A stretch of 47,689 nt of DNA from an uncultured Thiodictyon sp. (lineage in GTDB: Bacteria; Pseudomonadota; Gammaproteobacteria; Chromatiales; Chromatiaceae), in NCBI GenBank assembly GCA_903837595.1, contig CAILVI010000327.1:1-47689 (forward strand). The letters run 5' to 3'. Of the stretch, positions 1 through 47,689 are shown one piece after another (position 1 is the first letter of the stretch; every line of letters starts with the position of its first letter). The position numbers and the translations under genes are program-made. The notes below the pieces were generated by a model. It worked only from the letters and a program-made list of their open reading frames with translations, made no database searches and was not told where the DNA came from.

Positions 1-3000
1 ACATCCGTCCAGGTCCCGCCCGCCAGGTATTGCCAACGACCTTCGCTACCCGCATTGGCGCTGTTGCCCACGATCACCACACCCGCCAGGGCGTTGGCGC
101 TGGAGCCGCCCGTACCGGCCGTCACCGTATCCGCCGTATCGACAAACTTGGCCGTGAACAGGCTGGCCACCGTGGCGCCCGGCGCCGCCGTCGACACATC
201 CTCCAACACCGCCGCCAGACTCGCCGCCGTCGCATCGCTGCGCGTCGGCGCGTCATTGACTGCGGTAATCGACGTACGCAACCCAAGCGTATCCGCTGAC
301 CAATGCTGGGCGCCGCCGGTCAATCCGGAGAGGTCACTGCTGGCAGCATAGGTCACGATGGTGTCCGAGAAGCGAACGGTGAGGTCGCCCGGTATGCCGT
401 TGTAGTTGCCCGCCGGCTGGAAGCGCAGCTTGGCGTTTGTCGGGAGCAGCACGGCGGTCAGATCGGAGATACCGGTGCCGATGCTGGTCCAATTTACTCC
501 GTTGTCGGTCGAATAATCCCAGGTCCCTTGCGCGGCAGTCGCGGCATTACCGATGATAGCGACTCCACCGAATGCGCCGGCCGCATTGCCGCCGCCGGTG
601 ATGGCGCTCTGGTTGTCAGCGGCATCGCTGTAACGCCCACCAAAGAGCGAATTAACCGTGGCCCCCGAATTTGTCAGTACATCTTCGAGAACCGGACCCA
701 GCGGCTGAGCGCCGCCAACGGTGATGGTCGGTGCGTCGTTCACGTTGGCCACGGCGGCAGTCAGGGTCAGCGGATTCTGTGCCCAAGACCCGGTCGCCGG
801 CATTGCGCCAAGATTTTTCAAATCCGCCGCGTTGGTACTGGTTACCAGCGTCTGACTGTTGTCCGCCACGCGCACGGTCAGCGAACCAGGGGTGCCTTGG
901 AAGTTGGCCGCCGGCACAAAATGCAGCTGGGCATTGGCTGAAATCAGGATGGCATTGGTATCGCTCAACAAACCCGAGGTGGGCACTGGTATCCAGCTCG
1001 AACCACCGTCCAGTGAGAACTCCCAGGTGCCCTGCCCCGCCACGGCCGCATTGCCGGTGATGGCGACATAGGTCAAGGCGGTCTCGGTATTGCCACCGCC
1101 AGCGGCACTCTGGTTATCGATCGAGTCGGTATAGCGAGCGTTTAACAGACCGATGAAGGTGGCGCCCGACGTGGTCGTGTCCTCAGTCACGGCGATGCCG
1201 ATGGCCGAAGCATTATCGGCCGTCGGACGATCATTCACCGGCGTCACAGTAATGGCGACAGTACGGGTATCCGTATTGTCGACCGCGCTGCCCGACACCA
1301 GTCCCTGCGCCGTGTTGGGCGCGACATTGCCACGGTCATGCACGGTCACGGTCAACTGGTCGTTGCCGTGATAGTTGGCAGTCGGCGTGTATTTCAGCAG
1401 ATCCAGTGCGGCATCAATGTCGGCCCGCGTACCTTGGACATGGACGGTCGCCGTGCCGTTCGTTGTCGAGTCGACAAAGGTCAGGCCCGCGACACTGCTG
1501 AAATTCAATGTGCCATGGGTCACCGACACATCCGCCTGCATAATGTAACCGGCGATATCCGGGTCGGTAATCGTAAAGGCGCCGACAGTGGAAAGGGTGC
1601 TGTCTTCCGCCACTGTGAGCGAAGCCGGCGCAGTAAGCACCGGGGGATTGTTGACGCCCGAGACGGTGAACTGTAGGGTCTTCGTATCCGTCAGGTTGAC
1701 AGGCACCGTACCCACATTGCCATGGTCGTTGACCGTCGCGGTCAGGGTCTCAATACCGGAGAAATTGCTGCTGCCGGTGTAATTGAAATTGTTGGCGAGC
1801 GCCAACAACGCATTGATATCGGCAACCTTGCCTTGCACCACCACAGACGCTGAGTTGTTACCGCTGATGACCGCAGCAGTACCTGAACTGGTGGTAAAGA
1901 AGCGCAGGTTGCCGCTGGTGACGGACAGCGTCAGCGTGGTGGTGGCGGCCTCCGCAGCGTTACCACTGTCAGGGTCAGCGATACTGATGCCGGTGATGAA
2001 CTCAAGCGTGTTTTCCGGAATAGCGGCGATGCTGGCCGGCAGGGTAACAGTGGGGGTGTCATTGACATTGACCACGCCCACGGTGGAGGTAATCGCGACC
2101 GTGGTCGTGTCCACACCGCTGTTCAGCACACCGCCACTGTCCTGGATCTGCGTCAGCGTAAAGACCCGGTTGCCGGCGCTCGGTGCGTCGACGTTCGTGT
2201 TCTGGTAGGTGATCCCATCGATGAGGCTGTTCACGTTCGCGGACGCGACGCCCGCACCCTTGGTCAGCGCCACCGTGGCGGTGCCACTGGCAATGCTCAC
2301 CGTGTAAGTCATCCCATTGGTGGCCGTCGTACCCGTGCTATTGCCACCCAGCGTGATCGTCGTGCCATCCACCACCAGCGATTCATTCACACCGTCTTGC
2401 AAGCCGCTGACGGTGAAGGTCAGAGCGATGACGCTCTGGGCCGACTCGATGGTGCCCGCCGCGGCACTACTGAAGACCGCGACCGGGAGCGCCTGCGTGC
2501 CAACCCCCGCCGCCTCGGTAAAGGTCGGGTTGCGGCCCGTGGCCGTCAGCGTCGGCGCGTCATTCACCGGCGTGATGGTGATGATGCCAGTCAGGGTATT
2601 GGAGTCGAGCGCGGTGGGACCGCCCGCCAGGGCGTTGTTGTTGCCGTCATTGACCTTGATGCTGTAACTACGCGTGGCACTGAGCGCCGTCGGGTCTTCC
2701 GACGTGCTGCGGTAACGCAAGGCGCTGAGCACATCGCCCAGGTTGGTCTCGGTGGCACTGGCATTGAGGTCAATCACCAGCGGCTTGCTGCCAACGCCGT
2801 TGTTGGTGGCGTTGACGGTACCGACCGTGACCCAACTGGTGCCATTATGCCACTGCACGTTGCTGCCACTGAGCTGGACCGCATTGGCGGCCGGCGTGAC
2901 ACCGCTGGCCAGGTCCAGTACGTCACCGCTCGTGTAGGCCGCCAGACTCAGTGTGATACTACCGCCGCCGAAGCTGGCGCCGACAAAATCGACATCGCTG

Positions 3001-6000
3001 ACGCCGCTACCGGAGAGCAGCGTCACCGCCGGGACACCCGTCCCCGGGGCCACGTTCTCCTGCACCGTCGGATTCGTGATCGTCGCCGTCAGTGTCGCGG
3101 CATCATTCAACTTGACCACGCCCACCGTCGAGATGCGCGTCACCGCGGTCGTATCCGCACCGCTGTTGAGTACGCCGCCGCTGTCCTTGATTTGCGTCAG
3201 CGTAAACACCCGGTTGCCGGTCGTCGGCGCGTCGACATTCGTGTTCTGATACGTGATCGCATTGATCAGGCTATTTACGTTCGCCGGCGCCACACCGGCA
3301 CTGGTCAACACGACCGTCGCCGTACCGCCGCTCACGGTGACCGTATAAGTCATCGTGTTGGTGGTGGTCGTCCCACTGCTATTTCCACCCAACGTAATCG
3401 TCGTGCCATCCACCACCAACGACTCATTGACGCCGTCCAGCAGTCCGCTCACCGTGAAGGTCAGACCAGTGATGTTCTGTCCAGCCTCGATCGTCCCCGC
3501 CGCGGCACTGCTGAAGACCGCCACCGCCGCCCCCTGCGTGCCAACCCCCGCCCCCTCGGTAAAGGTCGGGTTGAGGCCCGTCGCCGTCAGCGTCGGCGCG
3601 TCGTTGACCTTCACCACATCGACCGTCGAGGCAATCCCCAGCACGGTCGTGTCCACCCCACCGTTGCTGGTCCCGCCGCTGTCCGTCACCTGCGTCAGCG
3701 TAAACAGCCGCCCGCCGGCCGTCGGATCGTCACGGTTGGTATTCTGGTAGGTGATCCCGTTCACCAGGGTATCGACCGCCGCCGCGGCAACGCCGCCGGC
3801 CTTCGTCAGCACCACCGTCGCCGTGCCGCCGGACAGGGTCACCGTATAACCCATACCATTGGTGGTCGTCGTGCCGGAACTGTTCGCACCCAGCGTGATC
3901 GTCTTGCCATCCACCACGATCGATTCACTGGCACCGTCTTGCAGACCGCTGACCGTGAACGTCAGACCGGTGATGGTCTGACTACTCTCAATCGTCCCGG
4001 TGCTGGCACCCGTGAAGACCGTCACCGCCGCCGCCTGCGCGTTCAACCCGGCCGCCTCGGTAAAGGTCGGATTCGCCCCCGTCGCCGTCAGCGTCGGCGC
4101 GTCATTCACCGGCGTGATGGTAATGGTACCGCTCAGGGTATTGGAGTCGAGCGCACTCGGACCACCGGCCAGCGCGTTGTTGTTGCCGTCATTGACCTTA
4201 ATGCTGTAGCTGCGCGTGCCACTGACCGCCGTCGGGTCATCCGAGGTGCTACTGTAGCGCAGGGCGTTGAGCACATAGCCCAGGTTACTCGCACTCGCGC
4301 TGGCATTGAGGTCGATCACCAGCGGCTTACCGCCAACGCCGTTATTGGTGGCGTTAACGGCACCAATGACGGTCCAGCTCAAACCATCGCTGGAGTACTC
4401 CACCGCCGTGCCGTTCACTCGCACCGCGTTGGTCGCCAAGCCGGTACTTGTCGGCAGGTCCAGCACGTCGCCCGCACGATAGGTCGCCAGGCTCACCGTG
4501 ATACTGCCGCCGCCAAAGCTCGCGTTGACAAAGTCCACATCGCTGACCGCGCTACCGGAGAGCAGCGCGACCGCCGGGACGCCCGTCCCAAGCCCCACGT
4601 TTTCCACCACCGTCGGACTCGCCACTGTCGCCGCCAACAACGGGGCATCGTTGACCTTCACCACGGTGACGGTGGCAGTAGCAACAGCGCTCGTCAATTT
4701 GCCATTCGCAACCACGCCGTCGTCGGTACCGGCGTCCGTGACGCTCACGGTCAGGGTGCGGTCGCCATTGGTCGGGTTGTCGGTGGCATTGTTGTAAGTG
4801 GCAGCCTGAAGCAGACTCTGGAAGCCGCTGACCGCAGCGAAGGTCACACCATTAGGGACAATGGTGAAGGTGCCAGTGGCGGCAACGTAGGTCACACGGT
4901 AACTACCGCCGACCAAGACACTGCCGACATCGGTGGCCAACGCGAAATCGGTGCCACCGATGTTGATCTTTTCGTTGTCGCCGTCCTGCACGCCGGTAAC
5001 GACTAACGTCATTTGCGTCAGGTTGGTGTTGTCCGCGTCGCTCAGGGTAGCGCTCGGCGCGATGGCCACCGCAACGTGCGCCGTATTGGCGCCTTCGGTC
5101 CAGGTTACCGCGGTATCACTACCGAGCCCGGGGCCGTTCAGATCGACCACCGGGGCATCATTGAGTTGGCTGATCGTGATCAGGCCTGAAAGGCTGTTAG
5201 AGTCCAGCCCGGCGCCGCCGCCGGCCAAGCCGTTGTTGTTACCGTCGTTCAGGACGATGGAATACGCCCTGGTCGCATCGCTCCCATTCGCGGTCGGGTT
5301 GTCGCTGGTGCTCTTGTACTGGATCGACTCGAGGATTGCCGCCAGTACGGCGCCCGGGGTCGCCGAAGCATTGAGATTGATGACCAGCGGGCCCACGATG
5401 CCGCCGGATACCGAGGCGACACCGGTCGGCAGGCCGCTCAACAACAGGGTATCGCCAGCCCGATAGTGGTCCAGCGAGACGGTGATGGTGCCGCCCCCGA
5501 AGTTGGTCACCCCGGTCGTCGTACCGATATCCGGATCGGTCGCCCCGGCGGTCCCCGCATTGATGAGGATCGTGGTCGCCGTTCCCGTGCCAAGCCCACT
5601 CGCCTCTGAGATCGTCGGGCTTGCCGGAGTACCAGTGATGACTGGATTATCGTTGCGCTTGTCAATCTGCACATCCACATTGACACTGGCGGCGGACACC
5701 CGCGCCTCCACCGTATCGGTGGTCGTGTCATAGGTCTGCGGCGCGGCAAGATCGGTCGTCACGGCCACGACCGGGGCGGCGGCCGAGGACGCGCCGGAGG
5801 GAATGGCGTTCTCCACCGCAAAGACGACCAACCGCGGCGGGGTCCCCAGACCAGAGGTATTGGCATTGGTATTCGCGACAAACTCGATCTGGGTCGCGCT
5901 GGAGAGCACGAGCGCCTTGGCTGTTGAGATCCCACCACTGACCAGGGCATTGATATCAGAAAGCTTTACCCAGGTAGTGCCATACAGCGAGACTTTCCAG

Positions 6001-9000
6001 TCACCGAGGCCGGCATTGTCAAAGCCGCCAATGGCCACGCCGGCCATATTGCCGCTGAGACCGTCCGGGTCGGTGAAGTTGCTGCCGCCGAGCAGCGCGC
6101 CTAAGGTGGTGGGCGTGGCCGGAGTGGTCGCGATGCTGCCATTGGCGTTGAGGGTATCCTCAACACCGTTCAAGGTGGCGCCAGCGCTAAAGGTCGGCGC
6201 ATCGTTGGACGGCTTCAGCGTGATATTCACAATGGCGGTGGTCGACAAGGCGCCACCAACACCCTGCGCATTGTTCGGCTGGGCGCCATTGCCGTCCATG
6301 AAGGTGATGGCAATCGCCTTGCTGCCGTCCGTCAAGGCATCCTTGTTGTTGGAGTAGGACAGGTTATGCAGAATCGCATTGACCGCGTCACCCGTGGCAG
6401 CGGTGTTGAACGTCAGCAACAGCCGTCCGCCCACGCTGTTATCGGTGATGGTGGCCACCGCCGTGCCGTTATAGGTTAGCGATGCACCGCTATCAAAGAC
6501 CTTCAGACCCGAAACCAAATGAAAACCGCCGAGGATACCGATACCGTTGACCCCGTTCTGGATCACAAAGAAATCGTTGGCATCCTGACCCGCGTTATCC
6601 ACTACTGTCAGGGTGGCACCATTGAAGCTGGTTTCCCCCGGGGTGGGGACCAACTCCACGTCCGCCAGGGATGCATCGGCAAAGTTGTCGAGCAGCAGGG
6701 CGGGAGGGGCCGAATTGACGCCAACCGCCTCGGTGAAAATAATACTGTCGCTATTCAGGTTAGAGATGATCGGTGCATCGTTGACCTTGGTCACGGTGGT
6801 CGAGAGCGTCACCGTCGCAGCCGTCCAGCCGCCGGTACCGCCAATACCAGCCGAAATATTCTTACCGCTGCCAGCCACAAAGGCCGTGCCATCGGATAGC
6901 CGAACCACCAAGGTACCTGGGGTACCATTATAGTTGGCCACGTCCGGGTTGAAGCGAATCTTGTCGCTGGTCGTCAATACCAGGGCATGAGCGTCGTCGA
7001 GACCGCCGTCAAGGCCACCGTTGGTCGTGGTCGGGGGGATGTTGACCCAAGCACCGCCGGTGTAATACTGCCAATGCCCCTGGGTGCCGGTCGCCGCATT
7101 GCCGACGATGGCAACCCCGGCCATCGTGAAATTGGTATTTTGCGAATCGACGTCGTGGAAGTTGGCGCCAAACAGATGGGCGACCGTGTCGCCCGTCGGC
7201 GCTGGATTGACGAAAAGCGCATTGGGAATAGGATAGGCCTGCCCCGCATCCTCGTTCACCGGCGCCAGCGTGGCGCTGCCCGTGGCCGTCGGCGCGTCGT
7301 TCAGTCGGCTGACAGCGACGCTGATCGAACCGCTGGCCGTCAGGGCCGTCGTCGTACCGGTGCCGTTATTGCCGAGGTCACTGAGCACCACTGAAATCAC
7401 TTCGGTGGCAAGCGGATTGTTCCCGGCGGTGTAGGTAACGCCGTTCACGGCGTTCAGGGTATTGCGAACGTCAGTCAGCGTACCGGTGATCGTCACGCTC
7501 CCGGAGCCATTCCCACCAATGGATGCAGCACCGCTGGAGACGACGTTGATGATCCCGTCGGCATTGGCTAGGGTGACTTGGACCATGCCCTGGTAGGCGC
7601 CGGTCCCCTCGTTGCGGCTGGCCTCAATGTCGTCCAGGGTAAAGCCGGCCGTACTGAGGTCAATCGGGGTCCCTTCAGTCGCCGCAAATCCAGCGGTCGT
7701 GGCGATCGTCAAGCTCGGCGCATCATTGATCGCCGTGACGCTGGTACCCAGCGCGACTGCATTCGACCAGCCACCGGTGCCACCAATATTGCCAGTCAGT
7801 GGCAGTAGGTTTGTCACCGAAGTACTGGCGGTAAAGTTGGTGCCATCCGACAGGCGTACCGTCAGGCTCCCGGGCGTGCCGTTATAATTTGCGACGTTGG
7901 GGTTAAAGCGGATCAAGTCACTGGCCGCCAGGACCAGCGCATGGGCGTCGTCCAGCCCCCCATCAACACCACCGTCGGTAGTCGTCTTGGGGATGTTGAC
8001 CCAAGCGCTACCGTTGTAATACTGCCAATGCCCGTTAGCCCCCACCTCGGCATTGGCGGTGATCGCCATTCCGGCCAATGGGGCACCGCTGGAGCCGCCG
8101 CTGACGGTGTCGGCGCTATCTGAATACTTAGTGCCGCTGAACAAGCTGCCCACAGTGGCGCCGGTGGGCGCAGCAAAGCCGCCGGAGTTGGGCGGATTGG
8201 CCGCGCCAGCGTCCTCATTGACCGCTGTCAGGGTAGACGTCGCTGCGACCGGCGCGTCATTCACCGCGTCGACTGTAATCGCAACGGTACTGGTCGCGGT
8301 CAAGGGGCCGCCGGTGCCGGTGTTGCCTTGGTCATTGGTGACCAGGGTCAGGGTGTCGGCGCCGTTGTAGTTGACCGTCGGGCTATAGACCAAGCCAAGG
8401 AGTGCGGCATTCACCTGGGCCGCGGTCCCGGCAATGGTCACACTGGCGGAATTGTTCGCGGTGATGGCCGCGCCGCCGCCAGTGACGGCCTGCAGCGTGC
8501 CATGCAGCACGCTGACCGTGGTACTGAGATAATCGACCCCGCCAACACTGGTATCGATGAGGTCGTTGACGCTGATCGTGTTGGCCGCGCCAAAGGTCAG
8601 CGTGCCGTCCTCGTTCACCGTCTGCGCCGCCGGCACCTGGTTGACCGGCGCATCGTTGATCGGCTGCACCGTGATGGTGACGGTCTTGATATCAAAAAGA
8701 TTGTCGGCGCCGGGGGCCGCTGCCGTACCAGTGGTCACAATCCCGTCGCGGTTGACATCGCCGGCGTGGCCGAGGTCATCGGTGCGCACGGTCAAGGTAT
8801 CCGTGCCGGCGTAGTTCAGGGCGCCCTGGTAACTCAAGGTCCCCAAGGCGGCATTGAGTGCGCCCAGGTTGCCGGTGACGGCGACCGTGGCGGCACCATT
8901 GGAGGTGCCATTGGCAAAGGTCAGTCCGGTCGTGCTGCCAAAGGTGACGGTGCCGTGGCCCACCGTCAGGGTCACCAACAGCGGGCCGAAATTGGGATCG

Positions 9001-12000
9001 ACCGCCAGCGCGCGGTTCACGCTATCGGCGTCGGCTATGCTGATCCCGCCGATGGCCAGGGGCTGTTCCTCAACCGCAATACGTGCACCCGGCACCGTGA
9101 TGACCGGCGGATCATTGACCGGGATAATCTCGATATTGAAGATGCCGGTCGGCTCCCCACCGCCACTGCCGTCGGACAGGGTAAAATTGAAGGCGTCGGC
9201 CGTCCCCTCCAACCCGTCATGCCGATAACTGACGCGATTATTATTGAGGTCGTCCTGGGTAAAGGCGCTGCCCACCCCGAGGATGGCGCCATTGAGCAGC
9301 AGTTGACCGTACTGCACATCCGTCGTGATACGGAACTGGATCTGTGGATCGGTATTATCCGGGTCGGTCCCCTTAAGGTCCGCCGCGGTAATGATCCGCG
9401 TGTCTCCCTCATAGAGGGCCTTAGCGCCGGTCAGGCCGGTATTGTTCAGAATCACCGGATCGAGGGTGCCCGGCACCACGTTCAGGGTCACGGTCCGCGG
9501 CGTACCGACGCTCAGTTGACCCGGGATGACAACGCCTTTACTGTCATCGGGGGTGAGCTGGAAGCTGTCGTGGAAATTATTGGTGCCGTTCTGAATATAT
9601 CTAAAGTTGCCGGCCGCCAGATCGGCCTGGCTGACGAGCGTCGTGGCCATGTTGGTGGCGTCGATGGTCACCCATTGGGTGCCGTCAAAGCGCTGCAGCG
9701 TACCGTAGGCCGCCAGCGCGGTGACATGAAAACCGAGTTGCACGCTAGTGGATTGGTAAGCCAGGGCGCCGGTCTTGTCGCCGGTGCCATCGACATCGGT
9801 CAGGACGATGGCCAGGTTGCCCGCAGTGTTGAAGACATAGGTCGCACCCAGGCCCATGGTGCCGGCCGCGCTCACACTGGCGGTCGGGGTGTCGTTGACC
9901 GGGGTGGCGTCGATGCTGAAGATCGACTTGGTCAACACAGTGCCGCTGCCGTCGGTCAGCGTGAAGCTGAAGCCGGAAATGAAGTGCTCACTGCCGTCGT
10001 GGGTAAAGGTGATTCTGCCGGCGTCAATGTCGGCCTGGGTGAAGGTGCCGCCGAGGGTGAGTGCTACGCCACTCTTGTACAGCGTCCCATTGCTCGGCAT
10101 GGTCCCGCTAAGGGTAAAACGGCAATCGGCAGCGGGAGCCTGCAGGATGGTATTGGTGATTGTCGCCGCCGTGCCTTCATTCAGCACCAGGGGCAGATTC
10201 TGGCCAAGTGGATTATTAGAACCCACCACATGTACAATTACCGTGCCGGTGGCTGTATGACCATTCGAATCGGTCACGGTGTAGTTGAAGCTGCCATCGC
10301 CGACAAACGCGTTTTCCGGCGTAAAGGTAATCGTGCCGTCGCCGTTAATCGTCGGCAGACCGTGTCCGGTCCCGGCAATGGGAGCCACCGCGGTAATGCT
10401 TAGGGTTCCCACGCCACTATCGTTGCTCAGCAACAGGGAGGGATAAACAGTGACTGCCGTATTCTTGTCGGTATACAACACATCGGCTATGGCAGCAGGG
10501 GGGTTACCGTCACCGCCGACGGTTACGGTACCGCCGCCGTAACCGGTATTGGTATTTCCGTTGCCACCTTGGGCACCCGTGTTCGAGGTCAAGCTGATGT
10601 CGACCTGGACCGGCCGAATGGCACCGCCCGCGTCGTAGACACCACCGGGCCGGTTCAACTGGATGTTGTAGGCGCCATCGCGCACCGTGACGACAAAACT
10701 GTCAGTCCCCGGGGGGCTGTTGAAGTAGTTTTGATAGGTTAGCGCGCCGCTGTTAATGTCGGCCTGGGTGAAGATCGAGCCGGTACCCAGCGGCGTACCA
10801 TTCAGAAGCAGCCAGCCATAGGTGGGCCTGGACTCCAGGCGGTAGGTGATCGTGTCCAATTCAACATCGGTGGCCGACAATTGCGACACGGTAATGGAGG
10901 CGGTATAGACCCCGGCGCCCAGGGTCAGCGTGTTGGGCGTTGCCAACACCGGGTCGTCATTCACGGCGATGACGTCAATGCTGATGGTATTGAGGTTGCC
11001 GGAAATGGCCGACGAGCCGCCTTTGTCCGTCGTCCCGAGTGTCGCGCGCGTCTCGCCGCTGCCATCGCTGACCGAGACGCTGCCGAGATAGGTGTTGTCC
11101 AGCGCGCGCACCGACAGGGCGCCGGGATTGCCGTTATAGTTCAGTACCGGGACAAAGCGGACCAGTGCGCTTGGCGAGAGGACCAAACCGCCGCCGGCAT
11201 CATCGACGGTGCCGATGGCCGCCCAGTGGGTGCCATCAGTAGAATACTGCCAGGTACCCTGGGTCGCCGCGTTGGCGCTGTTACCACCGACAATGGCAAT
11301 GCCCTTGACTGAGGCACCTGGGTCCGTATCCACAAAGCTATAGCCGGAGAAATTGCGAATGGCGGTACCGGTATTGGCGGCGCCCGGGTCCTCGTAGATG
11401 CGGGCACTCAGGTTACCGATGCCGATGGGTGCCGTGTTGGGTATGCCGATCGTCAGATTGATCGTCGTCTTATTGACCAGCCCGCCCGCGCCGTCGCGCA
11501 AGGTCACGCTGAAGGTGTCACTCGACGCCGCGTCGTTGTTGTGGACATACTTCAAGCCGCCGAGTGCGGCATAGTTGAATACAGTGCCGATCCCGACCGC
11601 ATTGCCGTTATAGGTCAGGGTCCCGTGCGTAGGGAGGGGCCCCTCGATGCGGAAAACCAGTTGTTCCGCGGTATTATCCGGGTCAGAGACCTGAATATTG
11701 CTGGTGGAAAAGGTGAGCGAACTCCCCTTCTGGACATTGGCGCTCAGGACCGAAAGGTCCGGGGCGGTCGCGCCAGGAACATACAATACCGGGGTGTCAT
11801 TAACCGGGCTGACCTTGATGGTCAAGCTGCGGTTCGCCGAGGTGCCGGCGGCACCGCCCTCGGCCACGGTGTAAGACAGCGTTTGGTCGGAACCGCTGGG
11901 CTCGGCACCGTTGTGGACATAACGCAGGCGATTGTTATCGATATCGTCCTGGGTAAAGGTCGTGCCAACGCCGACGGTCGTCGCAAAGGTCGCGTCGTGG

Positions 12001-15000
12001 TTGCTGTCAAACTGCATCACCCCATTGCTGAAGCTGGTGCCGGTGATGGTGTAAACGATCGTGGCCGCCGTGGCCTCGACGTTGGTGATCTTGAGGATGC
12101 TGTTCGTCAAGACCGCCGTGGCGCCTTCATCGACCGCGAGGTAACGGTCGTTCACATAGACAAAGGGGTCGGCCACGGACGTAATGCTGGTGCCCAGTTG
12201 CACGCCAGTCGCCGCGATGTCGGTGCTGCCGCTGGCCACATTGGTGGTGGACCGGCTGACGCCGCTGGAATATGTGCGGCTCACGTTGTCACCGGCCACA
12301 CCGCTGTTATCGATGGCATGGATGGTCAGACTGCCGGGGGTGCCGTTCCAGTTGGCCGTCGGCACAAACCGGAGCAGGGCCGCCGAATCCAAGAGCAGGG
12401 CCGTGCCGGGCGTGACGGTGCCCACGGCCTGCCAGGTGCTGGCCTGGTTGACCGAGTATTGCCAGATGCCTTGGCCGGCGCTGCTGGCGTCCAAGCTGAT
12501 GGCGATACCGGCCAGGGTGTTGCCATCCACATCGGAGAAATGGCCGCTCATCAGGTTGGCAATGGTGGCGCCGGCCGGGTCGAGCGTGTCCTCATTCACC
12601 GCGAGCAGGGTCGCGTCGGTGGCCACCGGTGCGTCGGGGACCGGATTGACGGTCACGGTGATGGTCTTGGTGTCGGTCTTTGCCGACCCGCCGCTGTTGC
12701 CCAGGTCATCGACCACGACGGTAATGGTATCGGTCTTTGCAGACGTGGCATTCGGATAGTTCAAGTCGGGGCGATAGGTCAGGTTTGAACCTGCCAGTGC
12801 CGTGTTGATGGCGGCCAGCGTGCCCTGCACCGTTACACTGTGACTGTTGTCCGCGCCGGCCGTGACGGTCAGTCCGGTGATCGCGGTAAAATCGAGATTG
12901 CCGTGCGCCGCGCTCAAGGTCGCCTGGACCACCGCGGCGCCGGCGTCCGCGTCAGTGAAAGAGATGCCTGACAGGGTGAGGCTGGTGTCTTCGTTGACCG
13001 TCTGAGCGCCCGGCACGACCAGCACCGGGGCCATATTGACCGAGTTGACCGTGATGTCGACGGTGCTGCTCGGCGTACTGGGAGCCCCGGCCGCGTCGAT
13101 CGCGTGGAAGGTAAAGGCGGTGGTACCGACGAAGTTGCTCGTCGGGGTAAAGGTCATCCCGGTGGCCTCGGCCACCGTCACGAAGTCGCCGGCCTTGAGT
13201 AAGGTACCGCTATGACTCTTCAACACGCCGTCGGCCGAGATCGTGTCGATTTGGTACTGGTTGACCCTCGCGTCGGTCGTGTTGTTGGTGCCGCCGTCCA
13301 CATCGGACGACACTAGCGAAAAGGTCTGGGTCCCGTTCTTGTCCACCGCGATGGCGGCATTGACCGTGGTCGGGGCATCGTTGACCGGCGTCACATTGAT
13401 GGTCATCGTCTTGGCCGACGGATCGGTATTGATACCACCATTGGCAATGCCGCCGTCGTCCTGGACCTGGAAGGTAAAGTTACCGTAGCCGGTGCCGTTA
13501 GCATTGGCGACCGGCGCGAACACCAGCTTACCGGCAGCGATGTTGGCCGCGCTGACGGCATCGCCCGCTGACAGCGCGATCCCGTTATTGGTCAGGGTGC
13601 CGTGCAGCGGCAGCGAGGTGATCACGACGCCGCTGAGTGCGTTGCCGTCTATCGCATCGCTGAAGCCAAACTCGGCCGCGGTAAAGGTGTGAGAGCCATC
13701 TTCGGCCACGATGACGGCATTATTGGCGCCGGCGGGGGCGTCATTGACCGCGGTGACAGTGATGGTGAACGCCGTGGGCAGGGTCTCATTGACGGACCCG
13801 GCGTAGCCGCCATTATAGCCATTGATCGTGACATCAATGGCGACCGTACCGTTATAGTTGGCCGCCCCCTGAAACTTGAGTTGATCCAGAAAGGTCTTGA
13901 TGCCGGCGAGGTCGCCTTGATAGAGTATTGCGGGGCCGGTATAGCCGCTGGTGACCAGATTGCCACTGCCGGGCGTTTGAACGGTAACCACCGCTTCATA
14001 CAAGGTACTGCCGCCACCACCGACAGTCCATCCATTGAAGGCAGGGCTGGTGACATCCTCAAGAATCAGCGGTGCCGTCGGCGGGGTGACGACTAGTGGT
14101 ACCAGCAAGCCGTCATAGCCCGCCAGCGCGCTGTCCGCAAAGGCCAGTCGCGTGTCGATCAGGCCGGTGCTGACCTCCAGTACCCAATCGCCCCCCTTGG
14201 CGGCACTGCCGGTCGGGTCGGTGGACGCGGCCAGGTCCGCCTGGGTCAGCCGCGCGAACTGATTGATCAGCAGTGAGCCGTCCGTCCCCGCGCCGATGCC
14301 GCAACCATAGAGCAGGACGTCGGCATTCGCACTCAAGTGGTCCTGCCATTGCGTGAGCAGGCCCGCCTCGGCCAGCAGGTCTTGACCGCCCGCGCCATAG
14401 GCGGTGCCGTTGAGGATGATCTGACCGTCCAGGCCATGTGAGACCAAGTGCACGGCATCCAGGTTCTGGTGCCGGCTGATGACATCGGTCATTTGCTGCC
14501 AGGGGTCGCCCTGGGTGTCGAGCAGGACGATCTCGACCCCGGCGCGGGTGCCGGCGATCAGGGTTTGCTGGTCGACGACGGCACTGTCGATAAAGAGGAT
14601 TTCATGTGCGTCAGGCACCGAACGCACCACGCCGCCGAGCGGTTCGACGCTGGTGGCGGCGGTGTCGGTGGCCACCGCGGTCAAGTCGCTCAACCTGGTG
14701 CCGTCCGCCACCGTGACGGTGCGCGGGTCGGCCGCCGCAAGGTCGGTGCCCGGCAATGGCGGCTGGTCGCTATTCGTCAGGCCGGTCAACACGGGGTGGT
14801 CGCCGGCGGGCGCATGGGTGTCGACGGCAGCGGGGGTAGCGGGGGTAGCGGGGGTAGCGGCGGCGCCCGCCGCGGCGGCCGGATCGCTGACGACGGGGGC
14901 GGCTGGGGTGGCCACGGCGCTCGGCGGCGGCCCGGCGTCGGTGGTCCGGTCGCTGCCCGCGGCTGGGGTCGCCGGGGCCGCGGCGTCGGCCGGGTGTGCA

Positions 15001-15302
15001 CCGGTGTTGCTGGGCGGAGGCACGTCTTGGACGGGCGGCTGCGGGACCGGGGCCGGGGCCTCCGGCAGGGGCGCGGCGGCGGCCGGGGCAGCGCCATCAG
15101 TAGCGGCGTGCGGGGCGTCCGGTGCCGGGGCGGGAGCGGCGGCAGCCGCCGCCGCGCCGTCGGGTGCGTGGTTGAGGTCCGGCACGACGGCCTCCGCGCC
15201 CGCGACGGCGGCAGCACCGTCGAACATAAAGCGCGGTTCGAGCTTGAACATGCGCAGACGGGATGGCTGACGGGCGTTGCGGGTGCTGTGCGTGGCGGAC
15301 AT
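1..15302 (-). CDS. Giant LEPR/DUF4347 cadherin-like repeat adhesin (partial, 3' end outside window)
   Basis: This frame stays open for 5,100 codons from an ATG at 15302 to the window edge, so the C-terminus, where a secretion signal would be expected, is not seen. Residues 21-24 are the LEPR motif (KLEPRFMFDGAAA), typical of very large exported proteins. Residues about 30-230 are Ala/Pro-rich. Residues about 233-390 match DUF4347, with HLVSHG (His289), LLYGCG (Cys334) and GGDWVLE. From about residue 400 onward the protein is a chain of beta-sandwich modules joined by VNDAP/VNDTP linkers: CSPG/Cadherin_3-like units (G-L-Y-H-G-D-F pattern, about 9.1-12.1 kb) and units with GTWQYS and LRFxPxxNYNGTPG patterns. 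It is probably an exported adhesin or matrix protein. Type I secretion is inferred from the family, not seen. The start has a weak AGG about 10 bases upstream. No frameshift is evident: the linkers stay in one frame throughout. Confidence 0.93.
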   Translation of the reverse strand, partial: MSATHSTRNARQPSRLRMFKLEPRFMFDGAAAVAGAEAVVPDLNHAPDGAAAAAAAPAPAPDAPHAATDGAAPAAAAPLPEAPAPVPQPPVQDVPPPSNTGAHPADAAAPATPAAGSDRTTDAGPPPSAVATPAAPVVSDPAAAAGAAATPATPATPAAVDTHAPAGDHPVLTGLTNSDQPPLPGTDLAAADPRTVTVADGTRLSDLTAVATDTAATSVEPLGGVVRSVPDAHEILFIDSAVVDQQTLIAGTRAGVEIVLLDTQGDPWQQMTDVISRHQNLDAVHLVSHGLDGQIILNGTAYGAGGQDLLAEAGLLTQWQDHLSANADVLLYGCGIGAGTDGSLLINQFARLTQADLAASTDPTGSAAKGGDWVLEVSTGLIDTRLAFADSALAGYDGLLVPLVVTPPTAPLILEDVTSPAFNGWTVGGGGSTLYEAVVTVQTPGSGNLVTSGYTGPAILYQGDLAGIKTFLDQLKFQGAANYNGTVAIDVTINGYNGGYAGSVNETLPTAFTITVTAVNDAPAGANNAVIVAEDGSHTFTAAEFGFSDAIDGNALSGVVITSLPLHGTLTNNGIALSAGDAVSAANIAAGKLVFAPVANANGTGYGNFTFQVQDDGGIANGGINTDPSAKTMTINVTPVNDAPTTVNAAIAVDKNGTQTFSLVSSDVDGGTNNTTDARVNQYQIDTISADGVLKSHSGTLLKAGDFVTVAEATGMTFTPTSNFVGTTAFTFHAIDAAGAPSTPSSTVDITVNSVNMAPVLVVPGAQTVNEDTSLTLSGISFTDADAGAAVVQATLSAAHGNLDFTAITGLTVTAGADNSHSVTVQGTLAAINTALAGSNLTYRPDLNYPNATSAKTDTITVVVDDLGNSGGSAKTDTKTITVTVNPVPDAPVATDATLLAVNEDTLDPAGATIANLMSGHFSDVDGNTLAGIAISLDASSAGQGIWQYSVNQASTWQAVGTVTPGTALLLDSAALLRFVPTANWNGTPGSLTIHAIDNSGVAGDNVSRTYSSGVSRSTTNVASGSTDIAATGVQLGTSITSVADPFVYVNDRYLAVDEGATAVLTNSILKITNVEATAATIVYTITGTSFSNGVMQFDSNHDATFATTVGVGTTFTQDDIDNNRLRYVHNGAEPSGSDQTLSYTVAEGGAAGTSANRSLTIKVSPVNDTPVLYVPGATAPDLSVLSANVQKGSSLTFSTSNIQVSDPDNTAEQLVFRIEGPLPTHGTLTYNGNAVGIGTVFNYAALGGLKYVHNNDAASSDTFSVTLRDGAGGLVNKTTINLTIGIPNTAPIGIGNLSARIYEDPGAANTGTAIRNFSGYSFVDTDPGASVKGIAIVGGNSANAATQGTWQYSTDGTHWAAIGTVDDAGGGLVLSPSALVRFVPVLNYNGNPGALSVRALDNTYLGSVSVSDGSGETRATLGTTDKGGSSAISGNLNTISIDVIAVNDDPVLATPNTLTLGAGVYTASITVSQLSATDVELDTITYRLESRPTYGWLLLNGTPLGTGSIFTQADINSGALTYQNYFNSPPGTDSFVVTVRDGAYNIQLNRPGGVYDAGGAIRPVQVDISLTSNTGAQGGNGNTNTGYGGGTVTVGGDGNPPAAIADVLYTDKNTAVTVYPSLLLSNDSGVGTLSITAVAPIAGTGHGLPTINGDGTITFTPENAFVGDGSFNYTVTDSNGHTATGTVIVHVVGSNNPLGQNLPLVLNEGTAATITNTILQAPAADCRFTLSGTMPSNGTLYKSGVALTLGGTFTQADIDAGRITFTHDGSEHFISGFSFTLTDGSGTVLTKSIFSIDATPVNDTPTASVSAAGTMGLGATYVFNTAGNLAIVLTDVDGTGDKTGALAYQSTSVQLGFHVTALAAYGTLQRFDGTQWVTIDATNMATTLVSQADLAAGNFRYIQNGTNNFHDSFQLTPDDSKGVVIPGQLSVGTPRTVTLNVVPGTLDPVILNNTGLTGAKALYEGDTRIITAADLKGTDPDNTDPQIQFRITTDVQYGQLLLNGAILGVGSAFTQDDLNNNRVSYRHDGLEGTADAFNFTLSDGSGGGEPTGIFNIEIIPVNDPPVITVPGARIAVEEQPLAIGGISIADADSVNRALAVDPNFGPLLVTLTVGHGTVTFGSTTGLTFANGTSNGAATVAVTGNLGALNAALGTLSYQGALNYAGTDTLTVRTDDLGHAGDVNRDGIVTTGTAAAPGADNLFDIKTVTITVQPINDAPVNQVPAAQTVNEDGTLTFGAANTISVNDLIDTSVGGVDYLSTTVSVLHGTLQAVTGGGAAITANNSASVTIAGTAAQVNAALLGLVYSPTVNYNGADTLTLVTNDQGNTGTGGPLTATSTVAITVDAVNDAPVAATSTLTAVNEDAGAANPPNSGGFAAPTGATVGSLFSGTKYSDSADTVSGGSSGAPLAGMAITANAEVGANGHWQYYNGSAWVNIPKTTTDGGVDGGLDDAHALVLAASDLIRFNPNVANYNGTPGSLTVRLSDGTNFTASTSVTNLLPLTGNIGGTGGWSNAVALGTSVTAINDAPSLTIATTAGFAATEGTPIDLSTAGFTLDDIEASRNEGTGAYQGMVQVTLANADGIINVVSSGAASIGGNGSGSVTITGTLTDVRNTLNAVNGVTYTAGNNPLATEVISVVLSDLGNNGTGTTTALTASGSISVAVSRLNDAPTATGSATLAPVNEDAGQAYPIPNALFVNPAPTGDTVAHLFGANFHDVDSQNTNFTMAGVAIVGNAATGTQGHWQYYTGGAWVNIPPTTTNGGLDGGLDDAHALVLTTSDKIRFNPDVANYNGTPGTLVVRLSDGTAFVAGSGKNISAGIGGTGGWTAATVTLSTTVTKVNDAPIISNLNSDSIIFTEAVGVNSAPPALLLDNFADASLADVELVPTPGETSFNGATLTVVDNAGQDANDFFVIQNGVNGIGILGGFHLVSGLKVFDSGASLTYNGTAVATITDNSVGGRLLLTFNTAATGDAVNAILHNLSYSNNKDALTDGSKAIAITFMDGNGAQPNNAQGVGGALSTTAIVNITLKPSNDAPTFSAGATLNGVEDTLNANGSIATTPATPTTLGALLGGSNFTDPDGLSGNMAGVAIGGFDNAGLGDWKVSLYGTTWVKLSDINALVSGGISTAKALVLSSATQIEFVANTNANTSGLGTPPRLVVFAVENAIPSGASSAAAPVVAVTTDLAAPQTYDTTTDTVEARVSAASVNVDVQIDKRNDNPVITGTPASPTISEASGLGTGTATTILINAGTAGATDPDIGTTTGVTNFGGGTITVSLDHYRAGDTLLLSGLPTGVASVSGGIVGPLVINLNASATPGAVLAAILESIQYKSTSDNPTANGSDATRAYSIVLNDGNNNGLAGGGAGLDSNSLSGLITISQLNDAPVVDLNGPGLGSDTAVTWTEGANTAHVAVAIAPSATLSDADNTNLTQMTLVVTGVQDGDNEKINIGGTDFALATDVGSVLVGGSYRVTYVAATGTFTIVPNGVTFAAVSGFQSLLQAATYNNATDNPTNGDRTLTVSVTDAGTDDGVVANGKLTSAVATATVTVVKVNDAPLLAATVASPTVVENVGLGTGVPAVALLSGSAVSDVDFVNASFGGGSITVSLATYRAGDVLDLPTSTGLATNAVRVNGTAVEYSSDGLSWTVIGAVNATNNGVGGKPLVIDLNASASASNLGYVLNALRYSSTSDDPTAVSGTRSYSIKVNDGNNNALAGGPSALDSNTLSGTITITPVNDAPTLTATGANPTFTEAAGLNAQAAAVTVFTGASTGTIESSQTITGLTFTVSGLQDGASESIVVDGKTITLGANSSGTTTTNGMGYTVTLSGGTATVVLTKAGGVAAAAVDTLVNGITYQNTNRDDPTAGGRLFTLTQVTDSGGTSNGGVDTTVLGIASTVDVVKVNDAPTLTATGLNPTFTEGAGVGTQGAAVAVFSSAAAGTIEAGQNITGLTFTVSGLLDGVNESLVVDGTTITLGGNSSGTTTTNTMTYTVTVSGGTATVVLTSAGVAPANVNSLINAITYQNTNVDAPTTGNRVFTLTQIKDSGGVLNSGADTTAVTRISTVGVVKLNDAATLTATITNPTVQENVAPGTGVPAVTLLSGSGVSDVDFVGASFGGGSITLSLAAYTSGDVLDLASGVTPAANAVQLSGSNVQWHNGTSWVTVGTVNATNNGVGSKPLVIDLNASATETNLGDVLSALRYRSTSEDPTALSATRSYSIKVNDGNNNALAGGPTALDSNTLTGIITITPVNDAPTLTATGRNPTFTEAAGVGTQALPVAVFSSAAAGTIESAQSVIALTFTVSGLQDGVNESLVVDGTTITLGGNSTGTTATNGMTYTVSIASGTATVALTKGAGVASANVNSLIDGITYQNTNVDAPSAGNRVFTLTQIQDSGGVLNSGVDTTTVAITSTVGVVNVNDTPTVTLPASIAAIPENTLEFITGISIADPDSGNAAEAATTTLTLSVTSGNLRFFTTSSGTAAVISGNNSASVVVQGKVADINALLALANNFNYTGSSNFSGIETLTATVNDHGNVGTVPVNLTDTKTLQFTVSGVNNPPVLTAPASLTVAEDSTLSTVGAFTITDPDIAGYIMQADVSVTHGTLNFSSVAGLTFVDSTTNGTATVHVQGTRADIDAALDLLKYTPTANYHGNDQLTVTVHDRGNVAPNTAQGLVSGSAVDNTDTRTVAITVTPVNDRPTADNASAIGIAVTEDTTTSGATFIGLLNARYTDSIDNQSAAGGGNTETALTYVAITGNAAVAGQGTWEFSLDGGSSWIPVPTSGLLSDTNAILISANAQLHFVPAANFQGTPGSLTVRVADNSQTLVTSTNAADLKNLGAMPATGSWAQNPLTLTAAVANVNDAPTITVGGAQPLGPVLEDVLTNSGATVNSLFGGRYSDAADNQSAITGGGNAAGAFGGVAIIGNAATAAQGTWDYSTDNGVNWTSIGTGISDLTAVLLPTNAKLRFQPAGNYNGIPGDLTVRFSDTIVTYAASSDLSGLTGGAQHWSADTLGLRTSITAVNDAPTRSDATAASLAAVLEDVSTAAPGATVASLFTAKFVDTADTVTAGTGGSSANALAGVVIVGNSANAGSEGRWQYLAGGTWTD
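2060..4660 (-). repeat. Composite repeat inside the giant adhesin, period 1,542 bp
   Basis: Two module types alternate. Type A (FGGGSITVSLATY ... YSIKVNDGNNNALAGG) occurs at about 4650-4105 and 3105-2563. Type B (FTVSGLQDGVNESLVVDG ... VFTLTQIKDSGG) occurs at about 4100-3610, 3600-3110 and 2555-2065. The A/B junction falls at 4102 and again at 2560, exactly 1,542 bases (514 codons) apart. Base identity around the junctions is very high, which points to recent segmental duplication. Confidence 0.85.
6960..8230 (-). repeat. Duplicated adhesin module, period 954 bp
   Basis: Two similar stretches encode HWQYY..xAWVNIP followed by DGGLDDAHALVL and FNPxVANYNGTPG. Matching bases at 7933 and 6979 are 954 apart (318 codons). 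They have diverged more than the 1,542-bp composite repeat, so this is an older duplication in the same gene. Confidence 0.75.
14832..14858 (-). repeat. Three tandem 9-bp units coding Ala-Thr-Pro
   Basis: The unit gggggtagc is repeated exactly three times and codes for ATPATPATP (residues 149-157) in the Ala/Pro-rich linker between the LEPR motif and DUF4347. Copy number could vary without shifting the frame. Confidence 0.9.
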
Positions 15303-15581
15303 GATCTTCGACCTACCATCTTAGTGATTTGGGCGTAAGCATAGCCCATCACACTTTGCACGTTAAAGCCTCTTTACAAAATATTCTTGAGTTGTGTACT
15401 AGGACGTATCGGGCGCCCCCCCCGGCGCCGCGGCCGCCGCGCGGCTGGGTCATGTTCTTGGGCGGGCCGAGCAGCGGTTCGCGGCCGTGCTGTTGTCACT
15501 GTAAGGCGTAACGACTTGCCGGCAGGGCCAACTCGCTGCCGAGATAGGGCTCTTGCACCAGCAGCGTGATCAGTGCCTCAA
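15303..15581. other. Upstream region of the giant adhesin gene
   Basis: This gap lies between the membrane-protein gene and the giant adhesin, both on the minus strand, so it should hold the adhesin promoter. The 120 bases nearest the ATG are much richer in A/T than their surroundings. A GC-rich inverted repeat around 15411-15428 contains eight C in a row. I see no convincing -35/-10 pair. Confidence 0.4.
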
Positions 15582-16268
15582 TCAAGGCCGCGCGTGCACC
15601 GGGGCGAGCCGTGCCTGCGCCACCCAGGCGAAACCGACGGCGTGACCGGCCGCGCAGAGTGTCGCCCAGGCCAGCTCACCGGCCGGCAGCCCGGCCAGCA
15701 GCGGTGCGGTCCAGGGTTGGCCGGCCGTCCAGGCCGCCGGCAACTCAGGGCGCAGCGCGAAGAGCAGCCACAGCCCCGGCAGGTAGATCAGCGCATAACC
15801 AACCGCACCGCTGGCGGCAAGGCCGAGCCGCCACGGCTGGCCGGCGCCGGCCACCAAGACCAGCAGGGCGGCGGCGTTGACCGTCGTCATCGGCGAGACG
15901 CCGGCTGATGCGGCAAGCAGCAGCGCCGCGAACATCGGCAAGGTCAGCGCCGCCGCACGCCGCAGCAAGGCCCCCGGGACCAGTACCAACGACAGCCGAT
16001 GCCGCCAGGGCAGGCTGCCGGCCGTCCACACCACGACCCCCATCTGGGCATTGAACAGCACGTCCTCGAAGCCCCAGACACCGCCGGACAGACGCTCCGG
16101 GCTCCAGTAGCAGCCGGCGAAAAAGCCGCCAAAGAGACCCCAAGCGCCGAGCAGCGCCCCACTCCAGGCCGCCGCCCGCCGCTGCGTCCCGGCCAGCGCC
16201 AGCACCAGCAGGGTGACCGGGATGCCGGCCAGGATGCCGGCCGTGTAGGCAGGCAGGTCCGCCATCAT
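15582..16268 (-). CDS. Small polytopic membrane protein, lycopene-cyclase-domain-like (tentative)
   Basis: A protein of about 228 residues with six or seven hydrophobic segments from residue 5 to near the C-terminus. The most distinctive stretch is AGCYWSPERLSGG followed by WGFEDVLFNAQMGV. It recalls the WxPxR...GIEDxLF pattern I associate with lycopene-cyclase-domain membrane proteins, but I make this link from memory and hold it loosely. The open frame runs further upstream, but two adjacent ATGs at 16268 and 16265 begin the hydrophobic part, and the residues before them look like out-of-frame sequence of the permease gene. No strong ribosome binding site is seen. It lies about 40 bases after the permease gene and is probably the last gene of that operon. 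Function unknown. Confidence 0.65.
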   Translation of the reverse strand: MMADLPAYTAGILAGIPVTLLVLALAGTQRRAAAWSGALLGAWGLFGGFFAGCYWSPERLSGGVWGFEDVLFNAQMGVVVWTAGSLPWRHRLSLVLVPGALLRRAAALTLPMFAALLLAASAGVSPMTTVNAAALLVLVAGAGQPWRLGLAASGAVGYALIYLPGLWLLFALRPELPAAWTAGQPWTAPLLAGLPAGELAWATLCAAGHAVGFAWVAQARLAPVHARP

Positions 16269-16308
16269 CGGGCCAGCCGCACCCAACACAGCACCGACCC
16301 CATGGCAC

Positions 16309-17427
16309 TCAACCCCGCCGCATGGCCGCGGCCGGGCTGATGCGGGTCGCGCGCCAGGCTGGCCACAGGGCGCCCAGTACCCCGGCCAGGAGCCCGAAGC
16401 CCAAGGCCGCCGCGAGCACGCCGGGGCCACTGACCGCGCGGGTACCGCCCCCCGCCAGGACCAGCCGGTTGAGCACCGTCAGCGCCACCTGCCCGAGTAC
16501 CGCGCCCAGCACCCCGCCCGCCGCCGACAGCACCGCGCCCTCGCCCAGGATCAGTCGCAGGATGCGCCCGCGCGACCACCCGATGGCGGCCAGTACACCG
16601 ATCTCGCGGGTGCGCTCCTCCACCGACATGGCCAGGGTATTGAGCACCGAGAGCCCCGCCAGCACCAAGGCCGCCAGCGCCAGCGCATCGGCGAGCGCGT
16701 TGAGCATCGCCACCGAGCGGTTGCCGCTCAACACCTCGTCGCTGGTCACCACCGCCAGATCGCGCCGCAGCGCCTGGATGGCGGTGCGTACCGCGGCCTC
16801 CGCGGCCCGGTCGCCCGGTCGCTCGATACGCAGGTGGAACAGGGTCACCTGGCCGTCGCGGCCGAGCAGCCGCTGGAGTTCCGGCAGGGGCAGCATCGCC
16901 ATGCCGCGGTTGAGCGCCGCGCCGAAGCCGGCGATCCCCAGCACCGGGAAGGACTCCAGGTTGAGTTCCACCACGGCGCCGACATCGGCGTGCAGCGCCT
17001 CGGCCAGGGCCTCGCCCAGCACCAGGCCGTGTTCGCCCGGATCGGGTAGACGCCCGCGCAGCAGGGTGAGGCGCTCCCACTGGAAGCCGCCCGCCGGCCA
17101 ACCCGCCACCAGTGCGTGGGTATCCTCACCGATCGGCAGCAGGTTACTGAGCTCAGGCGAGACCGCGACGACACCGGGAATGGCGGCGATCCGCTCGCCG
17201 AGCGTCTGCGGCAGGATGGCGGAGAAAAACTCCACCGAACCGCGCCGGATCACCAGCAGATGCACGCCCCGCTCGTCCAAGCTCTCGCGCGCCGCCAACT
17301 GCATGCCGCGCGCCAGCCCGGTCAGGGCAATGAAGCTCGCGAGCGCGATGGTCACCCCCAGCAGGGTGAAGAACGAGCGCCCCGGCCGCCGCCACAGGTT
17401 ACGCAACGCCGGGCCGAACCAGTTCAT
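16309..17427 (-). CDS. FtsX/MacB-type ABC transporter permease
   Basis: A 372-residue permease. It has an N-terminal transmembrane helix (about residues 18-40), an extracytoplasmic domain of about 200 residues, and three C-terminal helices (about 245-270, 290-325, 335-360). The segment VEERTREIGVLAAIGWSRG before the third-last helix is a hallmark of the FtsX fold, as in LolC/E and MacB. Such permeases work by mechanotransmission, moving lipids, lipoproteins or peptides from the outer face of the inner membrane; they usually do not import. Its ATG overlaps the stop codon of the ATPase gene by four bases (ATGA), so translation is coupled. The MlaC-like protein encoded upstream suggests a lipid substrate, which is an inference. 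Confidence 0.9.
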   Translation of the reverse strand: MNWFGPALRNLWRRPGRSFFTLLGVTIALASFIALTGLARGMQLAARESLDERGVHLLVIRRGSVEFFSAILPQTLGERIAAIPGVVAVSPELSNLLPIGEDTHALVAGWPAGGFQWERLTLLRGRLPDPGEHGLVLGEALAEALHADVGAVVELNLESFPVLGIAGFGAALNRGMAMLPLPELQRLLGRDGQVTLFHLRIERPGDRAAEAAVRTAIQALRRDLAVVTSDEVLSGNRSVAMLNALADALALAALVLAGLSVLNTLAMSVEERTREIGVLAAIGWSRGRILRLILGEGAVLSAAGGVLGAVLGQVALTVLNRLVLAGGGTRAVSGPGVLAAALGFGLLAGVLGALWPAWRATRISPAAAMRRG

Positions 17428-18131
17428 GGCTCACCCGCCGGGCCGAGTTGCCCGTCGGCGAGCCGCAGCCGCCGCGTGAAACGGCCCAGCAACCCGCGGT
17501 CGTGGCTGACGACCACCAGCGCCATCCCACGCTCGGCGTGCAGACGCAGCAGCAGTTCAATGGTGGCGGCGGCGCTGACGCTGTCGAGATTCGCCGTCGG
17601 CTCGTCGGCAAGCAGCAGCGCGGGGGCATTGGCGAGCGCGCGGGCGATGCCGACGCGGCGCCGCTCACCACCCGACAACTCGGCCGGCCGCCGGGCGGCG
17701 CAGTCGGCCACGCCGACCTCGGCCAAGCGCTCCCGGGCACGCCGGCGGCGCTGCGCGGTGCCCGGCACCTGTCCGAACATCGCCAACTCAACGTTCTCCA
17801 CCGCGGTCAGGGTCGGCACCAGTGCATAGTCCTGGAACACGATACCGATGCGCGCCGCGCGCAGCCGGGTCCAGGCCGCGGCATCCGGCACGTCCTGGCC
17901 GTCGAAGCGCACGCGGCCGCACGACGGGCGGTCGAGCCCGGCCATCAGCCCGAGCAGGGTGGTCTTGCCGCCGCCGCTCGGCCCCTCGATCGCCAGCCCC
18001 TCGCCGGGGGCCAGCTCCAGGCTGACGTCGCGCAGCACCACGATGTGACCGCCATCGAAGCTGTGCCCGACACACTCCAGGGTGAGCAGGGGTGGGCAGC
18101 GCGGCACGGCGCGGCCGGAGGGCGTGTTCAT
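17424..18131 (-). CDS. ABC transporter ATP-binding protein, LolD/MacB type
   Basis: A 235-residue nucleotide-binding subunit. It has Walker A GPSGGGKTT (about residues 54-62), a Q-loop (VFQDYALVP), the signature LSGGERRRVGIARAL, Walker B with DEPTANLD, and the switch His in VVVSHD. The length, the LSGGE and DEPTANLD forms and the FtsX-type permease partner place it in the LolD/MacB/FtsE group. Its ATG overlaps the end of the MlaC-like gene by four bases, and its own stop overlaps the permease start by four bases, so the three genes form one coupled unit. The substrate cannot be read from this subunit. Confidence 0.93.
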   Translation of the reverse strand: MNTPSGRAVPRCPPLLTLECVGHSFDGGHIVVLRDVSLELAPGEGLAIEGPSGGGKTTLLGLMAGLDRPSCGRVRFDGQDVPDAAAWTRLRAARIGIVFQDYALVPTLTAVENVELAMFGQVPGTAQRRRRARERLAEVGVADCAARRPAELSGGERRRVGIARALANAPALLLADEPTANLDSVSAAATIELLLRLHAERGMALVVVSHDRGLLGRFTRRLRLADGQLGPAGEP

Positions 18132-18736
18132 GGCCTGGCCGCCCCCTCAAGCACCGCCGTTTCTTCCGCCACGAGCGCCGCCTCCAGCCCGGAGCTACGC
18201 ACCAGCGAGGCGAACTCCGCACGCCGGGCGCGCATCCCGGACACCCCGTCGCGCAGCAAGTCGACGATCCGCGCGCCGCCCTCGCCCGCGCGGACCCGCC
18301 AGGAGAGAACCTGGGCGTCGCCCTGCGGGTCCGCTATCCGGGTCAGCACGAGCCAGTCACCGGGTCCGAGCACCCGGTCTTCGATCCAGGTCATGGTCGG
18401 CGGCAGCGGCGGGCGGCGGCGCAACTCGCGTTGCAGCCGCCGCCCGAGCGCGGCGGCGAGGCGCGCCTCGGCCTGTGCGTCGGCCCCCGGCAGCCCAGCC
18501 AGGATGGCGTGCGCGGTGCGCCGCAGATCGAAGCAGTCGGCGATCAGGCGCGCCAGCGCCGCGTCGTCCGGCGCCGCCGCCAACCCCGCCTGCAATTGCA
18601 CCAGGGGCGCGCGGGGCCCCTGCGCCCCGGGCGCCGCCGGCGCCAGTGACCAGGCAAAGACCAGGGCGAGACCGGCCACGGCCAGGCGCCGGCCGGTCAC
18701 GGAAAGGTCCAGGAACGCGCGTGCGGCGCCAGTCAT
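18128..18736 (-). CDS. MlaC-like (Ttg2D family) periplasmic lipid-binding protein
   Basis: A protein of about 202 residues. The ATG at 18736 is chosen because GGAG lies seven bases upstream; the open frame itself continues 60 bases further. A hydrophobic segment (LAVAGLALVFAWSLAPAAPGAQG) near the N-terminus looks like a signal peptide or anchor. The C-terminal half has the MlaC pattern: RIVDLLRDGVSGMRARRAEF followed by ..LVRSSGLEALVA-like residues, compared with IxDVxxxGVSxxxxxRxxFxxxxxxxGxxxLI in the family. MlaC proteins carry phospholipids through the periplasm to the MlaFEDB complex. Here no mlaE, mlaD or mlaB is present; the partners are a MacB-type ATPase and permease. That is an unusual pairing. 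Family assignment is moderately sure; the cargo is inferred. Confidence 0.72.
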   Translation of the reverse strand: MTGAARAFLDLSVTGRRLAVAGLALVFAWSLAPAAPGAQGPRAPLVQLQAGLAAAPDDAALARLIADCFDLRRTAHAILAGLPGADAQAEARLAAALGRRLQRELRRRPPLPPTMTWIEDRVLGPGDWLVLTRIADPQGDAQVLSWRVRAGEGGARIVDLLRDGVSGMRARRAEFASLVRSSGLEAALVAEETAVLEGAARP

Positions 18737-18880
18737 CTGGGATCTCCAAGCTGATCTGAAGCAGGCGCCAGCCGCGGGCGCAGCGCGCATGGCCATCGCC
18801 CACCGCGAATAATCGTGATGATCGTGCGCCGGCTGGAGCTGGAGCCCGGCGTCGCTGGCGGATGTTAGCCGCGCCGGGGG

Positions 18881-21238
18881 TTACGGGCAACTGCCTGACG
18901 CGTCATCACCCCCATCCCCCAGCGCGCGCGCAAACGCGTCCAGATCGAAGTTGTAGGCCCAGGTTGCCAGCACGGCATGCAGCGGCGGGTCCTGGTCGCG
19001 GACCCGCTCCGCCAGAGCGGTGATCAGCGTGAAATCACCCAGTTTCAAGGCGGCTTGCAACTCGCTGCGCCACCCGCTGGGGCAGGCGGCCAGGCGGGCC
19101 ACCACCGTGGCGCCAGCGAGCGCGCACAGCGGCTCCCGAGGGTCCGCGCGATCGTCCACGATCAGAACGCGGCAGACCGGTTGGCCCGGCGCCAGACGCA
19201 GGACCGGGCGCACGGTCTGATCGGAAGCCGGTGCGGCCGTGTCGAGCGGCGGCAGCGCCAGGGTGAACGAGAAGCGGCTGCCCGCGCCGGGCGTGCTGTC
19301 CGCCGTCAGTTCACCACCCATGAGTCGGACGAACTGGCGGCACAGGGCCAGACCGAGGCCGGTGCCCTCCTGCACCGCACGGCCGCTGGCGGTCTGGGTA
19401 AAGGGCTCGAAGAGCCTCGCCATTTCGTCCGCTGCGATGCCCATCCCGGTGTCCGTGACGTCAAACCGGACGTCAGCCCCGTCGCTGGCCGCGACCCGGA
19501 GTGTCACCGCACCCTGAGGGGTGAATTTCACCGCGTTACCGACCAAGTTGATCAGTACCTGCCGCAGTTTCATCGCATCACCGGACACCAGCCGCGGCAG
19601 CCCAGCCGCGTGGACGCTCAGGACGAGTCCGCCATCGCGCGCACGCTGCCGGAACAATGACGCCACGTCGTCGATCAGCCGCGGCAGGTCGAAAGGTGCG
19701 GTCTGGGAGGTCATCCGCCCCGCCTCGATCTTGGCCAGGTCGAGGACGCCGTTGATGAGTGTGAGCAGGTGCTCGCCGCTGCGTTTGATGGTCGCCAAAC
19801 CGTCGCGCTGCGACGCAGTGGCGGCGGGATCGCGCTCCAGCACCTGGCTGAACCCCAGGATCGCGTTCAGCGGGGTGCGGATTTCGTGGCTCATGTTGGC
19901 CAGGAAGATCGATTTGGCGCGGTTGGCCGCTTCCGCCCGCTCTTTGGCGAGGCGAAAGCGCGACTCGCTCGCGGCCAGTTGCACGGCATGTTGCTCGGCT
20001 AGGTCCCGCGCCTGTTTCAACTCGGACGTCCGCTCCAGGACACGCTGCTCCAGCCGGGTGCGCTCCTGCGCCAGGGCACCGAGCGCGCTATTGCGCTGGC
20101 GCATGACCGTGATCAGTACCGCGATCAGGATCGTCTCCAGCGCCAGGACGATGAGCGTGGCAGTGATCTCCCAACGGTAGATGTCCCACACCGATGCGGG
20201 ACGATTGATGACGACACTCCCGCGCGGCAGAGCCGTATGCGCAATACCAAACCGCTGCATCACCCGATAGTCAAAGATATCGCTGGCCGGGGAGGTCATG
20301 ACGACCGGCAGGTCGGCGACCGGCGTCCCGCCGAGGATACGCAGCGCGAGGCTCCCCGCCGCCCGCCCCTGGTCGGCACCGGTCAGGATATGCCCACCCA
20401 GCACACCGGTGGCGAGATGAAAGTTCCAGAAGGTATAGACCGGAAAGGGGCTGGCGGACGCAATCAGGCGCCCGTTCTCCTCCGGTGTCAGGGCACGACC
20501 CTCGCCCTGATCCCGGGTCTGACCGGCCAGAAAGACGACAGTCGCGCGTGGGAGTGGCACCAGGCCGGCGCGAATTTCGGCCAGTGAGGCGTCCTTCAGG
20601 GTCACCAGGTCAAAGCGGCCACGGTAGCGGGGCGCGACTTCCGCGTCGGCGATCTCGGCGATGCGCTTACTGCTGGCGTCTCCGGTGGAGGTGATGAAAA
20701 CCAGGGTGCGGGTCGCGGGCTGCACCCGCAGCGCGAGATCGACGGTCGCGCTCATGTCGGTCTCCTCATTGACCCCCGTGACATCGGCGCTGCCGCGCAG
20801 CACCGCCGGGCGGAAATTGTTATAACCGCAGAACACGATGGGGCGGCCGGGGAACAGCCGTTGCCGCTGACTGAGGGCGAAATCGAAGGCCGCGTTGTCG
20901 GAGACGATGACCAGGTCTGGCCGATAGGCGTGGTACTTGGCGGCCATGGCAGTGGCCAGCGCGTCGGTGATGGCTGGGTCAGTAAAGCGGCGACTGTCGA
21001 GGTATTCAACCGACAGCTCGATGGCCCGGTCCGGGTCCGCCAGCCGTTCCCGCAGCCCCAGCTCCACATCATCGCTCCAGGAGTAGCCACGATGGTAAGA
21101 GTTGATATAAAGGACGCGGGCCGTCCGCTCGCTGGCGGTCGCGGCACTCGCCCCGACGGCGAAGCAAGACGCCAGCATGATCGTCATGAACAGGCAATAC
21201 CCACGACGGGGAATGGCGTGCCGCTCGGCCACCCTCAC
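18881..21238 (-). CDS. Sensor histidine kinase with fused ABC-type substrate-binding domain and a collapsed receiver domain
   Basis: 785 residues from a GTG at 21238, which has GAGG seven bases upstream. An N-terminal signal or anchor (to about residue 35) is followed by an ABC substrate-binding-like sensor ([17 protein letters not shown], about residues 40-330), a transmembrane helix (about 345-370), a coiled coil, HisKA ([15 protein letters not shown]), and HATPase ([15 protein letters not shown]). Its paralogues then have a full receiver. Here only the first strand remains ([16 protein letters not shown]), and it is joined directly to the common C-terminal tail ([14 protein letters not shown] ... 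[10 protein letters not shown]). The phosphoacceptor Asp and the rest of the receiver, about 115-120 residues, are absent, with no frameshift. The protein probably still autophosphorylates but must pass phosphate to another protein. Confidence 0.92.
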
Positions 21239-21300
21239 CGCAACACCTCACGCGGTGCGCCGTTGGCGGTTTTCACCATCTGGTGCTCAGTCACCGGCAC

Positions 21301-21630
21301 TCAGAACCGGGGCCGAATACCGAGCCCGGCCAGGACCGAGTCGGTGTCGGAGAGATCGCCGATGACGCGGCGCACCGGCAGGGGCCAGCGGCGGATCAAG
21401 GTCGGGTTCGCCATAATCTGGTACTGCTCGGCGCGGTCCGGGCTTTCCAGCACGTCGATGACCTCGACCCGATAGCGTCCATGAAGCCTGTCATCGCAGA
21501 GCTTCTTGAGGTTTATGACGGCGTCCAACGAGCGTGCCGTATGCCCCAGTATATAGAGCTGCAAATCCCAGAACTCGCCTGGGTCGTCGCCACACCCGGC
21601 GACCTCTTCGCGCAGACCATTGACTGCCAT
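21301..21630 (-). CDS. KaiB-family protein (thioredoxin-like fold)
   Basis: 109 residues, close to the usual KaiB length of about 100. The pattern is clear: LQLYILGHTARSLDAVINLK at the first strand and helix, YRVEVIDVLESPDRAEQY, then NPTLIRRWPLPVRRVIGDLS and VLAGLGI at the end, matching the KaiB ATPTLVRxLPxPxRRxIGDLS block. GAGG lies five bases before the ATG. In cyanobacteria KaiB binds KaiC and changes fold to time the clock; the sensor domain of the kinase SasA is related. There is no kaiC or kaiA in this window. The gene sits between two hybrid-kinase genes, 62 bases before one and 118 after the other, so it may act on those kinases. That role is inference; the family call is firm. Confidence 0.92.
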   Translation of the reverse strand: MAVNGLREEVAGCGDDPGEFWDLQLYILGHTARSLDAVINLKKLCDDRLHGRYRVEVIDVLESPDRAEQYQIMANPTLIRRWPLPVRRVIGDLSDTDSVLAGLGIRPRF

Positions 21631-21748
21631 GGTTTCCTCTGCTGGATGATGCGAGTCTCACGCCCGCTCAAACGCGGGGCCGGGTGCGCTGATACTGTTC
21701 GGCAAGCAAGCCGATACCCACTATCAATGAGGGGCAAAAAGCTCCGCG

Positions 21749-23531
21749 TCAGTCCTCCAAGACCCCGGGCTTGGGTAGACCGGGCCTGAGGTCGATATCC
21801 AACGCACGCCCCAGTGCTGCCAGGGTTTCCTGGGCGCAGTCCCACTCGAAACCGTCGATCTGGTGCTCCAATTGGGCCACCAGGGGGGACCAGGCGCCGG
21901 CTCCCAGTGTAACCTTAAGACCGGCGAGGCACGGCGCGGCCGTCATGTCACAGTGACGCAGCAGCGTCGCCAGTTGACGCAGGACCGGCCCGAGGCGACC
22001 GGGGCTCAAGACCTTGGGGGCGTCCGCCACGGGTGCGGACGGCAGCCGGGCCAGCCCGGCCAGGACCGGCGTCAGGGCGGACTCCAAGGCCTCCAGGCGG
22101 GTGGGTATAAGGTCCCGCGCCTCCCGCTTCAGCACCTCCTCCAGCGCCGCCGCGGCGCGCGTCACCGCGGCCATCGCCCGGGCGATGCCGCCAATGTCCG
22201 CGACGGCGCCGGACCCGAGGGCTCCCGCGTTGGGGTCGAGCAGTTCGGTCAGGGTAGCGATCAGGGTTGGTTCATTGACTGGTTTGATGAGAACGCCGTC
22301 GACCCGGGCGTCCCCGGCCAAGGTCATGGCATCTTCCCGGTCATGGGCCGTAACCATGACGACGACCGGGGTCTGCGCCAGCCGGCTGTCGGCCTTGAGC
22401 CACCCGGCCAACTCGATGCCGTCCAGGCCCGGCACCCGCCAATCGGTGAGGACCAGATCGAAGGGGGTGTCACGCGCGGCCGCCGCGGCCAGCACGTGCC
22501 GGGCCGCCGTGCTGGAGGGCACCGCCACGGCGGCTACATCATGGGCGCCGAGCATGGCGGTCAAGGCCTTGCGGATCGCCTGGTCGGCGACCACCACCAG
22601 CACCCAGGTGCCGGCCAGCGGCCTTAGTCCCAGGCGCACCGCCGGGCCGTCCACCGCAGCGATCCCCAAGGGCACGGTGAGGGTCACGGTACTACCCCGC
22701 GCGGGCGCGGTCTCCAACTCGACCCCCCCCCCCCATCAGCTGCGCCAGCTGCCGGCAGATGGCCAGCCCCAGACCGGTCCCGCCGTAAGGGCGGGTGAGC
22801 GAGCCGTCGGCCTGGGAGAAGGCCTGGAACAGCTGCTCAACCTGTTCCGGAACCATGCCGATGCCGGTATCACTGACCGCGAGCCGCAACCGCACCGTCC
22901 CCGCCGCCACCACGGCCGGCGCCACGCGCACGACGATCTCACCTTGCTCGGTAAATTTCACCGCATTGGCGGTCAGTTTCATGAGAATCTGGCCCAGTCG
23001 CAGGGCGTCTCCCACCAGGAAGCGGGGCGTCTGCGGGGCCACGCAGACGCGAAAGGCCAGACCTTTCTGTTCGGCCTTCAGCGCCATGACATCGGTGAGA
23101 TCCGCCAGCAGCGCATCCAGTGAAAAGGGTGCCGGTTCCAGTGCCAGGGTGCCGGCCTCGATCCGCGAGAAGTCCAGGATGTCGTTGATGATGCCCAGCA
23201 GCGCACGGGAGGCGGCGTCGATCCTGGCCAGATAGTCTCGCTGTTTGGCGCTCAGTTCGGTGCGCAGGGTGAGGTAGGTCATCCCCATGATCGCATTCAT
23301 AGGGGTGCGGATCTCATGGCTCATGTTGGCGATAAACTCGCCCTTGGCGCGATTGGCAACCTCGGCCTGCTCCTTGGCGATGGCCAATGCGTCCTGGAGT
23401 TGCTGGCGTTGCGTTCGCAAGCGTTGCTCGGCCGCCCGCCACCGTTGGTCATGGCGCCGATTCAACCACAGCACCGCACCAGCGGCCCCCATCAGCAAGC
23501 ACAGCAATTGCAGAACCATCATGCTACCCAC
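21749..23531 (-). pseudogene. Hybrid histidine kinase (TM-HisKA-HATPase-REC) frameshifted at a 12-G tract
   Basis: Two reading frames together make one kinase. The first (23531-22692) has a transmembrane helix (about residues 4-22), HisKA ([14 protein letters not shown]), and HATPase with DTGIGM and GTGLGLAI, and runs into [10 protein letters not shown] before leaving frame. The second continues from [20 protein letters not shown], has a receiver (VLTDWRVPGLDG, phosphoacceptor Asp; one acidic residue of the usual pair is replaced, VVVADQ) and a C-terminal helical domain ending near DGFEWDCAQETLAALGRAL. With 11 instead of 12 G the protein would be about 590 residues. It may start at the GTG (23531) or at the paired ATGs at 23522/23519. 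It may be a switched-off phase-variable gene, a true pseudogene or a read error. Its core differs from the four other kinases in the region. Confidence 0.82.
22723..22734. repeat. Homopolymer of 12 C (12 G on the coding strand)
   Basis: The tract lies in the Gly-Gly stretch after the last HATPase motif of the frameshifted kinase. Eleven G would restore the frame ([12 protein letters not shown]). The other kinases in the region have no G run at the same place. Confidence 0.95.
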
Positions 23532-23559
23532 ATCACAGTCAACCGAAATCAGACCCTAT

Positions 23560-25818
23560 TCAGCGCATCGGCTGATCCCACCCGTCGGCCAGGCCGATCA
23601 GGGCCACGAAGGCATCCAGATCAAAATTGTACGCCCAGGCCGCAAGCGCCGTGTGCAGCACCGCATCAGCGTCGCCGAGCTGCGCCGCCAGGGCGCCGAT
23701 GCGACCGAAATCGCCCAGCATGACCGCTTCACTGAGACTTGCGCGCCATTCTGCGGGCAGCGCGATCAAGCGGGATGCCATTTCTTCTGCGGACACCGCA
23801 ACCGCGGCTGCCGGGGTGTCCCCGGCGCGAATGAACCGCAAACCGGCCCGGTGCTCCAGGATCGCGAACAATTCTTCGGCGCGCCACGGTTTGCCGGCGA
23901 AGTCGTCGCAACCGCAGGAGAGGAAGCGGTCGCGGTGTTCATTGAAGGCACTGGCGGTGAGCGCCACGATGATGGTGCCCACCGCCCCGGGACGGACCGC
24001 CATGCGCGCCCTGATCTCCCGGGTCGCCTCCTCTCCCGACATGACCGGCATTCGCATATCCATGAAGACGACGTGCGGTTGCCAGTCTTCCCAGAGTGCC
24101 ACGGCCTCCCGGCCGTCGGCCGCCTCCCGCAACGCAAGCACCGGCGGTTGCGGATTGAGCCCCTCCAGCAACGAGCGCAGCGGCGCCCGGTTGTCCGCCA
24201 GGTCGTCCACGATGAGAATCCGGCAAACCGGTTGGCCCGGCACCAGGCCAACCACCGGGAGTTCGGTAGCCTCGGCCTTTGGTGCGACGGCATCGGTCGC
24301 CGGGAGTGACAGGGTGAAGGAGAAGCAACTCCCCTGCCCGAGCCGGCTTTCCGCGATCAGTTCCCCGCCCATGAGCTGCACAAACCGGCTGCTCAGCGCC
24401 AGGCCGAGGCCGGTCCCGCCCCGCACTTGCCGGCCGCTGGCGGTCTGACTGAAGGGCTCGAACAGCCGCGCCATCTCGTGCGGAGCAATCCCCATCCCCG
24501 TATCGATAACGCTGAAGGCAATCGCGTCATCCCCAGCCGGCGCCACCCGAATCATCACCGACCCGGAGGCGGTGAACTTGACTGCATTGCCGATCAGGTT
24601 GATGAGGACTTGGCGCAATTTCACCTCATCGCCTGACACCATCCGGGGCAGGGCCGACAGCTCCTCGCCCAGAGCGAGCCCCCGCTCACGGGCGCGTTGC
24701 CGGAAAAATGCCTGCACCTCCGTCACCAGCGCGATGAGATTAAAAGGGGCGACTCTAACGGTCATCCGGCCGGCCTCGATCTTGGCCATGTCGAGGATGT
24801 CGTTGATGAGGGTCAGCAGGTGTTCGCCGCTGCGCTGGATGGTGGTCAGGCTGTCGCGCTGGGTGGCATTCAGGCCGGGATCACGGCCCAGCACCTGGGC
24901 AAAGCCGAGAATGGCGTTCAACGGAGTGCGAATCTCGTGGCTCATGTTGGCCAGGAATTCGCTCTTGGCCTGGCTGGCCGCGGCGAGCTGGGCGGTGCGC
25001 TCCGCCACTTTCTGCTCCAAGCTGGCGTTGAGCTCGCGCACCGCCTGCTCCGCCTGTTTGCGCAAGGTGATATCGCGTGCCGCGGCGAACACGCCGGCGA
25101 TCTCACCCGCGTCATCGCGATAAACGCTGGCGTTGTAGAGGACGTCGGTCACATGGCCATCGGCATGACGGATCGCCAGCGGATAATCGGTGACATAGCC
25201 TTCCGAGAAAACCTGACGGTAGCCAGCGGCAGCCCGCTCCGGCTCCGTGAAATAGTCGGAAACATCGCTGCCGATCAACTGCTCACGGGGACGACCGGTG
25301 ACCGTTTCGGTCGCGGCGTTGACATCCATGATCCGCCCATCGGGACTGATCGTCACCAACGGATCGAGGCTGGCCTCGATCAGCCGCCGGGAGTAATTCG
25401 ACAACGCGCGCAACTCGTTCTCGGCCCGCTTGCGCAGGGTGATATCGCGCGCCGCGGCGAATACGCCGGCGATCTCACCCGCATCATCCCGATAGACGCT
25501 GGCGTTGTAGAGCACGTCGGTGACATGGCCATCGGCATGACGGATCGCCAGCGGATAATCGGTCACATAGCCTTCCGAGAAGACCTGCCGGTAGCCGGCT
25601 GCGGCCTGCTCCGGCTCCGTAAAGTAGTCCGAAAAATCGCTGCCGATCAGCTGTTCACGGGGACGACCGGTGACCTTTTCGGTCGCGGCGTTGACATCCA
25701 TGATCCGCCCATCAACACTGATGGTGACCAGGGGGTCCAGGCTGGCCTCGATCAGCCGCCGCGAGTAATTCGATAAGCTGCGCAGTTCGTGCTCCAGATC
25801 AGTCGTGTTAACGGTCAC
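23560..25818 (-). CDS. Cytoplasmic PAS-PAS hybrid histidine kinase
   Basis: About 752 residues with no transmembrane segment. Two PAS domains (about residues 10-130 and 134-254) are almost the same, each running from SNYSRRLIEASLDPLVTIS to GVFAAARDITLRK. A short coiled coil follows, then HisKA ([19 protein letters not shown]), HATPase ([15 protein letters not shown]), a receiver (RILIVDD; phosphoacceptor in [13 protein letters not shown]; Lys in FAGKPW) and the C-terminal tail (LPAEWRASLSEAVMLGDFGR ... [10 protein letters not shown]). The open frame starts at a GTG (25824), but GGAG lies only two bases before it and eight bases before a second GTG (25818), which I prefer. It starts about 20 bases after the preceding kinase stop. 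Its input is an internal or membrane-permeable signal; no haem or flavin residue can be singled out. Confidence 0.9.
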   Translation of the reverse strand: MTVNTTDLEHELRSLSNYSRRLIEASLDPLVTISVDGRIMDVNAATEKVTGRPREQLIGSDFSDYFTEPEQAAAGYRQVFSEGYVTDYPLAIRHADGHVTDVLYNASVYRDDAGEIAGVFAAARDITLRKRAENELRALSNYSRRLIEASLDPLVTISPDGRIMDVNAATETVTGRPREQLIGSDVSDYFTEPERAAAGYRQVFSEGYVTDYPLAIRHADGHVTDVLYNASVYRDDAGEIAGVFAAARDITLRKQAEQAVRELNASLEQKVAERTAQLAAASQAKSEFLANMSHEIRTPLNAILGFAQVLGRDPGLNATQRDSLTTIQRSGEHLLTLINDILDMAKIEAGRMTVRVAPFNLIALVTEVQAFFRQRARERGLALGEELSALPRMVSGDEVKLRQVLINLIGNAVKFTASGSVMIRVAPAGDDAIAFSVIDTGMGIAPHEMARLFEPFSQTASGRQVRGGTGLGLALSSRFVQLMGGELIAESRLGQGSCFSFTLSLPATDAVAPKAEATELPVVGLVPGQPVCRILIVDDLADNRAPLRSLLEGLNPQPPVLALREAADGREAVALWEDWQPHVVFMDMRMPVMSGEEATREIRARMAVRPGAVGTIIVALTASAFNEHRDRFLSCGCDDFAGKPWRAEELFAILEHRAGLRFIRAGDTPAAAVAVSAEEMASRLIALPAEWRASLSEAVMLGDFGRIGALAAQLGDADAVLHTALAAWAYNFDLDAFVALIGLADGWDQPMR
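25061..25790 (-). repeat. Tandem duplication of a PAS domain, period 372 bp
   Basis: Sequence around 25061-25430 is repeated at 25433-25790 with high base identity. For example, the reading starting at 25381 recurs at 25753, exactly 372 bases (124 codons) away. Coding differences are few (SVDGR/SPDGR, SDFSDY/SDVSDY, EPEQAA/EPERAA). This is a recent in-frame duplication. Confidence 0.93.
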
Positions 25819-25839
25819 TGCCACTGCTCCAGATAACTA

Positions 25840-28725
25840 TCATGACGTCAACCCGTGCTCCGACGTGCCCGCGACGTTGCGCTGGAGCAGAGAGACAAAG
25901 GCCTCCACATCGTAATTGTAGGCCCACTGCTCCAGTGCCGCGCGAAGGGCCGCGTCACCGTCACCGAGCTGTTCCACGAGCGCGGTGATCCGACCACAAT
26001 CACCCAGATCGACCGCGTCACTTAGGGCGGTACGCCATTGCTCAGGACGGGCGGCCAAACGGCCGGCCAGTTCATCCGCAGAGAGAGACAGACGGGGCGG
26101 CGGCACTGCTGCGGCACGGACGAACCGCAGCCCGGCGCGGCGCGCCAAAAGATCGAACAGCGCGTCGGCCAGGAACGGTTTACAAACGCATTCGTCACAA
26201 CCACAGGCCAGAAAATCGTCGCGATTTTCATCGAATGCGCTGGCGGTGAGCGCCACCACCAGTGAGCGCACCGTCGCGGGCCGGGCCGCCATCTGCGCCT
26301 TGATCCGGCGGGTCGCATCCTGCCCTGACATCACCGGCATCCGCATGTCCATGAGCACGACATGGGGCTGCCAGACCTCCCAGAGCGCGACCGCCTCCCG
26401 ACCGTCGGCCGCCTCGCGGACTTCAAGCACCGGCGGCTGCGGATTAACCCGCTCCAGCAGCGCCCGCAGCGGCGCCCGGTTGTCCGGCAAGTCATCGACG
26501 ATGAGGACCCGGCACACCGGCTGCCCGGGCTCCAGGGCGACCGTGGGAAAGACGCCCCGATCGGTCTGCGGCGCACCCGCGGTCACTGACGGTAGTGGTA
26601 GGGTAAAGGAGAAGCAACTGCCCTCGCCCGGCGTACTCTGTGCAGTCAATACGCCGCCCATGAGCCGGACAAACTGGTGGCTCAAGGCCAGGCCGAGACC
26701 GGTTCCACCCGCCACCGCCCGACCACTGAGGGTCTGACTGAACGGCTTGAAGAGCCGGGCCATCTCCGCCGGGCTGATCCCTACGCCGGTGTCACTGACG
26801 CTGAACCGGATCGCCGCTGCGGCAAACGGCTCGACCCGCAGCGCCACGCGCCCGGCTAAGGTGAACTTGACTGCATTGCCGACCAGATTGATGAGGACCT
26901 GCCGCAATTTCATCTCGTCCCCCGCTACCGTCCGCGGAAGTCCCGACGCCTCAACGCTCAGGGCCAGCCCCCGGTCGCACGCGGGCTTGCCGAAAAACGC
27001 CTCGGTCTCGGCGATCAAGCGATGAAGATCAAAGGGGGACTCCGCAAGCGTCATCCGCCCGGCCTCGATCTTGGACATGTCGAGGATGTCGTTGATGAGG
27101 GTCAGCAGATGCTCGCCGCTGCGCGCAATCGTGGTCAGGCTGTTACGCTGGGCGCCCTTCAGGTCGGGGTCGCGCGCCAGGACCTGGGTGAAGCCGAGAA
27201 TGGCGTTCATGGGGGTGCGAATCTCGTGGCTCATATTGGCCAGGAACATCGATTTGGCCCGATTGGCGGCCTCGGCCGCCTCCTTGGCCGCAGCGAGTTT
27301 CTCTTCCGCTTGTTTGCGCTCGGTGAGGTCCCGGGTGACGCCGCGCACCTCGACCTGGCCGGTCCGCTCATTGCGGCAATAGGTGGTGATGACTTCAGTC
27401 CAAACCGTGGTCCCGTCTTTGCGCGGTTGCTCGACCTCGTCGATATAGAAATGGTCAGCCGCTTGCTGACCGGACAAGAGCGCCGCGGCGCGGTCGCGCA
27501 GGAGCGCCTTAAGACTATCGGCCGCCGCCGGAGTCAAGGCCGCGTCCACCGGCTCGGCCATGACTTCTTCCGGGGTAAAGCCCCGCAGCCCTGTCACTGA
27601 TGGGCTACAATAGAGGAAACGCATGGTGGCGATATCGAGCGCCCAGACCACGTCCTTCATGCTTTCGGTGAGCAGGCGATATTTCTGCTCGCTCTCCCGC
27701 AGTGATTGTTCGCGTTGGGCAATGGCTTGTGCCATCGAGCGAAAGCGATTGTGGATACTGATCAATTCCGCGAAGCGGACGTTCTGGTCATCGTCTTGCC
27801 CCGGCCATCGGCCCTGTTCGAGGTCACCCATTTTTTCGGCGAAGGCGGCCATGGGTTGCATGACCAGTCGGTTCAGTCGACGATTCTTGACGACCACCAG
27901 GAGGATCAGGCCGCCCAGAAAGGCGCCCATGAAGATCAGCAGCGCGTTACGCTGGGTATCCAGCAGCTCGGTAGGGATGAGGATGGCGATTTTGGCCCCG
28001 ATCGTGTCGACTGCGACAATCATCGGTATCCAGCGCCGGTTTCCCGCTGACAGGGTGCTGCCACTGTTGGGTGTCTCCTCCCAGTACTTGAGATCGAGCG
28101 TTGGAATGTGCAGTGTGGGGTCGCCGGAGAGCATCACGAACCCGTCTTTCGCCACCAGCATCAATGGCGTCCCGGAGAAGCGTGAAAACTGCGTCAGGAA
28201 ATTCTGAACATAGGACAGGTCCAGACGCCCCAGGTACAGTATGCCAGCTGAGCGGATGGCGAAATAGACGCTGGGCGCATCGTTTTCGTGACCACGCATG
28301 ATTTCGGACAGGTCGTTGCGTTGGCCGACCGATGTCAGATAGCCGCCCAGTTTCCCCCCCGAAAAGGCATAGCCGACAAACACCTTGCTGCCCGGCGCGG
28401 CCTTATAGATACGCTGCACACGAAGCTCCGGGTCAAGCCGGTAAATGTCCGAAAAGGCTGAAAAGAGACTCAACACGGCCGGCGTGCATTCGGCCTCGGG
28501 CAGGTCAGCGAACGCCGCAAGACTGGCGCGTGCGGCATCCAGGTGGCTGGCCAAGAAGAGATGGACCCGGGCCGCGTCGGCCCGGCGCAGGTCCAGATAT
28601 TTCCCGTTCATCCCGGAGAGGGTGAACCAGACGGCCACGAACAGGATAGCGGTCGTCAGTGTCAGTGACGCAATCTCCAGAAAGAGGGTGTAATGCCAAA
28701 AGGTGGTCCGGCGCAACCAGGTCAT
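25840..28725 (-). CDS. Membrane hybrid histidine kinase: Cache-like sensor, HAMP, PAS, HisKA, HATPase, REC
   Basis: 961 residues. Two transmembrane helices (about 12-35 and 280-302) flank a periplasmic domain of about 245 residues that looks like a double Cache sensor. A HAMP-like linker (about 303-355), a PAS domain with PAC (about 365-490; RFLYCSPSVTGLRGFTPEEV), a coiled coil, HisKA ([19 protein letters not shown]), HATPase ([19 protein letters not shown]), a receiver (CRVLIVDD; Asp in [13 protein letters not shown]; Lys in CVCKPF) and the tail ending WAYNYDVEAFVSLL follow. Its ATG overlaps the stop codon of the binding-protein gene by four bases (ATGA). This tight coupling suggests that the binding protein delivers the ligand to this kinase's periplasmic domain; that is an inference. 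Confidence 0.92.
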   Translation of the reverse strand: MTWLRRTTFWHYTLFLEIASLTLTTAILFVAVWFTLSGMNGKYLDLRRADAARVHLFLASHLDAARASLAAFADLPEAECTPAVLSLFSAFSDIYRLDPELRVQRIYKAAPGSKVFVGYAFSGGKLGGYLTSVGQRNDLSEIMRGHENDAPSVYFAIRSAGILYLGRLDLSYVQNFLTQFSRFSGTPLMLVAKDGFVMLSGDPTLHIPTLDLKYWEETPNSGSTLSAGNRRWIPMIVAVDTIGAKIAILIPTELLDTQRNALLIFMGAFLGGLILLVVVKNRRLNRLVMQPMAAFAEKMGDLEQGRWPGQDDDQNVRFAELISIHNRFRSMAQAIAQREQSLRESEQKYRLLTESMKDVVWALDIATMRFLYCSPSVTGLRGFTPEEVMAEPVDAALTPAAADSLKALLRDRAAALLSGQQAADHFYIDEVEQPRKDGTTVWTEVITTYCRNERTGQVEVRGVTRDLTERKQAEEKLAAAKEAAEAANRAKSMFLANMSHEIRTPMNAILGFTQVLARDPDLKGAQRNSLTTIARSGEHLLTLINDILDMSKIEAGRMTLAESPFDLHRLIAETEAFFGKPACDRGLALSVEASGLPRTVAGDEMKLRQVLINLVGNAVKFTLAGRVALRVEPFAAAAIRFSVSDTGVGISPAEMARLFKPFSQTLSGRAVAGGTGLGLALSHQFVRLMGGVLTAQSTPGEGSCFSFTLPLPSVTAGAPQTDRGVFPTVALEPGQPVCRVLIVDDLPDNRAPLRALLERVNPQPPVLEVREAADGREAVALWEVWQPHVVLMDMRMPVMSGQDATRRIKAQMAARPATVRSLVVALTASAFDENRDDFLACGCDECVCKPFLADALFDLLARRAGLRFVRAAAVPPPRLSLSADELAGRLAARPEQWRTALSDAVDLGDCGRITALVEQLGDGDAALRAALEQWAYNYDVEAFVSLLQRNVAGTSEHGLTS

Positions 28726-29813
28726 TGGAGTTCTTGCTTGAGATCCTGAATAAAATAAAAGGTCCGAGAGACATCGCCGTTGGGGTCAAAGGCGATGGGC
28801 CCCAGACTGGTCTGGTAGATCGGCAGCGACAGCAGGTAGTGTTTGACTTGCGCGGGTGTGTCATACCCCCTGCTGAAGGATTGGTCAAGCAGTTCGAGTG
28901 CCTGCCATACCCCAATGGTCATGGCGTGTGGTTGATAGCCAAAGCGGGCATGGAATCGCCGGAAATAGGCGTCAATCGCCGGGGCGTCGCGGCGTGCCGG
29001 ATATTGGCTGGGGAGGATGATCCGGTCGATGGCGGGGCCGGCGGTTTCAAGAATGGCCGGGGAGCGCGCCCAAGGCGTCAGGAGGATGGGAGCGGCGGGA
29101 TGGAGATGGTGAAAAAGCTGGGCGATGTTACCGATGGCGGCCTGAAAGCTGCCGGCCAGGATATAGAGCGCGTCGTACGGCTCTGCCATGATGGAATGGA
29201 ACTCATCGGGATTGAAGTTGGCGACCATCAGCGGCCGATGGACGATCTGCCACTGGCCCCGGGACTGCAGCTCGGCAGAAAACGCCTGGAACGCCGGATC
29301 GGTGTAGGGCAGATTGCCTTCGTCCTGCAACACCAGGATGCGGGTGCCGGGCAGCTGATCGACATAGCGGGCAATGGCACGCTGCTCCTGCGGCGCATCA
29401 GCCACAATGCGCAGGAAGTAGTCGTCCTTACCCGTCAGCGCCGGGCTGGTTGACGCGGTATTGATGAGGAGCGCGCGGGAGTCCGCGAACAGCTGGATGC
29501 TCGCCACCGCGCACTTGGACGGGTGGGTGGAGACGAAAAAGCGCACCCCTTCCCCCATGGCCGCGGCAATGGCAGGAACGGTCTTGTCTGCCTGCCACTG
29601 GTCGTCCACGGGTCGCACTCGGATGCGGCTGAGCGGATGCTCCTCCAGGAAGAGATCGGCGGCATTCATTTCGCTGGAACCGACCACCGCGGCGGAGGCC
29701 AGCCAGGCGACCACCCCCACCGGGATGGGCGGTGGCAGACGCCACTGCCGCCACAGCAGCAGAGACGCGGCCAGGATGGCCAATAGCGCCGACCACAGCG
29801 CAATCTTTTTCAT
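28722..29813 (-). CDS. Periplasmic binding protein of the branched-chain amino acid type (Peripla_BP_6-like), membrane-anchored
   Basis: 363 residues from the ATG at 29813, preceded by GGGA about nine bases upstream. The open frame runs 34 codons further, into the previous gene, and those residues look spurious. The N-terminus MKKIALWSALLAILAASLLL is a signal anchor with no clear cleavage site. The rest has the two-lobed type I binding-protein pattern (PVGVVAWLASAAVVGSSEMN; FVSTHPSKCAVASIQLFADS; DYFLRIVADAPQEQRAIARY; ILVLQDEGNLPYTDPAFQAF; PIAFDPNGDVSRTFYFIQDL). No permease or ATPase is near. It starts four bases after one hybrid kinase and overlaps the next by four bases, so it is more likely a sensory ligand-binding subunit than part of a transporter. 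The ligand cannot be told. Confidence 0.88.
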   Translation of the reverse strand: MKKIALWSALLAILAASLLLWRQWRLPPPIPVGVVAWLASAAVVGSSEMNAADLFLEEHPLSRIRVRPVDDQWQADKTVPAIAAAMGEGVRFFVSTHPSKCAVASIQLFADSRALLINTASTSPALTGKDDYFLRIVADAPQEQRAIARYVDQLPGTRILVLQDEGNLPYTDPAFQAFSAELQSRGQWQIVHRPLMVANFNPDEFHSIMAEPYDALYILAGSFQAAIGNIAQLFHHLHPAAPILLTPWARSPAILETAGPAIDRIILPSQYPARRDAPAIDAYFRRFHARFGYQPHAMTIGVWQALELLDQSFSRGYDTPAQVKHYLLSLPIYQTSLGPIAFDPNGDVSRTFYFIQDLKQELQ

Positions 29814-29817
29814 GTTC

Positions 29818-32800
29818 TTATCCCGCCCCAGCCAATGCCCTTGAAAATACATCCAGGTCATAATTGTAGGCCGACCGTGCCAGCACCGCGTAAAGCGCGG
29901 CGTCGGTATCGGCAAGGGGCTCCAGCAGGGCGGTGATGCGGCCGAAGTCGCCCAACTCCACCGCGCGAGTCAGATCGGCTCGCCACGCGGCGGGGCAGGC
30001 AGCCAGGCGCACTGCCGCATCTTGCAGGGACAACCAGGCATCGCCGCTCGGCCGTCCACCGGCGCGGACGAACGCAAGAGCGGCGCGGCGCTCCAGGATG
30101 GCAAACAGCTCCTCGGCCAGAAAGGGCTTGCGGGCGAATTCGTCGCAACCGCAGGCCAGAAAGCGTTCGCGGTGCTCGTCGAAGGCGCTGGCGCTGAGCG
30201 CCACGATGATGGTCTGCACCGCGCCGGGCCGCGCCGCGATGAGCGCCTTGATCTGGCGGGTCGCTTCCTCGCCCGACATGACCGGCATGCGCATGTCCAT
30301 GAAGACGACGTGTGGCTGCCACGCCTCCCACACCGCCACCGCCTCGCGGCCGTCGGCCGCCTCGCGGACCTCCAGCACCGGCGGTTGCGGGTTCAGCCCG
30401 GTGAGCAGCGCCCGCAACGGCTCCCGATTGTTTGGAATGTCATCGGCGATCAGGACCCGGCAGGGCGGCTGCCCCGGCGCCAGACCGACCACCGGGAGTT
30501 GCAGCTGGACCTCGACCGGCGCGTCGTCGCCACCTGCCGGGCGCAGCGGGATGGTGAATGAAAAGCAACTTCCCTCACCGACGGCACTTTCCGCAGTCAG
30601 GGTCCCACCCATCAACCGGGCATATTGGGTACAGAGCGCCAGGCCGAGCCCGGTACCACCCGGCACCTGCCGGCCGCGCTCCGTCTGGCTGAAGGGTATG
30701 AAGAGCCGCGCCAGCTCCTCCGGGGCGATCCCCATCCCGGTGTCCGCGACGCTGAAGCGGATGCCCGCCCCGGCGGCGGCCTCCACCCGCAGCACCACTG
30801 CCCCGGCCGCGGTGAACTTGACCGCGTTGCCCACTAGATTGATGAGGACTTGGCGCAGGCGCAGCTTGTCTCCGGCGACCAACCGCGGAATCGGCGACTG
30901 CTCGACGGTCAGCGCCAGTCCGCGGTCGCGGGCGCGCTGCCGGAAAAAGGCCTCCGTTTCGGTGATCAGCTGGTGTAGATCGAAGGGGGCGACCTGGCAG
31001 GTCATGCGTCCGGCCTCAATCTTGGCCATATCGAGGATCTCGTTGATGAGGGTCAGGAGGTGCTCTCCGCTGCGCTGGATGGTGGCCAGGCCATCGCGCT
31101 GGGGAACCTTCAGATCGGTGTCGCGGGCCAACACTTGGGCAAAGCCGAGGATGGCATTCAGTGGGGTGCGGATTTCATGGCTCATGTTGGCCAAGAAAAT
31201 CGACTTGGCCCGATTGGCCGCCTCCGCCTGCTCCTTGGCGCCAATCAACGCGGCCGCCCCCTGCTGCTGTTCGGTCAAGGCGCGCACCAACGCGATGTTG
31301 CTGTGGCTCAACCGGGAAATCATCTGCGCGAACTGCATATAAAAGTGCATCACCAGGGTCACTTTTTCCCGGCTCCAGCGGGGCACCCGATCATAGGCAT
31401 CCAGATAGGCAGCTTCGTCAAAACCATAGCGGCGTGCCTGCTCCCGGAAGGCTTCCCGATCCGGCACTTCATCATCGAAAAAGAACTGGCCGAGGAATAG
31501 ATTACCGACATGCCGTCCCGCCACCATGATCGGCGTGACCACGTCCAACATGCCGTTCTTACAGCGGTAGGTGCGAAAGCTGCCAGGCGCCACCCCGCGC
31601 GAAAGAAGCGTATCGCTTTCCAGGCAGTTACGACAGGTTTGCGGATGGACGCGATGGAACTTTGTGCAGATCTCCTGCCAGCCGGTAGCCACCAGGACCC
31701 GGCCATTGAGATCCAACAAGGCGACCGCGAGATTGGTGAGCCGGAAGAAATTTTCCATCACCTGCTGCATTTCACTGCAGTCAATGATGTCGGCGAGATC
31801 CAGCACCTCCAGGTTTCCGCTCGGCGTGAGCAGCGCGTCCAGCTTGGCGCGGACGCGCCCTTCGCTGTCGGCCAGTTCGCGCGTGCGGCTTGCCAGTGCC
31901 CGGTTCGCCCGCCCGGCCTCAGCCAAGGCGGCGGTGATTCGCAGGTGATTGTGTGCGAGGGCGAATGCGATGAATGCCAGCGCCAAGGTCAAGAGGGTGC
32001 CGGCAGCCATGACCGTGCGGCTGTTTTCGGCTCCATGCTCACTGCTCAGATACGCCGGCAGGGCCGTGACCTGCATGGTCCAGTCGGCGCCCATAAAGCT
32101 GATCCGGCGCACGCTTTCGAGATGACCGGACGTGGTGCCGGTGGGCGACTGTGAGGCATAGAGCAAGGTATCAGGGGCACGGGATTCATGGGCATAGATC
32201 GCGAGCCCCAGTCGCTTGATCAGCTCACTGTATTCGGTACCCAGAGACGCGTCTACCACATCCTGGACGCGCAGCGCCGCATAGACCCAGCCGCGCAGCG
32301 CCGCGCGTCGGTCGCCGACGCTCGCGAGCGGGAGATCGGTGCGATACACCGGCACGAAGATGAGGACCCCTGCCTGCACGCCCTGGTCGGTTTCCTGTTT
32401 GAGCGTCAACCGGCCGGACATGACCGCCTGGTTGTCGTCGCGCGCGCGTGCCGCAGCCGCAGAGCGTACCGGCTCGGTGAACAGGTCGAAACCGATGGCC
32501 CGCTGGTTACGCCAGTCAACGGGCTCCACATAAATGACAGCCGAGTAGGGATCGCGCTCACCCGGCGGCCTGATGTCGTAGTCGGGGAATCCCTGGGCGC
32601 GCATGGCGGTGACATGACGCGCCTTCTGCGCGCTCGGCACCAGGGCGGCGTAACCGATCGCCTGGATCCCGGGATAAAACTCGGGGAGCCGCAAGCGCTC
32701 GACATAGCGATGAAACGCGTCACGACTGACCTCCTCGCCGCCCATGAAGAGCCCGGCCACCCCGCGCAGGATCTGCGCGTTGGCCGTGATCCGGTGCTGG

Positions 32801-32979
32801 AGGCCGCTGACCAACTCGGCTACGCGCAGTTCGAACTCCGAGCGCTCCATCGCGCTCTCGCGACTGCGGATCTGTGCCGCCAGCAGCCAGGTCAGGACCA
32901 GACCGCCGGCCAGGATCAGCCAGGGCAGCACGTGAAAAATGCGGCGCACGGAGCCCGGATCGGTATCATTAGTCGGCAT
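29818..32979 (-). CDS. CHASE-PocR hybrid histidine kinase
   Basis: About 1,053 residues from the ATG at 32979; an upstream in-frame GTG at 33024 has no ribosome binding site. A transmembrane helix (about 15-35) is followed by a periplasmic CHASE domain (about 80-290; [20 protein letters not shown] and [20 protein letters not shown]) and a second helix (about 320-345). A PocR-type ligand-binding domain (about 395-560) comes next, with [29 protein letters not shown] and [14 protein letters not shown]. Then come HisKA ([19 protein letters not shown]), HATPase ([15 protein letters not shown]), a receiver (CRVLIADD; Asp in [13 protein letters not shown]; Lys in FARKPF) and the common tail. CHASE senses small molecules outside the cell; PocR domains bind small hydrocarbon-type ligands inside. 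It is the first gene of the co-directional kinase run. Confidence 0.92.
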
Positions 32980-33090
32980 TGGCCACACCCACCGCGTTCG
33001 GACAGATCTGAATCCCACGCCCACGATGGGTTAGAATATGACAAACGAGCACACAATGAATCATGCTGGAACACCCACCCGGGGCTGGTC

Positions 33091-33984
33091 ATGCGCATAC
33101 TGATCGTAGACGATGTCCCGGACAACATCCGCGTGTTGAGCACGATGCTAGCCGATGATGGGCACCAGATCTCTGCCGCCACCAACGGCCGGGCGGCCCT
33201 GAAGCTCGCCGCGTCGTGCGCCCCAGACCTGATTCTGCTCGACGTGATGATGCCTGAGATGGACGGCTACGAGGCATGCGAAGCGCTCAAGGCCGACCCG
33301 CTGCTCAAATCGATCCCAGTCATCTTCATCACCGCGCTGGCCGATGTCGAGGACGAGACGCGGGGGCTCGCACTGGGGGCGGTTGACTATATTACCAAGC
33401 CGTTCAAGGAGGCGATCGTACGGTTGCGGGTCAAGACCCAACTGGAACTCAAGCGCCAGCATGACATCCTTGCGCAACTCTCCCACATCGACGGCCTGAC
33501 GGGAATCCCCAACCGTCGGGCGTTCGACGAACGCCTCGACCGGGACTGGCGACGCGCCCTGCGTTCCGGTGAACCGATAGCGGCGGCGATGGTCGACATC
33601 GACCATTTCAAGGAATACAACGACGCCTACGGCCATCTGGCCGGTGACGACTGTCTGCGCCGGGTGGCCGGCAGCCTGGCGGATGGACTCAAACGGGCAG
33701 GTGATTTCGTTGGCCGCTATGGCGGGGAGGAGTTCATCTGCCTGCTCAATGGGCTGGATGCCCACGGGCTGGCGGTGGTGGCCGAGAAGCTCCGCACCGG
33801 TATTGAGGCGCTGCAGATCCCCCACAACGCCTCCCCGGTTTCACCCTGGGTGACCGTGAGCATCGGCGCCGCAATCGGCCGGCTGGGGCCGGAGACAGCG
33901 GCGTCCGAGCTCGTTGAGGCGGCCGATCTCCAACTCTTTGCGGCCAAGCGACTCGGCCGCAACCAGGTCAGTCTGGCCCGCTAG
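33091..33984 (+). CDS. PleD-like response regulator: REC-GGDEF diguanylate cyclase
   Basis: 297 residues, and the only plus-strand gene in the window. The receiver (residues 1-120) has MRILIVDDVPDN, the phosphoacceptor Asp in LILLDVMMPEMDGYEA and Lys in DYITKPF. The GGDEF domain (about 135-295) has DGLTGIPNRRAFDERL, DIDHFKEYNDAYGHLAGDD and an intact GGEEF active site. RAGD five residues before GGEEF is the inhibitory RxxD site, so product feedback is likely. It makes c-di-GMP from GTP when phosphorylated. The ATG at 33091 begins the conserved receiver strand; a GGGG stretch lies upstream. It is transcribed away from the kinase run, with about 110 bases between starts, so the hybrid kinases are obvious candidates for its phosphodonor (inference). 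Confidence 0.94.
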   Translation: MRILIVDDVPDNIRVLSTMLADDGHQISAATNGRAALKLAASCAPDLILLDVMMPEMDGYEACEALKADPLLKSIPVIFITALADVEDETRGLALGAVDYITKPFKEAIVRLRVKTQLELKRQHDILAQLSHIDGLTGIPNRRAFDERLDRDWRRALRSGEPIAAAMVDIDHFKEYNDAYGHLAGDDCLRRVAGSLADGLKRAGDFVGRYGGEEFICLLNGLDAHGLAVVAEKLRTGIEALQIPHNASPVSPWVTVSIGAAIGRLGPETAASELVEAADLQLFAAKRLGRNQVSLAR

Positions 33985-34035
33985 AACGAGAGGTCTGCGC
34001 GCCCTGCCCCAGCAGGCGAATGCGGCGCAGGGCTA

Positions 34036-35946
34036 TCATTCCTCAACGTTGACCCGGTTTCGGCCCGCGGCCTTCGCCTGATAGAGCGCACGGTCGGCGC
34101 GCGCCAGCAACCGATCCAGCGCGTTGTCATCAGACGCCAGACTGGCGAGGCCGGCGGTAATGGTGATCGCCACCGGGACGCCGAGCAGCTCGACCGGCCG
34201 TGCCGTCATCGCGTGGCGAATGCGCTCAACGACCAGATAGCCGTCGTGAGCCGCTGTTTCAGTGAGCGCCAAGACGAATTCGTCGCCGCCGAAACGGGCA
34301 AAAATATCCACCTCCCGGATCGTCTCGCGACAGGTTCGCGTCAGCGCCAGCAGCGCCTGGTCCCCCACCGGATGCCCGTAGCGATCGTTGATCTGTTTGA
34401 AATGATCCAGATCGATCATGGCGAGCGTCATCGGATGGTTGAACCGCCGGGCACGCTTCAGTTCGGCATCGGCCAGACTGAGAAAATGGCGACGATTGGT
34501 GATGCCCGTGAGCTCATCAGTGGTCGCCTGTTGTTGCAGCTCATGCTCCAGGCGCTTGCGTTCCGTAATATCGGTCGAGATGCCACACAGCGCCGTGATC
34601 GCGCCATCCTTATCCCGCAATGGAAACTTGATTGAGATAAAATAGTGTTTCCCCCGCGCGCCCGCGAGCCACTCCTCCTTTTCCATGATTTCGCCAGACA
34701 ACAGCACCTGACGATCAAACTCACTGAAATTGCGCCCGATCTCGCCCGGAAACAGCTCCTCATCCGTTTTGCCCGCCACCCTCTCGCGGATCAATCCGGT
34801 CATTTCTTCCCATTTTCGGTTGACCAGTTGATACCGGCCGTCAGGACTCTTGACATAAATCAGCGCACCGTTGTTTTCAATGATGTCCGAGAGGTGTTGC
34901 TGACTCTCGATCAGTGCGGCCTGCGCGCGTTTGATCGGGGTGATATCACGGATACTCTCAATCGCGCCGATCGTTTCGCCGGAAGCGTCATGGAGCGGGG
35001 AAGCCTTGGCGAAAATCCAGGCGCCGCGATGATTGAAGAGTGCGCTGCAGAAGGCCTCCGCGCTGAGTGAGCGGCCGTCACGGCGGACATGGCTATAGCG
35101 GGACTCGATCTCCTGATGATCCAGAAAGACCAAATCCGTCAACGACTGGCGCGCCTCGCCATAAAAGGGGATGGTATAGGCGTAGCCGCCTTTGCCGATC
35201 ATCTGAGTGGCGGCAATGCCGGTCATGGTTTCAATCGCCTTGTTCCAGATAATCACACGCTTTTCCCGGTCAATGGCAAAGGTGGCATCCGGCAGAAAGT
35301 CAATGATGTCCTTGAGATTCTCCCGCGCCTCCCGATTCTCGGCATGCCAGCGCTGGCTCATGAGCATAAGGAACCCATAGGTCCACAGGATCGTGACGAA
35401 TAGGGTACTCAGATAGGTTATCGTTTGCGTCAGCGAGGGTGTAAACAGATCGCCGACCGGTCCGGCGAGAAATGGCGTCAAAGCACGCAGTACAAAAACT
35501 ATACCGTTGAAAACAAAAACGAACGCAAGCAACACCGCCGACGTCTCGATATCCCGGGGCTTATATCGTAACAGCGCACGCGCAATCACAAACGAGACAA
35601 TCGCGACGGCAAGCGAAACAATCACACGGCCGGCGATTAAACTATTGTCTAGAAACGTAAAGAAAGCGACAATGAGAACAAAAACCAACAAGAATCCCAG
35701 CAACGGCGAACGGCGCTCGCGCCGCCCCAGGAAACGCAGCACCCCGATGTAGAGAAATACCATGCCAGAGACGAAGAACAGATGATTGAGGAGAACCGCT
35801 GCCAATCCCAGGCTCGATGACGCTTCCCGTATGAAATCAAACACAAAGCCCAACCCTAGAGAGGCGATGCCGAGCGCCCACCACCCAGTTCCGTTGTCGC
35901 TGACATGGTCGGCTTTATCTACCCGATACTGGACCAAGAGGACCAT
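34036..35946 (-). CDS. Seven-helix membrane PAS-PAS-GGDEF diguanylate cyclase; true start probably upstream
   Basis: 636 residues from the first ATG (35946). Six complete hydrophobic helices (to about residue 205) precede two PAS domains (about 220-345 and 350-475; VIIWNKAIETMTG, YQLVNRKWEEMTG), the second with a PAC motif (CGISTDITERKRLE). A GGDEF domain follows (DELTGITNRRHFLSLADAEL, DLDHFKQINDRYGHPVGDQ, FGGDEF), with an REVD inhibitory site five residues before GGDEF. It should be an active, product-inhibited c-di-GMP synthase. Starting at this ATG cuts the first helix short. The frame stays open upstream and codes IDIRTLAIALCLANLAQV, which completes a seventh helix, but it has no ATG, GTG or TTG. 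GAGG lies eight bases before an ATC codon at 36000-35998. The gene converges on the REC-GGDEF gene with 51 bases between stops. Confidence 0.9.
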   Translation of the reverse strand: MVLLVQYRVDKADHVSDNGTGWWALGIASLGLGFVFDFIREASSSLGLAAVLLNHLFFVSGMVFLYIGVLRFLGRRERRSPLLGFLLVFVLIVAFFTFLDNSLIAGRVIVSLAVAIVSFVIARALLRYKPRDIETSAVLLAFVFVFNGIVFVLRALTPFLAGPVGDLFTPSLTQTITYLSTLFVTILWTYGFLMLMSQRWHAENREARENLKDIIDFLPDATFAIDREKRVIIWNKAIETMTGIAATQMIGKGGYAYTIPFYGEARQSLTDLVFLDHQEIESRYSHVRRDGRSLSAEAFCSALFNHRGAWIFAKASPLHDASGETIGAIESIRDITPIKRAQAALIESQQHLSDIIENNGALIYVKSPDGRYQLVNRKWEEMTGLIRERVAGKTDEELFPGEIGRNFSEFDRQVLLSGEIMEKEEWLAGARGKHYFISIKFPLRDKDGAITALCGISTDITERKRLEHELQQQATTDELTGITNRRHFLSLADAELKRARRFNHPMTLAMIDLDHFKQINDRYGHPVGDQALLALTRTCRETIREVDIFARFGGDEFVLALTETAAHDGYLVVERIRHAMTARPVELLGVPVAITITAGLASLASDDNALDRLLARADRALYQAKAAGRNRVNVEE

Positions 35947-36000
35947 GACTTGGGCAAGATTGGCGAGACACAGGGCAATGGCTAGCGTGCGAATATCGAT

Positions 36001-36662
36001 GAGTATGACCTCGCTTATTCCGGCCGCTGGGATTAGAGAAAAATTGAGCTACGTCCGATGACGACAGGCAATCCGATAGCCGCGACCCTAACTGCCTCAG
36101 CAGCCGCCGCTGCCGGGATAGTGCAACAACATAGCAGCCGTTTGTCAACTGACTCTCCCACTACGCCATTAGTGCGTCGGCGCGAGATCGCCACCGCGCG
36201 CGTTGAATCTGCCGGTTGCTGTGCGGTGAAAATCTCCAGCTTCTTGGAGCACGCTGTCGGCGGCGCGGGAAATTAATTCGGCATGGCGTACACGAACTTG
36301 GACCAACGCACAACAGTAAGCGCGCACGCCGGATAGGGCGCGTGGCGCGCGATGTCGGTCCGTCGTTTAGTACGATGCTGGCCGGAAAGGACGAGACGAC
36401 CTTGCACGCAACGACGCGCGAGGCGCAGAGGGCAGAGCGCAGAACACATGCACGACACCGCTTCAACGGTGTCGCGCGAGGGAGAATAGACGGTGTGACA
36501 TGGCCGGGATGACGAGCAAGACCCGCGGAAGCGGGCACGCGTATCCACGGAAAATCGTTACCCGACCCGAGAGCTTGGCAGCCTGCGAACAAACCAATCA
36601 AGCGTGCGCGTGCTCGAACCCCGATCACCGCACGGTGGTCGGCCGCGCACGCCGGATACGGC
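36001..36662. other. About 660 bases without a recognisable gene
   Basis: Between the diguanylate cyclase and ppiD I find no frame with a recognisable protein. The stretch holds one copy of a hairpin element (36443-36476) and two exact copies of a 15-base word (cgcgcacgccggata) at 36321-36335 and 36644-36658, the second just after the ppiD stop. Small frames here have no family resemblance and no good ribosome binding site. It may be the remains of a lost insertion. Confidence 0.6.
36443..36476 (+). repeat. Hairpin repeat element, copy 1
   Basis: AACACATGC is followed two bases later by GACACCG-CTTCAA-CGGTGTC. The stem is eight base pairs including the flanking C-G. The same design occurs on the minus strand at 47378-47411. 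Between copies 27 of 34 bases match, the loop differs, and one stem pair changes from T-A to C-G, which keeps the pairing. Confidence 0.7.
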
Positions 36663-38576
36663 TTAGCGCACGGTCGGCGTCTTGCGCTGCACGGCGGCCC
36701 GCTGCTCCATGTCGTTGAGCACCGCCTCATAGGACTGGCGACCGAGCACCTGACCGAGCATGGACAGCGGGTCCGCGGCGCCGGGCTTAGCGGCCGCCTC
36801 AACCGGGCCGTCCTCGACCTTGGTGACACGTACGATGGCGGCGTCGCCGTCTTCCAAGACGGCAGTACCGACGCTCGCGGCACCTACCGCGGGAACCGGC
36901 AGCGTGAAGGCAACCTTAGCGACAGCTGCGGGAATATTAGGGTCACTGCGACTCACCATCCCGGCCTCATCCACCTTTGACTCACCGGCGACGGCCGCCC
37001 AGTCGACGCCGCCGCGCAGCTTCTGCGCACCAGCGGTCGCCGCCGCGGTGGCAGCCTGCTGCGCCCGCTCCTTGCGCAGTGCCGTGACGATCTCGGGCCG
37101 CACCTCGTCAAGTGGGCGGGTGGACGCCTCACGGTGGTCAATCACCCGCAACACCACCGACTGCAAGACATCCTTCTCGGGCTCGATCAGATCGCTGTTG
37201 CGGTGCTCGTTCAGCACCTCGTCGCTGAAGGCGGCTGCGGTCACCTTGGGGTGCCGGAGCATGCCTTCGCCCCCGGCGCGACCGATCCAGTCAGTGTGCT
37301 GGATCTGGAGGCCAAGCTCCTTGGCCGCCGGCGCCAGACTGTCGGAGGATTCGTAGACCAGATTGGCCAGGCGCTCACCCTGGTCGTAGAAGAGTGCCTC
37401 GGCCTTTTGTTTGGCCAATTCGCCCCGCAACTGCTCGCGCGCCTGATCGAAGGGCTTGACCGCAGCGGGGGTAATGGACTGCACCTGAATCAGGTGATAA
37501 CCGAATTTGGTGCGCACCGGCTCGCTGATTTCGCCGACCGGCAGGCTGAAGGCGGACTGCTCGAAGGCGGGGTCCATAATGCCCTTATTGATCTCGCCCA
37601 AAGACCCACCCTGGCTCGCACTCCCAGGGTCCTTGGAGACGGCCTTGGCGAGCGCCTCAAAGGACTCGCCGGCCTGGATACGCTGGCGAATGCCCACAAT
37701 CTCGGCAAGCACCGCCTGGGCGGTCGCCGCCTCGGCATCCGCAGGGACGGTGAGGAGGATGTGCCTGACGGTGCGCCGCTCGGGCTGACCGAAACGGGCC
37801 TGATCGGTGTCGTAGACCCGGCGCATGTCGTCCTCGGCGACGCTGCTCTTGGCCGCGAGGCCAGCCACGTCGAGGACCAGATAATCGAGCTTAACCTGCT
37901 CGGGGACCTGAAAGCGCGCGGGGTGGCCCTCGTAATAGGCCTTGATCGCCTGATCATCAATGGGCTCGTCGCCGATGAATCCGGCGACCGGCACCCGCAG
38001 CCAGCTGAGTTCACGGCGTTGGCCGAGCAGACGCTGGTACTGTTCACGCTCCACCTTGGTCACCAACTCGCTGCCGGCGACCGCCCGCACCAGTTGGCTG
38101 CCAACCATGCGCTGGCGCAGTTGCGCCTCGAACTGCGAGGGCGAGAGTCCTTGATACTTAAGCGCCTGTTCGTAAGCCGTGGTATCGAAACGCCCGCCCT
38201 GCTGGAAGGCTGGCTCCGCCACGATCTGGCCACGCAACACCGCATCCGCGACCCGCAGACCCATGCGATTGCCGGCGTCGACCACCAGGGTCTCACGGAT
38301 CATCGCATCCAGCACCTCTTGGCGCAGACGCTTGTCATCGAACTGGGCCGGGTCGAAGGTGGCGCCCATTTCCTCGCGCCGCTGGATACGCTCGGTCTGC
38401 AGGCGTTGATCGAGCTCACGTTCGCTGATCTCATGCCCGTTCACGAGGCCCGCCACCGGCTCACCGCCCCCGCCTATGTAGGACTGAATGCCCCACAACG
38501 CGAACGGTATACTGATCATAATGATAATCAGCCAGGCGAACCACCCCTTGGCACGATCATGGATTTGCTGCAGCAT
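36663..38576 (-). CDS. ppiD: Periplasmic folding chaperone PpiD (SurA_N/parvulin-type)
   Basis: 637 residues, close to the E. coli length of 623. It has a short cytoplasmic start, one transmembrane anchor (WFAWLIIIMISIPFALWGIQ, about residues 12-31), a SurA_N-like chaperone region (about 40-200), a parvulin PPIase domain (about 260-360; RRTVRHILLTVPADAE, GGSLGEINKGIMDPAFEQSA, FGYHLIQV) and a second PPIase-like region after it. PpiD sits at the Sec translocon and helps outer-membrane proteins as they leave it. Its place after lon, hupB and the tRNA genes is the usual gammaproteobacterial order. A terminator lies between the tRNAs and this gene, so it needs its own promoter; none is obvious in the 45 bases between. 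Confidence 0.95.
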   Translation of the reverse strand: MLQQIHDRAKGWFAWLIIIMISIPFALWGIQSYIGGGGEPVAGLVNGHEISERELDQRLQTERIQRREEMGATFDPAQFDDKRLRQEVLDAMIRETLVVDAGNRMGLRVADAVLRGQIVAEPAFQQGGRFDTTAYEQALKYQGLSPSQFEAQLRQRMVGSQLVRAVAGSELVTKVEREQYQRLLGQRRELSWLRVPVAGFIGDEPIDDQAIKAYYEGHPARFQVPEQVKLDYLVLDVAGLAAKSSVAEDDMRRVYDTDQARFGQPERRTVRHILLTVPADAEAATAQAVLAEIVGIRQRIQAGESFEALAKAVSKDPGSASQGGSLGEINKGIMDPAFEQSAFSLPVGEISEPVRTKFGYHLIQVQSITPAAVKPFDQAREQLRGELAKQKAEALFYDQGERLANLVYESSDSLAPAAKELGLQIQHTDWIGRAGGEGMLRHPKVTAAAFSDEVLNEHRNSDLIEPEKDVLQSVVLRVIDHREASTRPLDEVRPEIVTALRKERAQQAATAAATAGAQKLRGGVDWAAVAGESKVDEAGMVSRSDPNIPAAVAKVAFTLPVPAVGAASVGTAVLEDGDAAIVRVTKVEDGPVEAAAKPGAADPLSMLGQVLGRQSYEAVLNDMEQRAAVQRKTPTVR

Positions 38577-38620
38577 GTCTCGATACTCGGACGGGACCGG
38601 GAAAGAAAGTTCCTAAGGCA

Positions 38621-38655
38621 CAAACAAAAACGGGGTACCCTTGACGGATACCCCG
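38621..38655 (-). terminator. Intrinsic terminator after tRNA-Asp
   Basis: On the minus strand CGGGGTA and TACCCCG form a seven-pair stem with an 11-base loop, followed directly by TTTTTGTTTG. It lies 12 bases after the CCA end of tRNA-Asp and should end the tRNA transcript before ppiD. Confidence 0.92.
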
Positions 38656-38666
38656 CTTCAGCGGAT

Positions 38667-38743
38667 TGGCGGAGCGGACGGGGCTCGAACCCGCGACCCC
38701 CGGCGTGACAGGCCGGTATTCTAACCAACTGAACTACCGCTCC
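38667..38743 (-). tRNA. tRNA-Asp (GTC)
   Basis: A 77-base cloverleaf with acceptor GGAGCGG/CCGCTCC, D-loop AGTTCAGTTGGTTAGAAT, anticodon loop CTGTCAC (anticodon GTC), T-arm GCGGGTTCGAGCCCCGT-like, and an encoded CCA. It lies 64 bases after tRNA-Val and is probably on the same transcript. Confidence 0.97.
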
Positions 38744-38807
38744 AAATTGCGCACCTGATCGCGCTTCCTTGGTATTTTCCGCAGGCCTGGTTCCTGTCGC
38801 AGGCACT

Positions 38808-38883
38808 TGGTGGGTGCTGCAGGGATCGAACCTGCGACCCTCGCCTTGTAAGGGCGATGCTCTCCCAGCTGAGCTAAGCACCC
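38808..38883 (-). tRNA. tRNA-Val (TAC)
   Basis: A 76-base cloverleaf with acceptor GGGTGCT/AGCACCC, D-arm TAGCTCAGCTGGGAGAGC, anticodon loop CTTACAA (anticodon TAC), T-arm GCAGGTTCGATCCCTGC, and an encoded CCA. It lies 84 bases after the hupB stop. Confidence 0.97.
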
Positions 38884-38967
38884 TTTTTTGGGCACCTGCT
38901 GCGGCCACTGTCACCGATGGCCACCCGGTGTCGGGAACCCTTTGCAGGGCGCCCTAACAACGAACCG

Positions 38968-39240
38968 CTATTGTATCGCGTCCTTCAGCGCTTTTCCAGC
39001 TTTGAAACCCGGAGTTTTCGATGCCCCGATCTCAATCGCCGCGCCCGTCTGGGGATTGCGCCCCGTGCGGGCGGCGCGTTCCTTGACGGAGAAGGTCCCG
39101 AAGCCGATGACGGAGACCGTGTCTCCGCTCTTCAGGGCAAGTGCGATGGCGTCAGTCAAGGCATCCAACGCCCGACCGGCAGCCGCCTTTGGGATATCAC
39201 CCGCCTCAGCCATCGCCTCGATCAGATCCGATTTGTTCAT
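38968..39240 (-). CDS. hupB: DNA-binding protein HU, beta type
   Basis: 90 residues, the standard HU length, from the ATG at 39240 with GGGGGA seven to eight bases upstream (the open frame extends 42 bases further). [20 protein letters not shown] begins the dimerisation helices. [20 protein letters not shown] leads into the DNA-binding beta arm, which carries GRNPQTG. HU is an abundant nucleoid protein that bends DNA without strong sequence preference. The gene follows lon in the usual order, after a probable terminator that overlaps the end of lon. Confidence 0.97.
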
Positions 39241-39426
39241 TTTTCCCCCAAATATCCTGGCCACTGTTGCGCGAGTACACAATTACCGGCAGCATCGTCG
39301 GTCACCCTGGCCGCCGTCGAGGCGGGCCGGTGACCGCCACCGGGCGCGATTTCCGCACCCTCGAATGCTAAAGCGGAGTCCGCGGCGGGGCAACCCGGTT
39401 TTTCCCCGTCGCGCGAACAAATCCTC

Positions 39427-39455
39427 AAAAAAACCTCAGTGACGGGTCCGCACTG
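39427..39455 (-). terminator. Possible intrinsic terminator overlapping the lon stop codon
   Basis: On the minus strand CAGTG and CACTG form a five-pair stem over the last lon codons and the TGA, followed after GAGG by seven T. The stem is short, so termination may be partial. Confidence 0.45.
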
Positions 39456-41889
39456 GCTGGTCGCGCGCCGGATCGACGACCTTCTCCGGGACATCATCCT
39501 TCGGACTGGCGCCCTCGCCGCCCTGCGCCGCGGTCGCGACCAGCTCCGGCCGACGGGTCAGCGCGATATCCAGGACCTCGTCGATCCAACGCACCGGGCG
39601 AATATCCAGGTTTTGCTGAATGTTTTTCGGGATCTCGGTCAGGTCCCGCTCGTTGTCCCGCGGGATGATGACGGTGTCGATCCCGCCGCGGTGGGCCGCC
39701 AGCAGTTTCTCCTTGAGCCCCCCGATCGGCAGGACCTCACCACGCAGGGTAATCTCGCCGGTCATGGCCACATTCGAACGCACCGGGATCTTGGTCAGGG
39801 CCGAGACCAGCGCGGTACACATCGCCACACCGGCACTAGGGCCATCCTTGGGCGTCGCGCCCTCGGGGACATGGATGTGCATGTCAAAGATGTTATGAAA
39901 GTCCGGCGCGATCCCCAGGGCGTCGGCGCGTGCCCGCACCACCGTCATAGCGGCCTGGATCGACTCCTGCATCACGTCCCCCAGTTGGCCGGTGTAGGTG
40001 AATTTACCCTTCCCAGGGACCAAGGCGGACTCGATGCGCAGCAACTCCCCGCCCACCTCGGTCCAGGCGAGCCCGGTCACTTGGCCGATCTGGTCCCGCT
40101 CATCCGCCCGACCGAAGCGGAAACGCTGGACACCGAGATATTTTTCCAGTGACTTGGCGTTGACGGTGGTCGCGGTGTCGCGCTTCTTCAGCAGCACCTC
40201 CTTCACCACCTTGCGACAGATCTTGGACACCTCCCGCTCCAGGTTGCGGACCCCGGCTTCGCGCGTGTAATAGCGCACGATATCGCGCAGGGCCGACTCG
40301 CGAATCACCAGCTCCCCGGACTTGAGCCCGTTGTTCTTGATCTGCTTGGGAATCAGATAACGCTCGGCGATCGCGACCTTTTCATCCTCCGTGTAGCCCG
40401 AGAGCCGGATCACCTCCATGCGATCCAGCAGCGCTGGGGGAATGTTCAGCGTATTGGCGGTGGCCACGAACATGACCTCGGAGAGGTCGAAGTCCACCTC
40501 CAGGTAATGATCGTTGAAGGTGTGATTCTGTTCCGGGTCTAGGACCTCCAACAGGGCGGAGGCCGGATCACCCCGGAAGTCCATCGCCATCTTGTCGATC
40601 TCATCAAGCAGGAAGAAGGCGTTTCGGGAACCGGCCTTGGACAGGTTCTGGATGATCTTGCCCGGCAGCGCGCCGATGTAGGTCCGCCGGTGGCCACGGA
40701 TCTCGGCCTCGTCACGCACCCCGCCCAATGACATACGCACAAATTTGCGGTTGGTGGCACGCGCAATGGACTGACCCAGCGAGGTCTTGCCGACCCCGGG
40801 CGGACCGACCAGACAGAGGATCGGGCCCTTGAGCTTACGCACCCGCTGCTGGACCGCCAGGTATTCGAGGATGCGCTCCTTGACCCGCTCTAATCCGTAG
40901 TGGTCCTTATCCAGCACCTGCTCAGCGACGCGGATATCGTTGCGAATGCGCGTACGCGCCCTCCACGGCACATTCACGAGGGTGTCGACATAGTTCCGCA
41001 CCACGCTCGCCTCGGCGGACATGGGCGACATGAGCTTCAGCTTGTTGAGCTCCGCCTGGGCCTTGGTCTTGACCTCCTTGGGCATCCCGGCGTTTTCGAT
41101 CCGCTTGGCCAGTTCCTCGATCTCGTTGGGCACCTCGTCGAGTTCGCCCAATTCCTTCTGGATCGCCTTCATCTGTTCGTTGAGATAATACTCACGCTGA
41201 TTCTTCTCCATCTGGCGCTTGACCCGACCACGAATGCGCTTCTCCATCTGGAGCAGGTCACTCTCGGACTCCATCAGCCCCATCAGATGCTCGATCCGCG
41301 CCTGGATATCGGTCATCTCCAGGACGCGCTGCTTCTCGTCGAGCTTGAGCGACATATGCGCCGCCATGGTGTCGGCCAAGCGGCCGGCCTCGTCGATGCC
41401 GGCCAGCGAGGTCAGCACCTCGGGCGGCACCTTCTTATTCAGCTTGACATACTGATCGAACAGGGTGACGGCAGAACGGATCAACACCTCCTGCTCGCGC
41501 TCGTCGGCGTCCAGGGTCTCGGGCAAGGGCGCGATCAGGGCCGAGAAAGAATCATCGGTGGTGACAAAGCGCGTGATGCGCGCCCGCTGATTACCCTCCA
41601 CCAGGACCTTGACCGTCCCGTCCGGGAGCTTCAGGAGTTGCAGGATGCTGGCGAGCGTACCAATCTGGTGCAGGTCCTTGACGTCCGGGTCGTCCACGTC
41701 CGCGCTCTTCTGCGCGACCAGCAGGATCTGCTTGTCGTGGGCCATGGCCCCGTCGAGGGCGCGGATCGACTTGTCGCGGCCGACGAACAACGGGATGACC
41801 ATGTGCGGATAGACCACTACGTCGCGCAGCGGCAGGACCGGCACCTCGGGTGAACCGGTGAGTGATCGCGAAGATTCTTGCTGTGCCAT
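39436..41889 (-). CDS. lon: ATP-dependent protease Lon (LonA)
   Basis: About 817 residues from the ATG at 41889; a GTG two codons earlier (41895) is less likely. It has an N-terminal substrate-binding domain ([20 protein letters not shown]), a coiled middle, an AAA+ domain with Walker [10 protein letters not shown] and Walker [11 protein letters not shown], and a serine protease domain with the Ser in [11 protein letters not shown] (about residue 685) and the Lys in GGLKEKL (about 726). Lon degrades damaged and regulatory proteins in the cytoplasm. A C-terminal extension of about 35 residues after RRPEL is Ala/Gly/Asp-rich and probably disordered. A heat-shock type promoter lies about 115 bases upstream of the start. 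Confidence 0.98.
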
Positions 41890-42003
41890 TGACACTCTCT
41901 GTGCTGGAACGCTCGTGGGGTGGGCGACAAGCCCCCGGACAACGCGTCAGGGTCGGGGGCCAAATGCCGGCGGAGCGGTCCGCGGCTGGCTTAATCACTA
42001 AAG

Positions 42004-42032
42004 AATAGGGGCCGATCGGGCCGGATTCAATG
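42004..42032 (-). promoter_or_regulatory. Sigma-32-like heat-shock promoter of lon
   Basis: On the minus strand CATTGAAT, 13 bases, then CCCCTATT. The sigma-32 consensus is CTTGAAA, 11-16 bases, CCCCATNT. It gives a leader of about 105 bases before the lon ATG. E. coli lon is also under sigma-32 control, which supports the reading. Confidence 0.7.
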
Positions 42033-42121
42033 AATTGCCCTCAACCAGTCGACCACCGAGGCCACCGCCAGGGGCTGATCGACCCCGCTAGCGGCGCCCC
42101 GGGGCAGGGACATCGCAGGGA

Positions 42122-43396
42122 TCAATCCCCGGAGGCGACTTGTTTTTCGAGGCCTTCGTAGATGAGGAAGGGGCGGTTTTCACCCATGATGACCGAGCCG
42201 TCCAGCACCACCTTGCACACGCTCTTCATGGAAGGTAGGTCATACATGGTGTCCAACAGCACCTGCTCCATGATGGTCCGCAAGCCGCGCGCCCCGGTCT
42301 TGCGCTCCATGGCCTTCTTGGCAATGCAGCGCATGGCGTCATCACGCAACTCCAGTTCCACGCCCTCCATCTCGAACAGGCGTGCATACTGTTTGACCAA
42401 GGCGTTCTTGGGCTCGGTCAAGATACGCATGAGGGCCGCCTCGTCGAGTTCCTCCAGCGTCGCCATCACCGGCAGACGACCGACGAACTCCGGAATAAGA
42501 CCGTAGCGGATCAGGTCCTCGGGCTCCACCGCGGCCAGCAGTTCACCGATCTGACGCTTGTCGTCCTTGCTGTGGACGTCCGCGTTGAAACCGATCCCGC
42601 CCTTGCGGGAGCGCTGCTGGATGACCTTATCGAGCCCCGCAAAGGCCCCACCGACAATGAACAGGATGTTCGAGGTGTCGACCTGCAGGAACTCCTGCTG
42701 GGGGTGCTTACGTCCGCCCTGGGGTGGCACCGAGGCGACGGTCCCCTCGATCAGCTTGAGCAGCGCCTGCTGGACACCCTCGCCGGAGACGTCACGCGTG
42801 ATCGACGGGTTGTCGGACTTGCGTGAGATCTTGTCGATCTCGTCGATATAGACAATCCCGCTCTGCGCCTTCTCGACGTCGTAGTCGCACTTCTGGAGCA
42901 ACTTCTGGATGATGTTCTCGACGTCCTCCCCGACATAACCGGCCTCGGTCAGGGTGGTGGCGTCGGCGATGGTGAAGGGGACATTCAGCAGGCGCGCCAG
43001 GGTCTCCGCCAGCAGGGTCTTACCCGAACCGGTGGGACCGATCAGCAGGATGTTGCTCTTGGCGATCTCGATCTCTTCCTTGGCCTCCGAGACTTCCAAC
43101 CGCTTGTAATGGTTGTAGACGGCGACCGCCAGCACCCGCTTAGCGTACTCTTGGCCGATCACGAACTCGTCTAAGCTCTCCTTGATCTCACGCGGCTTGG
43201 GCAGCTTGCTGGTGGCATCCCCCACCCCTTCCTGCATCTCCTCGCGGATAATGTCGTTGCAAAGCTCAACACACTCGTCGCAGATAAACACGGAGGGGCC
43301 GGCGATGAGCTTGCGGACTTCATGCTGGCTCTTGCCGCAGAACGAGCAGTAGAGGAGTTTGCCCTCGTCGCTCTTGCCGTGGTTACTTCCACTCAT
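42122..43396 (-). CDS. clpX: ClpXP ATPase subunit ClpX
   Basis: 424 residues, the same length as E. coli ClpX, from the ATG at 43396 with GGAG upstream; the frame extends 22 codons further but without family resemblance. It has an N-terminal zinc-binding domain ([11 protein letters not shown], then CDECVELC), Walker A GPTGSGKT, Walker B VYIDEIDK, the sensor region, and the ClpP-docking loop with IGF (KGGIGFNAD). It unfolds proteins and feeds them to ClpP. It is 180 bases after clpP and has its own good promoter in that gap. Confidence 0.98.
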
Positions 43397-43461
43397 CGGG
43401 GATGACACTCCGGGGGTCAGTTGGCGACAGGAACCGGGGGGGCCCTGTCGAAGCGGTATCA

Positions 43462-43489
43462 ATCATAACGGTTTGCGCCCGGATGGCAA
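43462..43489 (-). promoter_or_regulatory. Sigma-70-like promoter of clpX
   Basis: On the minus strand TTGCCA, a 16-base spacer, then TATGAT, about 65 bases before the clpX ATG. It would allow clpX to be transcribed without clpP. Confidence 0.65.
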
Positions 43490-43575
43490 GACGGTGACCA
43501 GCACGCCGACAGCAACTGGCCGCCGCCGGGCGCACCTCGACGACGCCGCCGGACCGGGCTGGACGCTGGGTCGAC

Positions 43576-44220
43576 TTAAGCCTTACCCAGTGCCGGCCCT
43601 CGCTCGGTCAATACCTTGTCGATCAGGCCATAGGCCTGGGCCTCGTCGCCACCCAGGAAGCGATCACGCTCGGTGTCGTCGGCGATCTTCTCGATCGGCT
43701 GACCGGTATGGTGGGCCAGGATGCCATTGAGCCGATCACGCAGCAGGAGGATCTCGCGGGCATGGATGTCGATGTCGGTCGCCTGGCCCTGAAAACCGCC
43801 CAACGGCTGATGGATCATCATCCGCGAGTTGGGCAGGCAGTGGCGCTTGCCGGCCGTCCCGCCGGCCAACAGGAGCGCGCCCATGCTCGCCGCCTGACCG
43901 ATACACAAGGTGCTCACATCCGGACGAACGAAACACATGGTGTCGTAGATGGCCAACCCGGCGGTGACTGAACCACCCGGCGAGTTGATATAGAGATGGA
44001 TGTCCTTGTCCGGGTTTTCGGACTCCAAAAAGAGCATCTGGGCGACCACCAGATTGGCCATGTAGTCCTCGACCGGCCCCACCAGGAAGATCACCCGCTC
44101 TTTCAGGAGCCGCGAGTAGATATCGAAAGAGCGCTCGCCGCGCGCCGTCTGCTCGATGACGATCGGCACCAGCCCCAGACCCTCGGGCATCCACTGCGTG
44201 CGATTCACGGGCTTGATCAT
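43576..44220 (-). CDS. clpP: ATP-dependent Clp protease proteolytic subunit ClpP
   Basis: 214 residues. The catalytic triad is complete: Ser112 in GQAASMGA, His137 in MMIHQP and Asp186 in TERDRF. The conserved start of the mature protein ([20 protein letters not shown]) follows a short propeptide. Fourteen copies form the barrel that degrades proteins unfolded by ClpX. An ATG at 44220 is used. It follows tig by 71 bases, and that gap contains a strong small hairpin. Confidence 0.98.
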
Positions 44221-44263
44221 GCTATCTGCTCATCTCTCATCTGCACTGTCGATCCGACCGTAC

Positions 44264-44280
44264 CGGCGTCCGGGACGCCG
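44264..44280 (-). other. Hairpin in the tig-clpP gap
   Basis: CGGCGTC-CGG-GACGCCG is a seven-pair stem with a three-base loop, 43 bases before the clpP ATG. There is no T run after it, so it is more likely an RNA stability or processing site than a terminator. Confidence 0.5.
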
Positions 44281-44291
44281 CGAACATCGGG

Positions 44292-45602
44292 CTAACTCCC
44301 CGCGTTACCCACCGACGCCGGGTCGGTCAACTGCGCGAAGCTCATCTGTTCGTCCTCGACGCTCACCTGCTCCAGGACCCACTCCACCACCCGCTCCTCC
44401 ATGACCATGGACTCGACCGGGGCCAGTCGCTTGCGATCGGCATAATAATAGTCGATGACCTCCTGGGGGTCCTCGTAGGTGGACGCCAAGGTCTCGATCG
44501 CGGCGCGAACCCGGGCCGGCTCGGCCTTGATGGCGTGGCGCTTGATGATCTCGCCGATGATCAGCCCCAGGGCCACCCGCCGCCGGGCCGGCTCCTCGAA
44601 CAGCGCATCGGGCAAGTCCACGGAGCTTGCCGCACCAATGCGCTCACGCATCTGCCCCTTGAGTCCCTGAACCTCCTCTGCCAAAAGCACCGCGGGGATT
44701 GCAAGTTCGTGAGACGCGACCAGCACGTCCATCACAGCCTCCTTTGTGCGGGCACTGATGCGCTGTTTCAATTCACGGTCCATGTTCGCCCGCACCTCGG
44801 CGCGGAAACGCTCCAGATCGCCGTCGGGTACCCCGAAGCCGCCGATGAACTCCGCGTCGAGCACGGGCAGAAACGGCTCGGTGACGGCCTCAATACTGAC
44901 CTCGAAGCGCACCGCCTGTCCCGACAGGTCGGCGCGGTGATAACCCTCTGGGAAACTCAGGTCCAGCACGCGGGTGTCCCCGGCACTGGCCCCAACGAGC
45001 CCGTCCTCGAACCCGGGGAGCATGCGTCCGGAGCCGATCTCCACCGGGATCGCGGTGGCCGAACCGCCCTCGAAGGGCACGCCGTCGAGGGTGCCGACGA
45101 AGGAGACGGTCAGCCGATCCCCGGCCTGCGCCGGACGCTCAACCGGGACCCAGCTCTTGTGTTGTTCACGCAACCGCTCGATCACCATCTCCAGGTCGGC
45201 GTCCGTCACCTCGGCCACCGGGCGCTTGACGACCTGACCGGCCAAGGAGGCGATCTCGACCTCGGGCATCACCTCGAAGGTGGCGGTAAAGGCATAGTGC
45301 TGCGCGGCCGGCTCGAGCTCGGGCGCAATCTGCGGCGCGCCGGCCAGATGCAGGGAGTGCTCTGCGACGGCCGTGCCAAAGCTCGACTGGACCAGTTCAC
45401 CCAAGACCTCCTGCTCGACATGAGCGCCGAAGCGCTGACGCAACAGCGTGACCGGCACCTTGCCCGGCCGGAACCCCGGGAGCTTGACGGTGCGCACGAG
45501 CTTCTGCAGCCGCTTTTCGACCTCGCCACGAACCTGTTCGAATGGCAACTCGATGCGCATCCGCCGCTCAAGGCCTTCGCCCGTCTCCACCGATACTTGC
45601 AT
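44292..45602 (-). CDS. tig: Trigger factor, ribosome-bound chaperone
   Basis: 436 residues, near the usual 432, from the ATG at 45602 with GGGAG about 10 bases upstream. It has an N-terminal ribosome-binding domain with the signature LPGFRPGKVP, a middle FKBP-type PPIase domain (GDRLTVSFVGTLDGVPFEGG) and a helical C-terminal chaperone domain. It binds new chains at the ribosome exit. It is the first gene of the tig-clpP-clpX-lon series. Confidence 0.97.
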   Translation of the reverse strand: MQVSVETGEGLERRMRIELPFEQVRGEVEKRLQKLVRTVKLPGFRPGKVPVTLLRQRFGAHVEQEVLGELVQSSFGTAVAEHSLHLAGAPQIAPELEPAAQHYAFTATFEVMPEVEIASLAGQVVKRPVAEVTDADLEMVIERLREQHKSWVPVERPAQAGDRLTVSFVGTLDGVPFEGGSATAIPVEIGSGRMLPGFEDGLVGASAGDTRVLDLSFPEGYHRADLSGQAVRFEVSIEAVTEPFLPVLDAEFIGGFGVPDGDLERFRAEVRANMDRELKQRISARTKEAVMDVLVASHELAIPAVLLAEEVQGLKGQMRERIGAASSVDLPDALFEEPARRRVALGLIIGEIIKRHAIKAEPARVRAAIETLASTYEDPQEVIDYYYADRKRLAPVESMVMEERVVEWVLEQVSVEDEQMSFAQLTDPASVGNAGS

Positions 45603-45708
45603 GCTTCTCGTCTCCCGCTTCAGCAGGGCCGGGCGCGACCCCGACGCCATCCAAATGGTTGTTCGATGACCGGACAGGCACGCGCCGACCAGTCGCCAAA
45701 AGTCGGAT

Positions 45709-45738
45709 AGTATAGCCCGTTGGGCACCCCGGGGCCAA
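45709..45738 (-). promoter_or_regulatory. Possible sigma-70-like promoter of tig
   Basis: On the minus strand TTGGCC, 18 bases, then TATACT, about 107 bases before the tig ATG. The -35 part overlaps an inverted repeat (GCACCC...GGGGTGC, about 45723-45743) just after the ligase stop, which may help end the ligase transcript. Confidence 0.45.
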
Positions 45739-45746
45739 GGGTGCTG

Positions 45747-47345
45747 TCAGACCGCCGCGTCGGGAGGCGCCGCCGACGGCGGCTCGGAACGCACCACCCC
45801 GCGCTCCACCTCACCGGCGCGGCGCAGTTCCCGCTTGAGGACCTTGCCGGCGGCATTGCGCGGCAGCGCCTCGTGGAACACATAACGGCGCGGCAGTTCG
45901 TGACGGCCCAGCCGGCCCCGGCACCAGTCCCGCAGTTGCGCAACGGACACCGCAACGTCCGGTTTCAACGCCAGGTGCGCCACCGCGACCTCGCCATGGC
46001 GACTGTCCGGGTCCCCGACCACCGCCACCTCCATGACTCCCGGATGGGCGTACAGCACCTCTTCGATGACGCGCGGATAGACATTCATCCCGTTGACGAT
46101 GATCAGGTCCTTGATCCGGTCGACCAGATAAAAATAGCCGTCCGCGTCCCGTGTCCCCAGATCGCCGGTGCGGAACCAGTCACCGAAGAAGGCTGCGGCC
46201 GTGGCCTCCGGCAGGTTGAAATAGCCCTTCATGACATTCGGGCCGCAGACACAGACTTCGCCCGGGATGTCGTCGGCCACCGCGCGGCCGTCCGCGTCCA
46301 GGATGCACATCGCCACCCCCGGCACCGCCAGCCCGACCGAACCCGGCTTGCGCACGCCGACCAGTGGATTGACACAGGTCACCGGCGAGCATTCGGTCGG
46401 CCCATCCCCCTCCAGCACCGGCACCCCAAAACGCGCCTCGAAGGCCGCCATCACGGCCGCCGGCATGGCCGCGCCCCCGCTGACGCAGACCCGCACCCCG
46501 CCCCAGGCGGGGAGCGCCGCATCGTCGAGCCGCAGCAACACCTGGTACATGCTCGGCACCCCGAGAAAGATCGTCGCGCCATGGGTCGCGATGGCCTGGG
46601 TGACGGCCTTGGGGTCAAAGCGGGGGACCGGGACCAGCGCGCAACCCTGCACCATGGGGGCCAGCATCCCGACCGTCGCGGCGAAGGCATGAAACATCGG
46701 TAGCACCACTAGGACCCGATCGTCGGGACAGAACTCCAGTGCCTGGGCGATACTCGCGGCATTGCTGAGCAGATTGCAGTGGGTCAGCATGGCCCCCTTG
46801 GGGTGGCCGGTGGTCCCGGAGGTATAGAGGATAGCCGCGACCGACTCCCCCGGGTCGGCGACCACAGACGGCGGCCCGCCGGGGCGCTGGCTCCCCGCGC
46901 TGATCAGCGCGTCGAAGGACAGTGCCCCCGAGCCAGCATCCTCGCCAATGCGCACCCGCAGTCCCAAATCGAGCCCCGCAGAGGCTTCACTCGCCGCCCC
47001 GTCAAAGGTGTGGTGGTGGATGAGACCGCGGGCACCGCTATCGGCCAGGATATAACCCAGCTCGCGCGGATTGAGCAGCAGGTTGAGCGGCACCACGGTC
47101 GCGCCGGCCTTGAGGATACCCAGATAGGCGATCACGAAGTCGGCACCGTTGATACACAAGAGCCCCATGCGGTCAGCCGGTTGCAGGCCCCGCGCCGCGA
47201 GCGCGGCGGCGAGCCCATCGGAGGCGCGGTCCAAGTCGGCGAAGCTCAGGTTGCCGGTGTCGGCGAAGACACAGATGGCATCGCCCCGCGCGGCGGCGAC
47301 GCGGCGCAAGCGCTCGGGGATCAGGTCGGCGGGGGTATATGTCAT
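45747..47345 (-). CDS. AMP-forming acyl-CoA ligase (long-chain fatty acid--CoA ligase type)
   Basis: 532 residues of the ANL superfamily. The P-loop is ILYTSGTTGHPKGAML (about 170-185), the adenine motif is EGDGPTECSP (about 305), then WFRTGDLG, the hinge and gate region RIKDLIIVNGMNVYPR, and the catalytic Lys in PRNAAGKVLKREL near the C-terminus. It activates a carboxylic acid with ATP and joins it to CoA. The motifs fit medium- to long-chain fatty acid ligases, but the acid cannot be told from them. ATG at 47345; a GAG lies about nine bases upstream. The last 20 residues (after RRAGEVE) are Pro/Ala-rich and probably disordered. Being next to tig is probably chance. Confidence 0.9.
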   Translation of the reverse strand: MTYTPADLIPERLRRVAAARGDAICVFADTGNLSFADLDRASDGLAAALAARGLQPADRMGLLCINGADFVIAYLGILKAGATVVPLNLLLNPRELGYILADSGARGLIHHHTFDGAASEASAGLDLGLRVRIGEDAGSGALSFDALISAGSQRPGGPPSVVADPGESVAAILYTSGTTGHPKGAMLTHCNLLSNAASIAQALEFCPDDRVLVVLPMFHAFAATVGMLAPMVQGCALVPVPRFDPKAVTQAIATHGATIFLGVPSMYQVLLRLDDAALPAWGGVRVCVSGGAAMPAAVMAAFEARFGVPVLEGDGPTECSPVTCVNPLVGVRKPGSVGLAVPGVAMCILDADGRAVADDIPGEVCVCGPNVMKGYFNLPEATAAAFFGDWFRTGDLGTRDADGYFYLVDRIKDLIIVNGMNVYPRVIEEVLYAHPGVMEVAVVGDPDSRHGEVAVAHLALKPDVAVSVAQLRDWCRGRLGRHELPRRYVFHEALPRNAAGKVLKRELRRAGEVERGVVRSEPPSAAPPDAAV

Positions 47346-47377
47346 AAAGCTATCTCAACTCCGGCCACGCGGCCGCT

Positions 47378-47411
47378 CGTGACACCGCCCGAGCGGTGTC
47401 ACGCATGTGTT
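47378..47411 (-). repeat. Hairpin repeat element, copy 2
   Basis: On the minus strand AACACATGC is followed by GTGACACCG-CTCGGG-CGGTGTCAC, part of a perfect ten-pair stem (CGTGACACCG/CGGTGTCACG). It lies 32 bases upstream of the ligase ATG and matches the element at 36443-36476 in sequence and design. Confidence 0.7.
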
Positions 47412-47559
47412 GGGCGCTGTGCGCCCCGATGCCCGCGGCCGGAACAATGACCAATGCCTGATCGCCCTTGCCGCATCTAACCCGAGGCTCCAGCCTCACT
47501 AACGCGATAACACTTTGATTCTCCTATTTCTTTTGGAAAATCGCCGTGCAAGCGTCTGG

Positions 47560-47689
47560 CTACAAGTGGATCGCTTTGATCAAATCGAGTGCCGCAAGCT
47601 GCTTGGCATTCGGGGTCGTGTCGATCGTGAAGGTGTTCTCGCCAGCGCTGGCTTTTTTGCGCCGACAGGTATTGCGGATGATCGTCGCC
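47560..47689 (-). CDS. C-terminal end of a protein, possibly a transposase (partial)
   Basis: A frame enters from the window edge and ends at a TAG at 47560-47562. The 42 residues include TIIRNTCRRKKASAGENTFT and TTPNAKQLAALDLI. The basic start and the TPxAKQxxAxDLI ending remind me of the tails of some IS4/IS1634-like transposases, but this is from memory and weak. The gap to the ligase start (47346-47559) holds the hairpin element and no other gene. Confidence 0.35.
   Translation of the reverse strand, partial: ATIIRNTCRRKKASAGENTFTIDTTPNAKQLAALDLIKAIHL

Follow-up and report, generated by a model that had tools for sequence, protein, structure and literature searches.

An orphan kaiB gene, unlinked to kaiC, adjoins the gene of a sensorless hybrid histidine kinase (HK) in an uncultured Thiodictyon sp. 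The window analysed, 47,689 nucleotides long, is the whole of contig C327 of this 7.79-Mb genome (G000). The comparisons below suggest, short of proof, that the orphan kaiB serves the kinase rather than the clock. Tentatively, and with less than even confidence, we favour the reading that its product no longer takes part in the KaiC clock and that kaiB and the kinase gene make up a two-gene module, in which KaiB would be the fold-switching ligand of the kinase.

The output of KaiB/KaiC timers outside cyanobacteria is described as open, SasA homologues there being reported without a KaiB-like domain (PMC5520375). What KaiB does in bacteria that have more than one copy is likewise described as not yet fully understood (PMC10808063). 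A KaiB linked to a kinase instead of KaiC would uncouple fold switching from the clock. The pair would also offer a small two-protein system in which the effect of KaiB on the kinase is directly measurable. The features discussed are collected in Table 1.

Table 1. The orphan kaiB gene, its partner kinase, the surrounding array and kaiC-less gene groups of other genomes (positions are those of the window unless a locus is given)
Feature	Position	Strand	Basis
Kinase downstream of kaiB: ABC_sub_bind-like sensor, HisKA, HATPase; receiver mostly deleted	18881-21238	(-)	Pfam
Orphan kaiB, 109 aa	21301-21630	(-)	PF07689 match; orthologue L014:10001-10354
Kinase-kaiB spacer, 118 nt	21631-21748	(-)	Same length in L014, 104/118 nt identical
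Partner kinase, 3' part: receiver and tail, other frame	21749-22717	(-)	Pfam; 277/322 residues identical to L014
Partner kinase, 5' part: hydrophobic N-terminal stretch (putative membrane anchor), HisKA, HATPase_c	22692-23531	(-)	Pfam, sequence
12-G homopolymer at the frame break within HATPase_c	22723-22734	(-)	Sequence comparison with L014
PAS-PAS hybrid kinase	23560-25824	(-)	Pfam
PAS hybrid kinase	25840-28725	(-)	Pfam; N-terminal part also in G002, G005, G007 arrays
Periplasmic binding protein (Peripla_BP_6)	28722-29915	(-)	Pfam; orthologues in G001, G002, G005, G007
CHASE-PocR hybrid kinase	29818-33024	(-)	Pfam
Receiver-GGDEF gene, approximate start	33043-33984	(+)	86% match to L085:3271-4206, which holds REC and GGDEF
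PAS-GGDEF protein (diguanylate cyclase)	34036-35946	(-)	Pfam
HK-receiver-KaiB groups	L078 4480-7879; L079 6116-9926; L059 6175-8559; L081 1-3799; L082 2394-9116

Sequence features of the orphan KaiB

The initial annotation recognised a KaiB-family protein in the window, and profile searches bear this out. The protein matches PF07689 over residues 25-104 (83.8 bits against a gathering cut-off of 27; E 7.2e-24) and carries a KaiB-type GDLSD signature. Among solved structures, its closest relative by sequence is 8fwj_M (E 7.4e-23); chain M of 8FWJ is the R. sphaeroides KaiB complexed with KaiC (PMC10076222).

An orthologue is present in a second uncultured Thiodictyon sp. genome (G001), at locus L014, which is the same contig as G001:C270. 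The two proteins are identical at 97 of 109 residues, differ by 12 amino-acid changes, and are encoded by intact ORFs in both genomes. Between the two genes, dN is 0.057 and dS 0.221 by NG86, and 0.050 and 0.272 by YN00, giving a dN/dS of 0.18-0.26. This constraint is comparable with that of two other kaiB genes of the same genomes, both on contig C506 (NG86 dN/dS values 0.052/0.426 and 0.067/0.201), and the clock kaiB of contig C471 is far more constrained (0.008/0.216).

The orphan KaiB shares 49.5-51.8% identity over 83-101 residues with its three paralogues in the genome. It was placed in a tree of 57 KaiB domains and two references. The domains come from the window genome and 142 relatives, four of them from three genomes of the same class and the rest from the genus or family. 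For 43 of them kaiC is visible at the locus and for 14 it is not; among the latter, the L058 locus is truncated at a contig end. L014, which duplicates L085, was excluded, and a 35-residue match on G002:C123 (L086) gave no KaiB match. The orphan KaiB and its G001 orthologue form a 100/100 clade whose stem is 0.92 changes per column long, the wider placement not being resolved with so few columns. The paralogue identities and this long-stemmed clade rule out a recent stray duplicate. Judged by its sequence, the orphan kaiB is an old, constrained paralogue.

The three fold-switch prolines (P76, P83, and P85) are all kept. Their isomerisation is reported to limit fold switching in R. sphaeroides KaiB, and 474 of 487 KaiBs are reported to carry them (PMC11551320). 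Of 40 columns with at least 70% conservation among the kaiC-linked KaiBs, five deviate in the orphan KaiB, as in many kaiC-linked KaiBs, and six in the L014 orthologue. Both orthologues carry Gly at position 104, the equivalent of D91 in T. elongatus. Among the kaiC-linked KaiBs of relatives, 42 of 43 have a residue there (35 D, 3 E, 2 N, 1 Q, and 1 G), a count that includes many near-identical rows from one genus. The 12 other kaiC-unlinked KaiBs are mixed, with Gly in L080, L081, and L082_2394, Ala in L079_9606, Thr in L059_6175, Asp in L058 (at the contig edge) and L068, Glu in L059_9627, Gln in L078, and a gap in three.

The residue at S. elongatus D90 is described as joining lateral KaiB-KaiB contacts on the KaiC ring, and a D90G change as severely impairing the S. 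elongatus rhythm (PMC6769508). In a G89A/D91R KaiB, the switched state is reported to predominate (PMC8059507). With the prolines kept and Gly at position 104, the orphan KaiB should still be able to switch folds and should have lost one contact used on the KaiC ring. Its ring interface also has Asp at 36 and Ile at 39 and lacks the cyanobacterial basic residues. These losses are weak evidence because other kaiC-linked KaiBs, including that of R. sphaeroides, lack the basic residues too.

AlphaFold, run on two alignment rows, gave a best model with a mean pLDDT of 60.5 and four others at 41.9-48.4. The best, low-confidence model has a C-terminal helix at residues 93-102, as in the switched fold; model confidence is too low to tell which KaiB fold is favoured. 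A Foldseek search with the model returned 220 matches, none with E <=0.001, and no KaiB was among the best 50 of the 220. The helix and Gly104 would fit a KaiB that is locked in, or biased to, the thioredoxin-like fold and has a stress or redox role involving neither KaiC nor the kinase. A precedent for such a protein is the KaiB of Legionella, which was crystallised in its switched form (PMC10808063). We hold this role to be improbable, as the model confidence is low, no CxxC motif is seen when the sequence is read by eye, and the orphan KaiB keeps all three switch prolines.

kai genes elsewhere in the genome

The genome carries four kaiB genes: two on C506, one on C471, and one on C327. As two kaiB/kaiC operons lie elsewhere, the C327 copy is a fourth, orphan kaiB. 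The C506 operon (L012) has the order kaiC-kaiB-kaiB-PAS-GGDEF-EAL. On C471 (L013), the order is PAS-GGDEF-EAL, a 365-aa gene, kaiB, and kaiC. None of the seven PF06745 (KaiC/RecA-like) matches of the genome falls on the 47.7 kb of C327, and two-domain kaiC is found only on C471 and C506. The initial annotation was right that no kaiC lies nearby, but the look elsewhere in the genome that it proposed turns up two kaiC genes. It had also reasoned that a complete operon elsewhere, with this copy as a stray duplicate, would speak against its reading. Such operons exist, but the orphan copy is not that kind of duplicate.

The 365-aa gene (L013 3272-4369, G000:C471) adjoins kaiB-kaiC. Members of its family have an N-terminal receiver, with a Response_reg match at E up to 1 in all 12 members aligned (best E 8.2e-19; only 0.005 for the window genome's own member), followed by a conserved C-terminal part. 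Receiver proteins with a conserved C-terminal part adjoin kaiB-kaiC in many loci of the phylum-wide sample too. The family resembles Synechocystis KaiA3 in layout and position (PMC11372060). No KaiA is among the best 60 of 210 solved chains matched by the family profile. By its likeness in layout and position, the host may carry a KaiA3-KaiB3-KaiC3 clock.

The partner kinase and the surrounding array

The kinase gene is followed by the spacer and then by kaiB; kinase and kaiB are separate ORFs with a stop between them. The spacer contains no promoter-like or terminator-like site in a scan, and RNA structure across it gives no signal (z 0.42 and 1.03). In L014, the kinase orthologue is intact and comprises 599 aa (L014:8083-9882), with a hydrophobic N-terminus, HisKA, HATPase, receiver, and tail. 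Pfam finds no sensor domain and no GAF domain in it. The best profile matches of the partner kinase are BarA and TorS. Its receiver keeps the phospho-acceptor Asp and, by eye, has Ala at one of the two acidic pocket residues. The NG86 dN/dS pairs of its two parts, 0.084/0.240 and 0.072/0.194, make the kinase less constrained than kaiB.

In the window, the kinase ORF is split at a run of 12 G, where L014 has a mixed 11-base stretch. G/C tracts of at least 11 are rare, with only six in the 7.79-Mb genome including this one. The 12-G tract could be a slippage tract, a fixed mutation, or an assembly error. The other five long tracts lie in varied surroundings, and one of them (13 G, L167) is placed shortly before a possible ATG.

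The initial annotation placed the kaiB gene in a co-directional run of five hybrid kinases. Five kinase genes do run in one direction, but one is split into two ORFs and the one downstream of kaiB lacks most of its receiver, so that three of the five are intact hybrids. The downstream kinase keeps a WAYNFD tail despite its receiver loss. In the second genome, its relative (L014:4956-8072) has a complete receiver and, unlike the window copy, includes a PAS domain. The WAYN(F/Y)D tail proposed as a mark of these kinases is present in three of the five; the CHASE-PocR kinase has SAYNYD, and the kinase beside kaiB has a different tail. The two c-di-GMP synthases of the annotation correspond to two GGDEF genes at the upstream end of the run.

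Conservation of the pair and of the array

The kinase and the orphan kaiB occur together in G000 and G001, in the same order and with a spacer of the same length. No orthologue of the orphan kaiB was found beyond these two among 142 genomes searched. Nor was a kinase orthologue found beyond them among 93 genomes searched, with 14 candidates scored in most, on the assumption that an orthologue would rank among the best candidates in the part of the matches listed. Thus, kaiB is kept beside the kinase, as the annotation would have it, in two of the eight genus genomes; neither gene was found in the other six, and in none was one of them found alone.

The array is more widespread. Its binding protein occurs in five of the eight genus genomes, with orthologues 70-83% identical in G001, G002, G005, and G007 and distant or no matches in G003, G004, and G006. 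G002 and G007 keep the window's relative order of the genes for the receiver-GGDEF protein, the CHASE-PocR kinase, the binding protein, and the sensor kinase. Other kinases lie between or after them, and the sensorless kinase and kaiB are absent from the array. In G005, array genes without kaiB continue until the contig ends inside the array. The KaiBs of these three genomes are at most 54% identical to the orphan KaiB. On these gene orders, the array is older than the kinase-kaiB pair. A KaiB that serves the whole array is rejected, since array genes are kept without kaiB in G002, G007, and, up to the contig end, G005. The annotation's idea of a switch for these kinases therefore fails for the array and is mildly supported for one kinase, with which kaiB is paired in two of two genomes.

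Across the block formed by kinase, spacer, and kaiB, the window and L014 share 84-96% identity per 100-nt step, and the three other array genes compared are 75-84% identical at the nucleotide level. The surroundings of the block differ. The L014 relative of the kinase that follows kaiB in the window sits upstream of the pair. After kaiB and before ETF genes, L014 has a 267-nt segment (10478-10744) that is 88% identical to the ABC-transporter ATPase gene of the window (17736-18002). As the flanks differ on both sides, the pair has stayed together through rearrangement. Its co-occurrence is probably one gain, seen in two genomes. The 267-nt remnant looks like the trace of a deletion beside the pair. 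A 180-aa gene after kaiB in L014 was considered and rejected, as it has no Pfam family and its ORF overlies this remnant.

The split kinase, the receiver loss in the neighbouring kinase, and the failure to find such a kaiB in six of eight genus genomes are compatible with a passenger gene. A once useful kaiB would have arrived in the array with the kinase and would now be decaying, along with its split kinase, in the window strain. Such decay has a low probability in our estimate, for the kaiB ORF is intact in both genomes with 12 changes in 109 aa and a dN/dS of 0.18-0.26, and the KaiB signature and prolines are unbroken.

KaiB without KaiC in other genomes

The class-wide and phylum-wide samples comprise one best KaiB locus per genome, with about 1.5 kb on each side and 29 loci each. 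In the phylum-wide sample (398 genomes, 38 with KaiB), kaiC lies within about 1.5 kb in 29 of 29 loci. The class-wide sample (369 genomes, 33 with KaiB) gives 22 of 25, after L104, L111, L114, and L115 (4 of 29) were dropped for want of a KaiB match with the references. The three class loci without KaiC (L091, L105, and L109) contain GGDEF and no kinase match. KaiBs without kaiC are commoner among the relatives (142 genomes, 27 with KaiB), where they account for 14 of the 57 domains, each from a genome of the window's family. Domain labels were assigned by phmmer with references from the window genome, so very diverged KaiC could be missed in these counts.

That KaiB so rarely parts from KaiC in the class-wide and phylum-wide samples favours a second explanation, namely that the orphan KaiB is still a clock KaiB, binding the KaiC of C471 or C506 in trans and competing with the cognate KaiBs. 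Its place near the kinase would then be chance, or would couple kaiB expression to the kinase. The two KaiC genes of the genome and the ordinary number of deviations (five of 40 conserved positions) agree with this explanation. R. sphaeroides KaiB is reported to bind KaiC in ADP (PMC10076222). Gly104 and the 0.92 stem branch speak against a clock role, as do NCBIfam scores that miss both equivalog cut-offs for clock KaiB (75.4 against 110 for NF006798 and 72.3 against 145.3 for TIGR02654). However, the first C506 KaiB also falls below both (107.2/99.5), and the C471 KaiB passes the first only (111.7/106.4). On balance, we regard binding to KaiC in trans as a serious but somewhat unlikely explanation.

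Some kaiC-less KaiBs of the family also lie beside kinases. L068 has the order kaiB-PAS-HK-REC without kaiC, and its kaiB groups with the second kaiB of kaiC-kaiB-kaiB-PAS-HK-REC operons. In five family genomes, genes for an HK, a stand-alone receiver, and a KaiB stand side by side with no kaiC in view (Table 1). Between L078 and L079, the receivers are 70% identical over 120 residues, and the kinases 52% over about 470 C-terminal residues. No two-domain KaiC match is present in the L078 genome (G026, 99% complete), where the four PF06745 matches reach at most 40 bits singly (64 for the best whole frame), in frames of 352-536 aa. G023, G030, and G082 have KaiC elsewhere in the genome, and G053 is 81% complete. 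These groups may constitute a KaiC-independent KaiB signalling system.

In L012, L045-L053, and L067, the gene after kaiC-kaiB(-kaiB) alternates between PAS-GGDEF-EAL and PAS-HK(-REC). This alternation suggests a c-di-GMP or a phosphorelay output of one kind of Kai operon. A plasmid protein search with the orphan KaiB gave 18 records, all below 60% identity. Among five plasmid records (H1, H6, H14, H15, and H18), kaiC lies beside kaiB in four. The fifth, H14, is Hymenobacter sp. GOD-10R plasmid unnamed3, with a lone KaiB-family gene (L171 5980-6273). A response regulator gene and a gene with a PAS domain lie about 5 kb away, and no kaiC is annotated in the 12-kb stretch examined.

A possible mechanism

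The simplest reading of a kaiB that is under constraint, lies apart from kaiC, and accompanies a single sensorless kinase is that its product provides the input of this kinase. KaiB would be the soluble input of a putatively membrane-anchored enzyme and would toggle between its ground state and a thioredoxin-like state. In the latter state it would dock on the kinase, probably on the receiver, as switched KaiB does on the CikA receiver. Docked KaiB would then raise or lower the phosphotransfer of the kinase. We infer the binding, the docking site, the direction of the effect, and the fold switching itself.

The observations counted for a kinase ligand are the domain identity, the constraint, the prolines, Gly104, a pair held through rearrangement, no kaiC in cis, and array genes without kaiB in G002, G005, and G007. 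The precedent of the CikA receiver and the recurrence of kaiC-less KaiB beside kinases add to them. Counted against it are the split kinase in the window, with which the pair may not work there if the split is real and fixed, the occurrence in two genomes only, a kinase less constrained than kaiB, and two KaiCs as potential partners. In addition, the receiver keeps its Asp, unlike CikA, and L068, L059_9627, and L078 keep Asp, Glu, and Gln at position 104.

A wider and more doubtful proposal is that KaiB was recruited in purple sulfur bacteria on more than one occasion as a fold-switching ligand that acts on two-component systems without KaiC. One case would be the pair with the sensorless hybrid kinase; the HK-receiver-KaiB groups, one of them in a nearly complete genome lacking a two-domain KaiC match, would be separate. 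If true, the KaiB-receiver contact of CikA would be a general signalling mode and not a cyanobacterial clock input.

Comparison with known systems

KaiB-TV-4 of T. elongatus vestitus and the Legionella KaiB are extra copies that stand apart from the studied clock, possibly with a shifted fold balance (PMC10808063). The orphan KaiB resembles them in this respect. It differs in being kept beside one kinase in two genomes.

Fold-switched KaiB is reported to bind the (pseudo-)receiver of CikA through the second strand of KaiB (PMC6378743). The pair resembles CikA in having a histidine kinase followed by a receiver domain, with KaiB as a potential ligand (PMC6378743). Unlike in CikA, the window receiver keeps the phospho-acceptor Asp, and no GAF domain was found.

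SasA likewise couples a KaiB fold to a histidine kinase. In the window, KaiB is encoded by a separate gene, set off by a stop and the spacer rather than fused N-terminally, and bears the GDLSD signature. The initial annotation proposed a detached SasA-like sensory subunit, for which no evidence of SasA kinship was found. The NCBIfam model PRK09303/NF006800, which is listed only as 'histidine kinase' and which we take to be SasA, has no match in the orphan KaiB at E 0.001. PRK09303 is not among the best 25 of the 103 families matched by the partner kinase, which is closest to the BarA and TorS models.

The kaiC-kaiB-PAS/histidine kinase operons of R. palustris and R. sphaeroides, in which a free kaiB lies directly beside a kinase gene, are described in PMC4794148. 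Plasmid pB of R. sphaeroides 2.4.1 has the order kaiC-kaiB-HWE kinase, and the relatives L048, L050, L051, L053, and L067 have kaiC-kaiB-(kaiB)-PAS-HK(-REC) operons. The window shares with these operons a free kaiB adjoining a histidine kinase gene. In contrast to them, it has no kaiC in cis, L014/L085 giving no KaiC match either, and its kinase is sensorless and lies upstream of kaiB. The partner kinase is only 27-39% identical to the kinases of these five loci and of L068. A SasA-type or kai-operon kinase is rejected on this identity and on the best 25 of the 103 models matched. A search of titles and abstract openings in the open-access literature found no kaiC-less KaiB-kinase pair and no recurrent HK-receiver-KaiB groups, which does not prove that none is in print. 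The search suggests that, although a KaiB gene beside a kinase is already known from the kaiC-kaiB-HK operons, the kaiC-less KaiB-kinase module is new.
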